Positions 1 through 64,000 of a DNA stretch of 64,000 nt are shown here, in pieces (position 1 is the stretch's first letter; each line of letters opens with the position of its first letter). The position numbers were made by a program, and so were the translations under genes. This DNA comes from Sphingomonas nostoxanthinifaciens (GTDB lineage: Bacteria > Pseudomonadota > Alphaproteobacteria > Sphingomonadales > Sphingomonadaceae). The stretch covers positions 2,972,001-3,036,000 of the forward strand of contig NZ_CP082839.1 of the NCBI RefSeq assembly GCF_019930585.1, written 5' to 3'. The notes under the pieces are model-generated. The model was not told the DNA's origin. It ran no database searches and saw only the letters and a list, made by a program, of their open reading frames with translations.

Positions 1-1242
1 CACATAGCCGAAGCCATAGAGGTTGTAGATGTAGCCGGCATCGTCACCCGCGGTGACCGTGCCGCCCTTATTCTTGTATTCGTTCACGAACTGCATCCAC
101 AGCCCGTAATTCTTGCGCCACGCCACCTCGTCCTCGGTGGTCCAGTCGAACCAGTAGGAGCCGTGGTTCGAGCGGCTGGGGCGGTAATAGTCCCACAGAG
201 CCGGCATTGTGTAGTCGTCGTGCCACCAGGCGCGCATGTTGCGCATCACGTCGCGGCTGGTCATGTAGGCGACGAAGGTCGGGTCGAGCACGAAGTGTCG
301 ATCGAGCAGGGTCTGCATCACCTCTTCCCACTTCGGGCTGCCCGGCGGCGCGGTCTGCGCCCACAGCCGGCCGGATTCACCGAACCGCATTTCCTCGTCA
401 TTGGCGATGAAGTCGTTCGGCCAGGCCTGAACCGTCTTGTCGGTGAACATCGCCTCGGGCAGCCCGTACCAATGCTCCATCGAGGTGAGGCCATGCGCGC
501 TGGTGGTCAGCACGTTGGCATATGCAACGCTCGGCTGGGCGTGATGCATCGCGGTCGGCAGGCCGATCTTCTTGGCCTCCTCGATCGCGGCGAACAGCAC
601 GTCCTCGGGCGCGCCGATGAACTTGATGCCGTCGGCGCCGCGCTTCTTCGCCTCGTCCACCGCAAGCCGTGCCTGCACGACGTCGTTCACCGGGGTCGTG
701 CGGATGCTCTGGAAGAAGGGATAGACGTCGATCCGCGGCGCGACGATCTCGTTGCGTGCGCTGCGCTGCTTGATGTCGACGAGCCACTCGATCGGCCGCG
801 CGCTGCCCACTTCGCGGACCGAGGTGATGCCGTTGATCATCCACAGCTTGAGGATGTAGTCGGACGGCACGCCCTGCGAATCGTCCAGCGTGTGCAGGTG
901 GACGTGGCTGTCGATGAAGCCCGGCAGGACGTAATAGCCGGTCAGATCCAGCTCGTAATCGCCCTTCGCGGCGCGCGCTTTGTCGTTGATCGCGTGCGGC
1001 GCGCCGATCGTGCGGATTTCGGCGATGCGGTCGCCCGACAACACGATATCGACCGGGCCTTGCGCAGGTGCGCCGGTGCCGTCGACATAAGTGACGTTGC
1101 GCAGGATGACGCGATTATAAGGACCGACGCCTTCGGTGCGGCGCGGAATGGGATCGGGCGTGGCCGCGGGCAACGCCCCCGGCACGATCGTGGCAAGTGT
1201 CAGCGCAAGCGCCGCCGTGGAGCGCAACAGCTTTCCGACCAT
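1..1242 (-). CDS. Secreted amidohydrolase, 3' end beyond the window
   Basis: Metal-dependent hydrolase of the amidohydrolase superfamily (imidazolonepropionase-like branch), probably periplasmic; the substrate cannot be told. The frame is open for 414 codons and leaves the window at base 1, so the C-terminus is missing. A signal peptide covers about residues 1-26. The metal site is visible: HVH at 113-115 (context GFIDSHVHLH), a candidate bridging lysine K207 (GIKFIG), H233/H234 (AMHHAQ), H257 (SMEHWYG) and the aspartate pair in TAGDDAG near residue 402. The ATG at 1242-1240 starts just after a short AT-rich stretch. It is divergent from a second amidohydrolase at 1306, and a perfect palindrome lies between them. 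Family assignment is firm; specificity is open. Confidence 0.88.
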   Translation of the reverse strand, partial: MVGKLLRSTAALALTLATIVPGALPAATPDPIPRRTEGVGPYNRVILRNVTYVDGTGAPAQGPVDIVLSGDRIAEIRTIGAPHAINDKARAAKGDYELDLTGYYVLPGFIDSHVHLHTLDDSQGVPSDYILKLWMINGITSVREVGSARPIEWLVDIKQRSARNEIVAPRIDVYPFFQSIRTTPVNDVVQARLAVDEAKKRGADGIKFIGAPEDVLFAAIEEAKKIGLPTAMHHAQPSVAYANVLTTSAHGLTSMEHWYGLPEAMFTDKTVQAWPNDFIANDEEMRFGESGRLWAQTAPPGSPKWEEVMQTLLDRHFVLDPTFVAYMTSRDVMRNMRAWWHDDYTMPALWDYYRPSRSNHGSYWFDWTTEDEVAWRKNYGLWMQFVNEYKNKGGTVTAGDDAGYIYNLYGFGYV

Positions 1243-1265
1243 ATATTCCCCCTTATTCTTGCAGG

Positions 1266-1275
1266 TCGTATACGA
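1266..1275. promoter_or_regulatory. Perfect 10-bp palindrome TCGTATACGA in a divergent promoter region
   Basis: TCGTATACGA is its own reverse complement and sits in the 63-bp gap between two divergent amidohydrolase genes, followed at 1277-1282 by an extra half site ATACGA. The same core recurs at 9653-9662 and 35039-35048, each time just upstream of a secreted hydrolase. A GTATAC core is typical of operators bound by some GntR-family (FCD-type) repressors, so an operator is the best reading; no such regulator is encoded in the window. Confidence 0.5.
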
Positions 1276-1305
1276 AATACGAATCGGGGGAGGCAAGCGT
1301 TAACC

Positions 1306-2790
1306 ATGCGTGTCAAGCAAGTCGGGACGTTGTTTTCGTGCGCTCTGTTGAGCGTGTGCGGCACCGCCCGCGCCGCTGCCCCCGCCCCACGCCTCACCAT
1401 TGCCAACGTCACCGTGATCGACGGCACCGGCGCCGCGCCGCAGCCCAACATGAGCGTGACGGTCGAGAATGGCCGCATCGTCTCGATCGGGCGCACCGCC
1501 GGCCGCCCGGCCAAAAGCGCGCGCGTGATCGACGGCACCGGGCGCTTTCTGCTGCCCGGCTTCATCGACAGCAATGCGCACCTGACCGTCTACGGCCAGC
1601 CATCGCGCCGCGACACCTCCGCCAAATATGGCGACCGTAACGAGGAACTGGCGCTGGAAGTGGCGCAACGCTCGCTGAAGGCGGGCGTCACCACCCTGAT
1701 CGACAGCTACGGCGTGCTGCCGCCGTCGATCGTCGTGCGCGACAAGATCAATCGCGGCGAACTGACCGGATCGCGCCTGCTGCTCGCGGGCAACATCCTC
1801 GGCTGGGGCGGCACATTCTCGCTCACCTTCTCGCTCACCAAGCCCAGCGACCTGTCGGTCTTCCAGGAGAAATGGAACGACCTGATGACGCAGGGCATGG
1901 GCGAGGAGATCATGGACATGACGCCCGACGAGCTGCGCGTCGCGATGGACCATTATCTCGACAAGGGTGTCGACGTCGTCAAATATGGCGGCACCAGCCA
2001 CTTCCTGCGCCCGTCGCTGATCGGCTTCTCGCCCGCGCAGCAGGCGGTGATTGTCGAGGAGGCGCACAAGCGCCACGTCCCCGTCCAGACCCACGCCACC
2101 AGCCCCGAGGGGCTGCGGCTGGCGGTGGAGGCCGGGATCGACCTGATCCAGCATCCCGAGCTCAACAGCCGCGACCTGCCCGATCCGCTGGTGAAGGAGA
2201 TCGTCGATCGCGGCACATTGTGCGGGATGCGATCGAACCTGTTCACCGGCGACGTCCGCACGGCGCACCTCGCGCGTCGCGCCGCCGCCGAGGCCGCCAT
2301 CACGAAGATGGGGCCGCCCGAGACCGACGCCGAGAAATGGCGGCGCTACGACATGGTCGAGGAGATGGACGACATCCAGTATCGCAACGCGAAGAAGCTG
2401 ATCGCCGCCGGCTGCCGCGTCACCCCCGCCACCGACAGCTATCTGGGCGACGCCCCCGAATTCCGCCGCGTGCCCAAGACCGACGAGGCTGAGCCCGGCA
2501 TGGGCACGATCCGCGCAATCGAGGGCTTGGTCGAGCTCGGCATGACGCCGATGCAGGCGATCGTCGCCGCGACGAAGAACGGCGCCGCCTCGGCCTATCG
2601 CTCGCAGGATCTGGGCACGGTCGAGCCGGGCAAGATCGCCGATCTCGTCCTGATCGACGCCGATCCGCTGGCCGACATCCGCAACATCGAGAAGGTCGAT
2701 GCGGTGATCGCGCAGGGCCGCACGGTCGATCTCGCCGCTCTGCCCGAACACCCCCTCTTCTACCGCAAGCCCGCAGGAGCCGCGCAATGA
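1306..2790 (+). CDS. Secreted amidohydrolase with altered first metal ligand
   Basis: Amidohydrolase superfamily protein of 494 residues with an N-terminal signal peptide (about 1-24) and the usual N-terminal beta-sandwich start (NVTVIDGTGAAP). K226 (VVKYGG), H263 (QTHATS), H283 (IQHPE) and D377 (PATDSY) occupy normal metal-ligand positions. The HxH motif after strand 1 reads NAH (residues 90-92, GFIDSNAHL), so the first histidine is asparagine. This suggests a one-metal or altered site. The ATG at 1306 was chosen because the upstream part of the open frame runs antisense to the neighbouring amidohydrolase and a signal peptide begins here. The stop overlaps the next gene by 4 bp. Substrate unknown; dipeptides or N-acyl compounds are guesses. 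Confidence 0.88.
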   Translation: MRVKQVGTLFSCALLSVCGTARAAAPAPRLTIANVTVIDGTGAAPQPNMSVTVENGRIVSIGRTAGRPAKSARVIDGTGRFLLPGFIDSNAHLTVYGQPSRRDTSAKYGDRNEELALEVAQRSLKAGVTTLIDSYGVLPPSIVVRDKINRGELTGSRLLLAGNILGWGGTFSLTFSLTKPSDLSVFQEKWNDLMTQGMGEEIMDMTPDELRVAMDHYLDKGVDVVKYGGTSHFLRPSLIGFSPAQQAVIVEEAHKRHVPVQTHATSPEGLRLAVEAGIDLIQHPELNSRDLPDPLVKEIVDRGTLCGMRSNLFTGDVRTAHLARRAAAEAAITKMGPPETDAEKWRRYDMVEEMDDIQYRNAKKLIAAGCRVTPATDSYLGDAPEFRRVPKTDEAEPGMGTIRAIEGLVELGMTPMQAIVAATKNGAASAYRSQDLGTVEPGKIADLVLIDADPLADIRNIEKVDAVIAQGRTVDLAALPEHPLFYRKPAGAAQ

Positions 2791-3236
2791 TCGGCCTCGT
2801 CCCCGTCATCGCAGTCTCCGCCGCACTCGCCGCGCCCACGGCGGCACAGGAGAAAGCGGCGATCGCGCAGGTGATCGCCGACATGGAGGCGGCGTGGAAC
2901 CGCGCGGACTTTCGCGGCTACATGGCGGGCTTCCAGAATCCGGGCGTGATGTTCGTCTCCAACGGCCGCATCCAGCGCGACTGGCAGGGCACGCTCGACC
3001 ATTATATCCGCGATTATGGCGGCGATCCCGCGCGGCGCGGCACGCTCCACTTCCGCGACCTGCAGATCGACCTGCTCGCCCCCGATGCGGCGCTGCTGGT
3101 GAGCCATTATCACCTCGAACGGCCCGATCATCCGCAGGAAGGCGTCAACACCCGCCTGTTCCGCAAGATCGATGGCCGCTGGGTGATCGCGATGAACCAT
3201 GTCTCCAGCTACGAGATGCACGTTCCCGCGAAGTGA
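2787..3236 (+). CDS. Exported NTF2-like (DUF4440/SnoaL-type) protein
   Basis: A 149-residue protein with a short signal peptide (about 1-20, ending near TAAQ) followed by one cystatin-like alpha+beta fold. The opening helix with EAAWNRADFRGYMAGF, the middle GTLDHYIRDY and the C-terminal strand RKIDGRWVIAMNHVSSYE are typical of DUF4440/SnoaL-like NTF2 proteins. Such domains are often small-molecule binding pockets or weak hydratases, and no catalytic residue can be assigned. The start ATG overlaps the stop of the amidohydrolase (ATGA), so the two are very probably translated together and may act on the same periplasmic substrate. Function is otherwise unknown. Confidence 0.75.
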   Translation: MIGLVPVIAVSAALAAPTAAQEKAAIAQVIADMEAAWNRADFRGYMAGFQNPGVMFVSNGRIQRDWQGTLDHYIRDYGGDPARRGTLHFRDLQIDLLAPDAALLVSHYHLERPDHPQEGVNTRLFRKIDGRWVIAMNHVSSYEMHVPAK

Positions 3237-3260
3237 CGATGCAGCGGCCAAGGAGTTGAG

Positions 3261-3746
3261 ATGATCGAGCGCCTGATCGTGGACGGCCTTGTGATGGGCC
3301 TGTGCGCGACGTTCCTGATGGACCTGTGGGCGTGGTTCGTCGCTGCGCTGCCAGGGCAGGCCGCGGTCAACTGGGCGCCGGTCGGGCGCTGGGTGTGCCA
3401 TCTGCGTAACGGCCGCTTCGCCCACGACAATATCGGCACCGCGTCGGCATACGCGCACGAAAGCATGATCGGCTGGCTGTTCCATTATGCGGTCGGGCTG
3501 GCCTACGGCGTGATCTTCGCACTGCTCGCGGGCGAGGGCTGGCTCCGGCATCCCTCCTTCCTGCCGGCATGGCTGTTTGGCATCGTCACGGTCGGCGCGG
3601 GCTGGTTCATCCTCCAGCCGGCGCTTGGCCTAGGCTGGGCGGCGGGCAAGCGCCCCAACCGCTGGCAGATCCGCCTGCTCAACCTCGCCGGCCATACCGT
3701 CTTCGCGCTTGGCCTCTACGGTGGCGCGCTGCTGCTCCAGTCCTGA
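3261..3746 (+). CDS. DUF2938 family membrane protein
   Basis: A 161-residue integral membrane protein with about four hydrophobic segments (roughly 5-30, 72-92, 98-122 and 138-160). The motifs HESMIGWLFHYAVG, PAWLFGIVTVGAGWFI and GLGWAAGKRPNR match the DUF2938 family as I know it. No function is established for this family. It lies 24 bp after the NTF2-like gene on the same strand, so it may be the third gene of the amidohydrolase operon. An imperfect hairpin follows the stop, separating it from the PEP-CTERM gene. Confidence 0.7.
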   Translation: MIERLIVDGLVMGLCATFLMDLWAWFVAALPGQAAVNWAPVGRWVCHLRNGRFAHDNIGTASAYAHESMIGWLFHYAVGLAYGVIFALLAGEGWLRHPSFLPAWLFGIVTVGAGWFILQPALGLGWAAGKRPNRWQIRLLNLAGHTVFALGLYGGALLLQS

Positions 3747-3757
3747 AAATGTAAACG

Positions 3758-3779
3758 CGCCGGGAATAAAAGTCCGGCG
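3758..3779 (+). terminator. Hairpin downstream of the DUF2938 gene
   Basis: Arms CGCCGG (3758-3763) and CCGGCG (3774-3779) enclose a 10-base A-rich loop, starting 12 bp after the DUF2938 stop. There is no T-tract, so it may be a weak terminator or a regulatory stem for the gene at 3863. Confidence 0.3.
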
Positions 3780-3862
3780 GCAGCGATCCTCTTGACGACC
3801 CCCCAGTCGCACGCGGCATCGCCATGTCTGCTGCTCCGGGGCATCGCAAAGGGAGAATTGCC

Positions 3863-4807
3863 ATGTCGCCTGATCGTGCTTCGCTGCGGACGCTCGCTTT
3901 GCCCGCCCTCGCCATGACGACCGCCTTCGCGGCGACCGCGGCCAGCGCCACCAACGAACAATATCAGGTGTATGCGCTGTCATGCAGCCCGTACATCGTC
4001 GGCGGCTGCGAGCAGCAGACGGTGACGACCGCGACCGCGGGCCTGAACATCGGCGGCGCCTTCGCCTCGGCCGGAGGGTTCGGCGGCGGCTTCGCGATGG
4101 CGTCGTCCGGGTTCGAGCCCGGCGCGCCCACGCTGCTGGAGGACGGCCTCTATCGTGAAGGCTCGATCGGCTACATGACCTATTCGTTCCAGGTGAAGGG
4201 CGCGCCCGATACGCTGGTGCCGCTGCACATGATCGGCAGCGTCTCGGTCAGCCCGATCCGCCTGACCAACGGCAGCGGCGTGGCGACGCTGGTCGATGGC
4301 GCGCCCGGCCCGGCGCCGTCCGACCAGTTCAGGATCGTCGGCTCGGCGACGCTTCAGGTTAGCGCCTCGGTGCTCACGCCCTACCCGGACAGCGGCGCGT
4401 CGGCATCGTTCGAGTCGATCTACGATCCGCGCGGCTACACCTATTGCAGCAATTGCGGGGGCGGCGGCGCCTCGTTCGACAAGACCGTGTGGGTCTATTC
4501 CAATTCGGACATCAACGTGACGCTCAACACGTCGACGTTGCTTGAATTCACGTCCTACGGCAGCGGCAATGGCACCACCGTGTTCGGCTCGGTCGAGGCC
4601 GAGACCGATCCGGTCTTCTCGATCGACGATCCGGCTTATTCCGCCTTCACCGTCGTCGGCGTGCCCACCGGCTCGCCCCCGCCCGGCGCGGGCGGCGGCA
4701 GCGGCAGCGTGCCCGAACCCGCCTCGTGGGCGATGATGCTCGCTGGCTTCGGCCTTGCCGGTTCCAGCATGCGGACGCGCAAGCGGCAGGCGGCGCTGGC
4801 TGCCTGA
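3863..4807 (+). CDS. PEPxxWA-CTERM sorting domain protein
   Basis: A 314-residue exported protein. A signal peptide (about 1-29, ending near ATAASA) is followed by a Gly/Ser-rich, beta-rich body. The C-terminus has the full sorting signal: VPEPASWAMMLAGFGLAG, then a basic end (RTRKRQ). This is the PEPxxWA-CTERM form common in Sphingomonadaceae and recognised by an exosortase, which is not in this window. Four cysteines in two pairs (CSPYIVGGC and CSNC) could form disulphides. The ATG at 3863 was preferred over one at 3824 because GGGAGA lies 6 bp upstream and the signal peptide then starts directly. The body of the protein is not recognised; surface or matrix localisation is inferred from the sorting tail. 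Confidence 0.82.
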   Translation: MSPDRASLRTLALPALAMTTAFAATAASATNEQYQVYALSCSPYIVGGCEQQTVTTATAGLNIGGAFASAGGFGGGFAMASSGFEPGAPTLLEDGLYREGSIGYMTYSFQVKGAPDTLVPLHMIGSVSVSPIRLTNGSGVATLVDGAPGPAPSDQFRIVGSATLQVSASVLTPYPDSGASASFESIYDPRGYTYCSNCGGGGASFDKTVWVYSNSDINVTLNTSTLLEFTSYGSGNGTTVFGSVEAETDPVFSIDDPAYSAFTVVGVPTGSPPPGAGGGSGSVPEPASWAMMLAGFGLAGSSMRTRKRQAALAA

Positions 4808-4811
4808 GCGA

Positions 4812-4840
4812 CGGGGCGGCGCCATGGAAGAGCCGCCCCG
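4812..4840. terminator. GC-rich hairpin, probable terminator
   Basis: Perfect 9-bp arms CGGGGCGGC (4812-4820) and GCCGCCCCG (4832-4840) around an 11-base loop, directly after the stop of the PEP-CTERM gene. No T-run follows, which is common for high-GC genomes. Confidence 0.5.
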
Positions 4841-4903
4841 CCCCACCTCCGGCGGCTCGATCGACTGGCGTCGAGCCGCAGATGATCCTGTTTGAACAAA
4901 GAA

Positions 4904-4922
4904 TTGCTCCAGGTTGGAGCAA
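4904..4922. promoter_or_regulatory. Short inverted repeat TTGCTCC-N5-GGAGCAA
   Basis: A perfect 7-bp inverted repeat with a 5-bp spacer, 62 bp upstream of the PEP-CTERM-like gene at 4984. Its position fits an operator or a leader stem. The rest of the 4808-4983 gap holds only the hairpin at 4812-4840. Confidence 0.35.
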
Positions 4923-4983
4923 GCGTGGGAGGTGGATGTCTATTCAGGTATAAGGGCCGCAAGACCGTAACGGGAGAGTCGCC

Positions 4984-5739
4984 ATGACGATCACACGGTA
5001 CTTGTTAGCGCTCTTATGGCCAGCTGCACTGGCGATCGCATCCCCGGCCGACGCCACAATCTACATCGTACAGATTACCGGCGGGGTCATTTCGACGATC
5101 GGCGACACGTCGACGATCGGAAAGATCGCGCTCAAGGATCCCGTCACATTGACGCTTCGGCTGGACGATGCGGTTCCGGGTGCGATGATCTCGGACACGT
5201 CGCTGTTCGGCGCGCCCTCGCCGTCCGGCTCGCTTCCGTCCATAACGCCGGTGACGGCGACGCTCACGATCAACGGCATCGCTTATTACACGATGACCAA
5301 CGCCCTGAGCGCGTACAGTAATTATGGCGGCGACATCTTCGCCGCAACGTCGGATCATGTGGTGATTCCCGGCACGTTCGATGGTCATATCGACACGATC
5401 GAGCTCGATACCGGAAACGAGATTTCCATGACTCCCGTCGCCAAGAGCGACAATTTCAGGGAAGAAGGCTCCTGGTATTTCGGGCCCTACAATACCGGTG
5501 ATCTCGAGCGGGAAACCGGGATCGGCGCGACTTCGGTTGGACCGGATTATGCGCTGACGATCGTCGAGTTCGGCTTTCACTATGTGACGGTCTATAAGGA
5601 GGGCGACCCGGTTCCACCGCTCGGGTCCGGCTCCGTCGCGGTCCCCGAAGCCTCGACCTGGATGATGACGATCCTCGGCCTTGGTGTCGCCGGATCGTCG
5701 CTGAGGGCTCGCGGGCAGCGGCGCGCGATCGCCGTCTGA
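4984..5739 (+). CDS. PEP-CTERM-like exported protein with variant motif
   Basis: A 251-residue protein with a signal peptide (about 1-25), a beta-rich body and a C-terminal sorting tail. The tail reads VPEASTWMMTILGLGVAG and then RARGQRR, so the PEPxxWA core is changed to PEASTW while the hydrophobic helix and basic end are kept. A GGGAGAG stretch lies 6 bp before the ATG, nearly identical to the leader of the first PEP-CTERM gene. Similar tail, leader and orientation suggest that the two are sorted by the same system, although the bodies do not look homologous. Function unknown. Confidence 0.75.
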   Translation: MTITRYLLALLWPAALAIASPADATIYIVQITGGVISTIGDTSTIGKIALKDPVTLTLRLDDAVPGAMISDTSLFGAPSPSGSLPSITPVTATLTINGIAYYTMTNALSAYSNYGGDIFAATSDHVVIPGTFDGHIDTIELDTGNEISMTPVAKSDNFREEGSWYFGPYNTGDLERETGIGATSVGPDYALTIVEFGFHYVTVYKEGDPVPPLGSGSVAVPEASTWMMTILGLGVAGSSLRARGQRRAIAV

Positions 5740-5831
5740 GGAGAAAAGACGCCGTCTTGCCAATAGGTTCTTGCCCGCGGGCCCGATAGTTCGATAGGCG
5801 CCGAAGCGCCCGCGCGGCGATCGGCAACTCA

Positions 5832-8465
5832 ATGCCGGCCGTTGCGTTCATTCGTGGGCGTAATGACATGGCCTTCGGCCGATGGGCGACAGGGAATCAC
5901 GTGGCAGAGTTTGATAAGGTCGATCTTACCAACTGCGATCGTGAGCCCATCCATCTTCTCGGCGCGATTCAGCCGGCCGGTTTCCTGATCGCCGTCAGCC
6001 GGGATTGGCTGATCGCACGCGTCTCCAAGAACATCCGCAATCTGCTGGGCTTCGATCCCGAGGATCTGATCGGCTCGCCGCTGGCGGATTATGTGCCGGC
6101 CAAGCTGCTGCACGATCTGCGCAACCGACTGTCCTATCTGTCGGAACCCGATATGGTCGAACGGCTGTTCGGCCGGCAGATCGGTGCGTCGGGCCAGTCA
6201 TACGACGTCGCGATCCATTATTCGGGCGGCCAGATCGTCATCGAGGCCGAGGCCGGCACGCCCGGCGACGAGGTGTCGATCTCGGTGCGCGCGATGATGT
6301 CGCGCCTCGACCGCACCAAGGATCTCGCCGCTTTCTATCGCGAGGGTGCGCGCCAGGTGCGTTCGTTGCTCGGCTACGACCGCGTCATGGTTTACAAGTT
6401 CGCGGCGAGCGGTGACGGCGAGGTCGTTGCCGAAGCGTGCAAGTCCGGCATCGGCAGCTTCATGGGGCTGCATTATCCCGCCAGCGACATCCCCCGGCAG
6501 GCCCGCGCGCTCTACAAGCGCAACCTCGTCCGCGTGATCCGCGACGTCGCGTCGGAGCCCGTCCCGATCGTCCCGCAGATCGACGCCGCGGGCAACCAGC
6601 TCGACCTGTCGCTGTCGATCCTGCGATCGGTGTCACCGATCCACATCGAATATCTCAAGAATATGGGCGTCGCCGCGTCGCTCTCGATCTCGATCATCGT
6701 CGACGACGAGCTGTGGGGTCTGTTCGCCTGTCACAATTATTCGCCGCGATCGCCGACGTTCGAGCGCCGCTCGGTCTGCGAACAGTTCGCCGAGATGTTC
6801 TCGATGCGCCTCGAATCGCGCGAACGGCGCCTGATCGTCGATTATGAGCGGCGCGCGCGCGACATCTCCGATCAGCTGCTGGGGGCGGTCGCGTCGGACG
6901 AGACATTGCTCAACGATCCCGACTGGCTTGGCGACATATTGACGGGCGCGATCCCGGCGACCGGCGTCGGCGTGTGGATCAACGGCAACTTCGCCTTTTC
7001 GGGCACCACGCCGCCGACCGAGGATTTCCGCCGGATCGTGCGCGCGCTCAACGGTCTGGCGGCGGGACGGGTCTTCACGACCGACCATATCGGCGGTTTG
7101 GTCGAGGATGCCGGCCATTTCGCCGACAAGGCGGCGGGGATGCTCGCCATCCCGATCTCGCGCAGCCCGCGCGATTACGTGATCCTGTTCCGCTCCGAGA
7201 TCAAACAATCGGTGCGGTGGGCGGGCGATCCGCACAAGCCGCTGGAATATGGCCCCAACGGCCCCCGGCTCAGCCCACGCGAGAGCTTTGCCGAGTGGCA
7301 GGAGAATGTGACCGGCCGTGCCGAGCCCTTCACCCTCTCGGAGGTCCGCGTCGCGGAAACGCTGCGCGCCACGTTGATCGAGGTGGTGCTGCGCTTGGCG
7401 GACGAGGCGGCGGCCGAGCGACGGCAGTCGACGGCGCGGCAGGAGATGCTGATCGCGGAACTCAACCACCGCGTTCGCAACATCCTCGGCGTGATCCGCG
7501 GATTGATCCGCCAGTCACAGCCCGACAGCCCGGAGGTGAAGGATTTCGTCCGGCTGGTCGACGGACGCATCCATGCCCTCGCGCGCGCGCACAACCAGAT
7601 CACCGATGATCATTGGGGGCCAGCGCCGCTCCAGGCGTTGATCGACGCCGAGGCGGCGGCGTTCGCGGCGACGCGCGAAAGCGCGATCATCTCCAGCGGC
7701 GAGCCGGTGCTGCTCAACCCGCAGGCATATTCGTCGATGGCGCTCGTCGTCCACGAGCTTGTGACGAACTCGACCAAATATGGCAGCCTGTCGGGCGACG
7801 GCGAGGTGCATATCGACTGGTCGCGCAACGCCAACGGCGATCTGACCATCGTCTGGCAGGAGGTCGGTGGCCCGCCGGTGACGCCGCCCAAGCGGAAGGG
7901 CTTCGGGACCACGATCGTCAACCGATCCGTCCCCTACGATCTCGGTGGGGAGGCCCGGATCGATTATGCGCCCGACGGGGTGCGGGCCGAATTCTGCATC
8001 CCGTCCCGGCACGTATCGGAACCTAAGAGTTTCGCCGGCCCCGAAATCCGCGTGGCGCGCCCGAGCATGTCCAGCCAGCAACCGATCGACCCGTCACATT
8101 TCGGGCAGAAATCGGTGCTGCTGGTCGAGGACAGTCTCATCATCGCGCTGGATGCCGAGGATATTCTGGAGCGCTTCGGCGCGTCGGTCGTGACGGCATC
8201 GACGCCCGAGGCGGCGCACGCCATTCTCGACCACCAGCGGGTCGATTATGCGATCCTCGACATCAACCTCGGCGACCAGACCAGCTTCGGCGTGGCGGAT
8301 CGCCTGAGGGAGCTTGGCGTCCCTTATTTCTTCGCCTCCGGCTATGGCGAACAGGCCAGCCTGCCGATGGACCATCGGTCCACTTCGGTCGTGCAGAAGC
8401 CGTACACGACCCACAATATCGCGCGCGGCATCGACGATCTGTTTCCGGAGGCGGTGCCCGACTGA
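5832..8465 (+). CDS. bphP: Bacteriophytochrome-HWE histidine kinase-receiver hybrid
   Basis: Red/far-red light sensor of up to 877 residues. Domains in order: PAS (about 30-130) with the biliverdin-attachment cysteine C35 in the canonical NCDREPIH context; GAF with PASDIP at 216-221 and the chromophore histidine H271; PHY with the tongue motif PRESF at 482-486; an HWE/HisKA_2 kinase with H546 (ELNHRVRN), the N-box HELVTNSTKYG and the W-x-E signature WQE at 675-677; and a receiver domain (760-870) with E766/D767 and phospho-acceptor D810. An ATG at 5868 would place the cysteine at residue 23, where classical phytochromes have it, so that start is equally plausible. HWE kinases often feed the PhyR/EcfG stress pathway; no partner is in the window. 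No haem oxygenase gene is adjacent. Confidence 0.93.
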   Translation: MPAVAFIRGRNDMAFGRWATGNHVAEFDKVDLTNCDREPIHLLGAIQPAGFLIAVSRDWLIARVSKNIRNLLGFDPEDLIGSPLADYVPAKLLHDLRNRLSYLSEPDMVERLFGRQIGASGQSYDVAIHYSGGQIVIEAEAGTPGDEVSISVRAMMSRLDRTKDLAAFYREGARQVRSLLGYDRVMVYKFAASGDGEVVAEACKSGIGSFMGLHYPASDIPRQARALYKRNLVRVIRDVASEPVPIVPQIDAAGNQLDLSLSILRSVSPIHIEYLKNMGVAASLSISIIVDDELWGLFACHNYSPRSPTFERRSVCEQFAEMFSMRLESRERRLIVDYERRARDISDQLLGAVASDETLLNDPDWLGDILTGAIPATGVGVWINGNFAFSGTTPPTEDFRRIVRALNGLAAGRVFTTDHIGGLVEDAGHFADKAAGMLAIPISRSPRDYVILFRSEIKQSVRWAGDPHKPLEYGPNGPRLSPRESFAEWQENVTGRAEPFTLSEVRVAETLRATLIEVVLRLADEAAAERRQSTARQEMLIAELNHRVRNILGVIRGLIRQSQPDSPEVKDFVRLVDGRIHALARAHNQITDDHWGPAPLQALIDAEAAAFAATRESAIISSGEPVLLNPQAYSSMALVVHELVTNSTKYGSLSGDGEVHIDWSRNANGDLTIVWQEVGGPPVTPPKRKGFGTTIVNRSVPYDLGGEARIDYAPDGVRAEFCIPSRHVSEPKSFAGPEIRVARPSMSSQQPIDPSHFGQKSVLLVEDSLIIALDAEDILERFGASVVTASTPEAAHAILDHQRVDYAILDINLGDQTSFGVADRLRELGVPYFFASGYGEQASLPMDHRSTSVVQKPYTTHNIARGIDDLFPEAVPD

Positions 8466-8523
8466 CGCGCCGCCGTGGGGCACCTTCCCCCAAGCGGCAC
8501 ATCTTCGTTACCGCGCCGGGCGC

Positions 8524-9630
8524 CTAGCCGCCGCTGCGCGCCAACAGCTCCACCAGATCCGTCTTCCAGTTGACCGCCCATGTGTGGGTGCCGTGGCCGT
8601 GGGTCTCGTCGCTTTCGGGGATCAGGCGGAAGCGCGCCTTCGGCCCCATCCGCTTCAGCGCCTCCTGCGGATAGGTGAAATTGCGCGGGTTGATGAAGTC
8701 GTCGGCCGAGTTGAGCCACATGAACGGCGTGGTGATCTTCTCGAGACCCGGCCACGGATCGTAGGTGCGTGAGCTGTCGAACTGATAGATCATGTCGTTG
8801 GCGTCGCGGGTCGCCATGTCCTTGGCGACCCGCTCGCGCGCCGCCGCCGTCGCCGCCTCGCGCGTGGGATAGAGCTTCTGGTAGTTGAGCGGTGCCGCAC
8901 CCGCCACGACCGAGATTGACGAGCCGACGCGCAGGCCCATCGCCGGCTGCACCTTATACTCGCCGCCCATCCACGCCGGATCGGCCTCGATCCCGTCGAT
9001 CAGCAACTGGCGCCACATGCGGTTGAGCCCGGCGATCGGCACCGGCTCGCACGCCATCGGCATGATCGCGCGCGCATAATCGGGATACATCTCGCCCCAG
9101 ATGAAGCCGTGCATGCAGCCCATCGACGTGCCCATGATGAGCCGGGCATGCTTGATGCCCAGCCCCTCGGTCAGCAGCCGGTGCTGGAGGATGACCATGT
9201 CGTCATAGTCATATTTCGGGAAGCGCATGTGCAGGCCGTCCGACGGCTTGGACGAATGGCCGTGGCCGACATTGTCGGGCAGGATGATCCAATATTTGCG
9301 GATGTCGAGCGGCTGGCCGGGGCCGTACAATTCGTCGGCGAATTGCGGCGCGAGGAACTGGCGCCCGCTGCCGCCGGTGCCGTGCAGCACCATCACCGCA
9401 TTGTCGATCTCGCCGGCGGCGTTGCGGTGCGGCTGGCCGAGCGTGGCGTAATGGATGCGCACCTGCGGCAGCGTCTCGCCCGAACGGAAACGATAGTCGC
9501 GCACGACGAAGTCGGCATCGACGATCGGCCATTTCGGCGTGGCTGGCGCTGCCGCGGCGGGCGACGCGATCGGCGCGGTGGGGGCGCCCGCCTGCAGGGC
9601 AAGAGCGGCGACGATCAGCGACAGCGACAT
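8524..9630 (-). CDS. Secreted alpha/beta hydrolase, MetX (homoserine acetyltransferase)-like
   Basis: A 368-residue alpha/beta-hydrolase of the homoserine O-acetyltransferase-like branch. It has a signal peptide (about 1-16) and an Ala/Pro-rich linker, then a fold with VLHGTGG (oxyanion region), the nucleophile elbow GTSMGC, a catalytic Asp in NSADDF and a His in THGHGTHTW. The family resemblance is to MetX, but an exported enzyme is unlikely to make methionine precursors, so I read it as a periplasmic ester or amide hydrolase with unknown substrate. The start at 9630 follows a GGAGAAA ribosome site. A copy of the TCGTATAC palindrome lies 23 bp upstream. It is convergent with the phytochrome gene. 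Confidence 0.82.
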   Translation of the reverse strand: MSLSLIVAALALQAGAPTAPIASPAAAAPATPKWPIVDADFVVRDYRFRSGETLPQVRIHYATLGQPHRNAAGEIDNAVMVLHGTGGSGRQFLAPQFADELYGPGQPLDIRKYWIILPDNVGHGHSSKPSDGLHMRFPKYDYDDMVILQHRLLTEGLGIKHARLIMGTSMGCMHGFIWGEMYPDYARAIMPMACEPVPIAGLNRMWRQLLIDGIEADPAWMGGEYKVQPAMGLRVGSSISVVAGAAPLNYQKLYPTREAATAAARERVAKDMATRDANDMIYQFDSSRTYDPWPGLEKITTPFMWLNSADDFINPRNFTYPQEALKRMGPKARFRLIPESDETHGHGTHTWAVNWKTDLVELLARSGG

Positions 9631-9652
9631 GCGTTTCTCCTTGGGCGCCGAT

Positions 9653-9662
9653 TCGTATACGG
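9653..9662. promoter_or_regulatory. Copy of the TCGTATACGA palindrome (9 of 10 bases)
   Basis: TCGTATACGG at 9653-9662 lies 23 bp upstream of the MetX-like hydrolase start. It keeps the CGTATACG core of the perfect copies at 1266 and 35039. Probable operator shared by exported-hydrolase genes; the regulator is not in the window. Confidence 0.45.
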
Positions 9663-9682
9663 TCGACGCGCGAGGTCAACGC

Positions 9683-11827
9683 TCAGGCGGCGACCGGCCG
9701 ATCATAAGCCAGCGGCACGCGGATCTGCGCGCGGAAGCCGCCGTCGGTCTGCAGCAGTTTGACGTCGCCGCCATGCGCGCGCGCGATCGAACGGCAGACG
9801 GCGAGGCCGAGGCCGCTGCCCGATTTATCCGAATTGCGCGCCGCCTCGCTGCGATAGAAAGGCTCGAATACGCGTTCCATCTCGTCCTCGGGCAGACCGG
9901 GGCCGTCGTCGATGATCTCGGCCACCGCCGTGTCCATGTCGGTGGTCAGGCGGATACGCGCGCGGTCGCCATATTTGACCGCATTCTCGAGCAGATTGTC
10001 GAGCAACCGGCGCATGCCGAGCACGTCGACCTCGACCGGGGCGGCATCGGCGCGCTCGATCGTCACGTCGCTGCCGACCAGCCGCGCATCCTCGACCACG
10101 TCGTCGACCAACGTGCGCAGGTCGAGCCGCTCGCGCGCGCCGGTGTTGGAGGCGTCGCGGATGAAGTCGATCACCTGCGCGATCATCGCCTCCATCTCGT
10201 CCACCTCCTCCAGCAGGCCGTCGCGCACGTCGTCCGCGTCGACGTCCTCGATGCGGAAACGCATGCGGGTGAGCGGGGTGCGCAGATCGTGGCTGATCGC
10301 GCCGACCATCGCGGTGCGATCGTCGACGAAGCTGCGGATGCGCCCCTGCATCAGGTTGAAGGCGTGCGCGGCGCGGCCGATCTCCGCCGGGCCGTCGAGC
10401 GGGCCGATCACGACCGAGGGATCGCGCCCGAGCTGCTCGGCCGCCTTGGCGAAGCGGTCGAGCGGCTTGACCAGCCGGCGCGCGAACAGCCAGCCGAACG
10501 GCGCGGTCACCGCCAGCGCGACCGCGAACCACAGCAGCACGCGACGCTGCCACGCATTCGGGAACGGCGCGGGCGCGGGCTGCACCACCGCCCACTTGCC
10601 GTTCCGAAGCTGCAAGGCGGCGACGAAATCGCCCTCGACGAATGGCGCCGGGGCGAGGCCGAACAGGCTGCGCTGCGACGGCGTTACCGCGATCGGCGGC
10701 CCGGCGGGCGCCTGCAGCCGCTCGGCGGGGATCGGCGGCGCCTGCTCGACCGACGGTGCGCCAAGCTGCGGCGCGGGTGCGGCGACGATCGCCGGCGCGG
10801 ACACGACCGGCGGCGGAGCGAGATGCGGCGTCGGCTCGACCACCGCGCCGCTCGGCGCGCTTTCGGGCTGCGGCATCAGCAGCGGCGGCGCGATCCGCGG
10901 CGTCATCGCCGGCGCCTGGGTGGGCGGCAGCAGGGTCGAGGCATCCGGCAGCGCCTGGCGCATCAGCGGCACGCCACCCATGCCGATCGCGGGACCGATG
11001 CGGTCCGCGCCGGGCAGGCTGCGCGCCAGAGCCTCGGCACCGGTATTGACCTGCGCGGCGCGCGAGGCGGTCGCCGCCTGCGCCTGCGTTTGCGCCTGCA
11101 CGGCGGTGGTGGCGCCGCGCAGCAGCTCCGGCACGGCCGCGCCATTGTCGCCGGGAATATAGACGCCGCCCGATCGCGGATCGACCGTGACGAGCGGTCC
11201 GGTATCGTGCCGTCCCCAATCGCCGGGCATGCGCGCGCCCTCGCGCACGCCGCCCGCGAACAGGCCCGGCGGGAAGGCATCGCGCGCCGGCGGTCGCATT
11301 GCGCGGCCGACCTCGCCCGCCATCGTGTTCGGGCGCATCGCCGCGGCGTTGGGCACGAACTGGGCGAGCTGCAGGTAAGCGGCGGGCCGCATCTGCGCGG
11401 AAACCGATAAAGCGAGCGGCGCGACCATGCCGTCGTCGGCCATCGCCAGCGTGGGCCGCGCGATCGCGGTGCCGGCGAACGGCAGCGGCGTGAAGAAAGC
11501 GAGGCTCACCCGCTCCGGCCCGACGCCGATCATGTGCGCAAGGTCGCGGCGCGAGCGTTCCGACACCAGCCAGCCCTGCCCGCTCACGTCGGGCGGCCCG
11601 GCCTGCACGACCCGCTGCAACCCGCGCGCGCGATTGGTGTCATCGTCATTGTCCGCCAGCGCGGCGGCGATCGCGTCGAGCCCATATTGCGGCGTCGGCG
11701 CCGGCGGCAGCAGCAAGGTCAGGAACAGGATGACGAGCTGCGCCACCACCAGCCCCGCCAGCAGCAGCGCCATGATCTGCAGCGCGAGCGGCGGCCCACG
11801 CCAGTCGAGGCGGCGTAGATATTTCAT
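9683..11827 (-). CDS. Sensor histidine kinase with long Pro/Ala-rich sensor region
   Basis: A 714-residue membrane histidine kinase. TM1 is at about 13-38 and TM2 is near 430-450 (LLWFAVALAV), followed by HAMP, a dimerisation domain with phospho-acceptor H513 (SHDLRTPLTR), N-box (NLLENAVKYGD), G1 (DDGPGLP) and G2 (GSGLGLAV). Between the membrane segments lies an extracytoplasmic region of nearly 400 residues, of which about 180-420 is Pro/Ala/Gln-rich and low-complexity, far longer than in EnvZ-like kinases. The start at 11827 (MKYLRRLDW) was chosen because it gives a normal cytoplasmic N-terminus before TM1; upstream codons are not kinase-like. The likely partner is the divergent response regulator at 12222. 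It is a paralogue of the kinase at 19426-20760. Confidence 0.9.
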   Translation of the reverse strand: MKYLRRLDWRGPPLALQIMALLLAGLVVAQLVILFLTLLLPPAPTPQYGLDAIAAALADNDDDTNRARGLQRVVQAGPPDVSGQGWLVSERSRRDLAHMIGVGPERVSLAFFTPLPFAGTAIARPTLAMADDGMVAPLALSVSAQMRPAAYLQLAQFVPNAAAMRPNTMAGEVGRAMRPPARDAFPPGLFAGGVREGARMPGDWGRHDTGPLVTVDPRSGGVYIPGDNGAAVPELLRGATTAVQAQTQAQAATASRAAQVNTGAEALARSLPGADRIGPAIGMGGVPLMRQALPDASTLLPPTQAPAMTPRIAPPLLMPQPESAPSGAVVEPTPHLAPPPVVSAPAIVAAPAPQLGAPSVEQAPPIPAERLQAPAGPPIAVTPSQRSLFGLAPAPFVEGDFVAALQLRNGKWAVVQPAPAPFPNAWQRRVLLWFAVALAVTAPFGWLFARRLVKPLDRFAKAAEQLGRDPSVVIGPLDGPAEIGRAAHAFNLMQGRIRSFVDDRTAMVGAISHDLRTPLTRMRFRIEDVDADDVRDGLLEEVDEMEAMIAQVIDFIRDASNTGARERLDLRTLVDDVVEDARLVGSDVTIERADAAPVEVDVLGMRRLLDNLLENAVKYGDRARIRLTTDMDTAVAEIIDDGPGLPEDEMERVFEPFYRSEAARNSDKSGSGLGLAVCRSIARAHGGDVKLLQTDGGFRAQIRVPLAYDRPVAA

Positions 11828-11867
11828 ACGCCGCCGTTCATGCCACGAATGCGCCCCCCGATACAGC

Positions 11868-12074
11868 TCATGATGGCCAGGCGCGGTCCGTCGTAGCGGG
11901 GCGGGCAGCGGCGACCGCTGCGCCCTTGTGCGCGCTGGCGGGTGCGGCGGCGAGCGACAGCGCCACCCCCAGCAGCGTGCCCACCAAAGCGGCACCAATC
12001 TCGCCGATCAGCCGCAGGCGCCGGATGCGCGGGCTGGAGGGTTGGGCGGGCGACTGGGCCGACAGGATCTTCAT
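11868..12074 (-). CDS. Possible small single-pass membrane protein
   Basis: A 68-codon frame encoding a basic N-terminus (PRIRRLRLIGE), one hydrophobic segment (about 27-45) and an Ala-rich tail with ASAHKGA. It lies between the divergent kinase and response regulator genes, on the kinase strand, 40 bp before the kinase start. It has no clear ribosome site and no family I recognise. The layout (small membrane protein in front of a sensor kinase) is suggestive, but the frame could be chance in GC-rich DNA. If it is not a gene, 11828-12221 is a 394-bp intergenic region. Confidence 0.35.
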   Translation of the reverse strand: MKILSAQSPAQPSSPRIRRLRLIGEIGAALVGTLLGVALSLAAAPASAHKGAAVAAARPATTDRAWPS

Positions 12075-12159
12075 GCTCGCCGTTTCGACCCCCGGCTTTG
12101 CAACCAGATTTCCGCGCTGTCGAAATCGCCGGCCGCGAATGGCGCGATCGGCGAGCGGT

Positions 12160-12175
12160 TGAAATCTTTGTGAAA
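12160..12175 (+). promoter_or_regulatory. Direct repeat TGAAA spaced by 11 bp (OmpR-type box)
   Basis: TGAAA at 12160-12164 and again at 12171-12175: a direct repeat with one helical turn between copies, 47 bp upstream of the response regulator start. OmpR-family regulators bind such direct repeats, so this could be an autoregulatory site. The match is short and could be chance. Confidence 0.3.
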
Positions 12176-12221
12176 CATGCGCGGTACGTGGTTCTGGCAT
12201 TCGGCGCGGATGAACGCCATC

Positions 12222-12968
12222 ATGACCGACATGGACATCACCAAGCGCATCCTGATCGTCGATGACGACGCGGGCCTGCGCCGACTGATCTCGTCTTTCC
12301 TCGACAAGCACGGCTTCACCACCGAGACCGCCGCCAACCCGATCGAGATGCGCGAGCGGCTGGCGCAGGATCCGTACGACCTGATCGTGCTCGACGTGAT
12401 GATGCCGCGCGAAGACGGCCTGTCGGCGCTGCGCTCGCTCCAGCAGGACGCGCCGCCGGTCATCATGCTCTCGGCGGTCGGCACCGACATCGACCGCATC
12501 GTCGGGCTGGAGATGGGCGCCGAGGATTATCTGGCCAAGCCGTGCAACCCGCGCGAGCTCCTTGCGCGCATCCGCACCGTGCTGCGCCGCCGGCAGAAGG
12601 AGGAAGGCGGCCCCTCCCCATCGCAGTCCGCCAATGGCGGCGAGGCGCGGCGCGGCCTGGCGTTTGCCGGCTGGCGGATCGATTTCGACGGGCGCATGCT
12701 CTACGATCCCGACGATCAGGTGATCTCGCTGACCGACGGCGAATTCCGCCTGCTGCGCGCCTTCGTCGAGCATCCGCGCCGCGTGCTGACGCGCGACCAA
12801 TTGCTCGATTATGCGCGCGGCGAGGATAGCGAGCATTATGATCGCGCGATCGACGTCCAGATCAGCCGCCTGCGCCGCAAGCTGGGCGAAGGCCGGCAGG
12901 GCGCCGAACTGGTCCGCACCGTTCGCAACGAAGGCTATCTGTTCGTGCCTTCGGTGACGAAGGCCTGA
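12222..12968 (+). CDS. OmpR-family response regulator
   Basis: A 248-residue response regulator. The receiver domain (about 8-122) shows the acidic triad VDDD at 13-16, phospho-acceptor D58 (LIVLDVMMP) and the conserved lysine in LAKPCNPRELLARIR. A winged-helix DNA-binding domain (about 150-245) follows, with LTDGEFRLLRAFVEHP and DVQISRLRRKLGE. Upstream in-frame ATGs at 12177, 12210 and a downstream one at 12231 exist. 12222 was preferred for receiver alignment, without a decisive ribosome site. It is divergent from the kinase at 9683-11827, its probable partner, and closely similar to the regulator at 20757-21458, sharing the KPCNPRELLARIR stretch exactly. Confidence 0.9.
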   Translation: MTDMDITKRILIVDDDAGLRRLISSFLDKHGFTTETAANPIEMRERLAQDPYDLIVLDVMMPREDGLSALRSLQQDAPPVIMLSAVGTDIDRIVGLEMGAEDYLAKPCNPRELLARIRTVLRRRQKEEGGPSPSQSANGGEARRGLAFAGWRIDFDGRMLYDPDDQVISLTDGEFRLLRAFVEHPRRVLTRDQLLDYARGEDSEHYDRAIDVQISRLRRKLGEGRQGAELVRTVRNEGYLFVPSVTKA

Positions 12969-12972
12969 CCGG

Positions 12973-13596
12973 CTAGCCGATCCGCCCGGCGCGCATGTCG
13001 ATCCGACGCGGGGCGAGCGCAGCGCCCTCGTCCGCATCGTGCGTCACCAGCAGCACGGGGATGCCGAGCATCGGCAGCATCGCGCGTAGCCAATCGATCA
13101 GCTCCGCCTTCGCCACCGCGTCGAGCGCCGACAGCGGCTCGTCGAGCAGCAGCAGGCGCGGCGACCCGACTAGAGCGCGCGCCAGCGCCACGCGCTGCGC
13201 CTCGCCGCCCGACAACGCGCCCGGACTGCGATCCAGCAGATCGTCTATTCCGGTGCGCGCGACGAGATCGGCAAGGTCGGCCGACGCCGCCGCACGCCGC
13301 GCGGCATAAGCGAGGTTGGCGCGCACGCTCCGGTGCGGCAGCAGGTTTGCGCCCTGGAAGACGTAGCCGACACGGCGACGGTGCGGGGGCAGGAACGTTC
13401 GCGCGTCCTGCCACGTCGCGCCCGCGATGGTCAGGTCGCCGCCGACCCGCTCAAGCCCCGCGAGGCAGCGCAGCAGGCTCGTCTTGCCGGCACCCGACGG
13501 GCCATCGATCCGCGTGACGCCCGCGTCGAGGTCGAACGCCGCATCCAGCGCCAGCGCGCCGATCCGGCCTGCCAGCCGCGCCGACAAAGTGCTCAC
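12973..13596 (-). CDS. modC: Molybdate ABC transporter ATP-binding protein, short form
   Basis: Cytoplasmic ATPase energising molybdate import. In 207 residues it shows Walker A GPSGAGKTS, Q-loop region YVFQGAN, signature LSGGEAQR, Walker B LLLLDEPLSALD and H-loop VTHD. Typical ModC is about 350 residues and ends in a TOBE/Mop molybdate-binding domain; here the protein stops right after the ATPase core, so that domain is absent. The start is GTG at 13596, overlapping the modB stop by 4 bp (GTGA). An apparent longer frame upstream is antisense noise over modB. It is convergent with the response regulator gene, with a 4-bp gap. Confidence 0.9.
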   Translation of the reverse strand: MSTLSARLAGRIGALALDAAFDLDAGVTRIDGPSGAGKTSLLRCLAGLERVGGDLTIAGATWQDARTFLPPHRRRVGYVFQGANLLPHRSVRANLAYAARRAAASADLADLVARTGIDDLLDRSPGALSGGEAQRVALARALVGSPRLLLLDEPLSALDAVAKAELIDWLRAMLPMLGIPVLLVTHDADEGAALAPRRIDMRAGRIG

Positions 13597-14273
13597 GGCT
13601 TCACGCCGCCCAGCCGCCGCTCGACCAGCAGCAGCGCCAGCAATGCGACGAAGCCGAACGCGACCAATCCGGCGGCGATGCGGTGTGCCGCGCCATAATT
13701 CATGCTCTCGACCAGCTGGTAGATGCGGGTCGACAGCACCTCGGTCCGCCCCGGTACCGCGCCGCCGATCATCAGCACCACGCCGAACTCGCCGATCGTA
13801 TGCGCGAACACGAGGATCGCGGCCGACAGGAAGCCGCGCCGGGCGAGCGGTGCCGCAACCGTCACGAACCGGTCGAGCGGCGCCGCGCCCATCGTCGCGG
13901 CCAGCTCGAGCAGGCGCGGATCGACCGCCTCGAACGCGGTGCGCAGCGGCTGCACCGCGAACGGCAGCGAGTAAAAGAGCGAGCCGATCACCAGCCCGGT
14001 GAAGGTGAAGGCGAGCGTGCGCACGCCGAACGCATGCAATGGCGTCATCAGCGGGCTGTCGGGCGCGACCGCCACCAGCACGTAGAAGCCGATCACGGTC
14101 GGCGGCAGCACCAGAGGCAGCGCCGTCACCGCGCCGATCGCCTCCTTCCACCACCGTCGCGACCGCGCCAGCCACCAGGCGAGCGGCGTCGCCAGCAGGA
14201 GCAGGAGGAAAGTCGTGACGAGCGCCAGCTCGACCGTGGTCGCGATCACCTGGCCGAGCGGGGATGCCTCCAT
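13593..14273 (-). CDS. modB: Molybdate ABC transporter permease
   Basis: A 226-residue inner-membrane permease with about five hydrophobic segments. The cytoplasmic EAA-type loop that contacts ModC is visible as EAVDPRLLELAATMGA followed by hydrophobic AILVFAHTIGEFG, characteristic of ModB/CysT-type permeases. It forms the ModB2C2 channel that receives molybdate from ModA. The start overlaps the modA stop by one base (TGATG) and the end overlaps modC by 4 bp, so modABC is one translationally coupled unit. Confidence 0.93.
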   Translation of the reverse strand: MEASPLGQVIATTVELALVTTFLLLLLATPLAWWLARSRRWWKEAIGAVTALPLVLPPTVIGFYVLVAVAPDSPLMTPLHAFGVRTLAFTFTGLVIGSLFYSLPFAVQPLRTAFEAVDPRLLELAATMGAAPLDRFVTVAAPLARRGFLSAAILVFAHTIGEFGVVLMIGGAVPGRTEVLSTRIYQLVESMNYGAAHRIAAGLVAFGFVALLALLLVERRLGGVKP

Positions 14274-15019
14274 CAGTGCGCGGCGTAGCCGTAGCGCTTG
14301 ATGATCGCCAGCGCCGGGCGGCTCTTCAGGAAGCGCAGGAATGCCATTGCCGCCGGATTGGCCGCGCCCACCTTGAGCAATACCGCCTGCTGCGCGATCG
14401 GCGCGTGCAGCCGCGCGGGCACGATCCAGCGCGAGCCGCCGGGCACCGCGACGACCTGGCTCAGCGCGACGAAGCCCAGTTCGGCCGCGCCGCCGGCGAC
14501 GAAATCATAGGCCTGGGTGATCGAGCTGCCCTTCACGATTTTCGGCTGGAGCGCGTCGTACAGGCCAAGCTTGCGCATCGTCTCGATCGCGGCGAGCCCA
14601 TAAGGCGCGGCGGTGGGATCGGCGATCGCGAGCTTGTCGAACGTGCCGCGCGCCAGCACCGCGCCGCGCGCGTCGACCAGTCCGGGCTTGGCCGAATAGA
14701 GCACCAGCGTGCCGACCGCATAGGTGAAGCGGCTACCGGGGGCCGTCAGCCCGTCCGCCTCCAGCTTCGCCGGGCGGTCGGCATCGGCCGAGAGGAACAG
14801 CTCGAACGGCGCGCCATGCTCCATCTGCGTCGCGAACGCACCCGACGAACCGAACGACAGGATCGCACAATGCCCGGTCGCCTGCGCGAACGCCGCCGCA
14901 ATCTCCTTGGCCGGTGCGGTGAAGTTGGCGGCGACGGCGACCTGCGTGTCGGCGGCCAGCGCGGGCACGGCGAGGCCGCCCAGCAGCAAGGCGAGCAATC
15001 GAAGGTAAGGCCGGATCAT
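14273..15019 (-). CDS. modA: Molybdate-binding periplasmic protein
   Basis: A 248-residue substrate-binding protein with a signal peptide (about 1-22, ending ALAAD). The mature start VAVAANFTAPAKEIAAAF, then LSFGSSGAFATQ, PFELFLSADADRP and VGTLVLYSA are typical of ModA, including the Ser residues that bind the oxyanion. It delivers molybdate (or tungstate) to ModBC. First gene of modABC, 63 bp downstream of a TonB-dependent receptor on the same strand. I do not see a clear ModE box in that 63-bp gap. Confidence 0.93.
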   Translation of the reverse strand: MIRPYLRLLALLLGGLAVPALAADTQVAVAANFTAPAKEIAAAFAQATGHCAILSFGSSGAFATQMEHGAPFELFLSADADRPAKLEADGLTAPGSRFTYAVGTLVLYSAKPGLVDARGAVLARGTFDKLAIADPTAAPYGLAAIETMRKLGLYDALQPKIVKGSSITQAYDFVAGGAAELGFVALSQVVAVPGGSRWIVPARLHAPIAQQAVLLKVGAANPAAMAFLRFLKSRPALAIIKRYGYAAH

Positions 15020-15082
15020 CGCGCGCTCCCGTCAGGCCGCGCCGCCTAACGCCGGACCCGTACCGATGTCCATATCGCCCAA

Positions 15083-17272
15083 TCAGAGCCGATACTTTGC
15101 CCTCACCCCGAAGCTGCGCGGACGCCCCGGCGCGGCGATGTCGACGCCGCTCAAGAAGAAATTGCGGGTGAGGTCGTAATGCTGGTCGAGCAGGTTGCGC
15201 GCATAGACGCCGATGCTCCACGGTCCGCCGCGCGGGCCAAACGTGAGCGTGCCGTTGACCAGCCAGTAATCGGCGACGCGGAAGACCGGCCCGAGCAACA
15301 CCGGATCCTGCGGGCCGTGATAGGCGTAATCGGCCTGCGCGGTCAGGTCGAAGCGGTCGAGCGGCATGCGATAGCTCGCCGATCCGTTGTAGCTCCAGTG
15401 CGGAAAGCCTTCGTCCTGCCCGGCGCGGCTGACGGTGCGTGTCGCACCAGCCGTGGTGGACGCGGTGATGTCGAGATCCTGGAAGCGGTCGAACTTGCCC
15501 TTGCGCCATGCGACGCCCTGGCTGATCGTCAGGCCCGGCAGCGGCGTCCAGTCGAGCTCGCCCTCGATGCCGTAGATGTGCGAGCGCGGCGCGTTCACGA
15601 TCTTGCCGACCGCGCCATAGACCGGATCGTAGATCGCCGATTGCACCTGCTGGTTGCGATAATCGTAATAGAAGGCCGCGCCGTTGAGTCGCAGCCGGTT
15701 GCCGGCAAACTGGTTCTTCGAACCGATCTCATACGCATACAGCGTCTCGGGCCTGAACGGCGCGAGCTGGCTGGGGGTCAGCGTGTTGTAGGCGGTGAAG
15801 CCGCCCGATTTCACGCCCCGGCTCGCGCTGGCATACAGCAGCGAAGTGTCGGTCACGCGATATTCCGCCGCCGCCTTGCCGCTGACGCGGGTGTAAGCGA
15901 GCCGCGATGCGCCGCTGCCCACGCCGATCCCGGTTGCGGGCGCGGTGCTGGTCGTGAAATCGTCGAGCAGCCGCCGCTCATGCTCGACGCGCAGCCCGCC
16001 GGTGAGCGTCAGCCGCGACGTGACCGCATAATCGAGCTGGCCGAAGCCGGCGATCGTGCGCGCGCGCTGGCGGTACGAGGTCAAAGCGACGAAGCCGAGC
16101 GACTGCATGAAATCCGAATCGAAATGGTCGCGCAGCCGCTCGTCGGCATAATAAGCGCCGACGATCCAGCGCGTGCCGCCCGCGGCGGTCGATGCCAGCC
16201 GCACCTCCTGCGAGAAAGTACGCGCGCGGCTATTGAAGTAGGTGCCGGCATAGGCCAGCGCCGAGGCGTCCCAGTCATTATATTCGCGCCGGCGGAACTG
16301 CTCGTAGGCGGTGACGCTGGTCAGCTTGGCAGGCCCCAGATCGAGCGCGGCGGTGACATGGCCGCCCGCGGTGGTGTTGTCGCGGAACGGCTTGGCGTCG
16401 GTGCCGATACCCGTGACCGCCGCGAACTGGCTCGACCCGCCCCAGCCGGTGACGCGGCCATTGCTGGGATCGGCCGGGATCGTGCCGAGCGGCTGGAACA
16501 GGTAGAGGCCGGTCGCGTCGGACGTGTCGCGGCCATAATGCCCCTCGACCAGCAGGCTCAGCGCGTCATGATCGTAGGCGATCTGGCCGCGCACGCCGAC
16601 GCGATCGGCATCGCCCAGGCTGCGGCCGGTCGCGCGATCATGCTGGAAGCCGCCGCCCTGCTCGGTCGCCGCCGACAGCCGCACCGCCAGCCCGCTGCCG
16701 AGGCCGCCCGAGACGAAGCCTTCGGTATGAAACAGGCCGAAGCTGCCATAATCCATGTCGATGCCGGCCGACGTCTGCTGGGTCGGGCGCGCGGTGGTGA
16801 AGCTGATCGCGCCGCCGGTGGTGTTGCGTCCGTAGAGCGTACCCTGCGGCCCGCGCAGCACCTCGACCCGGTCGAGATCGAACAGCATCCCCTGCGTCTG
16901 GATCGGGAAGGGCTTGGCGACCTCGTCGACATAGATGCCGACCGGCGAGGCGTTGTTCGAGGCGTAATCGTCGAAGCCGACGCCGCGCAGCCGGAAATTG
17001 GGCTGGCCGCCACCGAACGCCGGCACTGCCTCCAGGCCCGGCGTCTGGTACTGGAGCTGGTTGACGCTGGTCACGCCGCGCTGCGCCAATTCCTGTCCCG
17101 ACAGCACCGACAGCGCGACGCCGATCGACTGCGCGCTGTCCGGACGCCGCTCGGCGGTGACGACGATGTCGGGCAGGCCGGATTCCTCGGTCGCCTGGGC
17201 CGCCACCGCGCCTTGGCCGAGCACGGCCGACAGCACGCCGACGCCGGCATAAACAGCCATTGAACCACGCAT
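15083..17272 (-). CDS. TonB-dependent outer-membrane receptor
   Basis: A 729-residue TonB-dependent transporter: signal peptide (about 1-24), TonB-box-like DIVVTAERR, plug domain with FRLRGVGF and VEVLRGPQGTLYGRNTTGG, then a 22-strand-type barrel to the C-terminus, which ends in KYRL rather than the usual aromatic residue. The start MRGSMAV at 17272 has AAGGGG about 8 bp upstream and is preferred over a TTG at 17323. Its position directly upstream of modABC on the same strand suggests that it imports a molybdate complex or other oxyanion chelate, but many sphingomonad receptors of this type take up plant or aromatic compounds. Its promoter region, shared with divergent coaA, holds three copies of an operator-like repeat. 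Confidence 0.9.
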   Translation of the reverse strand: MRGSMAVYAGVGVLSAVLGQGAVAAQATEESGLPDIVVTAERRPDSAQSIGVALSVLSGQELAQRGVTSVNQLQYQTPGLEAVPAFGGGQPNFRLRGVGFDDYASNNASPVGIYVDEVAKPFPIQTQGMLFDLDRVEVLRGPQGTLYGRNTTGGAISFTTARPTQQTSAGIDMDYGSFGLFHTEGFVSGGLGSGLAVRLSAATEQGGGFQHDRATGRSLGDADRVGVRGQIAYDHDALSLLVEGHYGRDTSDATGLYLFQPLGTIPADPSNGRVTGWGGSSQFAAVTGIGTDAKPFRDNTTAGGHVTAALDLGPAKLTSVTAYEQFRRREYNDWDASALAYAGTYFNSRARTFSQEVRLASTAAGGTRWIVGAYYADERLRDHFDSDFMQSLGFVALTSYRQRARTIAGFGQLDYAVTSRLTLTGGLRVEHERRLLDDFTTSTAPATGIGVGSGASRLAYTRVSGKAAAEYRVTDTSLLYASASRGVKSGGFTAYNTLTPSQLAPFRPETLYAYEIGSKNQFAGNRLRLNGAAFYYDYRNQQVQSAIYDPVYGAVGKIVNAPRSHIYGIEGELDWTPLPGLTISQGVAWRKGKFDRFQDLDITASTTAGATRTVSRAGQDEGFPHWSYNGSASYRMPLDRFDLTAQADYAYHGPQDPVLLGPVFRVADYWLVNGTLTFGPRGGPWSIGVYARNLLDQHYDLTRNFFLSGVDIAAPGRPRSFGVRAKYRL

Positions 17273-17308
17273 CCCGAACCCCTTCTGGCGCCGCCATCGG
17301 CGGCGATT

Positions 17309-17380
17309 TTGCGTAATGCGCAATCCCCTGCGTCGACAGCCGCCAAATCACAAGTGCATTTCGCACAGCGCATAATGCAC
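17309..17380. promoter_or_regulatory. Cluster of three operator-like repeats, consensus GCATTWYGCR
   Basis: In the divergent gap between the TonB receptor and coaA three related sites occur. At 17309-17323 there is TTGCG-TAATG-CGCAA, with perfect arms. At 17354-17366 there is GTGC-ATTTC-GCAC. At 17368-17380 GCGCATAATGCAC reads GTGCATTATGCGC on the other strand. All fit GCATTWYGCR in one orientation or the other. Three sites in 72 bp strongly suggest cooperative binding of a regulator. The HTH fused to the adjacent CoaA is an attractive candidate. Confidence 0.55.
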
Positions 17381-17425
17381 TGGGCTTGACAGCCCGGCCC
17401 GATTATAGCGGAAGCAGAAACCCAG

Positions 17426-18649
17426 ATGGCGAAACCAGACAGCCGCAGCCGCATCGATCGCGCCGCCCCCGCCTCCGTGGTGGCGGGCAAGTTCGGTGGC
17501 CTGTCGCGCCTGTCGGCGGCGATCGGAAAATCACCGTCCACGGTCCATCGCTGGCTGGTCAAAGGCCATATCGACGGCAATTATCATGCCGAGATCCTCG
17601 CGGCGGCGCAGGTGCCCGGCAACCTCGTCGCCGGCGCAGTGCTGGCCCCGCTCGATTTCGTCGATACGCGGCAGGCGGACGCGCCCGCGGCATCCGCCTC
17701 CCTGTCAGAGACGGTCGGCGACGTGGAGGTGAGCCACACCCATTTCACCCGCCGCGCGTGGGCGCAGCTCCGCTCGGCAGTGCCGATGACGCTCGATGAA
17801 GCCGCGCTGGCGCAATTGCGCGGCACGAACGAACCGACCTCGCTGATCGAGGTCGAGGAAATCTACCTGCCGCTGACCCGGCTCATCAACCTGCACGTGC
17901 GCGCGGCGCAGGGCCTCGCGCGCGTTACCGACGATTTCGTCGGCCGCGTGCCGATCAAGCGCCCCTATGTGGTCGCGATCGCGGGCTCGGTCGCGGTCGG
18001 CAAGAGCACCACCGCCCGCCTGCTGCGCGCATTGCTGTCGCGCTGGCCCGATCACCCCCATGTCGAGCTGGTCACCACCGACGGCTTCCTCCACCCCAAC
18101 AAGGTGCTGGAGGAGCGCGGCCTGATGGAGCGCAAGGGTTTCCCCGAAAGCTACGACGTGCGCCGCATGATCCGCTTCCTGGCGGACATCCGCTCGACCG
18201 GGCGCGCCGAGGCGCCGGTCTATTCGCACCACATCTACGACATCGTGCCGGGTACGGTGACGATCGACCGGCCCGACATCCTGATCTTCGAGGGCCTCAA
18301 CGTGCTCCAGATCGGTGCCGGACCCGACGCCCCGCGCGCCGCCTTCACCGCGAGCGATTTCTTCGATCTCGGAATCTATATCGACGCCGCGCCCGACGAC
18401 GTGGCGAGCTGGTTCGAGCAGCGCTTCCGGCTGCTGCGCGAGACCGCATTCACCGATCCGCACGCTTTCTTCCACCCGCTGGCGATGATGCCGGAAGAGG
18501 AAGCGCTCGGCATCGCGCGACGCATCTGGCGCGAGGTCAACCAGGTCAATCTGATCGAGAACATCCTGCCCACCCGCCCGCGCGCCGACGTGATCGTCCG
18601 CAAGGGGCCGGAGCATCGCATCGACAATCTCTGGCTGCGCAAGCTGTAG
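17426..18649 (+). CDS. coaA: Pantothenate kinase with N-terminal helix-turn-helix
   Basis: Type I pantothenate kinase, which phosphorylates pantothenate in the first and controlling step of coenzyme A synthesis. The enzyme part starts near residue 104 (SHTHFTRRAWAQL) and matches E. coli CoaA closely: Walker A GSVAVGKS at 187-194, LVTTDGFLHPN, KGFPESYD, APVYSHHIYD and ILIFEGLNVLQ. The protein has 407 residues against about 316 for E. coli; the extra 100 residues include a compact helix-turn-helix-like segment at about 18-62 (LSRLSAAIGKSPSTVHRWL) resembling CI/YdaS-type or carph-isopro domains, then an Ala-rich linker. A shorter start near residue 100 cannot be excluded, but the extension reads as genuine coding sequence. 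Operator-like repeats lie 46-117 bp upstream. Confidence 0.9.
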   Translation: MAKPDSRSRIDRAAPASVVAGKFGGLSRLSAAIGKSPSTVHRWLVKGHIDGNYHAEILAAAQVPGNLVAGAVLAPLDFVDTRQADAPAASASLSETVGDVEVSHTHFTRRAWAQLRSAVPMTLDEAALAQLRGTNEPTSLIEVEEIYLPLTRLINLHVRAAQGLARVTDDFVGRVPIKRPYVVAIAGSVAVGKSTTARLLRALLSRWPDHPHVELVTTDGFLHPNKVLEERGLMERKGFPESYDVRRMIRFLADIRSTGRAEAPVYSHHIYDIVPGTVTIDRPDILIFEGLNVLQIGAGPDAPRAAFTASDFFDLGIYIDAAPDDVASWFEQRFRLLRETAFTDPHAFFHPLAMMPEEEALGIARRIWREVNQVNLIENILPTRPRADVIVRKGPEHRIDNLWLRKL

Positions 18650-18696
18650 GGTGGGCGGGCCGATGGCGACACGGCACGCATCCCGTGCCTTCCCTG

Positions 18697-18799
18697 TCAC
18701 CCCGGACGTGTTCCGGGGTCCACTTGGAGGGGTGCTCCGCGGCCCAAAGCGGAGCGCTTTGCGCGCGGATGGGTGGACCCCGGAACACGTCCGGGGTGA
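18697..18799. repeat. Intergenic paired-hairpin repeat (27-bp perfect arms)
   Basis: Arms at 18697-18723 and 18773-18799 are perfect 27-bp inverted copies, beginning TCACCCCGGACGTGTTCCGG. Each arm carries its own small palindrome, and the 49-bp centre has a further stem (GCTCCGC/GCGGAGC). This architecture is that of dispersed REP-like elements common in sphingomonad genomes. It separates coaA from the next gene and may also stop transcription. Confidence 0.75.
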
Positions 18800-18820
18800 C
18801 GACATCCTGCAAAAACACCG

Positions 18821-19429
18821 ATGAACGATCTCCGCTGGCGGGTTTGGGCGGCGGTAATCGCCGCGTGCGCGTGGACGGGCATGACCATCCAGTTCTTCAG
18901 CGTCTGGGGCCGCGTCGGCAGCGCGACGCTGGCGTTGTGGCGCATGTCGATCTTCTTCACGATCATCTCCAACCTGACGGTCGGCATCGTCTTCGGCCTG
19001 ATCGCGCTCGGCATGGTGCGGCTGCGCCATCCGCTGCTGATCGGCGGCCTCGCCTTGACGATGGCGTTGGTCGGCGCGGTGTTCGAGCTGATGCTGCGCG
19101 GCGTGCTGCACCTCACCGGCTGGCGGATCGTGAGCAACTCGCTGCTGCACGATGCGGTACCCCTCCTGACGTGCGCCGTGTGGGTCATGCTGGCGGAGAA
19201 AGGGCGGCTGCGCGCGCGCGATCCGTGGATCATCGCGATCTTCCCGATTCTCTATCTGGTCTATGCGCTGGTGCGCGGCGCCATCGGCGGCATTTATCCC
19301 TACCCGTTCCTCGACGGGCCGAAGATCGGGTGGGAGAAAGTGTCGCTCACGGTGCTGGCGATCTCGGTTGCCTTCCTGGTCTGCGGCCATCTGATGGTGA
19401 TGCTCGACCGCCGGCTCGCCCGCGCTTAG
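18821..19429 (+). CDS. Pr6Pr family membrane protein
   Basis: A 202-residue multi-pass membrane protein with about six hydrophobic segments. FFTIISNLTVG, SNSLLHDAVPLL and the YPYPFLD-containing loop near the fifth segment match the Pr6Pr family (related to FAR-17a/AIG1-like proteins). AIG1-like eukaryotic relatives hydrolyse fatty-acid esters of hydroxy fatty acids; no activity is established for the bacterial members. The gene begins about 20 bp after the paired-hairpin repeat and is convergent with the sensor kinase, overlapping its end by 4 bp. Confidence 0.75.
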   Translation: MNDLRWRVWAAVIAACAWTGMTIQFFSVWGRVGSATLALWRMSIFFTIISNLTVGIVFGLIALGMVRLRHPLLIGGLALTMALVGAVFELMLRGVLHLTGWRIVSNSLLHDAVPLLTCAVWVMLAEKGRLRARDPWIIAIFPILYLVYALVRGAIGGIYPYPFLDGPKIGWEKVSLTVLAISVAFLVCGHLMVMLDRRLARA

Positions 19430-20760
19430 GCGCGCGGGAGCCGCACCAGCGCCTCCAGCCCGCCGCCGGGGCGATTGGCGAGCGTGACGCTGCCGCCATG
19501 CTCCTTGGCGATCGTCCGGGCGATCGTCAGGCCGAGGCCGATGCCGCCGGTATCGCGGTTGCGCGACGGGTCGCCGCGCACGAACGGCTGGAACACGCGT
19601 TCGAGCAGATCGGGCGCCAGGCCCGGCCCGCGATCGGCGATCCGCAGGGTCACGGTCGTCGCATCCGCGATCAGCGAGGCGTCGACCGCGCCGCCATAGG
19701 CCAGGCCATTGTCGATCAGATTCTGGATGAGCCGTTCGAGCGACAGCGGATCGCCGAGGACCGTCGCGGCGTCGATCTCGCCCGGCGTCACCGCACGACC
19801 GAGATCGCGATCCTGCTCGACGATCGCCGTGACCAGCCCGGCCAGATCGACGGGCACGAGCGACCCGCGCTCCTGCGTGCTGCGCACGAAGCCGATCGTG
19901 GCGGAGATCATCGCCTGCATCTGCGCGACATCGGCCAGAACCTTTTCGCGTGTCGGCTCGGGTGCGCCCTCGACGCGAAAGGCGATGCGCGCGAGCGGCG
20001 TGCGCAGATCGTGCGCGATCGCGCCGATCATCGCGGTGCGTTCGCTGACATGTTCGGCCAGCCGCTCCTGCATGCGGTTGAGCGCGCGCGCGGCGACGCG
20101 CAGCTCGGCCGCGCCCCATTCCGCGACGGCGGGCGCCTGCGCATCGGCGCCGACCCGGTCGGCCGCCTCGGCGAAGCGGCCGATCTGGCGGCTGATGGCG
20201 CGGGCGAACAGCCACGCGATCGGCACCAGCGCCAGCGCGCCGATCGCGAACCACGCGATCATGCGTCGCTGCCACGGCGACAGGAACGGCCGCGGCGCGG
20301 TGTCGATGATGCGCCAGCCCTGCGGCGTCAGCAGCCCCGCGCGCACCCGGCCGAAGAAGATCGGTTCGTGCCGGCGCGGCCAGCTCGGGCTGCTGCGCCG
20401 GCGGAACATGAAGCCCGGCTTGGCATCGGGCTCGAAATAGAAACGGACGGCGGTATCGGGCGCCTTCAGTCGCTCGGCCAGTTCGTGCGTCACCACCGGC
20501 TCGGCCAGCAGCCCGCGCGGTCGTTCCGGTGCGCCGGGCTGAAGATGCTCCAGCAACGCGGCCTCGCGCCCCTCCATATCCACCGCCTGCCCGCGCAGCA
20601 CCGCCGCGACGTCGCTCAGTCGGGCGAAGTCGGGCCGCGGCGGGGGCACCAGGAACAGGATGCCGAGGCCGACCGCCTGCGTGACGAGGAGGCTCGCCAG
20701 CAGCACCGCGAGCGTCTGCCACAGCACCGGCAGCCCGCCGAGCCGCCAGCGAAAGCTCAT
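19426..20760 (-). CDS. EnvZ-like sensor histidine kinase
   Basis: A 444-residue membrane kinase. TM1 is at about 13-38, a moderate periplasmic domain follows to about 165, TM2 (WFAIGALALVPIAWLFA) is near 175, then HAMP, phospho-acceptor H250 (AHDLRTPLAR), N-box (NLIDNGLAYGG), G1 (ADRGPGLAP) and G2 (GGIGLGLT). It overlaps the upstream response regulator by ATGA at 20757-20760, so the pair is translationally coupled. Closely related to the kinase at 9683-11827, especially around TM2 (PWQRRMIAWFA), but without the long low-complexity insertion. The signal is unknown; the EF-hand protein in the same operon is a candidate modulator. Confidence 0.92.
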   Translation of the reverse strand: MSFRWRLGGLPVLWQTLAVLLASLLVTQAVGLGILFLVPPPRPDFARLSDVAAVLRGQAVDMEGREAALLEHLQPGAPERPRGLLAEPVVTHELAERLKAPDTAVRFYFEPDAKPGFMFRRRSSPSWPRRHEPIFFGRVRAGLLTPQGWRIIDTAPRPFLSPWQRRMIAWFAIGALALVPIAWLFARAISRQIGRFAEAADRVGADAQAPAVAEWGAAELRVAARALNRMQERLAEHVSERTAMIGAIAHDLRTPLARIAFRVEGAPEPTREKVLADVAQMQAMISATIGFVRSTQERGSLVPVDLAGLVTAIVEQDRDLGRAVTPGEIDAATVLGDPLSLERLIQNLIDNGLAYGGAVDASLIADATTVTLRIADRGPGLAPDLLERVFQPFVRGDPSRNRDTGGIGLGLTIARTIAKEHGGSVTLANRPGGGLEALVRLPRA

Positions 20761-21458
20761 CCCTCGACCTTCAGCGTGAACATATAGCCTTCGTTGCGCA
20801 CGGTGCGGATCGGGTCCTCCGGCACCAGTTTCTTGCGCAGGCGGCTGATCGTCACGTCGATCGCCCGATCGAACACGTCGCTGCCGAGGCCGCGCGCATG
20901 CTCGATCAACTGGTCGCGCGTCAGCACGCGCTGCGGGCGATCGAGGAAGGCCGAGAGCGTCCGAAACTCGGCGTCGGTCAGCGCCACCGGCGGCACGCCC
21001 GCCCGCGACAGCTGGCGCTGGACGATATCGAGCGTCCAGCCGCCGAAGCGGCGCACCTTGCCGTGTGGCACGCTGCCGCCCTCGGCGCTGCGCCGTCGCA
21101 TCACGGCACGGATCCGCGCCAGCAACTCGCGCGGATTGCACGGCTTGGGCAGATAATCGTCCGCGCCGACCTCAAGGCCGATGATGCGATCGGTATCCTC
21201 GCCCATCGCCGACAGCATGATGATCGCAGGTGCATCGGCGCCGCGCAGGCGGCGGACGATCGACAGCCCGTCCTCGCCCGGCATCATCTGGTCGAGCACG
21301 AGCAGGTCGTAATGCTTCTCGCCCAACGCGCGGTCCATCTCGGTGCCGTTGGCGGCGGCGTCGACGTCGAAGCCGCTCGCGCGCAGGAAATCGGTGACGA
21401 GGGTGCGCAGTTCGGCATCGTCGTCGACCACCAGCAGCTTGGTATCGGCATCACTCAT
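20757..21458 (-). CDS. OmpR-family response regulator
   Basis: A 233-residue regulator. Receiver: VDDDAE at 11-16, phospho-acceptor D56 (LLVLDQMMP), conserved lysine in LPKPCNPRELL. Winged helix: LTDAEFRTLSAFLDRP and DVTISRLRKKL. It is coupled by 4-bp overlaps to both the upstream EF-hand gene (21455-21458) and the downstream kinase (20757-20760). Strong similarity to the regulator at 12222-12968 indicates a duplication of a whole two-component system within 10 kb. The target genes cannot be read from this window. Confidence 0.93.
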   Translation of the reverse strand: MSDADTKLLVVDDDAELRTLVTDFLRASGFDVDAAANGTEMDRALGEKHYDLLVLDQMMPGEDGLSIVRRLRGADAPAIIMLSAMGEDTDRIIGLEVGADDYLPKPCNPRELLARIRAVMRRRSAEGGSVPHGKVRRFGGWTLDIVQRQLSRAGVPPVALTDAEFRTLSAFLDRPQRVLTRDQLIEHARGLGSDVFDRAIDVTISRLRKKLVPEDPIRTVRNEGYMFTLKVEG

Positions 21459-22171
21459 CGCGGATTGTCCTGTTCGTCCGGTCTACGGTCTTTGCGGGGT
21501 TTCGGGCGGGGGCGGCAAGGCCCCTCGATCGCGATCTGCGCCGGCGTGCGCGGCAGCTCCGCGAGCCGCAGCACGCCGGCCTGCTTCGCATCAAGCGTGT
21601 CGAAGCGCCGGCCGGCGGCCGTCATGAACTCCTGCTCGCTCACGACGCGGTCGATGTCGAGATCGGCAGCGGCGACCGGCTCGGGGATGTTGAGCCACGC
21701 GAAGCGGCCCGCGCCCATCGGGCCGCCATAATCGGAGCCGCCGCCCCCGCCGAGCCCGAGCGCCTCGGCGAGCCCGCTGCGTCCGCCGCGCTGTCCCTCG
21801 CCGCCCAGCGAGCGGCCGCCATAGAGCGCGATCTCGGGCGCGACGTCGCGCTCATAGGCGATCACCTCCTCCGGCGTCAGCCGGCCGTCATGATCGGTAT
21901 CGAGCGTGGCGAAGAAGCGGCGTGCATCGGCCACGAATTCGGCGCGATCGATCGCGCCGTCATGATTGGCATCGGCGCGCGCTGCCCAGATCGCCGAGGG
22001 ATAGGGCTGGCCGGCGTCGGCGCGGAACAGCTCCCCCATCGGCGCCGCAAAGATCTGGCGGGCGCCGGACAGCGCACAATAAGGCGCGTCGGCGGGAATC
22101 TTGCCGGCCTTGGCCGCGATCATCATCGGCAGAACGCCTGCCAGGAGCCATGCCCGGCGCCGTTTCTTCAT
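21455..22171 (-). CDS. EF-hand domain protein co-transcribed with a two-component system
   Basis: A 238-residue exported protein (signal segment about 1-21). Two canonical calcium-binding loops are present, DANHDGAIDRAEF and DTDHDGRLTPEEV, followed after a Gly-rich stretch by two degenerate loops (DLDIDRVVSEQEF, DAKQAGVLRLAEL) that lack several ligands. Periplasmic calcium binding is therefore likely. The start MKKRRRAW was chosen because a signal peptide begins there; the frame upstream runs into other sequence. It is the first gene of a three-gene unit with the response regulator and kinase, with a 4-bp overlap, so a sensory or target role in the same pathway is inferred. Confidence 0.82.
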   Translation of the reverse strand: MKKRRRAWLLAGVLPMMIAAKAGKIPADAPYCALSGARQIFAAPMGELFRADAGQPYPSAIWAARADANHDGAIDRAEFVADARRFFATLDTDHDGRLTPEEVIAYERDVAPEIALYGGRSLGGEGQRGGRSGLAEALGLGGGGGSDYGGPMGAGRFAWLNIPEPVAAADLDIDRVVSEQEFMTAAGRRFDTLDAKQAGVLRLAELPRTPAQIAIEGPCRPRPKPRKDRRPDEQDNPR

Positions 22172-22248
22172 TCGTTCACCATCGGGCCCACATAACCCGC
22201 CTGGAATGACGAGCGATTGCAGCCCTGCAATAGCCGATTTCGCCGCCG

Positions 22249-22683
22249 TCAGAAGGCCCGTTCGAGCCGCTGGATCAACACGCGCGCGGGGCTGGCGGCG
22301 GCGACGGGCGCGTCGATGCCGGCGGCGATCCGCTCCACCCGTTCGTAGAGGTCGATGCCGGCGAGGATCAGCCGTCGCGGCGCGGTCGGTAATCGGCCGA
22401 GCTCCGCGGCGGAACTGGACGCGCTCATGCCCAGCCCGTCGTCCGAGACAAGCTCGCCGGCCTCGACCGCGCGGCGCGTGGCGAGCCAGGCGATGACGTG
22501 CATCAGCCGCGTCGTCGCCTTGAGCGACTCGCATGCGTAGAGCACGCGCTCGGATGGCCCCAGCGTGTCGCGATCGCGTGCGCCGGGTCCATCGAAATAG
22601 CCGCGCATCTCGTCGGCGAGCAAAAGCGCCTCGGTATAGAGCGTCTCGGCCAGCCTGCCGGACAGGTCATCCGCGCCGACCAT
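22249..22683 (-). CDS. DUF1465 family protein
   Basis: A 144-residue soluble, helical protein. LAETLYTEALLLADEMRGYF and the later ACESLKATTRLMHVIAWL are recognisable as the alphaproteobacterial DUF1465 family. No biochemical role is established that I know of; the genomic neighbourhood gives no clue. The start at 22683 (MVGADDLSGRLAETLY) was preferred over one at 22752 because family members begin close to the LAETLY helix, but no strong ribosome site decides it. Confidence 0.72.
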   Translation of the reverse strand: MVGADDLSGRLAETLYTEALLLADEMRGYFDGPGARDRDTLGPSERVLYACESLKATTRLMHVIAWLATRRAVEAGELVSDDGLGMSASSSAAELGRLPTAPRRLILAGIDLYERVERIAAGIDAPVAAASPARVLIQRLERAF

Positions 22684-22776
22684 ATCTGCCGCTCCTCCAT
22701 ACCAAACCAAGCGATTGTCATGCCACAACCGTGCTTGCGGCGGAATGTGCAAAGAGGGTGAACGACCGGAGGCAGA

Positions 22777-22804
22777 CTTGAAGCCGCGCGGCCGCTTTCT
22801 ATCT
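22777..22804 (+). promoter_or_regulatory. RpoH-type heat-shock promoter candidate
   Basis: CTTGAA at 22777-22782 and TCTATCT at 22798-22804, with a 15-bp spacer, match the alphaproteobacterial sigma-32 pattern (CTTGAA, then CYTATNT) in all but one position. It lies about 98 bp upstream of a small heat-shock protein gene, which makes functional use likely. Confidence 0.5.
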
Positions 22805-22901
22805 CATTCCTGTGTCCTCGTCGCCATTCGGGGCGAAGGCGCACGGCCCGGCGGAGATCCCGCGAGCCACCATGTTTGATCGCTTTGAAAGGATTGGACC
22901 C

Positions 22902-23372
22902 ATGCGTACATTCGATTTCGCGCCGCTGTTGCGCACCTCGATCGGCTTCGAGAACCTCAATCGCCTGGTGGATTTCGCCACCCGCGGCGAGGGCGACGCC
23001 TATCCCCCCTACAATATCGAGAAGGTCGGCGAGGACACCTACCGCATCTCGATGGCCACCGCCGGCTTCAGCCGCGACGAGCTCGAGATCACCGCGCAGG
23101 ACAATGTGCTGATCGTCACGGGCCGCGCCAACGAGGGCAGCGAAGGCGAGAGCCGCCAGTTCCTGCATCGCGGCATCGCGAAGCGCGCGTTCGAGCGCCG
23201 CTTTCAGCTTGCCGACACGATCAAGGTGACCGGCGCCGCCTATGACAATGGCCTGCTCGACATCCAGCTCGTGCGCGAGATTCCGGAGCATAAGAAGCCC
23301 CGTAACATCGCGATCGGCGGCACCAGCCAGTCGCAGAGCATCGAGGCGGTCAACGACCTTCGGGCCGCATAA
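22902..23372 (+). CDS. Small heat-shock protein (Hsp20 family)
   Basis: ATP-independent chaperone that holds unfolding proteins and assembles into oligomers. In 156 residues it shows an N-terminal arm, an alpha-crystallin domain (about 30-130) with PPYNIEKVGEDTYRISMATA, VLIVTGRA, LHRGIAKRAFERRFQL and the AYDNGLLDIQL strand, and a C-terminal tail. The tail has RNIAIGG where the usual I-x-I anchoring motif is expected (IAI). The ATG at 22902 follows AAAGGA at a good distance; a longer in-frame start at 22812 lacks support. IbpA-like by length. A heat-shock type promoter candidate lies upstream and a strong hairpin downstream. Confidence 0.9.
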   Translation: MRTFDFAPLLRTSIGFENLNRLVDFATRGEGDAYPPYNIEKVGEDTYRISMATAGFSRDELEITAQDNVLIVTGRANEGSEGESRQFLHRGIAKRAFERRFQLADTIKVTGAAYDNGLLDIQLVREIPEHKKPRNIAIGGTSQSQSIEAVNDLRAA

Positions 23373-23395
23373 TCGACCGATATGATGATCGCCAC

Positions 23396-23421
23396 GCTCC
23401 TCCCGCATGTGCGGGGGGAGC
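23396..23421. terminator. Bidirectional hairpin terminator
   Basis: GCTCCTCCCGCA (23396-23407) pairs with TGCGGGGGGAGC (23410-23421), one G-T wobble, followed by CTTT. It lies between the convergent hsp20 and DUF465 genes and could serve both strands. Confidence 0.6.
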
Positions 23422-23435
23422 CTTTGGCGTCTGGT

Positions 23436-23633
23436 TCAGGCGATGATGTCGGGGATCAGCTGATCCTCGAGCGCGGTGATCTGGTCCTTCAGCTTCAGCT
23501 TGCGTTTTTTCAGCCGCGCCATCTGCAGCTGGTCGGTCGTGGCGTCGAAGGCGAGCGCGTCGATCTCCGCATCCAGGTCGCGATGCTCCTGCCGAAGCTC
23601 GCCCACGCGCCGGATGATCTCCGCTTCCTCCAC
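23436..23633 (-). CDS. DUF465 (YdcH-like) small coiled-coil protein
   Basis: A 65-residue, highly charged helical protein. Two helices joined by a turn, with the late stretch RLKKRKLKLKDQITALEDQL, match the DUF465/YdcH family found widely in Proteobacteria. Function not established. It faces the Hsp20 gene tail to tail and lies 180 bp from a second DUF465 gene on the other strand. Confidence 0.78.
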   Translation of the reverse strand: MEEAEIIRRVGELRQEHRDLDAEIDALAFDATTDQLQMARLKKRKLKLKDQITALEDQLIPDIIA

Positions 23634-23813
23634 CGCCCACTCCCTGCCGTCGCGATCGAGCGTTAGGGCGTTGCACTCCCATGCTCAAGGTCGGCCGCAG
23701 CCAACGGCGAAATGGTGCTATTTCGGGGGAGTTCGTGACAATTGGGTGACGACAAACCGCGGCTCGCGTGTTTTATCTTTCAGTCTGCACCCCAGCAGCA
23801 AAGGAGCGAGTCG

Positions 23814-23972
23814 ATGACGGATTCCCATTCTGCAACCCTGATGGCGAAACATGCGCGGCTGGATGCGCAGATCGCCAACGAGTCCCGAAGGGCGGCACCC
23901 GACGCCGCGCAGGTCTCGACGCTCAAGAAGCAGAAACTGAGGATCAAGGAAACGCTCGCGCGCTTGCTGTGA
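23814..23972 (+). CDS. DUF465 (YdcH-like) small protein, second copy
   Basis: A 52-residue protein with KHARLDAQIANES and STLKKQKLRIKETLARL, the two short helices of DUF465. The ATG at 23814 has AAGGAGCG about 7 bp upstream, a strong ribosome site, so the longer frame upstream is not used. Similar to the divergent neighbour at 23436-23633, sharing the LKKxKLxxK stretch; the pair probably arose by duplication. Function unknown. Confidence 0.78.
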   Translation: MTDSHSATLMAKHARLDAQIANESRRAAPDAAQVSTLKKQKLRIKETLARLL

Positions 23973-24011
23973 ACGATCGGTGGGCCGTCTCGACGGGCGG
24001 CCCGCTTTCGA

Positions 24012-24842
24012 TCAGTTGCGCAACTTCCATCCCGTCCGCAGCGCCACGTAACAGGCGCTTCCCAGCACGACGTTGATCGCCAGCAGCAGCAGCGCGCCGA
24101 CCACCACGTTGGAATCGCTCACGCCGAGGAAGCCGTAGCGGAAGCCCGAGATCACGTAGAAGAACGGATTGAAGTGGCTGATCGCGCGGAACACGCCGTG
24201 CAGCCGATCGACCGAGTAGAAGGTGCCCGACAGCAGCGACAGCGGCTGCACCACGAAATTGGTGACTGCGGCATTGTGGTCGAACTTCTCCGCCCAGATC
24301 GAGGCGAGCACCCCTACGAACGCCATCAGCGCCGCCCCCATCAGGCCGAACCAGACGACCGCCCACGGCACGCGCGGCAGATGGGTGACGCCGGGCCACA
24401 GCAACATCGCCGCCCATACCGCGAAGCCCACCAGCACCGCCCGCGTCATCGCCGCGCCCGCCAGCGCCGCCAGCAACTCGCCCGCCGACAGCGGCGGCAT
24501 GAGATAATCGACGATCGTGCCCTGGATCTTGCCGACCAGCAGCGAGAAGCTGGCATTGGCGAACGCGCTCTGCATCATGCCGGTGGCGACGATCAGGCCC
24601 GGCGCGACGAAGTCGGCGAACGACGTGCCCATCACCTGGCGGTCGCCACCGCCCAGCGCCACCGAGAAGATGACCAGATACAGCAGGGTCGTGATCGCCG
24701 GTGCCCAGATCGTCTGCAGATGCACCTTGAAGAAACGACGCACCTCCTTGATATAGAGTGCGCGCAAGCCCTCCCAGTTGATCATTGCGATCACCGGCAC
24801 GCCGGGGGCAGGGCGAATATTTTCGATCGAGGCGTCGCTCAT
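24012..24842 (-). CDS. ABC-2 type transporter permease
   Basis: A 276-residue permease of the ABC-2 (YadH/NodJ-like) family with six hydrophobic segments. KEVRRFFKVHLQTIWAP at the N-terminus, TSFADFVAPGLIVATGMMQSAF and the C-terminal NPFFYVISGFRYG are characteristic. Members export lipids, polysaccharides or drugs together with a separate ATPase. No ATPase gene is adjacent: the upstream neighbour is divergent gcrA, so the partner must be elsewhere. Substrate unknown. Confidence 0.85.
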   Translation of the reverse strand: MSDASIENIRPAPGVPVIAMINWEGLRALYIKEVRRFFKVHLQTIWAPAITTLLYLVIFSVALGGGDRQVMGTSFADFVAPGLIVATGMMQSAFANASFSLLVGKIQGTIVDYLMPPLSAGELLAALAGAAMTRAVLVGFAVWAAMLLWPGVTHLPRVPWAVVWFGLMGAALMAFVGVLASIWAEKFDHNAAVTNFVVQPLSLLSGTFYSVDRLHGVFRAISHFNPFFYVISGFRYGFLGVSDSNVVVGALLLLAINVVLGSACYVALRTGWKLRN

Positions 24843-24906
24843 GCCCCCCGGTTAGTCGCCGGGGTCATCAGCGGCAAGCCTCCGACTGCTTAGGGAATGT
24901 GGCCGA

Positions 24907-25587
24907 ATGGCATGGACGGACGAGCGGATCGAGCAGCTGCGGCAGATGTGGCAGGCGGGCATGACCGCCAGCCAGATCGCAGAGGCACTGGGCGGCGTCA
25001 GCCGTAACGCCGTGATCGGCAAGGCGCATCGGCTCGGGCTGCAGGCGCGCCCCTCGCCGGTGAAGCCGGGCGAGACCGCGGCCGCCGAGAGCGACGAGCC
25101 GGCGATCGAGACGCCGTCGGCGCCGGTCGCTGCCGAGGCTGCCCCGGTCGCGCCGACGCCGGTCGCCCCGGCACCTTCGCCTGCGCCCGCCCCGGTCGCA
25201 GCGCGTCCGGCCGAGCCGGCATCGCCGCCCGCGCCGCCGGTGCCGGATGCCCCCGCGGTGCGCTCGATCGGGCCCGGCGGCTTCCAGCGGCAGAACCCGC
25301 ACGAGCAGCAGCCGCCGATCCCGCCCGCGCCGCCACGCCGGCTGGTGCCCGCCAAGCCGTCGAGCGACATCGCCGGCAAGACGAGCCTGCTCGACCTAAA
25401 CGACCGCATCTGCAAGTGGCCGCTCGGGCATCCGGGCGAGCCGGACTTCCACTTCTGCGGCAACCCGATCAACCAGGGTTTCCCCTATTGCCTGCAGCAT
25501 TGCTCGGTCGCCTATCAGGCGCAGCTGCCGCGCCGCGATCGCCGGCCGCCGCCGCCGCTGCCTTATGGCGCGCCGCGCGTCCGCTGA
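24907..25587 (+). CDS. gcrA: Cell-cycle regulator GcrA
   Basis: GcrA is an alphaproteobacterial transcription factor that binds sigma-70 RNA polymerase and activates promoters with methylated GANTC sites in the CcrM cycle. In 226 residues the hallmark N-terminal helix-turn-helix is clear: MAWTDERIEQLRQMW, then ASQIAEALGGVSRNAVIGKA. A long Ala/Pro-rich linker (about 55-130) is followed by the conserved C-terminal cysteine/histidine region (CKWPLGHPGEPDFHFCG, YCLQHC). I find no GANTC in the 64 bp upstream. The Ala/Pro linker is longer than in Caulobacter GcrA. Confidence 0.95.
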   Translation: MAWTDERIEQLRQMWQAGMTASQIAEALGGVSRNAVIGKAHRLGLQARPSPVKPGETAAAESDEPAIETPSAPVAAEAAPVAPTPVAPAPSPAPAPVAARPAEPASPPAPPVPDAPAVRSIGPGGFQRQNPHEQQPPIPPAPPRRLVPAKPSSDIAGKTSLLDLNDRICKWPLGHPGEPDFHFCGNPINQGFPYCLQHCSVAYQAQLPRRDRRPPPPLPYGAPRVR

Positions 25588-25596
25588 TCGGACGAC

Positions 25597-26382
25597 CTAA
25601 TGCGTGGCTGACACCGGCTTGATCCGGTCCAGCCAAGCATCGGGCACCGGCTGGCCGCGCCGTTGGGCGATGGCGACCGCCTCGACGAGCATGCCGCGCG
25701 CGTCGTCGCGACGACCGGCACCTTCCATCAACGCGGCAGCATTGGCGCGCGCGGTGGTGTCGTCGGGATCGAGTTTCGCCAGCGCGACGTAGCGATTGAG
25801 CGCCTCGGTCGTGTCGCCCGCCGAATAGGCCATGCTCGCCAGCGCCCGCGTCGCCGGCACCAGCGCGGTCGGTGCCATATGGCCGCTGTCGACCAGATAG
25901 GTAAGCGCCTGCCGCTTGGCCGGCTTGTCGCCGACCTCGTCGGTCACGCGATAGAGCTCGCTTTCGATCACGAACTTGTCCTCGTCGGTGAGACCGGGAC
26001 GACCGAGCGCCGCGGTCAGCACCGATTTGGCCGTCGCGGGATCAGCCTTAAGCGCGATCAGCAAAGTGCACGCGACCGGCGCCGACACGACCGCATCCTT
26101 GACCCGGCAACCCTTGCTGCGCGTCGTCACCGTGCGCCCGAGCGCATCGAATGTCATATCGGTCGCACCGCCGAGCGCGGCGAGCCCCGTGTTACTCGCC
26201 ACGCCCTCGCTGCTGTATAGCGGTTTGCGGGCGATGCGCGAGCCGACGACGACCTGCTTCTCCTGCGCGTCGTCCGACTGCTGCCCCTTGACGACGATGT
26301 CCTTGCTCTTCTGCGGCGCGATATCCTGCGCGCCGGCGGCGGTCGCCGCAGTCAGCATCGATGCGATCACTATCCGGCGCAT
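25597..26382 (-). CDS. Exported helical-repeat (TPR-like) protein of unknown function
   Basis: A 261-residue protein with a signal peptide (about 1-18, ending AGAQD). The mature N-terminus has DIVVKGQQ and then QVVVGSRIARK, reminiscent of the TonB-box/plug start of TonB-dependent receptors. The C-terminal half (about 150-260) has helical pairs with A/L/Y spacing such as ALNRYVALAKLDPDDTTARANAAAL, broken here only for reference to residues about 205-230, consistent with tetratricopeptide-type repeats. C91 and C105 could form a disulphide. Start at 26382 (MRRIVIAS), with GGGAGG upstream. No family recognised with certainty. Confidence 0.65.
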   Translation of the reverse strand: MRRIVIASMLTAATAAGAQDIAPQKSKDIVVKGQQSDDAQEKQVVVGSRIARKPLYSSEGVASNTGLAALGGATDMTFDALGRTVTTRSKGCRVKDAVVSAPVACTLLIALKADPATAKSVLTAALGRPGLTDEDKFVIESELYRVTDEVGDKPAKRQALTYLVDSGHMAPTALVPATRALASMAYSAGDTTEALNRYVALAKLDPDDTTARANAAALMEGAGRRDDARGMLVEAVAIAQRRGQPVPDAWLDRIKPVSATH

Positions 26383-26451
26383 TCCCATCCCTCCCATGGC
26401 GAAGCGGCGCGAGAATGACATTACGCGACGGCGCCGTCGAGAGGGCGTGCT

Positions 26452-27684
26452 TCAGCCCGCGGCGAGCGCCTTCAGCGATATTGCGGGATCGGCGAGCAGC
26501 GCCGCATCGACGCGTACGCCGTTCGTGACCAGCGCGCGACCCTGCGCATAATCGCGCACCATGTTGACGCAATCGAGCGCGATCACGCGGCCCCCGCGGA
26601 GATAGACCAGGCTGAAAGCGCGCGTCGCCGGATCGCCGCGCACCACCACCGCATCGTGGCCGCGCGACAGGCCGACCGTCTGCAGACGCAGATCGTACTG
26701 GTTCGACCAGAACCACGGCACCGCTGCGTAAAGATCGTCATTGCCCATGATCGCCCGCGCGACGATCGCCGCCTGATCGTGCGCGTTCTGCACCGATTCC
26801 AGCCGGATCCAGTCGCCCTCGGCGAAGCCGTTGCGATGCTCCGCGCAGTCGCCGAGCGCGAAGATGTCGGGCAGGCTGGTGCGACATTGGCCGTCGACGC
26901 GCACGCCATTGCCGCCCTCCGCGCCCGCATCCAGCAACGGCTGTACCGCCGGCACGATGCCGATGCCGACGATCACCATCTGCGCGGGCAATATCGAGCC
27001 GTCGGCCAACTCGACGCCGGTCGCGCGGCCGTCGCCTTCGGTGATGCAGATCACCTGCGCGCCCAGCCGCATCTCGACGCCGTGCGCGCGATGTTCGGCC
27101 TCGAAGAAGCGCGACAGCGGCGCACCGGCGACGCGCGCCAGCACGCGATCCAGCGCCTCGACCACCGTCACCTGCTTGCCGAACTTGGCGAGCGCCGCCG
27201 CCGCCTCCAGCCCGATATAGCCGCCGCCGATCACCACCGCCTCGCGCACGTCGGCAAGCTCGTCGCGCATGCGATCGGTATCGGCGCGGCTACGCACGGT
27301 GTGCACGCCGACGAGATCGTGGCCCGAGCAGGTGAGCCGCCGCGGGCTGCCCCCGGTCGCCCAGACCAGCCGGCCATAAGAGAGCATCGCGCCGTGGTCG
27401 GTCGTCACGCGGTGCGCGGCGGCATCGACCTGCATCACGCGCCGGCCGAGCAGCAGCGCCACGTCGCGCTCCGCCCATGCCGCGGCGGTGCGGAAGATCA
27501 TCCGCTCCCACGGCCGGTCACCCGCCAGATATTCCTTGGAGAGCGGCGGCCGGTCGTAGGGCAGCTCGGGCTCCTCGCCGACGATGGCGATGCTGCCGGC
27601 GAACTTCTGCTGGCGCAGCGCGAGCGCGGTCTGCGCGCCGCCATGGCCGCCGCCGACGATCAGCACATCATAATGCGCCGTCAT
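26452..27684 (-). CDS. FAD-dependent ferredoxin reductase-type oxidoreductase
   Basis: A 410-residue FAD/NAD(P)-disulphide-fold reductase. The FAD-binding motif is IVGGGHGGAQTA (about 8-19), the NAD(P) motif VIGGGYIGLEAAAAL (near 150), and the second FAD motif DIFALGDCAEH (near 275). A C-terminal reductase domain (about 320-400, with PWFWSNQYDLRLQ) is typical of ferredoxin and rubredoxin reductases serving oxygenases or P450s. It lies 5 bp after a Gfo/Idh/MocA gene, probably co-transcribed; a GTG start at 27693 overlapping that gene is also possible. No ferredoxin, Rieske or P450 gene is adjacent, so the electron acceptor is unknown. Confidence 0.87.
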   Translation of the reverse strand: MTAHYDVLIVGGGHGGAQTALALRQQKFAGSIAIVGEEPELPYDRPPLSKEYLAGDRPWERMIFRTAAAWAERDVALLLGRRVMQVDAAAHRVTTDHGAMLSYGRLVWATGGSPRRLTCSGHDLVGVHTVRSRADTDRMRDELADVREAVVIGGGYIGLEAAAALAKFGKQVTVVEALDRVLARVAGAPLSRFFEAEHRAHGVEMRLGAQVICITEGDGRATGVELADGSILPAQMVIVGIGIVPAVQPLLDAGAEGGNGVRVDGQCRTSLPDIFALGDCAEHRNGFAEGDWIRLESVQNAHDQAAIVARAIMGNDDLYAAVPWFWSNQYDLRLQTVGLSRGHDAVVVRGDPATRAFSLVYLRGGRVIALDCVNMVRDYAQGRALVTNGVRVDAALLADPAISLKALAAG

Positions 27685-27689
27685 GCTCG

Positions 27690-28703
27690 TCACGGCGTGA
27701 CCGGCCGCCCCTCGCGCGCGCTCAGCGTGATCGCGTCGAGGATGCGCATCACCTCGATCGATTCCGCCTCGCCGATGCCATTCCATGCCTCCGTGCCGGT
27801 GCGCACCAGATCGGCGAAGGAGTCGGCCTCGGCGCGGAAGCCGTTGAGCGGCGCGAAATCGATCCGCTCGTCCTTCGGCTCCCACCCGCCGCGGCTGACC
27901 TGCAGCAGCCCCGGCTTCTCGGCGGTGAGATGGTTGGGGAAGTCGGTCGTCACCACACCGCCCTCGCACGCGACGATCGCGCGGCGGTGGAGGCCGGTGC
28001 CGAACGCGCAGCTGATCTGGGCGAGCAGCCCGTCCGCGAAATCGAGACTGGCGGTGGTCGTCAGGTCGACGCCGCGCTCCGACAGGACCGCCGAGGCGGT
28101 GACGCGCACCGGCATCGCCCCGGCCAGCATCCGCACGAGGCTGACCGCATAGGTGCCGGCGTCGAGCATCGCGCCGCCGCCCAGCGCCGGATCGAGCCGG
28201 ATGTTGGCGGCATTGGCGACCGGGAAACCGAACGCGGCATGGATCGTGCGCGGCCGCCCGATCTCGCCCGACCCGACGATCCCCGCCAGCGCGTGCGTCA
28301 GCGGCTGAGCGCGATAGGGAAAGGCCTCGACCAGATGGCGACCGGCACGGCGCGCGGCATCGTACATCGTGCGTGCCTCGTCCGCGTCGAGCGCGATCGG
28401 CTTCTCGCACAGCACATGCTTGCCGGCTTCCAGCGCGCGGATGCTCCATTCGGCGTGCAGGCTGTTGGGCAGCGGATTGTAGATCGCCTCGATCTCGGGA
28501 TCGGCGAGCAGCGCGTCGTAGCTGTCGACGACGCGGACGATGCCGTTGGCCTCGGCGAATTGCCCGGCGCGATCGCGATCGCGACTGGCGACGGCGACCA
28601 GCGACACCTTGTCCGATCCCGCCACGCCGGCGGCGAAGTGGCGGGCGATATTGGCGGTGCTGAGAATGCCGAGCCGAAGCGGCGCGGCGGCGGTGTCGGA
28701 CAT
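27690..28703 (-). CDS. Gfo/Idh/MocA family NAD(P)-dependent dehydrogenase
   Basis: A 337-residue sugar or polyol dehydrogenase-like protein. The N-terminal Rossmann fold has LGILSTANIARHFAAG and the family hallmark EKPIALDADEA (AGKHVLCEKP), where the lysine is catalytic; the C-terminal alpha/beta domain has GGGAMLDAGTYAVSLVR with a conserved Asp. Overall it resembles trans-1,2-dihydrobenzene-1,2-diol dehydrogenase/glucose-fructose oxidoreductase relatives. Start MSDTAAAPLRLG at 28703. First gene of a two-gene unit with the FAD reductase; the biochemical link between them is not obvious. Confidence 0.85.
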   Translation of the reverse strand: MSDTAAAPLRLGILSTANIARHFAAGVAGSDKVSLVAVASRDRDRAGQFAEANGIVRVVDSYDALLADPEIEAIYNPLPNSLHAEWSIRALEAGKHVLCEKPIALDADEARTMYDAARRAGRHLVEAFPYRAQPLTHALAGIVGSGEIGRPRTIHAAFGFPVANAANIRLDPALGGGAMLDAGTYAVSLVRMLAGAMPVRVTASAVLSERGVDLTTTASLDFADGLLAQISCAFGTGLHRRAIVACEGGVVTTDFPNHLTAEKPGLLQVSRGGWEPKDERIDFAPLNGFRAEADSFADLVRTGTEAWNGIGEAESIEVMRILDAITLSAREGRPVTP

Positions 28704-28859
28704 GAAGCCTCCCGATCGTGTGCGTCGTCTGTACCGCGCACCCGCGCGATACGCCACTTTTCACGCAACCGACACTTTACGCCATTGCAGGTAGCGGAGA
28801 CCGCGCTAACCTCCGCCCATGCCAATCACTTGCTTCCCGCTCGGACGTCTTCTCTAGGC

Positions 28860-30251
28860 ATGGCGACCGCCGCCGCCATCGCCGCCCCGCTCACCGAGCC
28901 GCCCCGCGGCCGCCAGTTCCTCGGCCATCCGTTCGGCCTCGGCGTGCTTACCCTGTCGGAGCTGTGGGAGCGCTTTTCCTATACCGGCATGCAGACGCTG
29001 CTGGTGCTCTACGCCACCCACTATCTGTTCCAGCCGGCGCATGTCGGCGCGATCTGGGGCATCGGGCCGTTCCGCGCGGTGATGGAGGGCATGTACGGGC
29101 CGCTGTCGCCGGCGGCGCTCGCCTCGGCGGTGTTCGGGCTCTATGCCGGCCTCGTCTATCTCACGCCGATCCTCGGCGGCCTGCTGGCCGACCGGCTGAT
29201 CGGCAAGACGCGCGCGATCACGCTCGGCGCGCTGCTGCTCACCGCCGGCCATTTCCTGATGGGGTACGAGCAGACCTTCCTGATCGCTTTGCTCGCGCTC
29301 GTCCTCGGCGTCGGCGCGTTCAAGACCAACATCACCGGGCAGGTGGGCGATCTCTACGCGCCGAACGACCTGCGCCGCGCGCGCGGCTTCCAGATCTTCG
29401 TCATGGGCATTTCGACCGCCGCGATGCTGGCGCCGCTCGTCTGCGGCACGCTGGGCGAGAAGGTCGGCTGGGCGTGGGGCTTCGGCGTCGCCGGGGTCGG
29501 CATGGTGGTCGGCCTCGCCACCTATCTCGCCGGCCGCCGCTGGCTGCCGCCCGAGCCCGCACCGATCCACAAGGGCGGCATCGTCGAGCCGCGCCCGCCC
29601 TTGCTGCCCGGTGAGGGCAGGCGCATCGTCGTGCTGGTCGCGTTGCTGCCGGTGCTGGCGCTGGCGAGCGTCGGCAACGAACAGATGTTCAACGCCTATC
29701 TGCTGTGGGGCGAGGCCAATTACCGGCTGGTCTTCTTCGGCCGGACGATGCCGGTGACGTGGCTGATCTCGATCACCTCGGTCTTCGCGATCCTCGGCGT
29801 GGCGGGCACGATCGCCTTCTGGCGCTGGTGGGCGACGCGCTGGCGCGAGCCGGACGAGATGACCAAGCTGCTGATCGGCACCCTGATCTGCATGCTCGCC
29901 CCGCTGATCCTCGCCGCCGCCTCGCTCTATGCGGCGGGCGGGCACAAGATCAGCCTCGGCTGGGCGGTGATCTTCCATCTCGTCAACGAGGTCGGCTTCG
30001 CCAGCGTCTATCCGGTCGGCATGGCGCTCTATTCGCGCTGCGCGCCGCGCGCGATCGGCAGCACGATGGTGGCGCTCTATTACCTCCATCTGTTCGCGTC
30101 GAACATGCTGGTGGGCCGGCTGGGCGGGCTGCTGGAGACGATGTCGCCGGCCAATTTCTGGCTGATGCATGCCGGCCTGATCGCGATCGCGGCGGCGATC
30201 CTCTTGGTGTTCCGCAAGCTGGGTGGCAGGCTGCTCGCACCGATCGTCTGA
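28860..30251 (+). CDS. Peptide MFS transporter (POT/PTR family)
   Basis: Proton-coupled di- or tripeptide importer, 463 residues, about 12 membrane helices. LSELWERFSYTGMQTLLVLY contains the ExxER-type proton-coupling motif of POT transporters (ELWER at about 30-34), and GGLLADRLIGKTR is the MFS loop 2-3 motif. FKTNITGQVGDLY resembles the PTR2 signature. The ATG at 28860 lacks a strong ribosome site. It ends 7 bp before a secreted amidohydrolase on the same strand, which suggests hydrolysis outside followed by uptake of the products, for example peptides or amino-acid derivatives. Confidence 0.88.
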   Translation: MATAAAIAAPLTEPPRGRQFLGHPFGLGVLTLSELWERFSYTGMQTLLVLYATHYLFQPAHVGAIWGIGPFRAVMEGMYGPLSPAALASAVFGLYAGLVYLTPILGGLLADRLIGKTRAITLGALLLTAGHFLMGYEQTFLIALLALVLGVGAFKTNITGQVGDLYAPNDLRRARGFQIFVMGISTAAMLAPLVCGTLGEKVGWAWGFGVAGVGMVVGLATYLAGRRWLPPEPAPIHKGGIVEPRPPLLPGEGRRIVVLVALLPVLALASVGNEQMFNAYLLWGEANYRLVFFGRTMPVTWLISITSVFAILGVAGTIAFWRWWATRWREPDEMTKLLIGTLICMLAPLILAAASLYAAGGHKISLGWAVIFHLVNEVGFASVYPVGMALYSRCAPRAIGSTMVALYYLHLFASNMLVGRLGGLLETMSPANFWLMHAGLIAIAAAILLVFRKLGGRLLAPIV

Positions 30252-30258
30252 GGGGGAT

Positions 30259-31734
30259 ATGATGAAGGCATTGCTCGCCGCCGGTGCGGCGCTCGCGCTG
30301 GCATGGACCGGACAGGCCGCGATCCTGCCGCCGCCGGCCACGCCCGGTACGGCGGTCGCGCCTTACGTGCAGGTTGCGGCGGGCCGCATCGCGCTCACCC
30401 ATGTGCGCCTGATCGACGGCACCGGCGCGCCCGCGCTGGCGGATCGCACGATCATCCTCGACGGCGCGAAGATCGTCGCGATCCAGGCCGGCGACGCGCC
30501 GGTGCCCGCCGGTACGCGCGCGATCGACCTGACCGGCCACAGCGTGATGCCCGGCATCGTCGGCATGCACGACCACATGTATTATATCGGGCGGCCCGAC
30601 CTCGACGCGCAGGGCAATAGCGAGCCGCCTTTGGTGGTGCCGCAGATGACCTTCACCTCGCCGCGCCTCTATCTGGCGGCGGGCGTGACGACGATCCGCA
30701 CCACCGGCTCGGTCGAGCCCTATACCGACCTCAACCTGAAGGCGGCGATCGACGCCGGCACCCTGCCCGGCCCGCACATGGACGTGACCGGCCCCTATCT
30801 GGAGGGCGCGAACAGCCCGTTCATCCAGATGCACCCGCTGCGCGATGCCGAGGATGCGCGCCGCACCGTCGCCTTCTGGGCCGAACAGGGCGCGACCTCG
30901 TTCAAGGCCTATATGAACATCACCCGCGCCGAACTGGGCGCGGCCATCACCGAGGCGCACCGGCGCGGGCTGAAGCTGACCGGCCACCTCTGCTCGGTCA
31001 CCTATCCCGAGGCGGCGGCGCTCGGCATCGACGATCTGGAGCATGGCTTCTTCGTCAACACGCAGGACGATCCCGGCAAGGTGCCCGACATCTGCCCGGC
31101 AAGCACCGGCATCCCGACGCTGGCAGCGATGACGCCCGGCAGCGCCAAGGCGAATGCGCTGATCGAGACGCTGGTGAAGCATCATGTCGCGCTCACCTCG
31201 ACCTTGCCCGTGTTCGAGCAGCAGATCCCGGCGCACGCCACGCTGCAACCGCGCTTGATGGACGCGATGACGCCCGAGGCGCGCACCGCCTATCTCTATG
31301 CGCGCAACCGGCGCGCGATGACGCCGGCGGACAAGGTGGCGACCTACAATCAGGCCTTCGCCAACGATCTGGCGCTGGAAAAGCAGTTCGTGGCGGCCGG
31401 CGGCCTGCTGATCGCCGGACCTGATCCGACGGGCAATGGCGGTGTCGTGCCAGGCTATGGCGATCAGCGCGAGATCGAACTGCTGGTCGAGGCGGGCTTC
31501 GCGCCCGAGCAGGCGATCCACATCGCCACGCTCAACGGCGCCACCTATCTCGGCCTTGCCGACCGCATCGGCTCGATCGCGCCGGGCAAGAATGCCGATC
31601 TCGTCGTGGTAAAGGGCGATCCGTCGCGCAGCATCGCCGACATCGAGAATGTCGTGACGGTGTTCAAGGACGGCATCGGCTATGACAGCGCGAAGCTGAT
31701 CGCCTCGATACGCGGCCGCTACGGCGAATATTGA
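30259..31734 (+). CDS. Secreted amidohydrolase
   Basis: A 491-residue amidohydrolase with signal peptide (about 1-24). The metal site looks complete: HDH at about 107-109 (GMHDHMYY), a lysine in TSFKAYM near 216, H in LTGHLCS near 238, H in DLEHGFF near 258 and D in AGPDPTG near 390. It follows a POT transporter by 7 bp, with AGGGGG just before an ATG-ATG double start at 30259/30262; the pair probably forms an operon for peptide-like or N-acyl substrates. Its 3' end overlaps the convergent MBL gene by 16 bp. Third amidohydrolase of this branch in the window; clearly different in the HxH motif from the one at 1306. Confidence 0.88.
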   Translation: MMKALLAAGAALALAWTGQAAILPPPATPGTAVAPYVQVAAGRIALTHVRLIDGTGAPALADRTIILDGAKIVAIQAGDAPVPAGTRAIDLTGHSVMPGIVGMHDHMYYIGRPDLDAQGNSEPPLVVPQMTFTSPRLYLAAGVTTIRTTGSVEPYTDLNLKAAIDAGTLPGPHMDVTGPYLEGANSPFIQMHPLRDAEDARRTVAFWAEQGATSFKAYMNITRAELGAAITEAHRRGLKLTGHLCSVTYPEAAALGIDDLEHGFFVNTQDDPGKVPDICPASTGIPTLAAMTPGSAKANALIETLVKHHVALTSTLPVFEQQIPAHATLQPRLMDAMTPEARTAYLYARNRRAMTPADKVATYNQAFANDLALEKQFVAAGGLLIAGPDPTGNGGVVPGYGDQREIELLVEAGFAPEQAIHIATLNGATYLGLADRIGSIAPGKNADLVVVKGDPSRSIADIENVVTVFKDGIGYDSAKLIASIRGRYGEY

Positions 31735-32804
31735 GCGGACGTACCGAACAGGTAGCGACCTCCGACCACCGATCGGATCATCTTCTCCGGCATGGCCGCC
31801 TGAGCCGCGGCGACGAACGTCTCGCCTGAACAATGGCCGGGGACGATATAGTCCGGATCGAGCGCGCGCATCAGCGCGACCGTCTCCAGCGCCTGCTCGC
31901 GCGTTTGCGGCGCCACGAGGTGAAAGCCGCCGACGATGGCATGGATCTTGGCCACGCCCGAGACGGCCTGGGCGCGCCGGACGGTGTTGATGATGCCGCG
32001 GTGACTGCACGAGCCGATGACGACCAGCCCCCGGCCGGCGACGTCGAAGGCGGTGCCGAGCTCGTGAACGGCATCGTCCACCAGGAAATTGGCGCTCTGC
32101 TTCGACGGATCGAGCAGGCGCCGTTCGCAGCCTTGTCCGGGCAGCATTCCGGTGGGCACGCGCGGACGTTCGGACGAAACCAGCGGAATGCGGCCCGTCG
32201 TGAAACCCTGGCCGCCGATGAGGCTGGGATCGCCCGACACGATGGTGCGGATACCGGCCGCGCTCAGCGCGGCGCGATCGATTTCTCCGAAGGCAGGGCC
32301 ATCGGGATCGGTGCCGCGAACGCGCGCGCAGAATGCTTCCTCACCACCGACATAGAGCGGCGTGCCGCGCCGTAGCCTGCCGGTCGACAGCAGCCCGTCC
32401 AACCCGCCGAAATGGTCGAAGTGGCCGTGGCTCAGGACCATCGCCTCCACCGACTCCGCCGCGACGCCGAGCAGGGCCATGTTGTTCAGCAGCGCATCCG
32501 ACGTATAGCCGAAGTCCACCAGCGTCGTGCGCCGCGCCGCGCCGACATTGGATATGGCGAGCAGCGAATAGCCCCACTGTCCCGCAAAGGCCTTGTGATA
32601 ATCGCGCGTGATTGGCGGTGGCACATATCTGAAGTCTGGCCGGTCGACGGCGGGGCTGAAGACAGCGGTCGTGCTATCGATCAGGACGGTCAGCGCGAGA
32701 CCGTCGACCGTCGGCACCTGAAGAAGCGCGGGCGCTGCGGCGATCGGGCCGGCTAGAAAAGACGCCGCGCCACATGCCAGAACCGATCTGCGGCTGAAAT
32801 CCAC
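31719..32804 (-). CDS. Exported MBL-fold metallo-hydrolase (Tat-type signal)
   Basis: A 361-residue metallo-beta-lactamase-fold protein. The N-terminus FSRRSVLACGAASFLAG is a twin-arginine type signal, so it is probably folded with metals before export. The metal motif SHGHFDHFGGLDGL (HxHxDH) is clear, with later ligands in GSCSHRGIINT and VGGFHL and the C-terminal GHCSGE. The layout resembles the dihydropterin-synthase-like MBL subgroup (MJ0301 type). The start is GTG at 32804, supported by GAGGGGGG upstream. Convergent with and overlapping the amidohydrolase. Substrate unknown. Confidence 0.82.
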   Translation of the reverse strand: MDFSRRSVLACGAASFLAGPIAAAPALLQVPTVDGLALTVLIDSTTAVFSPAVDRPDFRYVPPPITRDYHKAFAGQWGYSLLAISNVGAARRTTLVDFGYTSDALLNNMALLGVAAESVEAMVLSHGHFDHFGGLDGLLSTGRLRRGTPLYVGGEEAFCARVRGTDPDGPAFGEIDRAALSAAGIRTIVSGDPSLIGGQGFTTGRIPLVSSERPRVPTGMLPGQGCERRLLDPSKQSANFLVDDAVHELGTAFDVAGRGLVVIGSCSHRGIINTVRRAQAVSGVAKIHAIVGGFHLVAPQTREQALETVALMRALDPDYIVPGHCSGETFVAAAQAAMPEKMIRSVVGGRYLFGTSAQYSP

Positions 32805-32851
32805 GGACGTCCCCCCTCGTTCGATGACCACGGCCGCTCCCGGCGAGCCCG

Positions 32852-33250
32852 CTACGCCGCCGCCCCCGGCGCGAACTGGGCCACGCTCAGGACGTTGCCG
32901 TCGGGATCCTGGAACCATGCGACCTTGGTGTCGCCGCCCGGCGGGCTCCAGATGCCCAGCACATCCTGGCCGAAGCCGTCGTAGATCGTGAAGACAACGC
33001 CCTTCGCGCGCAACTCCTCGATCGTCGCGACGATATCGCCGACCTGCCAACCGAGCACGGTGTGCGGCTGTGGCCGGAAAGCCTCGGCTTCCGACAGGCG
33101 TAGCGCCGTGCCGTTGAGATCGAACACGCAGGCGAACTGGTCCTCATGGACCGGGGGGAAGCCCAGCACGTCGGCGTAGAAGGCTTTGGCGCGCGCCCGA
33201 TCGGCCGTGACGACGAAGGTCATCGCCTTAGCGTGCTGCAGTGGCGCCAC
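32852..33250 (-). CDS. VOC superfamily (glyoxalase/dioxygenase-like) protein
   Basis: A 132-residue protein with the paired beta-alpha-beta-beta-beta modules of the vicinal-oxygen-chelate fold: RARAKAFYADVLGF in the first and VAWFQDPDGNVLSVAQF in the second. Possible metal residues are H13-like positions missing in part and E in the last strand region, so metal-dependent catalysis is uncertain. It may be a resistance or lyase-like enzyme. Upstream of the MBL gene by 47 bp on the same strand. Confidence 0.75.
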   Translation of the reverse strand: MAPLQHAKAMTFVVTADRARAKAFYADVLGFPPVHEDQFACVFDLNGTALRLSEAEAFRPQPHTVLGWQVGDIVATIEELRAKGVVFTIYDGFGQDVLGIWSPPGGDTKVAWFQDPDGNVLSVAQFAPGAAA

Positions 33251-33304
33251 GACGCTCCCCCTCTCCGCCCGACGCGGAGAGATTAAAGCAAAGCGCGCAT
33301 CGGC

Positions 33305-35020
33305 TCAACGGCGCGCGGCGATCCAGCCATCGATCTGGCGGTCGAGGATCGCCATCGGCATCGGGCCGTCGTCCAGCAAAGCATCGTGAAAGGCGCGGAT
33401 GTCGAACTTCGGCCCCAGCGCCACCTCGGCACGCGCGCGCATCGCGCGAATGCGGACCTCGCCCACCTTGTAGGCAAGTGCCTGCGCCGGCCAGCCGACA
33501 TAGCGCAACGTCTCGCCGGTCACGACGCGTTCGGGCAACGCCGTATGCTCGCGCAGGCATGCCGCCGCCTGATCGAAGCTCCAGCCCTTGGCGTGGATGC
33601 CGACATCCATCACCAGCCGGCAGGCGCGCCACATCTCGTAGGAGAGTCGGCCGACCTGTTCGTAGGGCGTGCGGTACATCCCCATCTCGTCGCCCAGCCG
33701 CTCGGTATAGAGCGCCCAGCCCTCGACGAAGGCGGTGACGTCGTCCTTGCGGCGGAACGGCGGGAGGTCGGTCCGCTCCTGCGCCAGCGCGATCTGAAGG
33801 TGGTGGCCCGGCACGCCTTCGTGCAGGATCCACGACGGCATGCTGAACAGCGGATCGGTGGCGCTGCTCTTGCTCAGCATCACCGCGCCGGCGACGCCCT
33901 TGGCGGGATCGCCGAGGAAATAGCCGCCCGACGTGCCGTCCAGCTCGGGCGGCTTGAGCTTGATGGTGAAGGTGAGGCGCGGCAGCGTGCCGAAATAGCG
34001 CGGCAGATATTCGTCGACGCGCTTCACCACCGCGCTGACGCGCGCGACATAATCGTCGACGTCGGTCGCGTAGAAGCGCTTGTCGGAGCGCAGCATGACG
34101 AGAAAATCGTGCATCGACCCGTCGAAGCCGGCTGCGTGCTTGGCCGCCTCCATCTCGGCGCCGATCCGTGCGACCTCGCTCTGGCCGAGGTCGAACACCT
34201 GCTGCGGCGTCATGTCGGTGGTGGTGCTGACGCGGACGAGATGGGCATAATAATCCTGACCGCCCGGCATCGATCCCGCGCCGAGCCCGGCGCGGGCATG
34301 CGGCAGATAGTCGTCGGCCATGAAGGCGACGGCGCGCGCCTCGGCGGGCTTGACCCGGCTCGCCACGGCCTGCGTCGCCTCGGCCTTCAGCGCCTCCCAG
34401 CGCGAGGCGTCGACCGCGGGCGGACGCTTGGCGAAGGGCTTGAGCAGCGCATTGTCGGCCACCGCCTGGCCGGCGGCGGTGCGAAGTTGCGCGAGCGTCG
34501 CATCGACCACGATCTTCGGCTGGACGAAGCCGGTGGCGAGGCCGCGCTTCATGTTGACGATCGCCTGATCATAATAGGCCGGCAGCGCGCCGATCTTGGC
34601 GATCCATGCCTTCGCCTCGGCCTCGTCGTGCAGCACGGTGGTGCTCGCGACGTAGATCGGCGTGGTGTAGAAGCCATCGCCGCCGATGAACGGCATCCGT
34701 TCGGTATCGAAGCGCGCTTCCTCCAGCCGCGCATGGAGACGCCAGCCCAGGATATCGCGTGTGATCCGGTCCTCGCCACCCTCGTTCGCCGGGGCGGGCG
34801 CGTCGAGCCGGCGCGCGACCGCCGTGAGCCGGTCGTTGCGCGCCTTCACCGCCGCCGGCGACAGATCGGGCCAGCGGCCGGGCAGATCGTCGCGCTCTTC
34901 GTCCAGCACCGTCTGATAGGCAGCAAGCACGGGCGCGATCGGCTCGGCCGACGCCGGTGCCACCGCGATCGCCACGGCGGCGATCAGGCCAAGATCGAAC
35001 ATGCGGCGCATCGTCGTCAT
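33305..35020 (-). CDS. DUF885 family exported metallopeptidase-like protein
   Basis: A 571-residue exported protein (signal peptide about 1-25, ending ASAEP). The zinc-peptidase motif appears as HEGVPGHH (about 400-407; HExxxGHH form of HExxH) with a downstream glutamate in FVEGWALYTERL, the arrangement known for DUF885 proteins. Mostly helical otherwise. It is likely a periplasmic peptidase. A perfect copy of the TCGTATACGA palindrome lies 19 bp upstream of the start, linking its control with the hydrolases at 1306 and 8524. Confidence 0.88.
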   Translation of the reverse strand: MTTMRRMFDLGLIAAVAIAVAPASAEPIAPVLAAYQTVLDEERDDLPGRWPDLSPAAVKARNDRLTAVARRLDAPAPANEGGEDRITRDILGWRLHARLEEARFDTERMPFIGGDGFYTTPIYVASTTVLHDEAEAKAWIAKIGALPAYYDQAIVNMKRGLATGFVQPKIVVDATLAQLRTAAGQAVADNALLKPFAKRPPAVDASRWEALKAEATQAVASRVKPAEARAVAFMADDYLPHARAGLGAGSMPGGQDYYAHLVRVSTTTDMTPQQVFDLGQSEVARIGAEMEAAKHAAGFDGSMHDFLVMLRSDKRFYATDVDDYVARVSAVVKRVDEYLPRYFGTLPRLTFTIKLKPPELDGTSGGYFLGDPAKGVAGAVMLSKSSATDPLFSMPSWILHEGVPGHHLQIALAQERTDLPPFRRKDDVTAFVEGWALYTERLGDEMGMYRTPYEQVGRLSYEMWRACRLVMDVGIHAKGWSFDQAAACLREHTALPERVVTGETLRYVGWPAQALAYKVGEVRIRAMRARAEVALGPKFDIRAFHDALLDDGPMPMAILDRQIDGWIAARR

Positions 35021-35038
35021 CCCCTTGTTTGATTAAGA

Positions 35039-35048
35039 TCGTATACGA
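35039..35048. promoter_or_regulatory. Perfect TCGTATACGA palindrome, extended to 14 bp
   Basis: GATCGTATACGATC at 35037-35050 is perfectly palindromic and contains TCGTATACGA at 35039-35048. It lies 19 bp upstream of the DUF885 peptidase start, overlapping where a promoter should be. Third copy in the window, all next to secreted hydrolases. Confidence 0.5.
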
Positions 35049-35151
35049 TCAAATGGGCGCGGGAAAGCTTTCGTAACGGCCGCGTTGTCGATCCCGATTG
35101 CGGCATGTGTCTTGCCCGAGTAAGACGCCAGCGACTTTCGGAGGAACGATC

Positions 35152-35748
35152 ATGTCCCGCCTGCCCCGTCTCGCCCCTGCTTTGCTCGCCCCCGTCGCGG
35201 CGCTCGCGCTGGGCGGCTGCGGCCTCAACGCCATCCCCACCGCCGAGGAGAGCGCCAAGGCGCGCTGGGCGGACGTCCAGAACGAATATCAGCGCCGCGC
35301 CGATCTCGTCCCCAATCTGGTCGCGACGGTGAAGGGCGCCGCCCAGCAGGAGAAATCGGTGCTGATTGGCGTCACCGAGGCGCGCGCCAAGGCGACCTCG
35401 ATCCACGTCACTGCCGAAGACCTGAAGGATCCCGCCAAGATCAAGCAGTTCGGCGCCGCGCAGGGCGAGCTGAGCCAGGCGCTCGGCCGGCTGCTGTCGG
35501 TAAGCGAAAATTATCCGGACCTGAAGTCGAACGAAAACTTCCTCACGCTGCAGTCGCAGCTCGAGGGGACGGAGAACCGCATCACGATCGCGCGGCGCGA
35601 TTATAACGGCGCGGTGCAGCAATATAATACGCTGATCCGCACCTTCCCCAACTCGATCGGCGCAAAGGTGTTCTACGGCGCCAAGCCGATGCAGACCTTC
35701 GAGGCGACCGCTCCGAACGCGCAGGCCGCGCCGACGGTGAGCTTCTGA
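35152..35748 (+). CDS. lemA: LemA family lipoprotein
   Basis: A 198-residue LemA protein. The N-terminus is a lipoprotein signal with lipobox LGGC (Cys at about 20), so it is probably membrane-anchored by lipid. The family core is clear: NEYQRRADLVPNLVATVKG, LGRLLSVSENYPDLKSN, FLTLQSQLEGTENRI, ARRDYNGAVQQYN and FPNSIGA. LemA genes often stand next to TPM-domain genes, as here (two follow). The molecular role is not known. Start ATG at 35152 with GGAGG upstream. Confidence 0.93.
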   Translation: MSRLPRLAPALLAPVAALALGGCGLNAIPTAEESAKARWADVQNEYQRRADLVPNLVATVKGAAQQEKSVLIGVTEARAKATSIHVTAEDLKDPAKIKQFGAAQGELSQALGRLLSVSENYPDLKSNENFLTLQSQLEGTENRITIARRDYNGAVQQYNTLIRTFPNSIGAKVFYGAKPMQTFEATAPNAQAAPTVSF

Positions 35749-35749
35749 G

Positions 35750-36712
35750 GTGACACCTCCCCGTTCCCGTCATCCCGGCGAAAGCCGGGATCTCGTGAGG
35801 CGAGCGCTTACCGTCGTCTCGCGAGATGCCAGCCTGCGTTGGCATGACGGATGGGGCTGGCTGCTCGCGACCATCGCCGCGCTGTTTCTCGCACTCGCCC
35901 CGGCGTCAGCACAGACCTTCCCGAAATTCACCGGCCTCGTCACCGACGCCGCCAACATCCTGCCCGCCGATCGCAAGGCGGCGCTGCAAGCCAAGCTCGA
36001 GGCGCTCCAGAGACAGACCAAGCGCCAGCTCGTCGTCGCCACCATCCCCGACCTGCAGGGCTATGCGATCGAGGATTATGGCTATCGACTGCTGCGGGCG
36101 TGGGGCGTCGGGCTGAAGGGCGCCGACAATGGTGCAATCCTGATCATTGCACCTAGCGACCGCAGGATCCGGGTTGAGATCGGCTACGGGCTCGAACCGG
36201 TGCTGACCGACGCACTGTCCAGCATCATCATCCGGCGCGACATCGTGCCGGCGTTCAAGGCAGGCGACATACCCGGTGGCATCGAGGCTGGCGTCGATGC
36301 GCTCGACCAACAGCTGCGCCTGCCCGACGACAAGGCGAAGGCCAAGGTCGCCGCGGCCAAGGCAGAATTCGACAAGGTCCACCAACGCGGCCGGCAGGGC
36401 CATATTCCGTTCGGCATGATCTTCTGGCTGGTGATCGTCGGCGTCATCTTCGTGTCGTCGATCGGGCGACGCGTGGGAGGGCAGCGTTATTATGGCGGGG
36501 GTGGCGGCAGCAACTGGCCGATCTGGCTGTGGGCGGCGAGCGAGCTGATGGATAGCGACCGCCATCGTGGCGGCGGGGGCTGGGGCGGTGGCTCGGGCTG
36601 GGGTGACGGCAGTGGATCGTCCGGCGGCGGCGACGGCAGTTGGGACGGCGGCGGCTTCACCGGCGGCGGCGGCGGCAGCGGTGGTGGCGGCGGAGCGTCG
36701 GGAGGATGGTGA
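35750..36712 (+). CDS. TPM domain protein with Gly-rich tail
   Basis: Up to 320 residues: signal or anchor segment (about 38-54, LLATIAALFLALAPASA), TPM domain (about 58-190) with GLVTDAANILPADRKAAL, VATIPDLQGYAIEDYGYRL and RIRVEIGYGLEPVLTD, a membrane helix (about 222-240) and a long Gly/Ser/Trp-rich C-terminus. TPM-domain proteins (YgcG-like) are linked to membrane assembly and repair; the domain acts as an acid-phosphatase-like fold. The first 30 or so residues are encoded by a DNA repeat (35767-35850), so the true start may be GTG at 35795 or a recruited one. Second gene of a lemA-TPM-TPM-Nudix run; the next gene overlaps by 1 bp. Confidence 0.85.
   Translation: MTPPRSRHPGESRDLVRRALTVVSRDASLRWHDGWGWLLATIAALFLALAPASAQTFPKFTGLVTDAANILPADRKAALQAKLEALQRQTKRQLVVATIPDLQGYAIEDYGYRLLRAWGVGLKGADNGAILIIAPSDRRIRVEIGYGLEPVLTDALSSIIIRRDIVPAFKAGDIPGGIEAGVDALDQQLRLPDDKAKAKVAAAKAEFDKVHQRGRQGHIPFGMIFWLVIVGVIFVSSIGRRVGGQRYYGGGGGSNWPIWLWAASELMDSDRHRGGGGWGGGSGWGDGSGSSGGGDGSWDGGGFTGGGGGSGGGGGASGGW
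35767..35850. repeat. Intergenic-type repeat overlapping the start of a TPM gene
   Basis: Two 29-bp arms, 35767-35795 and 35822-35850, are inverted copies sharing outer ends (CCGTCAT and ATCTCG) but with different small palindromes inside (CCCGGCGAAAGCCGGG against GCCAGCCTGCGTTGGC). This compensating variation is typical of REP-like DNA elements kept as hairpins. It lies within the 5' part of the reading frame at 35750. Confidence 0.7.
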
Positions 36713-37380
36713 TGCAGATCACGCCGGAGGATCAGGCGAAGGTCGCCGCCGCGATCAGGGCGGCCGAGGCGCGCACCGATGGCGAGATCGCCGCGATCGT
36801 CTCGCCCGCATCCGACGATTATGCCGACGCGGTGCTGCATTGGGCGCTGGTCGTCGCCCTCTTCCCGCTAGCCCTCTCCGCCGCTTTCCCCTCGCTGCTG
36901 CTGTGGGGCGTGGCGCTGATCGACGGCGGGTGGGAGGAGCCGTCGCTGCGCTTCCTGCTCACCCTGCTGACGATCAAATGCGCGATCGTCTTCCTGATCG
37001 CGCGGTGGATCTTCGGGCGGCCGGCGATCCGCATGGCGCTGGTGCCCGCGGCGACCAAGGCGCGTCGCGTCCGCCGCCGCGCGCTGATGCTTTTCCGCGC
37101 CGGCACCGAGCAGCGCACGCTCAGCAAGACCGGCGTGCTGCTGTACCTGAGCCTTGCCGAGCGCCGCGCCGAGATCGTCGCCGATGCCGCGATCCACGCC
37201 CGTGCCCCTGCGGAGCAGTGGGGCGAGGCGATGGCGGCTTTGATCGCAGATGTGCGCGAGGGCCGACCCGGCGACGGCATCGCCGCCGCGATCGAGCGGA
37301 TCGGCGCGGTGCTGGAAACCCACTTCCCCTTCACCGGCAGCGATCCCAACGAGCTGCCCGACCGGTTGATCGAATTATGA
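36712..37380 (+). CDS. TPM domain membrane protein, second copy
   Basis: A 222-residue protein with the TPM domain placed differently: an N-terminal stretch (MQITPEDQAKVAAAIRAAE, TDGEIAAIVSPASDDY) leads into two or three membrane helices (about 43-65, 80-105) and then a soluble part with GTEQRTLSKTGVLLYLSLAERRAEIVADAAI, cited in parts as residues about 138-168. This matches the DUF5130/YgcG-type second member found after TPM genes. Its ATG overlaps the preceding TGA by one base and its stop overlaps the Nudix start (ATGA). Confidence 0.8.
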   Translation: MQITPEDQAKVAAAIRAAEARTDGEIAAIVSPASDDYADAVLHWALVVALFPLALSAAFPSLLLWGVALIDGGWEEPSLRFLLTLLTIKCAIVFLIARWIFGRPAIRMALVPAATKARRVRRRALMLFRAGTEQRTLSKTGVLLYLSLAERRAEIVADAAIHARAPAEQWGEAMAALIADVREGRPGDGIAAAIERIGAVLETHFPFTGSDPNELPDRLIEL

Positions 37381-37913
37381 GCTCACCATCAAGCGCCCCC
37401 GTCGAGACCATGTGGGAAGGTCGCTTCATCACCGTGCGCCGGCAGGGCACGTGGGAATATGTCGGCCGCGCGCGCAGTATCCACGCCGCCGTGATCCTGG
37501 CGGTGATCGACGGCGACGTGCTGTTGGTCGAGCAATATCGCGTGCCGTTGGGCGGCCCCTCGCTCGAACTGCCGGCGGGCTTGGTCGGCGACAATGAGGC
37601 AGGCGAGGCGATCGAGATCGCCGCCGCACGCGAGCTGGAGGAGGAGACCGGCTATCGCGCGGCCGAGATCGAGATCCTCGGTCGCTTCGCCTCGTCGCCC
37701 GGCATGGTCTCCGAGACCTTCACCCTCGTCCGCGCGACCGGCCTCACCAAGGTCAGCGACGGCGGCGGCGAGGAGGGCGAGAACATCACGGTCCACCGCG
37801 TGCCGCTCGCGCAGATCGAGGCTTTCGTCGCCGAGAAACGCGCGGCCGGCCTGTTCATGGACGTGAAGCTGCTCACCTTGCTCGGGTCTGCTTTGCTCGG
37901 CGTGCGGATTTAA
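37377..37913 (+). CDS. Nudix hydrolase, ADP-ribose pyrophosphatase-like
   Basis: A 178-residue Nudix enzyme. The Nudix box is readable as GLVGDNEAGEAIEIAAAREL followed by EEETGY, i.e. G-x5-E-x7-REL-x-EE-x-GY in a slightly extended form. The preceding LELPAGLVG and EQYRVPLG are typical of ADP-ribose pyrophosphatases. It would hydrolyse ADP-ribose or a similar nucleoside diphosphate sugar to AMP and sugar phosphate. Translationally coupled to the TPM gene (ATGA), the last clear member of the lemA-TPM-TPM run. Confidence 0.87.
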   Translation: MSSPSSAPVETMWEGRFITVRRQGTWEYVGRARSIHAAVILAVIDGDVLLVEQYRVPLGGPSLELPAGLVGDNEAGEAIEIAAARELEEETGYRAAEIEILGRFASSPGMVSETFTLVRATGLTKVSDGGGEEGENITVHRVPLAQIEAFVAEKRAAGLFMDVKLLTLLGSALLGVRI

Positions 37914-37966
37914 GCCAATCGCAACGTCCCGCAGCTAGAATGCCCGGCATCTTGGGAGCAGATCGG

Positions 37967-38443
37967 GTGAACAAAGCGTCGGGAAAGAACGAGGCACGCC
38001 GGGCCGAACGGCGCGAGGCGAACGCCGCGAGCACGTTGCGCACCGAAGGCGCGGCACCGCTCGACGTGGTCGTCCTCGATCTGTCGGCCACCGGCCTCCG
38101 CATCGTCACCAACGCTGATCTCGCCATCGGGCAGGAGGTCAGCATCGGCCTCGCCGGCGCGGGTGCGACCCGTGCGTTCGTCGCATGGCGGCGCGACAGC
38201 CAATATGGCTGCGCCTTCACCCAGCCGCTGTCGGCCGAGGATGAGGCACGCGCTTTCTCGAACTCGACGCCGATCGCGCTGGGCCGCCCGGCTGCACCGG
38301 CCGCGGCAACGCCCAACGGCGCCGAGAGCCTCGAAGATCTCGTCCGGCAGCATCGGCACTGGGCAATTCCGGGCGACGCGCTGTTCGGCATTCTCGCTTA
38401 TATCGTCGCAGCGGTGCTTGCGGTGCGCATGCTGCTCGGCTGA
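37967..38443 (+). CDS. PilZ domain protein with C-terminal membrane anchor
   Basis: A 158-residue protein with a PilZ domain for cyclic di-GMP. The arginine cluster RRAERREA near residue 11 and the DLSATGLRI motif (D-x-S-x-x-G) near 46 are the two binding elements. After a Pro/Ala linker the C-terminus has one hydrophobic helix (FGILAYIVAAVLAVRMLLG), so the sensor is tethered to the inner membrane by its tail. GTG at 37967 was preferred because GGGAG sits 8 bp upstream; an ATG at 37940 would add 9 residues. Confidence 0.78.
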   Translation: MNKASGKNEARRAERREANAASTLRTEGAAPLDVVVLDLSATGLRIVTNADLAIGQEVSIGLAGAGATRAFVAWRRDSQYGCAFTQPLSAEDEARAFSNSTPIALGRPAAPAAATPNGAESLEDLVRQHRHWAIPGDALFGILAYIVAAVLAVRMLLG

Positions 38444-38567
38444 AGGCCGTCACCCTCGCATGCGACGAATGTCGAACGACTCCACGCACACGATGACCGT
38501 CGCGTTAACCAATTTGGAAAAGGGTTAAGACGTAAAAAGGCTCAGCACGAAGTGATGGAGCCTGTCG

Positions 38568-38819
38568 ATGTCCCACCCCGCTTGCACCCTCGATTTTCCC
38601 ATGCTCGATGATGGCCCGGCCTTGTTCGACTGGGGCCTCGCTTGCTCCGTCGGCAGCGGTGGCGTCGAACTCGACCTGATCGAGGCGCACAAATGGTTCA
38701 ACCTCGCGGCGCTGGCCGGCGACGAGCGCGGCGCCGAATGGCGCGCCGATATCGCCGCGACGCTGAGCCGTGCCGACATTCGCGAGGCGCAGCGCCGCGC
38801 CCGCCTCGTCCTGCAATAA
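38568..38819 (+). CDS. Small Sel1-like repeat protein
   Basis: An 83-residue protein. ALFDWGLACSVGSGGVELDL followed by IEAHKWFNLAALAGDERGAE is a clear Sel1-type repeat pair, followed by a helix ending EAQRRARL. Sel1 repeats mediate protein-protein contacts; a single short protein of this kind recurs in sphingomonads but I know no function. A 124-bp gap upstream shows no clear promoter. Tail to tail with the retropepsin gene, 1 bp apart. Confidence 0.75.
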   Translation: MSHPACTLDFPMLDDGPALFDWGLACSVGSGGVELDLIEAHKWFNLAALAGDERGAEWRADIAATLSRADIREAQRRARLVLQ

Positions 38820-38820
38820 G

Positions 38821-39771
38821 CTAACCGCGCATCTGAAAGCGGACCCGACGCCGCGCGAAATCGAGCGAGACGCGCCGGAACGCCGCCAGCGTGTCGGTGC
38901 CGAGCAGCAAGGCCGGCCGATCGGCCACGCCGAACAGAGCGAACGGCGGCACGTCGGCAAAGGCGACCGGCACTGCGAGCAATTCGAGCCTCCCGATGCG
39001 CAGTCGCGGCAGCACGATCAGGCTCGCCTCGACCGACTGTCCGGTGACGCTGGTGATGCGGATCGGCGTCGCCGTCGGCGGATGGCGCAGCCGGCTGACG
39101 CGCTCCAGCAGCGCCTGATTGCCCACGGTGATCTCCGAACCCGAGTCGATGATCGCCAGCAGGTCGATCCCGCCGACCGCCACCTCGGTCAGCAGCAGCT
39201 GGCCATGCCGGCGCCGTGCGACCACGACGATCTCGTCGTCACCCACGGGCACCTCGCGGCGCTTTGGCTCGATCGTGACGCTGCGCTGCTCGAAATCGAG
39301 CATCAGTTTCTGCTCGGCCAGCGCGTCGATCCCGACGATGCCCTGCGCCCCCAGCCACGCTTCGGGCAGGCTCGGCGCGATTACGAGCGGGATGGTGCTG
39401 TCGCCCACCCGCAACCCCTCCATCCGCACCGTATCGACCACGCTGCGGCCGGCGATGCTGTTGAGCACCACATTCCCCTCGGGCGGCAGGCCGATCCGCT
39501 GGGCGAGCGCAGCCCCCACCACCGTGCGATCCGCGCCGCTGTCGACCAGGAACCGGAACGGCCCCTGCCCGCCGATCGACACGGCGATGGCGAGGCGGCG
39601 ATTGTCCCCGCGCGCGGCGATCGGGTCGCCGCTGACGTTCAGCGTATCGTCGAGGGTCGCCGGCGAGATGGTCGGCCGGGCGGCAGCCGGGGGTGTTTCG
39701 CCTGTCGCCCGCCCCTGCATCGAGGCCAGCAGCACCGCCAGCGACAGCGCGCGGGCGATCATCATTTTCAT
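38821..39771 (-). CDS. Exported double retropepsin-like aspartic protease
   Basis: A 316-residue protein with a signal peptide (about 1-22). Two retropepsin-like domains are present in tandem: the first with the catalytic motif FLVDSGADRTVV (about 73-84) and a flap-like GIVGIDAL, the second with AIIDSGSEITVG (about 205-216) and LLGTDTLAAF. Single-domain retropepsins work as homodimers; having both aspartates in one chain recalls pepsin-like architecture. Probably periplasmic proteolysis; substrate unknown. No ribosome site stands out before the ATG at 39771. Confidence 0.83.
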   Translation of the reverse strand: MKMMIARALSLAVLLASMQGRATGETPPAAARPTISPATLDDTLNVSGDPIAARGDNRRLAIAVSIGGQGPFRFLVDSGADRTVVGAALAQRIGLPPEGNVVLNSIAGRSVVDTVRMEGLRVGDSTIPLVIAPSLPEAWLGAQGIVGIDALAEQKLMLDFEQRSVTIEPKRREVPVGDDEIVVVARRRHGQLLLTEVAVGGIDLLAIIDSGSEITVGNQALLERVSRLRHPPTATPIRITSVTGQSVEASLIVLPRLRIGRLELLAVPVAFADVPPFALFGVADRPALLLGTDTLAAFRRVSLDFARRRVRFQMRG

Positions 39772-39826
39772 TTTTGCTCTCCGCCGCGTGGTTTAGCACC
39801 ACGCCGGCCGGAGAGCCACACGACCG

Positions 39827-41197
39827 TCAGACTTTGCGCGACGCCGCCAATGCCCGCTCGCGCGCCTCGCGATGACCGATCAGCGGCGCGGGATAGCCGT
39901 CGGGCGCACGGCCCTCGCCGTGCGGATCGTGGATCGACGCATCGTCGAGCCCCGCCAGTTCGGGAACCCATTCGCGGATGTAATCGGCGGCGTCGAACTT
40001 GGCCGACTGGACGAGCGGCGCCATGATCCGCCCGAACGGGCTGGAATCGGCGCCGGTGCCGGCGACCCACTGCCAGTTGACGCTGTTATTGCCATAATCG
40101 GCGTCGACCAGCGTATCCCAATACCAATGCGCACCGCGGCGCCAGTCGATCAGCAGATGCTTGATGACGAACGAGGCGGCGATCATCCGCACCCGATTGT
40201 GCATCCAGCCGGTCGCCCACAATTGACGCATGCCCGCATCGACGATCGGATAACCGGTGCGCCCCTTGGTCCACGCGGTGAAGTCGCGATCGGCGGACGT
40301 GCCGTGGCGCCACGGAAAATCGTCGTACGCGGCGCGGCCATTGGCATCGCCATAATCCGCGCGCTGATCGATCACGTTGCCGGTGAAGTCCCGCCACGCC
40401 AGCTCGCGCAGGTAAGCGGTCGCGTCGCGCTTGCCCGCGCAATGATGCCAGACCGCGGCGGGGGAGATCTCGCCCATGTGCAGGTGCGGCGACAGACGCG
40501 ACGTGCCCTCCTCGGCCGGCAGGTTGCGGTCATGGTCGTAGGCGGCGATTTCCGCCGCGTCGAAATTGTCGAGGCGCAGCTTCGCGCCATGCTCACCCGG
40601 CCGCCAGTCGGCGAAGCCGGTCGCCCAGTCGGGCTTGGCCGGCAACAGATCCCAGCTTTCCAAACGGTCTCCCGCGACATGGTCTTTCGGCCCGCGCAAT
40701 CCGCGCGGCACCGGGTGGGGCTTGGGCGGCGGCATCTGTTCGTGCAACGCCTTCCAGAACGGCGTGAACATGCGGAAGCGGCCGCCCGCCCCCGTCCTGA
40801 CGCGATCCGGCGGCACCAGCCGCGTGCCGTCATGCAGCGCCAGATCGACATGCTTCGCGAGCGTGCGCTCGGCCGCCTGCCACCACGGCTCGTAATGGTG
40901 CAGCGCATGCACCCTTTGCGTGCCGAGCCGCTCGGCGAGCGCCGCAACCTCGCGCGCGGCGTCGCCACGCTTCAGCACGAGCGGCACGCCATGATCCGCC
41001 AGCTCCGCCGTCAGCGCCGCGAGGCTGTGGTGAAGCCACCAGCGCTGCGCACCGCCGATCGCCCAATGGCCCGGCGCGGCATCGTCGAGCACATAGACGG
41101 CGACCACCGGCCCCTCGCGCGCAGCCGCGGCGAACGCAGCTTGATCGGCGAGGCGGAGATCCTGGCGCAGCCAGACGAGCGTGGGTGTATCGGACAT
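39827..41197 (-). CDS. phrB: Deoxyribodipyrimidine photolyase (class I CPD type)
   Basis: Light-driven repair of cyclobutane pyrimidine dimers, 456 residues. The N-terminal antenna domain begins LVWLRQDLRLADQAA. The C-terminal FAD domain shows TSRLSPHLHMGEISP, FPWRHG, RTGYPIVDAGMRQL, TGWMHNRVRMI and DADYGNNSVNWQWVAGTG, diagnostic of class I photolyases rather than cryptochromes. Start MSDTPTLVW at 41197. A paired-hairpin repeat lies just upstream. The phytochrome at 5832 is a separate light sensor and not linked by position. Confidence 0.93.
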   Translation of the reverse strand: MSDTPTLVWLRQDLRLADQAAFAAAAREGPVVAVYVLDDAAPGHWAIGGAQRWWLHHSLAALTAELADHGVPLVLKRGDAAREVAALAERLGTQRVHALHHYEPWWQAAERTLAKHVDLALHDGTRLVPPDRVRTGAGGRFRMFTPFWKALHEQMPPPKPHPVPRGLRGPKDHVAGDRLESWDLLPAKPDWATGFADWRPGEHGAKLRLDNFDAAEIAAYDHDRNLPAEEGTSRLSPHLHMGEISPAAVWHHCAGKRDATAYLRELAWRDFTGNVIDQRADYGDANGRAAYDDFPWRHGTSADRDFTAWTKGRTGYPIVDAGMRQLWATGWMHNRVRMIAASFVIKHLLIDWRRGAHWYWDTLVDADYGNNSVNWQWVAGTGADSSPFGRIMAPLVQSAKFDAADYIREWVPELAGLDDASIHDPHGEGRAPDGYPAPLIGHREARERALAASRKV

Positions 41198-41244
41198 CAG
41201 CCGACAAACCCGGCGCCCGCGGGAAAGTGCCGCCTCCCCTGTCC

Positions 41245-41322
41245 GTGTTCCTGCGCAGGCAGGAACCCAGAGTTGCACAGAGCGGCGCTTGAAACCCTGG
41301 GCTCCTGCTTACGCAGGAGCAC
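41245..41322. repeat. Intergenic paired-hairpin repeat
   Basis: Arms of about 30 bp at 41245-41274 (core TCCTGCGCAGGCAGGAACCC) and 41292-41322 are imperfect inverted copies, each with an internal CCTGCNNANGCAGG palindrome. Same architecture as the repeats at 18697 and 35767. Lies between the photolyase start and the end of the GH127-type gene. Confidence 0.65.
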
Positions 41323-41331
41323 GAGGATGGC

Positions 41332-43167
41332 TCAGGCGCGGACCGGATCGGCGACGCGCTGATACAGCCGCGTCACCTCGCCGGGGTGGATCGCAAAGTA
41401 AGGCTTGAAGGACTGCCGGCCCGTGCCGCCCTGCAGGCTCCAGTCGGTGCCGCCCGGCGCATCCTGGCGCAGCGAGGCAAGCTCGGCGCGGGTCAGCAGC
41501 GCGTGACGGTCGCCGGTGCCGAACATAGCGAGCGGCCCCTGCATCAGCGCAACATGATCGGCGGCATGCGCGTCGACCGCCTTGGTGTAGAGGGGCCGAT
41601 CGATGGCGAGCGCGATCGTATCGCCCGCGCGCCACTCGCGCGCGATCGTCAGGAACCGCCCCGGTGTCACGCCCGCAACCGCGCGGCCATTGACACTGAC
41701 CCGCGTCGCCGGCCCGGCCCAGGCGGGGATGCGCAGCCGCAGCGCCATCGTCACCGGGCGCGGCGCGGCGACGCTCATCGCCACGTCGTCGGTCAGCGGG
41801 TAGCTGCCGGTCTGCGTCAGCACCAATGCCGGCTCGCCGCGCCGCCGCCACGTCGCCTTCGACGGCGTGTAGAGGTTGACGTACAGCCCCTCGTCGTCGC
41901 GCAGGTAAGCGGTCTTGCCGTAATCGGCGGTCAACTGCCCGATCGAGCCCGAGCAGCACGGGCAGGCATATTCGTAATACGTCTTGGCGCCGAGCTCGTT
42001 GTAATCGGCATAATAGAAAGCTGCGCCGTTCGGCTGCAGCGGCAACAGCCCCAGCGCCGCATTGTAGAACAGTCGCTCGACCGCATCGCCATGGCGGCTG
42101 TCGCCGGTGGCGCGCATCAGATAGCGCGCGACCTTGAAATGGCCGTAGCAGCCGCACGGCGCCTCGAAGCTGCGATGCGTCGTCTCGAGGCTGTGGCCGA
42201 GGCCGGGCGAATCCGCCTCGACGAACGCCTCGTTCGGCCCCCAGCCGCCGGTGGCGAAGCTCTGCTGGACGACGAAATCCATGCCGTTGCGCGCAGCGAG
42301 GAAATGCGTCACGCCGCCGTCGACCAGATAGGATTGCATCGCCGACGCCATCGCATTGACGTGGCTATAGGCGTGGCGCCCGGCGAGCACGTTGCGGCCG
42401 GCGGCGAGCGGCTCGAAATAGGTGCGGTCGAGCAGATATTGCCGCGCCATCGCGCGATAGCGGTCGCCCCCGCCCGCCGCCGCGACCAGATAGAGGTTCT
42501 CGGGCAACGTGTAGGTCTCGTCCCAGCCGAACGCCATGTTGGGCTTGGGCGACTTCTCGCTCTCGGCGCGATCGACCGCGCGGCCGGGCAGATAGGGCAG
42601 CACCGCATCGGTCGCGCGGCCGATCAGCGGCAGCGCCTGCGCGTTGCCGGCGAAGCGATGCGCGTCGAGCAGGCCGATCACGATCTTGTCGTAGGTGTAG
42701 GCCGGGATCGGGTAGTTCTTGTAGAAATCGGGCGTGATCGTCGGCGCGAACGCGGCCACCAGCCGATCCGCCTTGGCCTTGGCGGCGGCGTCGCCGGTGA
42801 CCGCATAAGCACGCGCCAGTGCGGAGACATATTGGCCGAAGCTGTGACCGGGGATGAACCCGGTCATGTTGGCGGACGGGGCGAAGCTGGGGCTCCAGTC
42901 ATACCAGCCGCCGAATTGATGCGCCGCGACCGTCTGCCCGGCCCCCTGCCGGAACGGGCGCAGCAGCGCAGCCTCGTCCATCGCCATCAGCGCGTTCAGC
43001 GTCGCCTCCGCCTGCCGCCGCGCACGCCCGTCGAGCAGCACGACGTCGGCATAATCGACCTCATCGAGCGGCTTCGCCCGCACGCCGGCGGGTGCCGCGC
43101 CGCGGGCGACGCCCCCGGCAGCGGCGAACGCGCCCACGCCCGCCAAGAATGTCCGCCGATCAACCAT
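41332..43167 (-). CDS. GH127-type beta-L-arabinofuranosidase-like glycosidase
   Basis: A 611-residue protein with a twin-arginine-like signal (VDRRTFLAGVGAF). The large (alpha/alpha)6 barrel carries the zinc-cysteine site of GH127/DUF1680 enzymes: E335 and C338/C340 (FEAPCGC) and the C404-C405 pair (YACPCCSG), where the first cysteine of the pair acts as nucleophile in characterised GH127 members. The family cleaves beta-L-arabinofuranosides from plant glycoproteins. No transporter or other carbohydrate gene is adjacent, so it is an orphan here. Start MVDRRTFL at 43167. Confidence 0.85.
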   Translation of the reverse strand: MVDRRTFLAGVGAFAAAGGVARGAAPAGVRAKPLDEVDYADVVLLDGRARRQAEATLNALMAMDEAALLRPFRQGAGQTVAAHQFGGWYDWSPSFAPSANMTGFIPGHSFGQYVSALARAYAVTGDAAAKAKADRLVAAFAPTITPDFYKNYPIPAYTYDKIVIGLLDAHRFAGNAQALPLIGRATDAVLPYLPGRAVDRAESEKSPKPNMAFGWDETYTLPENLYLVAAAGGGDRYRAMARQYLLDRTYFEPLAAGRNVLAGRHAYSHVNAMASAMQSYLVDGGVTHFLAARNGMDFVVQQSFATGGWGPNEAFVEADSPGLGHSLETTHRSFEAPCGCYGHFKVARYLMRATGDSRHGDAVERLFYNAALGLLPLQPNGAAFYYADYNELGAKTYYEYACPCCSGSIGQLTADYGKTAYLRDDEGLYVNLYTPSKATWRRRGEPALVLTQTGSYPLTDDVAMSVAAPRPVTMALRLRIPAWAGPATRVSVNGRAVAGVTPGRFLTIAREWRAGDTIALAIDRPLYTKAVDAHAADHVALMQGPLAMFGTGDRHALLTRAELASLRQDAPGGTDWSLQGGTGRQSFKPYFAIHPGEVTRLYQRVADPVRA

Positions 43168-43245
43168 CTGCCTCTCCCGACGTATCCGCCTTGTCGACAA
43201 TAGTAGGACTAAACGGCGCTCGTGTCGACAATCCCGATTGGCCGA

Positions 43246-43908
43246 TCAGCCGGGAAAGGCCATCCTCGGCCCGATCCGCGCGGCACCCTGCTTGAGGCCA
43301 CGAAAGCCCCGCGCGAACAGCCGCGTCGTGCGCACCACGTCGGCGATCTGCGCCGGACGGGCGGCGAGGCTCTTCGCCATCGCCGCGGCATCGATCCCGC
43401 CATCGGGGCGCATGCTGACGGTGATGGCGTGCGGCAGCAGGTGATCGACCTCGTCCGAGATGATGCGGACGATGGCGAAGGGCAGGCCATGCGCCTGCGC
43501 CACCCTGGCGGCGATGTGGCTCTCCATATCGACCGCCAGCGCGGTGTGGCGGCGGCCGAGCGCGCGCTTTTCCGCCACGGTATCGATCATGCGGCCGTCG
43601 GCGAAGAAGGTGCCGACGCGCGCGCCGGGCAGCCGCGCCGCCAGCGCATCGCGCCAGTGCGGATCGCAGGCGAGGTCGATCGCGCCGGCGATTGCGTCAC
43701 CCACCACCCAGTCGCCGATCGCGAGGCCGTCGGCGAGGCCACCAGTCAGCCCGAAGCTGGCAATGCCGGCCGCACCCCGCGCGACCGCCGCCTGCAATTT
43801 CTGCTCGAGCCCCGCCGCATTGCCCCCACCCGCGACGGTGACGATGCCCGGCCCGGCGACGATCGCCGCCTCGCGGTTGAAGCCGGTCGCGACGATGATC
43901 GGGCTCAC
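43246..43908 (-). CDS. hpnG: Hopanoid biosynthesis nucleoside phosphorylase-like HpnG
   Basis: A 220-residue purine-nucleoside-phosphorylase fold protein. In hopanoid synthesis HpnG removes adenine from adenosylhopane to give phosphoribosylhopane, leading to bacteriohopanetetrol. Visible elements: FGLTGGLADGLAIGDWVVGD and the base/ribose-binding stretch ALAVDMESHIAARVA with the conserved ME (VDMES), then IVRIISDE. The start is GTG at 43908, overlapping the hpnF stop (GTGA), with GGAGGGG upstream. Last gene of the minus-strand hopanoid operon. The preceding step enzyme, HpnH, is not encoded in the window. Confidence 0.9.
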   Translation of the reverse strand: MSPIIVATGFNREAAIVAGPGIVTVAGGGNAAGLEQKLQAAVARGAAGIASFGLTGGLADGLAIGDWVVGDAIAGAIDLACDPHWRDALAARLPGARVGTFFADGRMIDTVAEKRALGRRHTALAVDMESHIAARVAQAHGLPFAIVRIISDEVDHLLPHAITVSMRPDGGIDAAAMAKSLAARPAQIADVVRTTRLFARGFRGLKQGAARIGPRMAFPG

Positions 43909-45863
43909 ATCCCCTCCGTGGGTCGGCGGAGATTGCCGCGCTTCAGGTTGCGATAGCGGGCGAGCGCCCACAGCGGGAAATATTTGGGATAGCCGTGGTA
44001 GCGCAGGTAGAAGACGCGCGGGAAACCACCGCCGACATAATCCTCCTGCCCCCACAGGCCGTCCGCGTCCTGATTGGCCTGCAGCCACTCGACGCCACGC
44101 GCGACCGCCTCGGCATCGACCTCGCCCACCGCCATCAAGGCGAGCAGCGCCCAGCCGGTCTGCGACGGGTTGGACGGCGCATGTTCGTGGCCTTTGCGGT
44201 CGAGCGCGTAGCTGTCGCAACTCTCGCCCCAGCCGCCATCCGCATTCTGGATCGACACCAGCCAGTCGACCGCGCGCCGCACCATCGGCGTCTGCGGATC
44301 GACCCCGGCGACGTTGAGCGCACACAGCACCGACCAGGTGCCATAGACATGGTTCACGCCCCAGCGCCCCCACCAGCTGCCCTCGGGATGCTGATCGCGC
44401 TCGAGCCACGCGACGCCGCGCGCGATCGCCTCGCTATCCTCGGGCCGGCCGAGCTGCGCCAGCATCGACACGCAGCGCGCGGTGACGTCGGCGGTCGGCG
44501 GATCGAGCAGCGCGCCATGATCGGCAAAGGGAAGGTCGTTGAGATAATAATATGCGTTGTCGGCCTCGAACGCGCCCCAGCCGCCGTCGGTCGACTGCAG
44601 GCCGAGCACCCATTCGCGCCCGCGCGCGATCGCCTCGTCCAGATCGCCGGCGATGCCGCGCCGCTGCGCCTGATCCATCGTCATCACGACCACGGCGGTA
44701 TCGTCGAGATCGGGATAATGGTCGTTGCGATACTGGAACGCCCAGCCGCCCGGACGCACGTCGGGCCGCACATCGGACCAGTCGCCCTTCACGTCGAGCA
44801 CCTGCAGCGGCTTGAGCCAGCCGAGCCCCTCGGTTACGGTCGCCTCGGCCGCCTGGCCGCCGACCTCCTGCATCGCCTGCGCGGCGAGCGCGGTATCCCA
44901 CACCGGCGAGACGCAGGGCTGGCAATAGATTTCGCCATCCGCGCGGCGGACGAGCAATTTCTCGACAGAGGTGCGCGCGAGCTTCCGCGCCGGATGATCG
45001 TCGGGATAGCCGAGCACGTCGAACATCATCACGCTGTTGGCCATCGCGGGATAAATGGCGCCGAGCCCATCCTCGCCGTTCAACCGCTCCAGCACGAAAT
45101 CCTCGCACGCCTTCAGCGCGCGCCTGCGCAGACCCTTCGGCCAGAAGCGCTCGAACCGCTTGAGACCGACGTCGAGCGCCTTGAAGCCGTTGACCCACAG
45201 CCACTTGCCCTCGCTCGCGCGGGAGAAAGCGAGCGGCCCCGACGCGTAGAGCTCGTCCACCTTCACCCCGCGCGGGTTGCGCGCGAGCGGACGCAATGTC
45301 TGCAGCACGAGCAACGGCACGATCACCGTGCGCGCCCAATAGGACATTTTAGACAGGTGGATCGGGAAGCGGCGCGGGAGCAGGATGATCTCGGGCGGCA
45401 TGGTCGGCACGGTCGACCACGGCCCCGCGCCGTACAGCGCCAGCTGGATGCGGGTGAAGACGTTGGCATTGCCCGCGCCGCCGGCCGCCAGCACCGCCGC
45501 CCGCGCGCGCGCCATGTGCGGCGCGTCGATATCGTCGCCGATCATCTTCAGCGCATAATAGGCCTTCACCGTCGCCGAGAGATCGAAGCTGCCGCCATGA
45601 TAGAGGCTCCAGCCGCCATGATCGGCCTGAATCCGCCGCAGGTAGCGGCCGATCCCGGCCTCCATCTCCAGATCGTCGGGCTCGGCGAGATAGTGGCGCA
45701 GCAGGATATATTCGGCGGGGATGGTGCAATCCGCCTCCAGCTCGAACACCCAATGGCCGTCGTCGCGCTGCACATCGCCAAGCGCGGTCGAGGCGCGGCC
45801 GATCGCCGCCTCCACCCCCGACAGCGGATCGGGGAAAGCGGTGTCGGGTTCAGGCCGGTACAT
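43905..45863 (-). CDS. hpnF: Squalene-hopene cyclase
   Basis: Membrane-associated cyclase that turns squalene into hopene and diplopterol (also called shc). 652 residues, the usual length. The protonating DxDD motif is DLDD at 385-388, and several QW repeats are visible (DGGWGAFEADNAYY, EGSWWGRWGVN, DGGWGESCDSY). The start MYRPEPDTAF at 45863 lies 14 bp inside the end of hpnE; the longer upstream frame is antisense noise. Coupled to hpnE and hpnG. Confidence 0.97.
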   Translation of the reverse strand: MYRPEPDTAFPDPLSGVEAAIGRASTALGDVQRDDGHWVFELEADCTIPAEYILLRHYLAEPDDLEMEAGIGRYLRRIQADHGGWSLYHGGSFDLSATVKAYYALKMIGDDIDAPHMARARAAVLAAGGAGNANVFTRIQLALYGAGPWSTVPTMPPEIILLPRRFPIHLSKMSYWARTVIVPLLVLQTLRPLARNPRGVKVDELYASGPLAFSRASEGKWLWVNGFKALDVGLKRFERFWPKGLRRRALKACEDFVLERLNGEDGLGAIYPAMANSVMMFDVLGYPDDHPARKLARTSVEKLLVRRADGEIYCQPCVSPVWDTALAAQAMQEVGGQAAEATVTEGLGWLKPLQVLDVKGDWSDVRPDVRPGGWAFQYRNDHYPDLDDTAVVVMTMDQAQRRGIAGDLDEAIARGREWVLGLQSTDGGWGAFEADNAYYYLNDLPFADHGALLDPPTADVTARCVSMLAQLGRPEDSEAIARGVAWLERDQHPEGSWWGRWGVNHVYGTWSVLCALNVAGVDPQTPMVRRAVDWLVSIQNADGGWGESCDSYALDRKGHEHAPSNPSQTGWALLALMAVGEVDAEAVARGVEWLQANQDADGLWGQEDYVGGGFPRVFYLRYHGYPKYFPLWALARYRNLKRGNLRRPTEGM

Positions 45864-47103
45864 GCTGCGCTGCCATCTTCGCTGCGGTCGCTCCCGAACG
45901 GATCGCTCCCTCGATCGTCGCCGGGAGGCCGGTGCGTGTCCAGTCGCCCGCGAGCAGCAGGTTGGCAAGCCCCGTCGCATCGGCCGCCGGGCGCTTCGCA
46001 TCCTGCTCGGGCGTGGCGGAGAAGGTCGCGCGCTTTTCGCGCACGATCTGCCACGCGGGCATCGGCCCCTTGAGGCCATGGACCCGCGCCACCTCGCCCC
46101 AGATCGTGCGCGCGAGCTCCTCGCGATCGGTGCCGTCGAGGCGGTCGGCAGCGCTGGTCGTGGTCGAGACGCGATCGGGGAAAGCGAACACCCATTCCGC
46201 CGTGCCGCCGACGAGGCCGACGATCGGATCGGCGCCGGCGGGCGGCGTCACGCGGAAATGCGCGTTGACGATCGAATGGTGGCGGTCGGGCACGGTCAGG
46301 CTCGGCAGCAATTCGGCCGCGCCCCAGCTCGGTGTGGCGAGGATCACGACGCCGTTCGCGCCGACCGGCTCGATCCCCTCGGCGAAGGTCAGCGTGGTCA
46401 CGCGGCCGCCCTCGATCCCCAGCGCGCGCACGCGCCGGCCGAGGCGGATGGTCGCCCCATGCCGCTCCAGCCACGCCAGCGCCGGATCGACGAACGCGGC
46501 GGCGAGGCTGGGCGTGGCGATGCGCGGGCGGCAGGCGCGCCCGCCCTTGGCAAGCGTCTCCCCCACCACCGCGCCGGCGAGCGCGGCCGACCCGATCTCG
46601 GCCTGCGTGTTGAGCGCGGCGACGAGGAACGGCTCGAACAGCCGCCGCCATACCGTGCCCGTCACCGGCATCCGGTCGCGCACCTCGGCATCGTCGGGCG
46701 CGCCGATCAGACGCTTGAGCGGCAGATAGTCGCGCACCTTGGTGCCGGGCACGCGCCTTTTTTTCGCGAACACCCACCACGGGATCGGTCCGGCATTGGG
46801 ATGGAGCGTCCAGCGCGTCCCGTCGCTCAGGTCCATGAAGGGGAAGCGCGCATCCTCCGGTCCGTCGAGCCGATCGGCGGCGTCGATCGTGTTCAGATAA
46901 TCGTGGACGGCGTGATTGCCGCTCAACACCAGATGATTGCCGTTGTCGATCGTCAGGCCGAGCTGCGGATCGAGATAGGAGCGGCAGCGGCCGCCGGCCT
47001 GTGTCGCCGCCTCCGATACCGTCACCTTCCAGCCGCGCTCCGCCAGGCGCACGGCCGCGCTGAGCCCGGCCAGCCCCGCCCCGATCACATGCGCGCGCCT
47101 CAT
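45850..47103 (-). CDS. hpnE: Hydroxysqualene dehydroxylase HpnE
   Basis: FAD enzyme of 417 residues that reduces hydroxysqualene to squalene as the third step from farnesyl diphosphate. The dinucleotide-binding start HVIGAGLAGLSAAVRLAERG and GGRCRSY, and the C-terminal LLAGDWTRTGLPATIEGAI are characteristic of the phytoene-desaturase-like HpnE family. Start ATG at 47103, overlapping hpnD by ATGA; its end overlaps the hpnF start. Confidence 0.95.
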   Translation of the reverse strand: MRRAHVIGAGLAGLSAAVRLAERGWKVTVSEAATQAGGRCRSYLDPQLGLTIDNGNHLVLSGNHAVHDYLNTIDAADRLDGPEDARFPFMDLSDGTRWTLHPNAGPIPWWVFAKKRRVPGTKVRDYLPLKRLIGAPDDAEVRDRMPVTGTVWRRLFEPFLVAALNTQAEIGSAALAGAVVGETLAKGGRACRPRIATPSLAAAFVDPALAWLERHGATIRLGRRVRALGIEGGRVTTLTFAEGIEPVGANGVVILATPSWGAAELLPSLTVPDRHHSIVNAHFRVTPPAGADPIVGLVGGTAEWVFAFPDRVSTTTSAADRLDGTDREELARTIWGEVARVHGLKGPMPAWQIVREKRATFSATPEQDAKRPAADATGLANLLLAGDWTRTGLPATIEGAIRSGATAAKMAAQHVPA

Positions 47104-47915
47104 CGCGACAGCTTCAGGCGCAATAGCAGCCAGGCAAGCCGCAGCTTGTTGTGCCCCACCCGGCTGCGCGGCGGCGTCCAGCCCTTCGCCACCATCCGCC
47201 GCAGCAGCATGGCGTAGGCGCCGGCCATCAGCCGCGGTGCGATCAGATGGCCGCGCGGGCGCCGGTCGAGGATCGCCTGTGCCTGCGCGAAGTGGACGCG
47301 CGCCTCGGCGGCAAGGCCCTGCGCGACCTGATCGATGCGCGGATCGTCGATCACCTTGGCGATGTCGCCAACGCGGATACCCGCCGTCTCGATCGCCTCG
47401 CGCGGCAGGTAGACGCGCCCGATCGCGGCATCCTCGTCGATATCGCGCAGGATGTTGGTGAGCTGGAGCGCGCGACCGAGATGGTGCGACAGCGCCAGCC
47501 CCGGCTGCTCCTCCATGCCGAACACGCGCACCGACAACCGGCCGACCGCGCTCGCCACGCGATCGCAATAGAGATCCAGCTCGCGATGCTGCGGCCAGCG
47601 TATGTCGCGCGCGACGTCCATCGCCATGCCGTCGATCACCGCGTTGAAATCGACCTGAAGGCAGCCGAAGCGGCGCACCGCCTCCGACAGATAGGCCGCC
47701 TTGCCGCCGCTGCCGCCGTCATAGAGATCGGCAATGTCGGCGCGCCACTGGTCGAGCGCGACCGCGCGATCCGCGCGCTCGCCTGCCTGATCGTCAGCGA
47801 TGTCGTCGACCTCGCGACAGAAAGCATAGATGGCGTACATCGCCTCGCGCTCGGCCGGCGGCAGCACGCGCATGCCGGCGTAGAACGAGCTGCCGCGGGC
47901 GGTATTGGCGTTCAC
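47100..47915 (-). CDS. hpnD: Presqualene diphosphate synthase HpnD
   Basis: Squalene/phytoene-synthase fold enzyme, 271 residues, joining two farnesyl diphosphates to presqualene diphosphate. First Asp-rich motif: CREVDDIADD; second: NILRDIDEDA, both intact for Mg-diphosphate binding. GTG start at 47915 overlaps the hpnC stop (GTGA). Confidence 0.95.
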   Translation of the reverse strand: MNANTARGSSFYAGMRVLPPAEREAMYAIYAFCREVDDIADDQAGERADRAVALDQWRADIADLYDGGSGGKAAYLSEAVRRFGCLQVDFNAVIDGMAMDVARDIRWPQHRELDLYCDRVASAVGRLSVRVFGMEEQPGLALSHHLGRALQLTNILRDIDEDAAIGRVYLPREAIETAGIRVGDIAKVIDDPRIDQVAQGLAAEARVHFAQAQAILDRRPRGHLIAPRLMAGAYAMLLRRMVAKGWTPPRSRVGHNKLRLAWLLLRLKLSR

Positions 47916-48754
47916 GATCGGCCGCCGATCCAGCGGCCGAGCGCCGCCTGCGCGGCGAGGCCCAGCGCCTCCGCCTTGCCGTGCACGACGCGTTCCGCCA
48001 GCGGATCGCGGCGGCGCAGCCGCGCCGCGAGGCTGATCGCGAGGCGCTGGATCACCGCCACCTCCATGCCGAGCCGGGCGTCGCGGATTTCCCCCGCGAA
48101 GCGCGCCGAGACCATCAGCAGATCCTGGCAGCGTGCGGCGCACTGGACGATCACCGAACGCAGCGCCGGCGAGGCATGCGGCGCCACCAGTTCGTCGGTT
48201 CGCGCACCCGCGGCGGCGAGCATGTCCTGCGGCAAATAGACGCGGTCGAGATCGCGATAATCCTTCCCGCAATCCTGCAGGTGATTGATGATCTGCAACG
48301 CGGCGCACAACGCGTCGTTCGCCGGCCACAGCGCGCGATCCTCGCCATGCACGTCGAGCACGAACCGGCCGACCGGCATCGCCGAGACACGGCAATAATC
48401 GATCAGGTCGTCCCAATCGTCGTAGCGCAGCTTGGTGACGTCGCGGCGGAACGCCTCCAGCAAATCGAGGCCGTGCACCGGATCGAGCCCGCGCTCGCGA
48501 CATACGCTGCGCAGGGCGACCGCGGTCGGCTCGGAATTGCTCTCGCCGGACAGGCTGGCGCGCATCGCCTCCAGCCCGGCGAGCTTCTCGTCCGCGCTCG
48601 CCACCATATTGTCGGAGACGTCATCGGCGGCACGTGCGAAGCGGTAATAGGCCATGATCGGCGCGCGATGCGCCGGCCGGATCAGGCGCGAGGCGACCGG
48701 GAAATTCTCGTCCTTGTGCCCCTTGCCCGAAGCGAGATTGGCAGCCTTCGTCAT
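47912..48754 (-). CDS. hpnC: Hydroxysqualene synthase HpnC
   Basis: Partner of HpnD: converts presqualene diphosphate to hydroxysqualene. 280 residues, same fold. The first motif reads RAADDVSDNMV; the second is altered to HLQDCGKDYRD, as known for HpnC. N-terminus GHKDENFPVASRLI is typical. Start ATG at 48754, coupled to hpnB by ATGA. Confidence 0.95.
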   Translation of the reverse strand: MTKAANLASGKGHKDENFPVASRLIRPAHRAPIMAYYRFARAADDVSDNMVASADEKLAGLEAMRASLSGESNSEPTAVALRSVCRERGLDPVHGLDLLEAFRRDVTKLRYDDWDDLIDYCRVSAMPVGRFVLDVHGEDRALWPANDALCAALQIINHLQDCGKDYRDLDRVYLPQDMLAAAGARTDELVAPHASPALRSVIVQCAARCQDLLMVSARFAGEIRDARLGMEVAVIQRLAISLAARLRRRDPLAERVVHGKAEALGLAAQAALGRWIGGRS

Positions 48755-49881
48755 GCCCCGAGCTGCGCCTGCGCGCGCCCCTTCCACATGCCGCCGCGCC
48801 CGCGCCAATGCGCCCACGCGCTCGCGAAGGTGGCGCCGCTATAGAACAGCGCGATCGCGGGCAGCGCCACGCCCCACAGCGGCGAACGGCGATAGAAATG
48901 CAGCATCGGCTGGAACGCGACGGTCATCAGGCCCCATGCGCCCAAGCCGAACGCACGCGCAAGCCCGTGGCCGAACAGCGCCGCCGCCGGAGGAACGAGA
49001 TAGACCAAGGCCAGCCCGAGCAATGTGCCGACCAGCAAGGCGCGCGAGTAACGCAACTGAGCATAGGCCGAACGCGCGATCATCGCGCCGATCGCGCCCC
49101 AGCCGCCATAGGGTCGGATGCTGCGCGAGCGGTGGGTGAGCGCCAGCCGCACCGGCCCCTGCCCCTTCATCGCGACGCCCATCGCGCAATCGTCGATGAT
49201 CGCGCTGGCGATCGTGGCGAGGCCGCCCGCGCCCTTGAGTGCGCTGCGCCGGATCAGCATGCACCCGCCCGCCGCCGCCGCCATGCGGTCGGCCGGATCG
49301 TTCACCCGCGCGAACGGGTAGAGCATCTGGAAGAAGAAGACGAAGGCCGGGATCAGCGCGCGCTCGGCGAACCCGCCCGTCTCCAGCAGCGCCATCGACG
49401 AGTGAAGCGCGAGCCCCTCATTCTCGCCGCGCGCCACCAGCATGCGCAGCGTATCGGGGGCATGCGCGATATCGGCGTCGCTGAACCACAGCCACGGCGC
49501 ACCCTTGCTCGACTGGCGCAGGCCGTTTTCGAGTGCCCACAATTTGCCGGTCCAGCCGGCGGGCGGCGCGGAGCCGGCGACGATCTGCAGCCGCGGGTCG
49601 CCCGCCGCCGCCTCGCGCGCGAAATCGGCGGTGCCGTCGCGGCTGCCGTCATCGACCAGCACTACCGTCAGCGCGCCGGGATAATCCTGCGCCAGCAGCG
49701 AGGCGACTGCGCGGCCGATCACCGGCGCCTCGTCGCGCGCCGGCACGACCGCGAGCACCGCCGGCCATGCGGCCGGAGCGACGATCGGCGCCGTGTCGGT
49801 CTGGTCGGCGCGCCAGAAACGCGCGTGGCCGAGCACGAGATACAGCCAGATTGCGAGCGACAGGCCCGCCGCGATCGTCAT
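48751..49881 (-). CDS. hpnB: Hopanoid biosynthesis glycosyltransferase HpnB
   Basis: Family 2 glycosyltransferase, 376 residues, with an N-terminal membrane helix (about 2-20), nucleotide-sugar-binding VVPARDEAPVIGRAV and VVLVDDGSRDGT, the DxD-like WFSDADIAHAPDT, and a C-terminal membrane part (about 285-360). Found in many hpn clusters; its exact acceptor is not established. Overlaps hpnA and hpnC by 4 bp each. Confidence 0.92.
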   Translation of the reverse strand: MTIAAGLSLAIWLYLVLGHARFWRADQTDTAPIVAPAAWPAVLAVVPARDEAPVIGRAVASLLAQDYPGALTVVLVDDGSRDGTADFAREAAAGDPRLQIVAGSAPPAGWTGKLWALENGLRQSSKGAPWLWFSDADIAHAPDTLRMLVARGENEGLALHSSMALLETGGFAERALIPAFVFFFQMLYPFARVNDPADRMAAAAGGCMLIRRSALKGAGGLATIASAIIDDCAMGVAMKGQGPVRLALTHRSRSIRPYGGWGAIGAMIARSAYAQLRYSRALLVGTLLGLALVYLVPPAAALFGHGLARAFGLGAWGLMTVAFQPMLHFYRRSPLWGVALPAIALFYSGATFASAWAHWRGRGGMWKGRAQAQLGA

Positions 49882-50879
49882 CCCAGCATCCCGGCCGAAC
49901 GGAACCAGGCGAGCGCATCGGTCACGCCCTCGCTCCACGGCCGCGACGCATAGCCGAGCTCGGCCTTCGCGCGGGCGGAGCTGAAGAACATATGGCGGCG
50001 CGCCATCTTCAGCGCGTCGCGCGTCAGCATCGGCTCGCGCCCGGTGATCCGCGCGACCCGCTCGGCACCGAAGGCGAGCGGGATCAGCGGCAGGATCGGC
50101 AGCTTCACGCGCGGCGGCTTGCGCCCGACCTGCCGCGCCACTTCGGCCAGGAACGCGCCCAGCGTCACGTCGTCGCCGCCCAGGATGTAGCGTCGCCCCG
50201 CCAGCCCGCGCTCCAGCGCCAGCACGTGCCCACGCGCGACATCGTCGACATGGACGAAGTTGAGCCCGGTATCGACGAATGCGGGCAGCTTGCCCTTTGC
50301 CGCCTCGATCAGCATCCGTCCGGTCGGCGTCGGCTTCACGTCGCGCGGGCCGATCGGGGTCGAGGGGTTGACGATGATCGCCGGCAGCCCCTGCTCGCCG
50401 ACCATCCGCTCCACCAGCCGCTCGGCGACCACCTTGCTGCGCTTGTAGGCGCCGATCGCCTGATCCTCGGGCAGCGGCCTTTCCTCGTCGGCCGGCGCGA
50501 CCTTCATCGGCTTTATCGTGGCGACGCTGCTGGTGTAGACGATGCGCCTGGTGCCGGCGGTCAGCGCCGCGTCCATCACCGTCTTGGTGCCGAAGCGGTT
50601 GTGGCGCACGATCTCCTCGGGATCGCGCGCCCACAGGCGATAGTCGGCGGCGACGTGCGCAAGATAATCGGTGCCGCGCAGCGCCGCGACGACGCTGGCT
50701 TTGTCCATCATGTCCCCGGTCACGACTTCGCCGGGGAAATCCGCCAGATTCGTGCGATCGCTGCCGCCACGCGCCATCCCGCGCACGGCGTAACCCGCAT
50801 CGACGAAGGCGCGCGCCACCGCCGACCCGACGAAGCCGGACACGCCGGTCACCAGCACCAATCCCTTTGATTCGACCAT
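49878..50879 (-). CDS. hpnA: Hopanoid-associated sugar epimerase-like HpnA
   Basis: Extended short-chain dehydrogenase/epimerase, 333 residues. NAD-binding TGVSGFVGSAVA, active-site TSSVAT with Y-x3-K in GAYKRSKVVAE, and NPSTPIGPRDVKPTPTG. The substrate in hopanoid assembly is not proven. First gene of the minus-strand operon; ATG at 50879 follows GGAGGG within 3 bp. Confidence 0.93.
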   Translation of the reverse strand: MVESKGLVLVTGVSGFVGSAVARAFVDAGYAVRGMARGGSDRTNLADFPGEVVTGDMMDKASVVAALRGTDYLAHVAADYRLWARDPEEIVRHNRFGTKTVMDAALTAGTRRIVYTSSVATIKPMKVAPADEERPLPEDQAIGAYKRSKVVAERLVERMVGEQGLPAIIVNPSTPIGPRDVKPTPTGRMLIEAAKGKLPAFVDTGLNFVHVDDVARGHVLALERGLAGRRYILGGDDVTLGAFLAEVARQVGRKPPRVKLPILPLIPLAFGAERVARITGREPMLTRDALKMARRHMFFSSARAKAELGYASRPWSEGVTDALAWFRSAGMLG

Positions 50880-50972
50880 CAGCCCTCCAGCGGAGGGCGC
50901 GTTAGCCCCAAGCGAGCGGCCATGGAACCCGCCGGTTTCGCGCGCGCCCAAAGCGGCCTAAGGGCGTGGCCG
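50880..50972. promoter_or_regulatory. Divergent promoter region of the two hopanoid operons
   Basis: The 93 bp between hpnA and hpnI must hold the start signals for both operons. It includes CCCTCC-AGC-GGAGGG (50883-50897), an inverted repeat that also supplies the hpnA ribosome site. I do not see a clear sigma-70 or stress-sigma (GGAAC) element. Confidence 0.5.
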
Positions 50973-52091
50973 ATGAGCCTCATCGCGCTCCCCTTCCTTT
51001 TGCTGTCCGCGATCGGCACGGTCTACACGATCGTCGCTGCCGCCACGGTGGCGCGCTTCGGCCGCCTGCCCGCGGCAGCGCCTGCCGCGCCGGAGCCGGT
51101 GACGCTGCTGAAGCCGCTTTATGGCGCCGAGCCGCGGCTGGCGGACAATCTCGCGACCTTCCTGCGCCAGCGCTGGACGGCGCCGGTCGAGATGGTGGCA
51201 GGCGTCCAGCGCCTCGACGATCCGGCGGTCGCCGTCGCGCGTCGGCTCGACGGCGACGTCCGGATCGTGATCGACGACACCGCCCACGGTGCCAACGCCA
51301 AAGTCTCGAACCTCGTCAACATGATGCCGTTCACGACCACCGACCTGCTGGTGCTGAGCGACAGCGACATGAGCGTCGGCCCCGATTACCTCGCCACCCT
51401 CGCCGCGACGCTGGCGCAGCCGGGCGTGGGCGCCGTCACCTGCGTCTATCGCGGGCGCGGCGATGCGGGCTTCTGGTCGGTGCTGAGTGCCGCGGCGGTG
51501 AGCTACCAGTTTCTGCCCTCGGTGCTGGTCGGGCTGCGCTTCGGCCTCGCCGATCCGTGCATGGGATCGACCATCGCGCTGCGCCGCGACACGTTGGCGC
51601 GGATCGGTGGATTCGAGAGCCTGCGCGACGTGCTGGCCGACGATTACCAGATCGGCGTCGGCGTGCGCGCGCTCGGGCTGCGGGTCGCGGTGCCGCCGAT
51701 GGTGGTGACGCACAGCTGCGACGAACCGAGCCTGCGCGCGCTGGCTGCCCACGAATTGCGCTGGACCGCCACGATCCGCGGCATCGACCCGATCGGCCAT
51801 ATCGGCCAGATCGCGACTCACCCGCTGGCGTTCGCGCTGCTGGCCCTGCCGTTTGCGCCGCTTGGCGGGGCGATCGCATTGATCGCCGGGCTGGCCGCGC
51901 GGCTGGCCCTCGTCACCCGCGTCGATCGGCTCGTCGGCACGTCCAGCGCCCCGCGACGTCTGATTTTGTTGCGCGATTGCCTCTCCTTCGCCCTGTTCGT
52001 CGCATCCTTCTTCGCGCGATCGGTTGAATGGCGTGGGCTAAGGCTTAGAATAGGGAATGAAGGGCGCATCGCGCCCGAACCGGAGAATTGA
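50973..52091 (+). CDS. hpnI: Hopanoid biosynthesis glycosyltransferase HpnI
   Basis: Family 2 (ceramide glucosyltransferase-like) glycosyltransferase of 372 residues that adds N-acetylglucosamine to bacteriohopanetetrol, the first step of the cyclitol-ether headgroup. TM helix about 3-25; VTLLKPLYGAEPRL, then VLSDSDMSVGPDYL (D-x-D), PCMGSTIALRRDTL, LADDYQIGVG and the acceptor-site motif HELRWTATIRG (RxxRW-like). C-terminal membrane segments near 290-350. Start ATG at 50973; seven bases separate it from hpnJ. Confidence 0.93.
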   Translation: MSLIALPFLLLSAIGTVYTIVAAATVARFGRLPAAAPAAPEPVTLLKPLYGAEPRLADNLATFLRQRWTAPVEMVAGVQRLDDPAVAVARRLDGDVRIVIDDTAHGANAKVSNLVNMMPFTTTDLLVLSDSDMSVGPDYLATLAATLAQPGVGAVTCVYRGRGDAGFWSVLSAAAVSYQFLPSVLVGLRFGLADPCMGSTIALRRDTLARIGGFESLRDVLADDYQIGVGVRALGLRVAVPPMVVTHSCDEPSLRALAAHELRWTATIRGIDPIGHIGQIATHPLAFALLALPFAPLGGAIALIAGLAARLALVTRVDRLVGTSSAPRRLILLRDCLSFALFVASFFARSVEWRGLRLRIGNEGRIAPEPEN

Positions 52092-52097
52092 CCGTCC

Positions 52098-53543
52098 ATG
52101 CTGCGTACCCTCTTCCTCCAGGCTCCTTCGTTCGACGGCTATGACGGCGGCGCCGGCGCGCGCTACCAGATGAAGCGCGAGGTGAAGTCGTTCTGGTATC
52201 CGACCTGGCTCGCCCAGCCCGCAGCGATGGTGGAAGGCTCGCGCCTGATCGACGCGCCCGCGCACGACCAGGGCTGGGATGACATCGCGCACGAGGTGGA
52301 CGGCAAGGAACTCGTCGTCCTCCACACCTCCACGCCCAGCTTCGGGCAGGACATCCGCACCGCCGCGCTCATCAAGCAGCGCAATCCCAAGGCGTTGGTC
52401 GGTTTCGTCGGCGCCAAGGTCGCGGTCGAGCCGGACAAGAGCCTTGCCGCCAGCCCCGACATCGATTTCGTCGCGCGCGAGGAATATGATTTCACCATCC
52501 TCGAGGTGGCGCAGGGCAAGCCGCTCGCCGAGGTGGACGGCATCACGTGGCGCGCGCCCGACGGCAATTTCGTCACCAACAAGAACCGCGCGATGATCGA
52601 GGACATGGACGTCCTCCCGATGGTCTCGCCGGTCTACAAGCGCGACCTGACGATCGAGAAATATTTCGGCGGCTATCTGCGCCACCCTTATGTCAGCTTC
52701 TACACCGGTCGCGGCTGCAAGAGCCGCTGCACCTTCTGCCTGTGGCCGCAGACGATCGGCGGGCACAATTACCGCTTCCGCTCGATCCCCAAGGTGATCG
52801 AGGAGGTGCAGTACATCCTGCGCGAGATGCCGCAGGTGAAGGAAATCTTCTTCGACGACGACACGCTGACCGACGTGCACGATCGCGTCGAGGATCTGGC
52901 GCGCGCGCTGGGCGAACTCGGCTTCGGCAAGCCGGGCTTCAAGGTGTCGTGGAGCTGCAACGCCAAGGCCAACGTACCGAGGAAGACGCTGGAGGTGCTG
53001 AAGGCCAACGGCCTGCGCCTGCTGCTTGTCGGCTATGAGAGCGGCAACCAGAAGATCCTGCACAACATCAAGAAGGGCCTTCTTGTCGACGTCGCGCGGC
53101 AGTTCACCAAGGACTGCCACGAGCTCGGCATCGTGATCCACGGCACCTTCATCCTCGGCCTGCCGGGCGAGACGCTGGAGACGATCGAGGAGACGATCGA
53201 ATTCGCCAAGGAGATCAACCCCTACACCATCCAGGTGTCGCTGGCGGCGCCCTATCCCGGCACGTTCCTCTACAAGCAGGCGATCGAGAATAACTGGTTC
53301 GACGGCAGCGACCATCTGCTGACCGACGGCGGCACTCAGATCGCTCAATTGTCCTACCCGCATCTGCCGGCGAGCGTAATCTTCGACAAGGTCGAGGAGA
53401 TGTACAAGCGCTTCTACTTCCGCCCGCGCAAGATCGGCTCGATCGTCGGCGAGATGGTGCGCGACTTCGACATGATGAAGCGCCGCCTGCGCGAGGGCGT
53501 CGAGTTCTTCAACTTCCTGCGCAACCGCAAAGAGGCGGCATAG
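52098..53543 (+). CDS. hpnJ: Radical SAM enzyme HpnJ
   Basis: Radical SAM protein, 481 residues, proposed to contract the glucosamine ring to the cyclitol in hopanoid headgroup synthesis. The iron-sulphur triad is C207-x3-C211-x2-C214 (RGCKSRCTFCLWPQT), followed by EIFFDDDTLTD and VSWSCNAKANV. An N-terminal cobalamin-binding-like region occupies about 60-135. Part of the plus-strand operon; a 125-bp gap with a repeat follows before hpnK. Confidence 0.96.
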   Translation: MLRTLFLQAPSFDGYDGGAGARYQMKREVKSFWYPTWLAQPAAMVEGSRLIDAPAHDQGWDDIAHEVDGKELVVLHTSTPSFGQDIRTAALIKQRNPKALVGFVGAKVAVEPDKSLAASPDIDFVAREEYDFTILEVAQGKPLAEVDGITWRAPDGNFVTNKNRAMIEDMDVLPMVSPVYKRDLTIEKYFGGYLRHPYVSFYTGRGCKSRCTFCLWPQTIGGHNYRFRSIPKVIEEVQYILREMPQVKEIFFDDDTLTDVHDRVEDLARALGELGFGKPGFKVSWSCNAKANVPRKTLEVLKANGLRLLLVGYESGNQKILHNIKKGLLVDVARQFTKDCHELGIVIHGTFILGLPGETLETIEETIEFAKEINPYTIQVSLAAPYPGTFLYKQAIENNWFDGSDHLLTDGGTQIAQLSYPHLPASVIFDKVEEMYKRFYFRPRKIGSIVGEMVRDFDMMKRRLREGVEFFNFLRNRKEAA

Positions 53544-53552
53544 GTGTCCCGC

Positions 53553-53663
53553 TCCTCCCCGATACGGGGAGGGGGACCATGCGCAGCATGGTGGAGGGGA
53601 CTGCCCTCGAAACCCCTCCACCACCGGCTGCGCCGGCGGTTCCCCTCCCCGTGCCGGGGAGGA
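53553..53663. repeat. Paired-hairpin repeat inside the hpn operon
   Basis: Left arm 53553-53599 and right arm 53613-53663 are inverted, imperfect copies (TCCTCCCCGNNACGGGGAGG at the outer ends, CCNCNNGCGCNGNNGGTGGAGGGG inside). Each arm folds on its own as well. The right arm ends in GGGGAGGA, which is the ribosome site of hpnK. Could reduce or modulate transcription between hpnJ and hpnK. Confidence 0.7.
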
Positions 53664-53667
53664 ATAA

Positions 53668-54525
53668 GTGCGTAACCTCATCGTCACCGCCGACGATTTC
53701 GGTGCCGACCTTGCCGTCAACGAGGCGGTCGAGCAGGCGCATCGCCACGGCATCCTGACCGCCGCCAGCCTGATGGTATCGGGCGCGGCATGCGGCGACG
53801 CGGTCGCGCGGGCGAAGCGCCTGCCGTCGCTCGGCGTCGGGCTGCATCTCGTGCTGGTCGACGGCACGCCGGTGCTGCCGGCTGCTCAGGTGCCCGATCT
53901 GGTCGACCAGGCCGGCCGCTTCCGCGACAATATGGCGACCGCGGGGATGCGCTTCTTCTTCAGCCCCTGCGTCCGCAAGCAGTTGCGTGCCGAGATCGAG
54001 GCGCAGTTCGCCGCCTTCGCCGCGACCGGGCTGCCGCTCGATCACGTCAACGCCCACAAGCATTTCCACCTCCACCCCACGATCGGGGCGCTGATCGTCG
54101 AGACCGGCCGCCGCTACGGGCTGGCCGCGGTGCGCGCGCCGGTCGAGCCGCGCGCGATCATCGACGCGATCGAGCCGACCCCGCACGGGCTGGCCGAGCG
54201 GGTCGCGACGCCATGGGCCAAGGCGACGCGCGCGCGCATGGCGCGATCCGGCCTGGTCGTCCCCGATCAGGTGTTCGGCCTCGCGTGGAGCGGCGCGATG
54301 ACCGCCGGGCGGGTCCGTGCGCTGATTGCGCGCCTGCCCGAGGGCCTGAGCGAGCTCTACGTCCATCCTGCCACCGCCGACCAGTTCATCGGCCATGCCG
54401 CGGGCTACCGCTATCGCGACGAGTTCGCCGCCCTCACCGATGCGGGTGTGCGGGCCGAGGTCGCCAACCGGGGCGTCCGCCTCGGGCGCTTCGCCGATTT
54501 CGTTGACGTACGGAGGGCCGCATGA
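53668..54525 (+). CDS. hpnK: Hopanoid deacetylase HpnK (YdjC/ChbG-like)
   Basis: A 285-residue carbohydrate deacetylase that removes the acetyl group from the N-acetylglucosamine added by HpnI. Metal and catalytic motifs: TADDFG at 7-12, GVGLHLVL near 60 and HKHFHLHP at 131-138 (H-x4-H ligands). Start GTG at 53668, supported by GGGGAGGAA from the preceding repeat. Ends in a 4-bp overlap with the diiron protein gene. Confidence 0.93.
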   Translation: MRNLIVTADDFGADLAVNEAVEQAHRHGILTAASLMVSGAACGDAVARAKRLPSLGVGLHLVLVDGTPVLPAAQVPDLVDQAGRFRDNMATAGMRFFFSPCVRKQLRAEIEAQFAAFAATGLPLDHVNAHKHFHLHPTIGALIVETGRRYGLAAVRAPVEPRAIIDAIEPTPHGLAERVATPWAKATRARMARSGLVVPDQVFGLAWSGAMTAGRVRALIARLPEGLSELYVHPATADQFIGHAAGYRYRDEFAALTDAGVRAEVANRGVRLGRFADFVDVRRAA

Positions 54526-55415
54526 ATGACATGAGGCGGATCGCACCCGATCCCGATGGCGCGCCGCGCCCGATCAAGCTGGGCAGCCCGGAGCACAAGA
54601 TGCTCTTCTGCCACATGCTGCTCGACACGCACGACGCCTACAAGCCCGCGCTGATCGACTGGCCTCCGCTGGAGCCCGAGACGCAGGCGCGGATCGCCTC
54701 GTTACCAATCTGGGATATGGCGGTGCAGACCGAGGGGCGTACCGGCCTGTTCGTGAAGACGTTCGGCGAATCCCTCAGCGATCCCCTGCTCAAGCGCGCC
54801 GTCGAGATGGATGCGTTCGAGGAGCAGCGTCACAAGATCGTGCTGCACGACATGGTGACCTCCTACGGCATCAAGCTGGAGGAGGAACCGCCTTACGTGC
54901 GCCCCAAGGATCCCGAATGGGCGTTCATGCGATCCGGCTATTCGGAGTGCATCGACAGCTTCTTCGGCTTCGGCCTGTTCAAGGTCGCCAAGGATACCGG
55001 CTTCTTCCCCGACGAATTGATCGACACGTTCGAGCCGGTGATGCGCGAGGAAGGCCGCCACATCCTGTTCTTCGTCAACTGGGTGGCGTGGTGGCGCCGT
55101 AACATGCCGTGGTGGCGCCGGCCTTATTTCGAGGCCAAGGTCATCGTCGTGTGGCTGTTCCTGATCTGGGAACGGATCGATATGGCCAAGGGCATGGGCG
55201 ACAACAGCAAGGCGCAAGAGAACAATTTCACGCTCAATGGCTCGAAGGAACTGGGCGTCGAGATATCGTTCGGTGAGCTGGCGCGCATCTGCCTCGCCGA
55301 GAATGACCGCCGGCTGGCGGTTTATGACCAACGGCTGATCCGACCGCGCTTCGTGCCCGGTGCGATCCGGCTCGTGCTGCGCTTTCTGGGTAACCCCAAG
55401 CCTGTGACGTCATGA
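54522..55415 (+). CDS. Ferritin-like diiron protein of the hopanoid operon, unassigned
   Basis: A 297-residue protein I cannot place in a named hopanoid family. A four-helix ferritin-like diiron site is readable: E71 (QTEGRTG), E101-x2-H104 (FEEQRHK), E142 (YSECIDSFFGFG) and E177-x2-H180 (REEGRHI), i.e. the E, ExxH, E, ExxH order of diiron oxygenases and rubrerythrin-like proteins. After the last ligand helix comes a very Trp-rich patch (NWVAWWRRNMPWWRR, about 186-200) and an amphipathic hydrophobic helix (205-218), suggesting membrane association. It overlaps hpnK and hpnL by 4 bp each, so it is translated with them and very probably acts on hopanoids. An oxidative modification, such as hydroxylation or desaturation, is inferred, not shown. 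Confidence 0.8.
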   Translation: MNDMRRIAPDPDGAPRPIKLGSPEHKMLFCHMLLDTHDAYKPALIDWPPLEPETQARIASLPIWDMAVQTEGRTGLFVKTFGESLSDPLLKRAVEMDAFEEQRHKIVLHDMVTSYGIKLEEEPPYVRPKDPEWAFMRSGYSECIDSFFGFGLFKVAKDTGFFPDELIDTFEPVMREEGRHILFFVNWVAWWRRNMPWWRRPYFEAKVIVVWLFLIWERIDMAKGMGDNSKAQENNFTLNGSKELGVEISFGELARICLAENDRRLAVYDQRLIRPRFVPGAIRLVLRFLGNPKPVTS

Positions 55416-56398
55416 CCGCCAAGCTTCGCTGGCCTTTGCTCGCGGCCATGGTTTTCGGCCTTGCCGCGGCTTTGTGGGCGCTCGGCCGCGAGGGCTGGCA
55501 TGAGGTGCTGGGCAGCGCCTTGCGCGTCGGTCTTCCCGGCTTTGCGTTGCTGTGCGCGATCAGTGGCGTGACCTTCGTCATCCTCGGTGCGGCATGGCTG
55601 GCGGCGGCGCCGGGCGAGCCCGCGAGCCGTCTGCCCCGCTTCACGTGGGCGCGGATGGCGCGCGAGGCCGCCAACGATCTGCTGCCCTTCTCGCAGCTTG
55701 GCGGCCTCGTCGTCGGCGTGCGCACGCTCGCGACCGCCGGCATCGCCCCGACGCGCATCTATGCCGCGATGATCGTCGACCTGACGACCGAGATGGGCGC
55801 GCAATTGATCTTCACCCTGTTCGCCATCTGGGCGTTCGGCAGCGCCTTTGCCGAGGGCAGCGCCGATCCGCGTCTGCTGCCGCTGCTGTGGACCGGCATC
55901 GGCATCGCGACCGGGCTGATGCTGCTATTCTTCGTGTGCCAGCGCCCGGCGTTGCGCTTCGCCGCATTCCTGGGTGCGCGCATGCTGCCCGATGCGGGGC
56001 TGATGGCGCAGGCCGTGAACAGCCGTCTGGCGGACGTCTACCGCCAGCCGCAGCGTGTGCTTGCCGCATTCCTGCTCAACCTAGCGGCGTGGGGCGCGAC
56101 CGCTTTCTGGGCGTGGCTCGGTCTGCGGCTGATCGGGGCGCATGCCAGCCTCGCCCACGCCGCCGCACTGGAAAGCGCGATCTTCGCATTGCGCAGCGCC
56201 GCCTTCCTCGTCCCCGGTGCGCTCGGCGTACAGGAGGCGGGCTATGCACTGCTGGCGCCTCTGGTCGGGATCGATCCGGCGGCGGCGCTGGCGTTGTCGC
56301 TGCTGCGACGCGCGCGCGACGTGGCGCTGGGCGTGCCGACGATGCTGATCTGGCAGGCCGGCGAAATGCGGCCGGCCACGCGCGCGCCGGTCGTCTGA
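55412..56398 (+). CDS. hpnL: Hopanoid-associated membrane protein HpnL
   Basis: A 328-residue integral membrane protein of the lysylphosphatidylglycerol-synthase-TM (UPF0104)-like family, eight or so helices. LGAAWLAAAPGE, ARMAREAANDLLPFSQLGGL and the near C-terminal RSAAFLVPGALGVQEAGYALL are characteristic. HpnL is implicated in placing or transporting hopanoids in the outer membrane. Coupled to the diiron gene by ATGA; last hpn gene. Confidence 0.92.
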   Translation: MTAKLRWPLLAAMVFGLAAALWALGREGWHEVLGSALRVGLPGFALLCAISGVTFVILGAAWLAAAPGEPASRLPRFTWARMAREAANDLLPFSQLGGLVVGVRTLATAGIAPTRIYAAMIVDLTTEMGAQLIFTLFAIWAFGSAFAEGSADPRLLPLLWTGIGIATGLMLLFFVCQRPALRFAAFLGARMLPDAGLMAQAVNSRLADVYRQPQRVLAAFLLNLAAWGATAFWAWLGLRLIGAHASLAHAAALESAIFALRSAAFLVPGALGVQEAGYALLAPLVGIDPAAALALSLLRRARDVALGVPTMLIWQAGEMRPATRAPVV

Positions 56399-56409
56399 CG
56401 CCGGGCGCG

Positions 56410-56934
56410 ATGGACTGGGCGATCCGGCAGGCGAGTGCCGGGGACAGCGGCCGGCTGGCGCTGATCGGTGCGGCAACCTTCCTCGAGACCTTCGCGGACA
56501 TCCTCGACGGCGACGCCATCGTCGCACATTGCCGCGATGCGCATGCCGAAGCGGCCTATTCCGCCTATCTCGCCGCCGGAGCGAGCGCGTGGCTGGCTGA
56601 GACGACGGCCGGAGGGGCACCGATCGGTTTCGCGCTTCTCGCCGCAGCCGACATTCCGGGCATGAACCCGACGGGCGATATCGAGCTCAAGCGCATCTAC
56701 AGCCTGTCGCGCTTCCACGGTCAGGGCCTCGGCGCCGCGTTGATGGCCTGCGCGATGGAGGAAGCGGCGCGCCGTGGCGCAAAACGGCTGCTGCTCGGCG
56801 TCTACAAGTGCAATGCGCGCGCTATCGCCTTCTACGAAAAGGCGGGCTTCGAGCCGATCGCCGAGCGCCGCTTCCGCGTCGGCGGCCGCGACTATGACGA
56901 TCTCGTTCTTGCGCGGCCGGTGGAGCGACCTTAG
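56410..56934 (+). CDS. GNAT family N-acetyltransferase
   Basis: A 174-residue acetyltransferase. The acetyl-CoA pyrophosphate loop is in RFHGQGLGAALMACAMEEA (R/Q-x-x-G-x-G/A form) and the C-terminal NARAIAFYEKAGFEPIAERRF is typical of GNAT proteins acting on amino groups of small molecules or protein N-termini. Begins 11 bp after hpnL on the same strand, so it may be read with the hopanoid operon, but nothing links it to hopanoids. Convergent with the HAD gene that follows. Confidence 0.85.
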   Translation: MDWAIRQASAGDSGRLALIGAATFLETFADILDGDAIVAHCRDAHAEAAYSAYLAAGASAWLAETTAGGAPIGFALLAAADIPGMNPTGDIELKRIYSLSRFHGQGLGAALMACAMEEAARRGAKRLLLGVYKCNARAIAFYEKAGFEPIAERRFRVGGRDYDDLVLARPVERP

Positions 56935-56959
56935 CGCCGCCCCGCCGGCCAATGCTGCC

Positions 56960-57706
56960 TTATTTCATCCAGCTGACGATGCCGGTGATGACCGCCTTGG
57001 TCTCGGCCACGTCGCGCACGCGCACCGTGTCGAGGCCGAGCTGCTTTGCCGGATAATCGTTGCCGCCGGGGAAGATCGCGTCACCGAGGAACATGATGTC
57101 GTCGAGCGCGATGCCGACCGTCTCGGCCAGCTTCTTCAGGCCGTACGCCTTGTCGACGCCCTTGCGGGTGATGTCGATCGAGGTCGATCCGCCCATGTTG
57201 ATCGACAGATCGGGCAGCATCCCCTGCAGCAGCGACTGCAGCTTGCGGCGCTTGGCGTGATCCGGATCCCACTTGTCCTTCGCCTCCAGCGGTGCCTGCT
57301 GGCCGAGCGCGGAGAATGTGATCTGGCTTCCGCGATCCTCGACCTGCTCGCCCCACGTCTGGTCCTGCGCGAAGCCGCCATCCTTCACCGCCTTGAACAG
57401 CGAGTCGCGGATGTGCTGGCTCTCTTCGGCGCTGAACAGCTCGGCATAGATGCTCGTCCAGGCGCCGCCCTGGAAGCGGTAAAGCTTGGTGCCGGTGGTC
57501 GGCTGGATGATGAAGTTGGCCAGCTTCGCGTCGGCCGGCATGCGGCTGATGACCTGCTTCTCGAACTGCGGCCAATCGCCGCCCGAAATGATGTCGACCA
57601 TCGCGACATCGAGCAACTGCGCCAGCAGCGACGCCATCTCGTCATCGAGCGGCTGCTTGCTCAGCGCCAGCGTTCCGTCGAGATCGAAGGCGACCAGCTT
57701 CTTCAT
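56960..57706 (-). CDS. HAD-IIB protein, eukaryote-type phosphomannomutase-like
   Basis: A 248-residue HAD-superfamily protein. Motif I is VAFDLDGTLA (nucleophile D8, acid D10), with the C2-type cap containing GGSTSIDITRKGVDKAYGL, the PMM2-like sugar-phosphate element, and motif IV in MFLGDAIFPGGND. Its overall order matches alpha-phosphomannomutases (PMM2 type), which make mannose-1-phosphate, rather than common Cof phosphatases. Coupled by 4 bp to the upstream HAD gene; last gene of the pentose-phosphate operon. Either mutase or phosphatase activity is possible. Confidence 0.78.
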   Translation of the reverse strand: MKKLVAFDLDGTLALSKQPLDDEMASLLAQLLDVAMVDIISGGDWPQFEKQVISRMPADAKLANFIIQPTTGTKLYRFQGGAWTSIYAELFSAEESQHIRDSLFKAVKDGGFAQDQTWGEQVEDRGSQITFSALGQQAPLEAKDKWDPDHAKRRKLQSLLQGMLPDLSINMGGSTSIDITRKGVDKAYGLKKLAETVGIALDDIMFLGDAIFPGGNDYPAKQLGLDTVRVRDVAETKAVITGIVSWMK

Positions 57707-58521
57707 GCGTTTGTGTCTCCAACCATGGGCAGCAAAATCGTGTCGATCGCGTGGGCGACGCCATCCTCCTCGTTCGAGGTGGTGACATGCGCCGCCTTCG
57801 CCTTCACCGCGTCGGGCGCCTGCCCCATCGCGATGGCGAGGCCGGCCCGCGCGAACATCGGCAGGTCGTTGGGCATGTCGCCGATCACCGCCACCTCGTC
57901 CAGACCGACGCCGAGAGATCGCGCCAAAGTGGCGATACCGTCACCCTTGTTGGCGGAGAGGTGCGTCACGTCGAGATAATAGGTCTGCGACATGCCGACC
58001 GTCGCGCGCGCGCCGAACGCCGCCTGCGCGCGATCGTTGAGCGGGCTCAGCATCGCATGATCGTCGCTGACCCACGTCACCTTGTCGGCGCGGGCGAACA
58101 AAGGCGACATGTCGTCGATCGCGACCGGCTCCTGCATCGAGGCGCGGCGCTCGCTGTCGAGGTGCGTTCCGTTCATGTTGCGCGCATACCAGCGGCCGTC
58201 GGCGAAGATCCACGGATCGGCGCCCGAGCCGTCGCACAATGCGAACAGCTCGCGCACCACATCTTCGGGCACCACGTGGCGCTCGGTGACCGTGCCGTCG
58301 GCGCTGATGAGCGTGCCGCCGTTGAACGCCGCGATCGGCACGGTGAGGCCGAGCTGCTTCGCCAGCGGCAGCAGCCCCGATTGCGGGCGCGCGCTGATCA
58401 GCGTGAACGGGATGCCGGCGTCGCGCAGCCGCCCGACCGCGGCGATCGTGCCCTCGGTCACGCGCTTCTGCTTGTCGACCAGCGTGCCGTCGACGTCGGA
58501 GATGACGAGACGCAGGCTCAT
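57703..58521 (-). CDS. Cof-type HAD-IIB phosphatase
   Basis: A 272-residue HAD phosphatase: motif I ISDVDGTLVD (D9, D11), motif II LISARP, C2 cap (about 85-190), motif III lysine in HLSANKGDG and motif IV AVIGDMPNDLPMF. Members dephosphorylate sugar phosphates. Overlaps zwf at its start and the PMM-like gene at its end (ATGA in each case), so it belongs to the pentose-phosphate operon; a role in trimming sugar phosphates of that pathway is inferred. Confidence 0.85.
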   Translation of the reverse strand: MSLRLVISDVDGTLVDKQKRVTEGTIAAVGRLRDAGIPFTLISARPQSGLLPLAKQLGLTVPIAAFNGGTLISADGTVTERHVVPEDVVRELFALCDGSGADPWIFADGRWYARNMNGTHLDSERRASMQEPVAIDDMSPLFARADKVTWVSDDHAMLSPLNDRAQAAFGARATVGMSQTYYLDVTHLSANKGDGIATLARSLGVGLDEVAVIGDMPNDLPMFARAGLAIAMGQAPDAVKAKAAHVTTSNEEDGVAHAIDTILLPMVGDTNA

Positions 58522-59978
58522 GCGCCGAGCGCGTGCCACTGGATGCCGTCGCGCGCGATCAGCGCGTCGGCCGCCGCCGGCCCGGCGCTGCCCGGAGCAT
58601 AATCTTCCATCACGCCCTCGCCTTTCGCCCATGCGTCGAGGAACGGCTGTACCGCCGCCCATCCGGCTTCGATCTGGTCTGCACGCTGGAACAAGGTCTG
58701 GTCACCCATGAACATGTCGTAGAGCAAGGTCTCGTAGCCGGTGCGCCCGCCGATCTTGAAGCAATCGGCATAGGCGAAATCCATGCTGACCGATGCGGTG
58801 TCGATCTTGGCGCCCGGCTTCTTCACCTCGAAGCAGAGATGGATGCCCTCATCGGGCTGGATCTGCAGGATCAGGCGGTTGGGCGGCAGGGTATCGACCT
58901 GCGTCTCCTGGAACAGCGCCAACGGCACCCGCTTGAAGGTGATGACGATCTCGGTATCGCGCGCCGCCAGCGCCTTGCCGGTGCGCAGGTAGAAGGGCAC
59001 GCCCACCCAGCGCCAGCTGTCGACCCACAATTTGAGCGCGACATAGGTCTCGGTCTTGCTGTCGGACGCGACGTCGGCGGTCGCGGTATAGGCCGTGACG
59101 TCGCGGTCGCCGATCCGGCCCGCGCCATATTGGCCGCGCACCGCCTCGGTCTTGGCTTCCTCGGCGGTCGGCGTGCGGATCGCCTTCAGCACCTTGGCCT
59201 TCTCGGTGCGGATCGCGTCGGCGGTGAAGTCGTTCGGCGCTTCCATCCCGACCATCGCCAACAGCTGGAACAGATGGTTCGGGACCATGTCGCGCATCGC
59301 GCCGGTTGCGTCGTAGAACGACCCGCGCGAGCCCACGTCGACGGTTTCCGCCGCTGTGATCTGGACATGATCGATGTAGCGATTGTTCCACGCCGCCTCG
59401 AGGAAGGCGTTGGCGAAGCGCATCACCATGATGTTCTGGACGGTTTCCTTGCCCAGAAAATGGTCGATGCGATAGACTTGGCTCTCGGCGACACAGGTCA
59501 GAATCTGCTCGTTGAGCTCGTGCGCCGAGGCGAGATCGTGGCCGTATGGCTTCTCGACCAGCACGCGGCGGAAGCGCCCGTCGCTTTCCTCCATCAACCC
59601 GGCCTTGGCGAGCTTCTGCACGATCGGCCCGAAGAACTGGCCCGGCGTGGCGAGGTAGAAAGCGGCGTTGCCGTCGCCGACCTTGCCCTTCAGCGCCTCG
59701 AACAGCTCGTCGGTGGTGAAATCGCCCGGCAGATACGAGATGCAGCCGCGCAACTTGTCCCAGCACGGCCCCTTGGCGACGAATTCGTCGAGCAGGCCGC
59801 GCAGCATCTCGTCGTCGCCCTCGCGCGAGCCGACGCCGATGATCTTGAGATCATCGCCGATCAGCCCGTCGCCGCACAGGTTGACGAGCGCCGGCATCAG
59901 CAGTCGGCGGGTGAGATCGCCGGTGCCGCCGAGGATGACGAGCGTCGCCGCGGGCGCCTGCGGCGGTTGCGCGCTCAT
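58518..59978 (-). CDS. zwf: Glucose-6-phosphate 1-dehydrogenase
   Basis: First enzyme of the oxidative pentose phosphate and Entner-Doudoroff routes; 486 residues. Coenzyme motif [17 protein letters not shown], active-site RIDHFLGKE (consensus RIDHYLGKE) and [11 protein letters not shown] are intact. Start ATG at 59978 within the gnd stop region (ATGA). No pgl (6-phosphogluconolactonase) follows it, unlike many zwf operons. Confidence 0.95.
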
Positions 59979-60952
59979 TGCGGGATCTCGACGTGCCCGC
60001 CGAAGCCGAACCGCATGGCCGAAAGGATCTTGTCGCCGAACACATGCTCGACCCGGCTGCGATAGCGGGCGAACAAGGCGTGGCTCAGCACGGTGACGGG
60101 CACCGCCTCCTCCATCGCCGCCTCTATCGTCCAGTGGCCCTCGCCGGAATCGGCGACGACACCGGAGAAGCCCTCGAGCTGCGGATCCTTGGCGAGCGCG
60201 CTCGCGGTCAGGTCGAGCAGCCACGACGAGACCACGCTGCCGCGGCGCCAGACCTCGGCGATATCGGTCAGGTTGAGATCGAAGCGCTGATCCTCGGGCA
60301 ATTTGTCGGTCGACTTGCCCTTCAGGATGTCGAAGCCCTCGGCATAGGCCTGCATCAGGCCATATTCGATGCCGTTATGGACCATCTTGACGAAGTGGCC
60401 CGCGCCGGCCGGCCCGGCATGGATATAGCCCTTCTCGGCGCGCGGATCGGCATCGTCGCCGCGCTGCGTGCGCGGGATCGTGCCGAGCCCCGGCGCGAGC
60501 GCGTCGAAGATCGGATCGAGATGGTCGACCACCGGCTTGGGGCCGCCGATCATCATGCAATAACCGCGCTCGAGACCCCAGACGCCGCCTGACGTGCCGA
60601 CATCGACATAGTCGACCTGCTTCTCGGCCAGTTCCTTGGAGCGGCGGATGTCGTCCTTGTAGAAGCTGTTGCCGCCGTCGATGATGATATCGCCCGGCTC
60701 CGCATGCGCGGCGAGCTCGGCGATCGTGTCCTCGGTCGGGCCGCCGGCGGGCAGCATCACCCAGAACACCGCCGGCTTCTCCAGCTTGCCCTTGACCTCG
60801 TCGAGTGAGGCGGCCGCGACCGCCCCGTCCTTCACCAGCGCCGCAACCGCTTCCTCGCTGCGGTCGAAGGCGACGATCTCGTGCCCGGCGCGCATCAGGC
60901 GGCGGGCGATATTGCCGCCCATTCGGCCGAGGCCGATCATCGCAATCCGCAT
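59975..60952 (-). CDS. gnd: 6-Phosphogluconate dehydrogenase, short form
   Basis: Decarboxylates 6-phosphogluconate to ribulose-5-phosphate. 325 residues, the shorter YqeC/GndA-like form lacking part of the C-terminal helical domain of the 470-residue enzyme. Motifs: [47 protein letters not shown] and [11 protein letters not shown] 13-bp gap separates it from tal-pgi; coupled to zwf by ATGA. Confidence 0.95.
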
Positions 60953-60965
60953 TATTGGTCTCCGA

Positions 60966-63770
60966 TCAGGAATTGAGAGCGGTGGTCACCAGCTCTTCGA
61001 GCAGGGCGAGATTGTCGTGCTTCAGGTGGACGCGCAGCACGCGCTGGCCACGCTCCGCCAGCACGTCGAGGTCGCCGCGCGCCTGCGCCACCTGCACCGT
61101 GCCGAAGCTGGCCTTCTTGCCGGGGATGGCGAGATCGGGATCGGCATGCCGCGTGATTTCGAGGAACACGCCCGACTTGGGCCCGCCCTTATAGGCCTGG
61201 CCGGTCGAGTGGAGGAAGCGCGGGCCGAAGCCCGCGACCGTCGCCACGTCGTGCGCCTTCACCACCGCCTCGCGGATGCGCGCGACGGCCGCCGCATGCT
61301 CCTCGTTGCGCTCGATGTAGGCGAGGATGCCGACATAATCGCCCGGATTGGCGCTGGCGAAATGTGCCTGAAGGATCGCCGCCGGATCGGTCGCGGCGAA
61401 GCTGTGATCGCCGGGCGCGAAGAAGGCGAGATCGGCGTCCTCGTGGAACGGCGTCTCGGGCGCGAGACTGCCCGATTGCTCATAGGCGTCGACCAGCTCG
61501 CGCGTCTTGACCTTCGCATCCTCGACGTCGGGCTGATCGAACGGATCGATGCCGATCACCGCCCCGGCGATCGCGGTCGCGATCTCCCAGCGGAAGAATT
61601 CCTGCCCGATCAGATCCTTGCCCGCGAGGCCGATCCGCACGACCGGCTGGCCGGCGGCGACCAGCGCGTCGGCGAACGCATTCACCTCCGATGCGTCATC
61701 GCCATCCAGCGTCAGCAGCGCGAAGATACGGTCGGTGCCGTAATCCTCGACCGGCGACAGCGGCTCGAGATCGACGGGGACGATGCCCTTGCCGAGCTTG
61801 CCGGTCGATTCCGCCAGCAACTGCTCCAGCCACGATCCGAACGGCTTCAGCGTCGGCGAGGTGAGCAACGTCACCTTGTCGCGGCCGGCGACCGCCGCCT
61901 CGCCGAGGATCGCGCCGAGGATCGCACCCGGATTCTCGCCAGGAGGCGCATCGGGCCCGCACGCCTGCGCCATCGGCGCCGCCGTGGCGAAGAATGCCTC
62001 GACGTCGATGCCCATGATCGCGGCCGGCACCATGCCGAACACCGACAGTACCGAATAGCGCCCGCCGATCGCCGGATCGCCGGGGAAGATGTGCGCGAAG
62101 CCGTCCGCCTTGGCGAGCGCCTCCAGCTTCGAGCCCGGATCGGTCACCGCGACGAAGTGGCTGCCCTGCTTGCCCGCCTTGTCGAAGAAGAACGCGCGCA
62201 GCAGCTCCGGCTCCATCGTCGAGCCCGACTTGGACGAGACGAGGAACAAGGTGTCGGCGGGATCGACCGCGGCCAGCGTCGTCGCGATCTGCCCCGGATC
62301 GGTCGAATCGAGCGCGTGGACATAGGGGCTGCCGTCCTTCGGCCCGATGATCTCGGCGATCACCTCCGGCCCGAGGCTCGATCCGCCCATGCCGAGCAGC
62401 ACCGACGCCTTGTAGCCCTTGGCTTCCTCGCCGAGCGCCTTCAGCGCCGCGAAATCGACCTGCTTGCCCTGCCCTGCGGCGAGCCAGCCGAGCCACTTGG
62501 CCTCGTCCTTGCCGGTCCACAACGTCGCGTCGCCGTGCCACAGCCGGCGCGTCCACGCATCCGCGCGCGCCGTCTCCAACCGCGCATCGACCGCCTTCTG
62601 CAGACCGTCGGGCAATTGCGCGATCATCGTGTTGAGCTTGGCGCCGGCCGCCTTGGCACGCTTGGCGGCGATCGCGCCAAGCAAAGAATCTGCCGCGTCG
62701 GCGAACAGTTTCACGCCATCCTCGACCAACGCCTCGGTCACGCCGGCCAGATCGAGACCGAGCCGGTCGGCCTCGGCCAGCACGTGCTTGGCTTCATCCA
62801 CGCCATCGGCCAGCGTCTGCGCGAGCGTGCCGTGATCGCGGAACGCATCCATCGTCTTGGGCGGCAGCGTGTCGACCGTGTCCGGGCCGATCAGATTGTC
62901 GACGTAGAGCGTGTCGGGATAGGCCGGATCCTTGGTGCCGGTCGACGCCCACAGCAGCCGCTGCGGCTGCGCGCCCTTGGCGAGCAGGGCCTGCCAGCGA
63001 TCGGACGCGACGAATTCGAGGAACCACTGATAGGCCAGCTTCGCGTTGGCGATGGCGACCTTGCCGCGCACCGCCTTGAGCGCCTCGGCCTCGCCGTCGC
63101 CATTCTTCAGGCGCGTGTCGATCTTCTTGTCGATCTGCGCGTCGATACGGCTGACGAAGAAGCTGGCGACGCTGGCGATCCGGTCGATCGGCTCGCCCTT
63201 CGCGACGCGCGCTTCGAGCCCCGCGACATAGGCCTCGGCCACCGCCTTGTAGGCATCGAGCGAGAACAGCAGCGTCACGTTGATCGACAGACCGTCCTCG
63301 ATCAGCTGGCGGATCGCGGGCACGCCGGCCTTGGTGCCCGGCACCTTGATCATCAGGTTCGGGCGATCGACCATCGCATGCAGCCGCCGTGCCTCGACGA
63401 TCGTCGGCTCGGTGCCGTTGGCGAGATAGGGCGAGACTTCAAGGCTGACATAGCCGTCCTTGGCATCCAGCCGGTCGTAGACCGGGCGCAGCGTGTCGGC
63501 CGCATCCTGGATGTCCTTCACCGCCAGCGCTTCGTAGGTGTCGGTGATGCTGGCGCCGGCATTGGCCTGGACGAACGACTGGAACTGTTCGTCATAGGCC
63601 TCGCCATGGCCCATCGCCTTCTCGAAGATCGACGGGTTGGAGGTGACGCCGGTGACGCCATCCTCTTCCACCAGTTTCTTGAGGCCGCCTTCCTTGAGGA
63701 AGGAGCGGTCGACAAAATCGAGCCAGGGTGCCTGGCCGGATTCCTGAAGCTGCTTCAGCAGACTGGTCAT
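60966..63770 (-). CDS. tal-pgi: Bifunctional transaldolase / glucose-6-phosphate isomerase
   Basis: A natural fusion of 934 residues. N-terminal transaldolase (about 1-370) has [13 protein letters not shown] and the Schiff-base lysine region [11 protein letters not shown] (K near 140). C-terminal phosphoglucose isomerase (about 395-930) has [14 protein letters not shown] and [15 protein letters not shown] with sugar-phosphate-binding serines. Both activities in one chain let fructose-6-phosphate pass between the pentose phosphate cycle and glucose-6-phosphate. Such fusions occur in sphingomonads and acetic acid bacteria. Start ATG at 63770, 3 bp after the tkt stop. Confidence 0.95.
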
Positions 63771-63773
63771 CGC

Positions 63774-64000
63774 TTACGCCCCCTTGCCCAACATGTCCTT
63801 CGCCACCTTCACCGCATTGTCGACGGTGAAGCCGAACTTCTCCTGCAGCTTCGCGAGCGGCGCCGACGCGCCGAAGGTCGACATCGTGATCGTCCGCCCC
63901 TTGGAGCCGACATACCGATCCCAGCCGATCTCGCCGCCCATCTCGACCGCGAGCCGCGCCTCGACGCCGGGGGTCAGCACGCTGTCCTTGTAGGCGTCGT
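63774..64000 (-). CDS. tkt: Transketolase, C-terminal part only
   Basis: Only the last 75 codons lie in the window; the gene begins beyond base 64000. The visible residues, DAYKDSVLTPGVEARLAVE, then WDRYVGSKGRTITMSTFGAS and EKFGFTVDNAV, are the C-terminal domain of transketolase. First visible gene of the operon tkt, tal-pgi, gnd, zwf and two HAD genes. Confidence 0.9.
   Translation of the reverse strand, partial: DAYKDSVLTPGVEARLAVEMGGEIGWDRYVGSKGRTITMSTFGASAPLAKLQEKFGFTVDNAVKVAKDMLGKGA

Follow-up and report, generated by a model that had tools for sequence, protein, structure and literature searches.

The gene between hpnK and hpnL in the hopanoid cluster of Sphingomonas nostoxanthinifaciens encodes a predicted R2-like diiron protein, hereafter FERR (the window protein and its orthologues; its paralogue is labelled FERR2). 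We propose, with a probability of roughly 0.55, that FERR is an O2-dependent diiron hydroxylase of the polyol side chain, acting at C-31 and turning the tetrol into the pentol. The window is the whole stretch of 64,000 nucleotides that was analysed. Hopanoids, pentols and hexols among them, serve as biomarkers in sediments. A survey of 54 alphaproteobacteria published in 2025 described the genes for pentols and hexols as unknown, with no candidate near the cluster, and assigned none of the known side-chain enzymes to pentol formation (PMC12583986). A search of the open-access literature found no published gene for this step. The Burkholderia hopanoid pathway was reportedly analysed in 2015 by Schmerk, to go by the title. 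If the proposal is right, pentol and hexol production would be predictable from genomes and linked to a reaction that needs oxygen, a point of importance for the interpretation of ancient environments; FERR would also help to explain differences between close relatives.

An open reading frame check returned the gene exactly where the preliminary description had placed it, with 297 residues, and the 4-bp overlaps on both sides, each formed by ATGA, were exact as well (Table 1). HpnI, HpnJ, HpnK, HpnL, HpnA, HpnC, HpnD, HpnE and the squalene-hopene cyclase of the window all score above their curated cut-offs. No electron donor for FERR was found among the annotated operon genes of the window.

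Table 1. Features of the hopanoid cluster and of the FERR gene, in window coordinates.
Feature	Position	Strand	Basis or remark
hpnC, hpnD, hpnE, squalene-hopene cyclase, divergent arm	43905..48817	-	ORF limits, some starts too early
hpnA	49878..50951	-	TIGR03466
hpnI (glycosyltransferase)	50922..52091	+	TIGR03472
hpnJ (radical SAM, cyclitol ether)	52098..53543	+	TIGR03471
hpnK, 4-bp overlap with FERR	53668..54525	+	TIGR03473
GGAGG, likely ribosome-binding site, 5 nt before ATG	54512..54516	+	sequence
FERR gene, R2-like diiron-type protein, proposed bacteriohopanepolyol C-31 hydroxylase	54522..55415	+	function inferred
Ligand E71 codon (helix 64-83)	54732..54734	+	invariant 147/147
E101..H104 codons, first ExxH (helix 88-114)	54822..54833	+	invariant 147/147
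Ligand E142 codon (helix 131-159)	54945..54947	+	invariant 147/147
E177..H180 codons, second ExxH (helix 164-194)	55050..55061	+	invariant 147/147
Trp-rich stretch and hydrophobic helix 200-227, possible membrane contact	55080..55202	+	membrane role inferred
hpnL, 4-bp overlap with FERR	55412..56398	+	TIGR03476

Residues E71, E101, H104, E142, E177 and H180 are invariant in 49/49 aligned members, which share 31–80% identity with the window protein. The same positions are identical throughout a wider set of 147 homologues that includes FERR2; duplicates, stop-containing frames, frames shorter than 220–240 residues and a 612-residue fusion were excluded from it. Only 28 columns of the wider set are fully conserved and these include all six ligands, so that ligand conservation is far above chance. 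The complete diiron-type set that had been read from the window protein alone, E71, E101xxH104, E142 and E177xxH180, is thereby borne out, on what is predicted to be a helical bundle. The Trp-rich patch described downstream of it is present at residues 187–201, but W191 is conserved in only 45/147 homologues and W197 in only 79/147. The most hydrophobic 15-residue stretch of FERR starts at residue 202.

The predicted structure of FERR (pLDDT 89.5, pTM 0.88) places E, ExxH, E and ExxH on four helices, and the nearest solved folds to the model are R2-like ligand-binding oxidases and ribonucleotide reductase R2; the modelled helix layout and these neighbours agree with one metal site for the six ligands. 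With two ExxH motifs and two carboxylates on four predicted helices, FERR would belong to the R2-like or ferritin-like diiron carboxylate superfamily. The window protein matched nothing in Pfam, NCBIfam or the PDB sequences. Foldseek returned no match to the model at E <= 0.001, its best E being no better than 1.9e-3. Comparison of the model with 6qrz gave a VIA Z of 14.9 (4.0 Å over 217 residues, 16% identity), with Z still 13.9 at rank 50, and this top Z is weak by itself because helical models without a clear match typically reach a best Z of 14.

R2lox and R2 resemble the FERR model in overall fold, and presumably in the E, ExxH, E, ExxH ligand pattern, but have no significant sequence match to FERR and a different gene context; the NCBIfam model of the R2lox family is touched by 1/49 members, at E 0.071, and not by the window protein. 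MiaE-type tRNA hydroxylases hydroxylate an isoprenoid side chain. The MiaE structure 5ux1 gave a weak, non-significant profile match to FERR (E 0.12, profile positions 70–182), although the FERR substrate would be a membrane lipid and the FERR model has extra C-terminal helices. AcsF, the diiron magnesium-protoporphyrin monomethyl ester cyclase, is O2-dependent and acts on a CH2. Its model PRK13654 is weakly matched by 8/49 members (best E 1.2e-4) and the AcsF-type cyclase model TIGR02029 by 1/49 (E 0.013), the window protein matching neither, and FERR loci differ in having no pigment pathway context. Other weak matches among the 49 members are to AurF (PF11583, 22/49, best E 1.3e-3), Rubrerythrin (PF02915, 15/49, best E 4.9e-4) and Ferritin_2 (PF13668, 12/49, best E 1.8e-4); none of these profiles matches the window protein. 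The sterol desaturase and fatty acid hydroxylase family PF04116 was not matched by the window protein (E 10) and does not appear in the family listing obtained for the 49 members. HpnG, HpnH, HpnI, HpnJ, HpnK and HpnO, which would share a lipid pathway with FERR, belong to unrelated families, and HpnI, HpnJ, HpnK or HpnH genes lie beside FERR in many loci.

Other hpn or shc genes are present at 58/80 FERR loci. At 53 of these 58 linked loci HpnK precedes and HpnL follows FERR, with FERR2 in between in 15/53. Different arrangements occur in Cupriavidus metallidurans, where FERR-hpnB is followed by hpnA, ispH, hpnH and hpnN, and in genome G303, where FERR and FERR2 flank hpnN-hpnH-shc-hpnE-hpnC-hpnB-hpnA; the locus of genome G454 is likewise hopanoid-linked. 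By functional grouping, this conserved linkage would place FERR among the hopanoid biosynthesis genes. Linkage of homologues to hopanoid genes is frequent but not universal: the flanks examined hold no hpn or shc gene at 22/80 loci (19 from Burkholderia or Paraburkholderia, plus L043, L044 and L085), the B. cenocepacia FERR locus likewise has none in its flanks, and none was found in 8/11 further regions from positives of the phylum sample, some of them from acetic acid bacteria. Both in that group and in most Burkholderia relatives, FERR stands apart from the hopanoid cluster. Mirror distances over 54 loci, a descriptive measure that still contains relatedness, gave r 0.93 for FERR with HpnL and 0.66 for FERR with both HpnK and HpnJ.

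The preliminary description had gone further and seen the gene as locked into the headgroup operon. Such a bond with the headgroup genes in particular is not supported: HpnK above cut-off is absent from 5/14 clear FERR positives in a sample of 398 genomes, the gene lies next to hpnB in Cupriavidus, and FERR is missing from 10/13 HpnK-positive genomes of the window's family (the HpnK and FERR scans being taken as covering the same 149 genomes, as the genome identifiers shown for both agree).

Throughout the samples checked, FERR occurs only in hopanoid-making genomes, whether or not it is linked to the cluster. Each of the 14 clear positives in the 398-genome sample encodes squalene-hopene cyclase, which is found in 47/398 overall (hypergeometric p 1.5e-14, with genomes treated as independent and relatedness ignored); the count omits two weak partial matches, in G199 and G417 (E 4e-4 and 6.6e-4), neither of them cyclase-positive. 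In a set of positives examined for the cyclase, it accompanies FERR in 27/27. Within the family of G455, 84/160 genomes are positive, leaving aside one weak match (G709) and two fragments (G656, G574) in genomes already counted. The same profile found FERR in 0/149 genomes of the family of G202, which we take to be that of Afipia and of the Nitrobacteraceae discussed below, and in 0/61 genomes of the family of G268, neither family holding a positive control. G268 itself is PF02461-positive and has a hopene cyclase and no FERR; its reading as a methanotroph was withdrawn because the three identical copies fit ammonia oxidisers equally. Zymomonas mobilis is HpnK-positive and lacks FERR. On this distribution, FERR looks like an optional modification of a common polyol chain.

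FERR was found in five surveyed pentol makers, whose pentol and hexol content is 90% in Sphingomonas mali, 41% in Sphingobium estronivorans, 23% in S. formosensis, 15% in Novosphingobium nitrogenifigens and 29% in Kozakia baliensis (G583) (PMC12583986, Table 3). B. cenocepacia also carries FERR, in a strain that differs from the profiled ones; a pentol cyclitol ether has been reported for this species from mass spectrometry (PMC8560942). On the negative side, five Nitrobacteraceae of the survey have 0% pentol (PMC12583986), and two Zymomonas papers report tetrol forms in passages where the word 'pentol' does not occur. Pentols are made by 6/8 surveyed sphingomonad producers (PMC12583986), comprising 4/4 in which FERR was seen and 2/4 in which it was not, a difference that is not significant alone; across all taxa, the match of genotype to phenotype follows phylogeny and is uncorrected for it. 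The two pentol-positive strains without a FERR record are S. haloaromaticamans (51%) and Stakelama sediminis (20%) (PMC12583986). Neither they nor the pentol-free N. rosa and S. changbaiensis are among the 80 scan loci. The scan requires one of two exact peptides, the first present in 32/32 and the second in 19/32 of the sphingomonad loci found, so it seems sensitive in this group and the two pentol makers may truly lack FERR; alternatively, they may be absent from the collection or differently named there. Also against the proposal is the lack of FERR in 10/13 HpnK-positive genomes of the window's family, when 6/8 of the surveyed sphingomonads produce pentols. The phototroph Rhodopila strain LVNP contains a pentol cyclitol ether and was grown with and without oxygen (PMC8590665); the LC-MS sample may have come from anoxic cells, and anoxic pentol synthesis in Rhodopila would contradict an O2 enzyme there.

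In the proposed reaction, FERR would act as a carboxylate-bridged diiron oxygenase of R2-like fold, peripherally membrane-bound and supplied by an external electron donor. Its substrate would be bacteriohopanetetrol, either free or in the form of the glycoside or cyclitol ether, and hydroxylation at C-31 would yield bacteriohopanepentol. We infer the iron, the use of O2, the C-31 site, the membrane binding, the external electron donor and the order relative to HpnI, HpnJ and HpnK.

The oxygen-dependent hopanoid modification suggested earlier included both hydroxylation and desaturation. The phenotypes favour side-chain hydroxylation and, as far as the gene's occurrence can tell, argue against ring desaturation in sphingomonads. 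That FERR is a ring desaturase making delta-6 or delta-11 hopanoids would suit the acyl-ACP desaturases, which share the diiron fold and appear in its fold-match list, as well as Kozakia and B. cenocepacia, which have both FERR and unsaturated hopanoids, but not the presumed family of Afipia, with its 0/149. Afipia broomeae has 43% unsaturated hopanoids (PMC12583986). Unsaturated hopanoids amount to 0, 0, 1 and 0% in the FERR-positive S. mali, S. estronivorans, S. formosensis and N. nitrogenifigens (PMC12583986), for which reason desaturation was rejected as the main reading and is held to be very improbable. A ferritin- or rubrerythrin-like protein of metal or oxidative stress that simply travels with the cluster is scarcely credible: against the weak Rubrerythrin and Ferritin_2 profile matches stand the lack of a rubredoxin match, the full co-occurrence with squalene-hopene cyclase in the samples checked, even where the genes are unlinked, and the R2-like nearest folds.

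Three further accounts were weighed. The survey authors lean towards a two-step route in which a 32-oxo compound is formed by oxidation and then hydrated, with the 32-oxo hopanoid of Zymomonas as a possible intermediate (PMC12583986). FERR could then oxidise C-32 or prepare the chain, being needed for pentols without being the hydroxylase, and a diiron enzyme could plausibly oxidise an alcohol carbon. However, Z. mobilis, the source of the 32-oxo compound, lacks FERR, and the window leaves no room for a partner hydratase between hpnK and hpnL because the FERR frame overlaps both, so we regard this account as unlikely. Some other O2-based modification, for instance isomer formation or an oxidation of the headgroup, be it cyclitol or sugar, would fit the position between hpnK and hpnL in 53/80 loci; the occurrence of FERR without HpnK means that the headgroup pathway is not required for it and weakens a headgroup role, leaving only a small chance for modifications of this kind. 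Side-chain hydroxylation might instead be the work of a PF04116-type protein of the sterol desaturase family, with FERR in a supporting or different role. The protein noted in the survey is reported from about two thirds of the Rhodospirillales, from half of the Sphingomonadales and from no Hyphomicrobiales, outside the hpn cluster (PMC12583986), a spread that resembles the pentol pattern; it could explain pentols in sphingomonads without FERR. PF04116 proteins were present in 6/6 genomes checked. Against this account, held to be quite unlikely, stand the place of the protein outside the cluster and the breadth of the family: Zymomonas and Sphingobium estronivorans each encode a single member, and by eye these two proteins look dissimilar.

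Beyond C-31 hydroxylation by FERR, the paralogue FERR2 would add the next hydroxyl, at C-30, and may thus lead to hexols. A tentative extension, for which the odds are somewhat against, is that the new diiron family supplies both missing side-chain hydroxylases, FERR for C-31 and FERR2 for C-30, and that the number of the pair present sets the output of tetrol, pentol or hexol. Hexols were found only in Rhodospirillales among the surveyed strains (PMC12583986). Sphingomonad loci have FERR without FERR2, and two scans, one of them of the window's family, gave a single match in 5/5 positive genomes. FERR2 is 31–33% identical to FERR and was seen only in genomes that have FERR. In the family of G455, the two are separated by score tier, at 332–359 bits for FERR2 and 396–468 bits for FERR. 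FERR2 lies in tandem with FERR and is sometimes fused to it, the family including one fusion of 612 residues.

The gene lying between hpnK and hpnL belongs to a real, conserved and so far nameless family of hopanoid-linked diiron-type proteins, hereafter FERR. Its frame, read from the window sequence, bears out the preliminary description of a protein overlapping each neighbour by 4 bp: hpnK ends at 54525 and hpnL starts at 55412, both overlaps read ATGA, and a GGAGG is located 5 bases upstream of the start codon. In profile searches the neighbours HpnI (423.5 bits), HpnJ (756.7), HpnK (393.5) and HpnL (263.7) scored above curated cut-offs, as did HpnA, HpnC, HpnD, HpnE and squalene-hopene cyclase in an opposite-strand arm of the window. 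Searched up to E 10 against Pfam and PDB sequences, and up to E 0.01 against NCBIfam, the FERR protein itself matched nothing. Two further stretches were assigned by eye: an acetyltransferase-like frame starting 11 bases past hpnL, which may be an operon member, and a transaldolase-isomerase-like frame adjoined by gnd-like and zwf-like frames.

Coordinates of the FERR gene, a FERR-FERR2 fusion and two frames assigned by eye
Feature	Sequence	Position	Strand	Remarks
FERR gene	window	54522-55415	+	297 residues
GNAT acetyltransferase-like frame	window	56410-56934	+	
Frame resembling transaldolase-glucose-6-phosphate isomerase fusion	window	60966-63770	-	934 residues; from translation
FERR-FERR2 fusion	L090 (G502)	511-2346	-	single open 612-residue frame, basic linker; Acetobacteraceae-type genome

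The proposed ligand pattern E71, E101xxH104, E142, E177xxH180 holds throughout the family, with all six residues invariant across 49 aligned homologues that share 31-80% identity with the window protein, and identical in 147/147 sequences of a wider set, from which duplicates, truncated or interrupted frames and one fusion were excluded. An AlphaFold2 model (pLDDT 89.5, pTM 0.88), the kind of prediction suggested in the preliminary description, was built with 47 of the 49 aligned sequences and places the six putative ligands on helices 64-83, 88-114, 131-159 and 164-194. Among solved structures, the closest folds are those of R2-like ligand-binding oxidases and ribonucleotide reductase R2 (6qrz: Z 14.9, 4.0 Å, 217 residues, 16% identity), with Z still 13.9 at rank 50; because a best Z near 14 is also seen for helical models lacking a clear match, we base the fold call on ligand pattern and fold combined, rather than on Z alone. 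Foldseek gave no match to the model at E 0.001 or better. Faint profile matches were seen to the MiaE-like 5ux1 (E 0.12) and, among the 49 members, to AurF (22), rubrerythrin (15), Ferritin_2 (12) and the AcsF-type model PRK13654 (8). We read FERR as a separate family within the R2-like/ferritin-like diiron superfamily.

A scan of approximately 85,000 species genomes confirmed 85 FERR loci, and the best 80 of these were searched with the window Hpn proteins and Cupriavidus HpnB, HpnH and HpnN. Another hopanoid gene is present at 58 of the 80, in the orders HpnK-FERR-HpnL (38), HpnK-FERR-FERR2-HpnL (15, FERR2 being a ligand-keeping paralogue), HpnK-FERR (2), FERR-HpnL (2) and HpnJ-FERR-HpnK (1). 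No hopanoid neighbour was found at the other 22 (19 Burkholderia/Paraburkholderia, L043, L044 and L085), some with short flanks. Among 11 regions around positives from a phylum sample, three have hpn neighbours (L121, L122, L130) and eight, acetic acid bacteria included, do not. Cupriavidus metallidurans has FERR-hpnB, then hpnA, ispH, hpnH and hpnN; in G303, FERR and FERR2 lie at opposite ends of hpnN-hpnH-shc-hpnE-hpnC-hpnB-hpnA. These counts and orders show that the linkage expected from the window is strong among sphingomonads and in a number of other alphaproteobacteria, is present in Cupriavidus, and elsewhere was lost or never made. In nine FERR-less sphingomonad-family loci (L106-L114), hpnK and hpnL are adjacent, with gaps up to ~240 bp.

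Individual loci depart from the usual layout. At L039, hpnI is followed directly by hpnK with no intervening hpnJ, and the available sequence yielded no hpnL; this strain may accumulate the glucosamine form rather than the cyclitol ether. At L040, hpnJ and hpnK are ~5.6 kb apart, as opposed to the compact order elsewhere. The C. metallidurans megaplasmid (L105, NC_007974.2) carries two squalene-hopene cyclase genes, and an actinobacterium-labelled contig with a sphingomonad-like FERR (L029, 74% identity) followed by hpnL is probably a binning error.

Across the genomes sampled, FERR is also confined to carriers of squalene-hopene cyclase. In the phylum sample of 398 genomes, a 5-row FERR profile gave 16 matches, of which two weak fragments were dropped; all 14 retained positives fall among the 47 genomes with squalene-hopene cyclase above cut-off (hypergeometric 1.5e-14, genomes treated as independent). 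The cyclase was likewise above cut-off in 27/27 FERR carriers among 30 genomes or records examined, including those with FERR far from any hpn gene. HpnK passed its cut-off in only 9 of the 14 positives, so FERR is independent of the cyclitol-ether branch. Of 149 genomes in the window's family, 13 have HpnK and three have FERR, all three with HpnK; most HpnK-positive relatives are thus without FERR.

We propose, with a probability of roughly 0.55, that FERR is a side-chain hydroxylase supplying the missing step from tetrols to pentols at C-31. A direct, O2-dependent hydroxylation at the CH2 adjoining the tetrol would yield pentol, and best fits a diiron enzyme and the patterns of presence and absence; these patterns, with the phenotypes, narrow the earlier idea of O2-dependent hydroxylation or desaturation of side chain or rings to hydroxylation of the side chain. 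Profile search found FERR in 0/149 genomes of the family of G202, to which five strains of a 2025 survey presumably belong. In its available text, that survey profiles 54 alphaproteobacteria for hopanoids, reports no pentol in these five, and states that the pentol and hexol genes are unknown, with no candidate near the hpn cluster (PMC12583986). The genome scan found FERR in Sphingomonas mali (90% pentol plus hexol, 0% unsaturated), Sphingobium estronivorans (41%, 0%), S. formosensis (23%, 1%) and Novosphingobium nitrogenifigens (15%, 0%), and FERR is also found in Kozakia baliensis (G583; 29%, 56%; all percentages from PMC12583986 Table 3). Burkholderia cenocepacia has FERR, in a strain other than those lipid-profiled, and bacteriohopanepentol cyclitol ether was annotated in this species by mass spectrometry (PMC8560942). 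Zymomonas mobilis (G046) lacks FERR by genome profile search; the available portions of two papers name its tetrol, tetrol glucosamine and tetrol cyclitol ether and do not mention 'pentol' (PMC12969272, PMC4676935).

The following points keep our confidence at this level. Two pentol producers, S. haloaromaticamans (51%) and Stakelama sediminis (20%; PMC12583986), are not among the best 80 of 85 FERR loci; since the first scan peptide pattern occurs in 32/32 sphingomonad sequences found and the second in 19/32, the scan would probably have picked up a close copy. FERR may be absent from these two species, their pentols may arise by a different route, or their genomes may be missing from the collection or filed there under other names. 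N. rosa and S. changbaiensis, with 0% pentol (PMC12583986), are also not among these 80 loci, as expected, and the surveyed sphingomonads split into pentols in 4/4 with FERR seen versus 2/4 without, which is not significant by itself. Rhodopila strain LVNP, cultured with and without oxygen, contains pentol cyclitol ether, the culture condition of the LC-MS sample not being given in the available text (PMC8590665). Finally, the survey authors favour a 32-oxo route to pentols (PMC12583986).

FERR2 is 31-33% identical to the window protein, retains all six putative ligands in the wider homologue set, and forms a separate clade in a midpoint-rooted tree (17/17 members, support 1.0). Among 160 genomes of the family of G455 (Commensalibacter melissae), in which the two were separated by score tier, 83 have FERR and 21 have FERR2, all 21 also with FERR; the sphingomonad loci have FERR only. 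The fused frame in G502 suggests that the two proteins work together. Both are present in the two sampled genomes of genus g390, one of which we take to be Asaia bogorensis NBRC 16594. According to the survey's available text, hexols are abundant in two species, among them Asaia siamensis, and are reported only from Rhodospirillales (PMC12583986). We infer that FERR2 makes hexols, supplying with FERR the missing hexol step. At 15 of the 17 loci L046-L062, alphaproteobacterial and many metagenome-assembled, FERR and FERR2 stand in tandem between hpnK and hpnL, and these genomes are predicted hexol makers.
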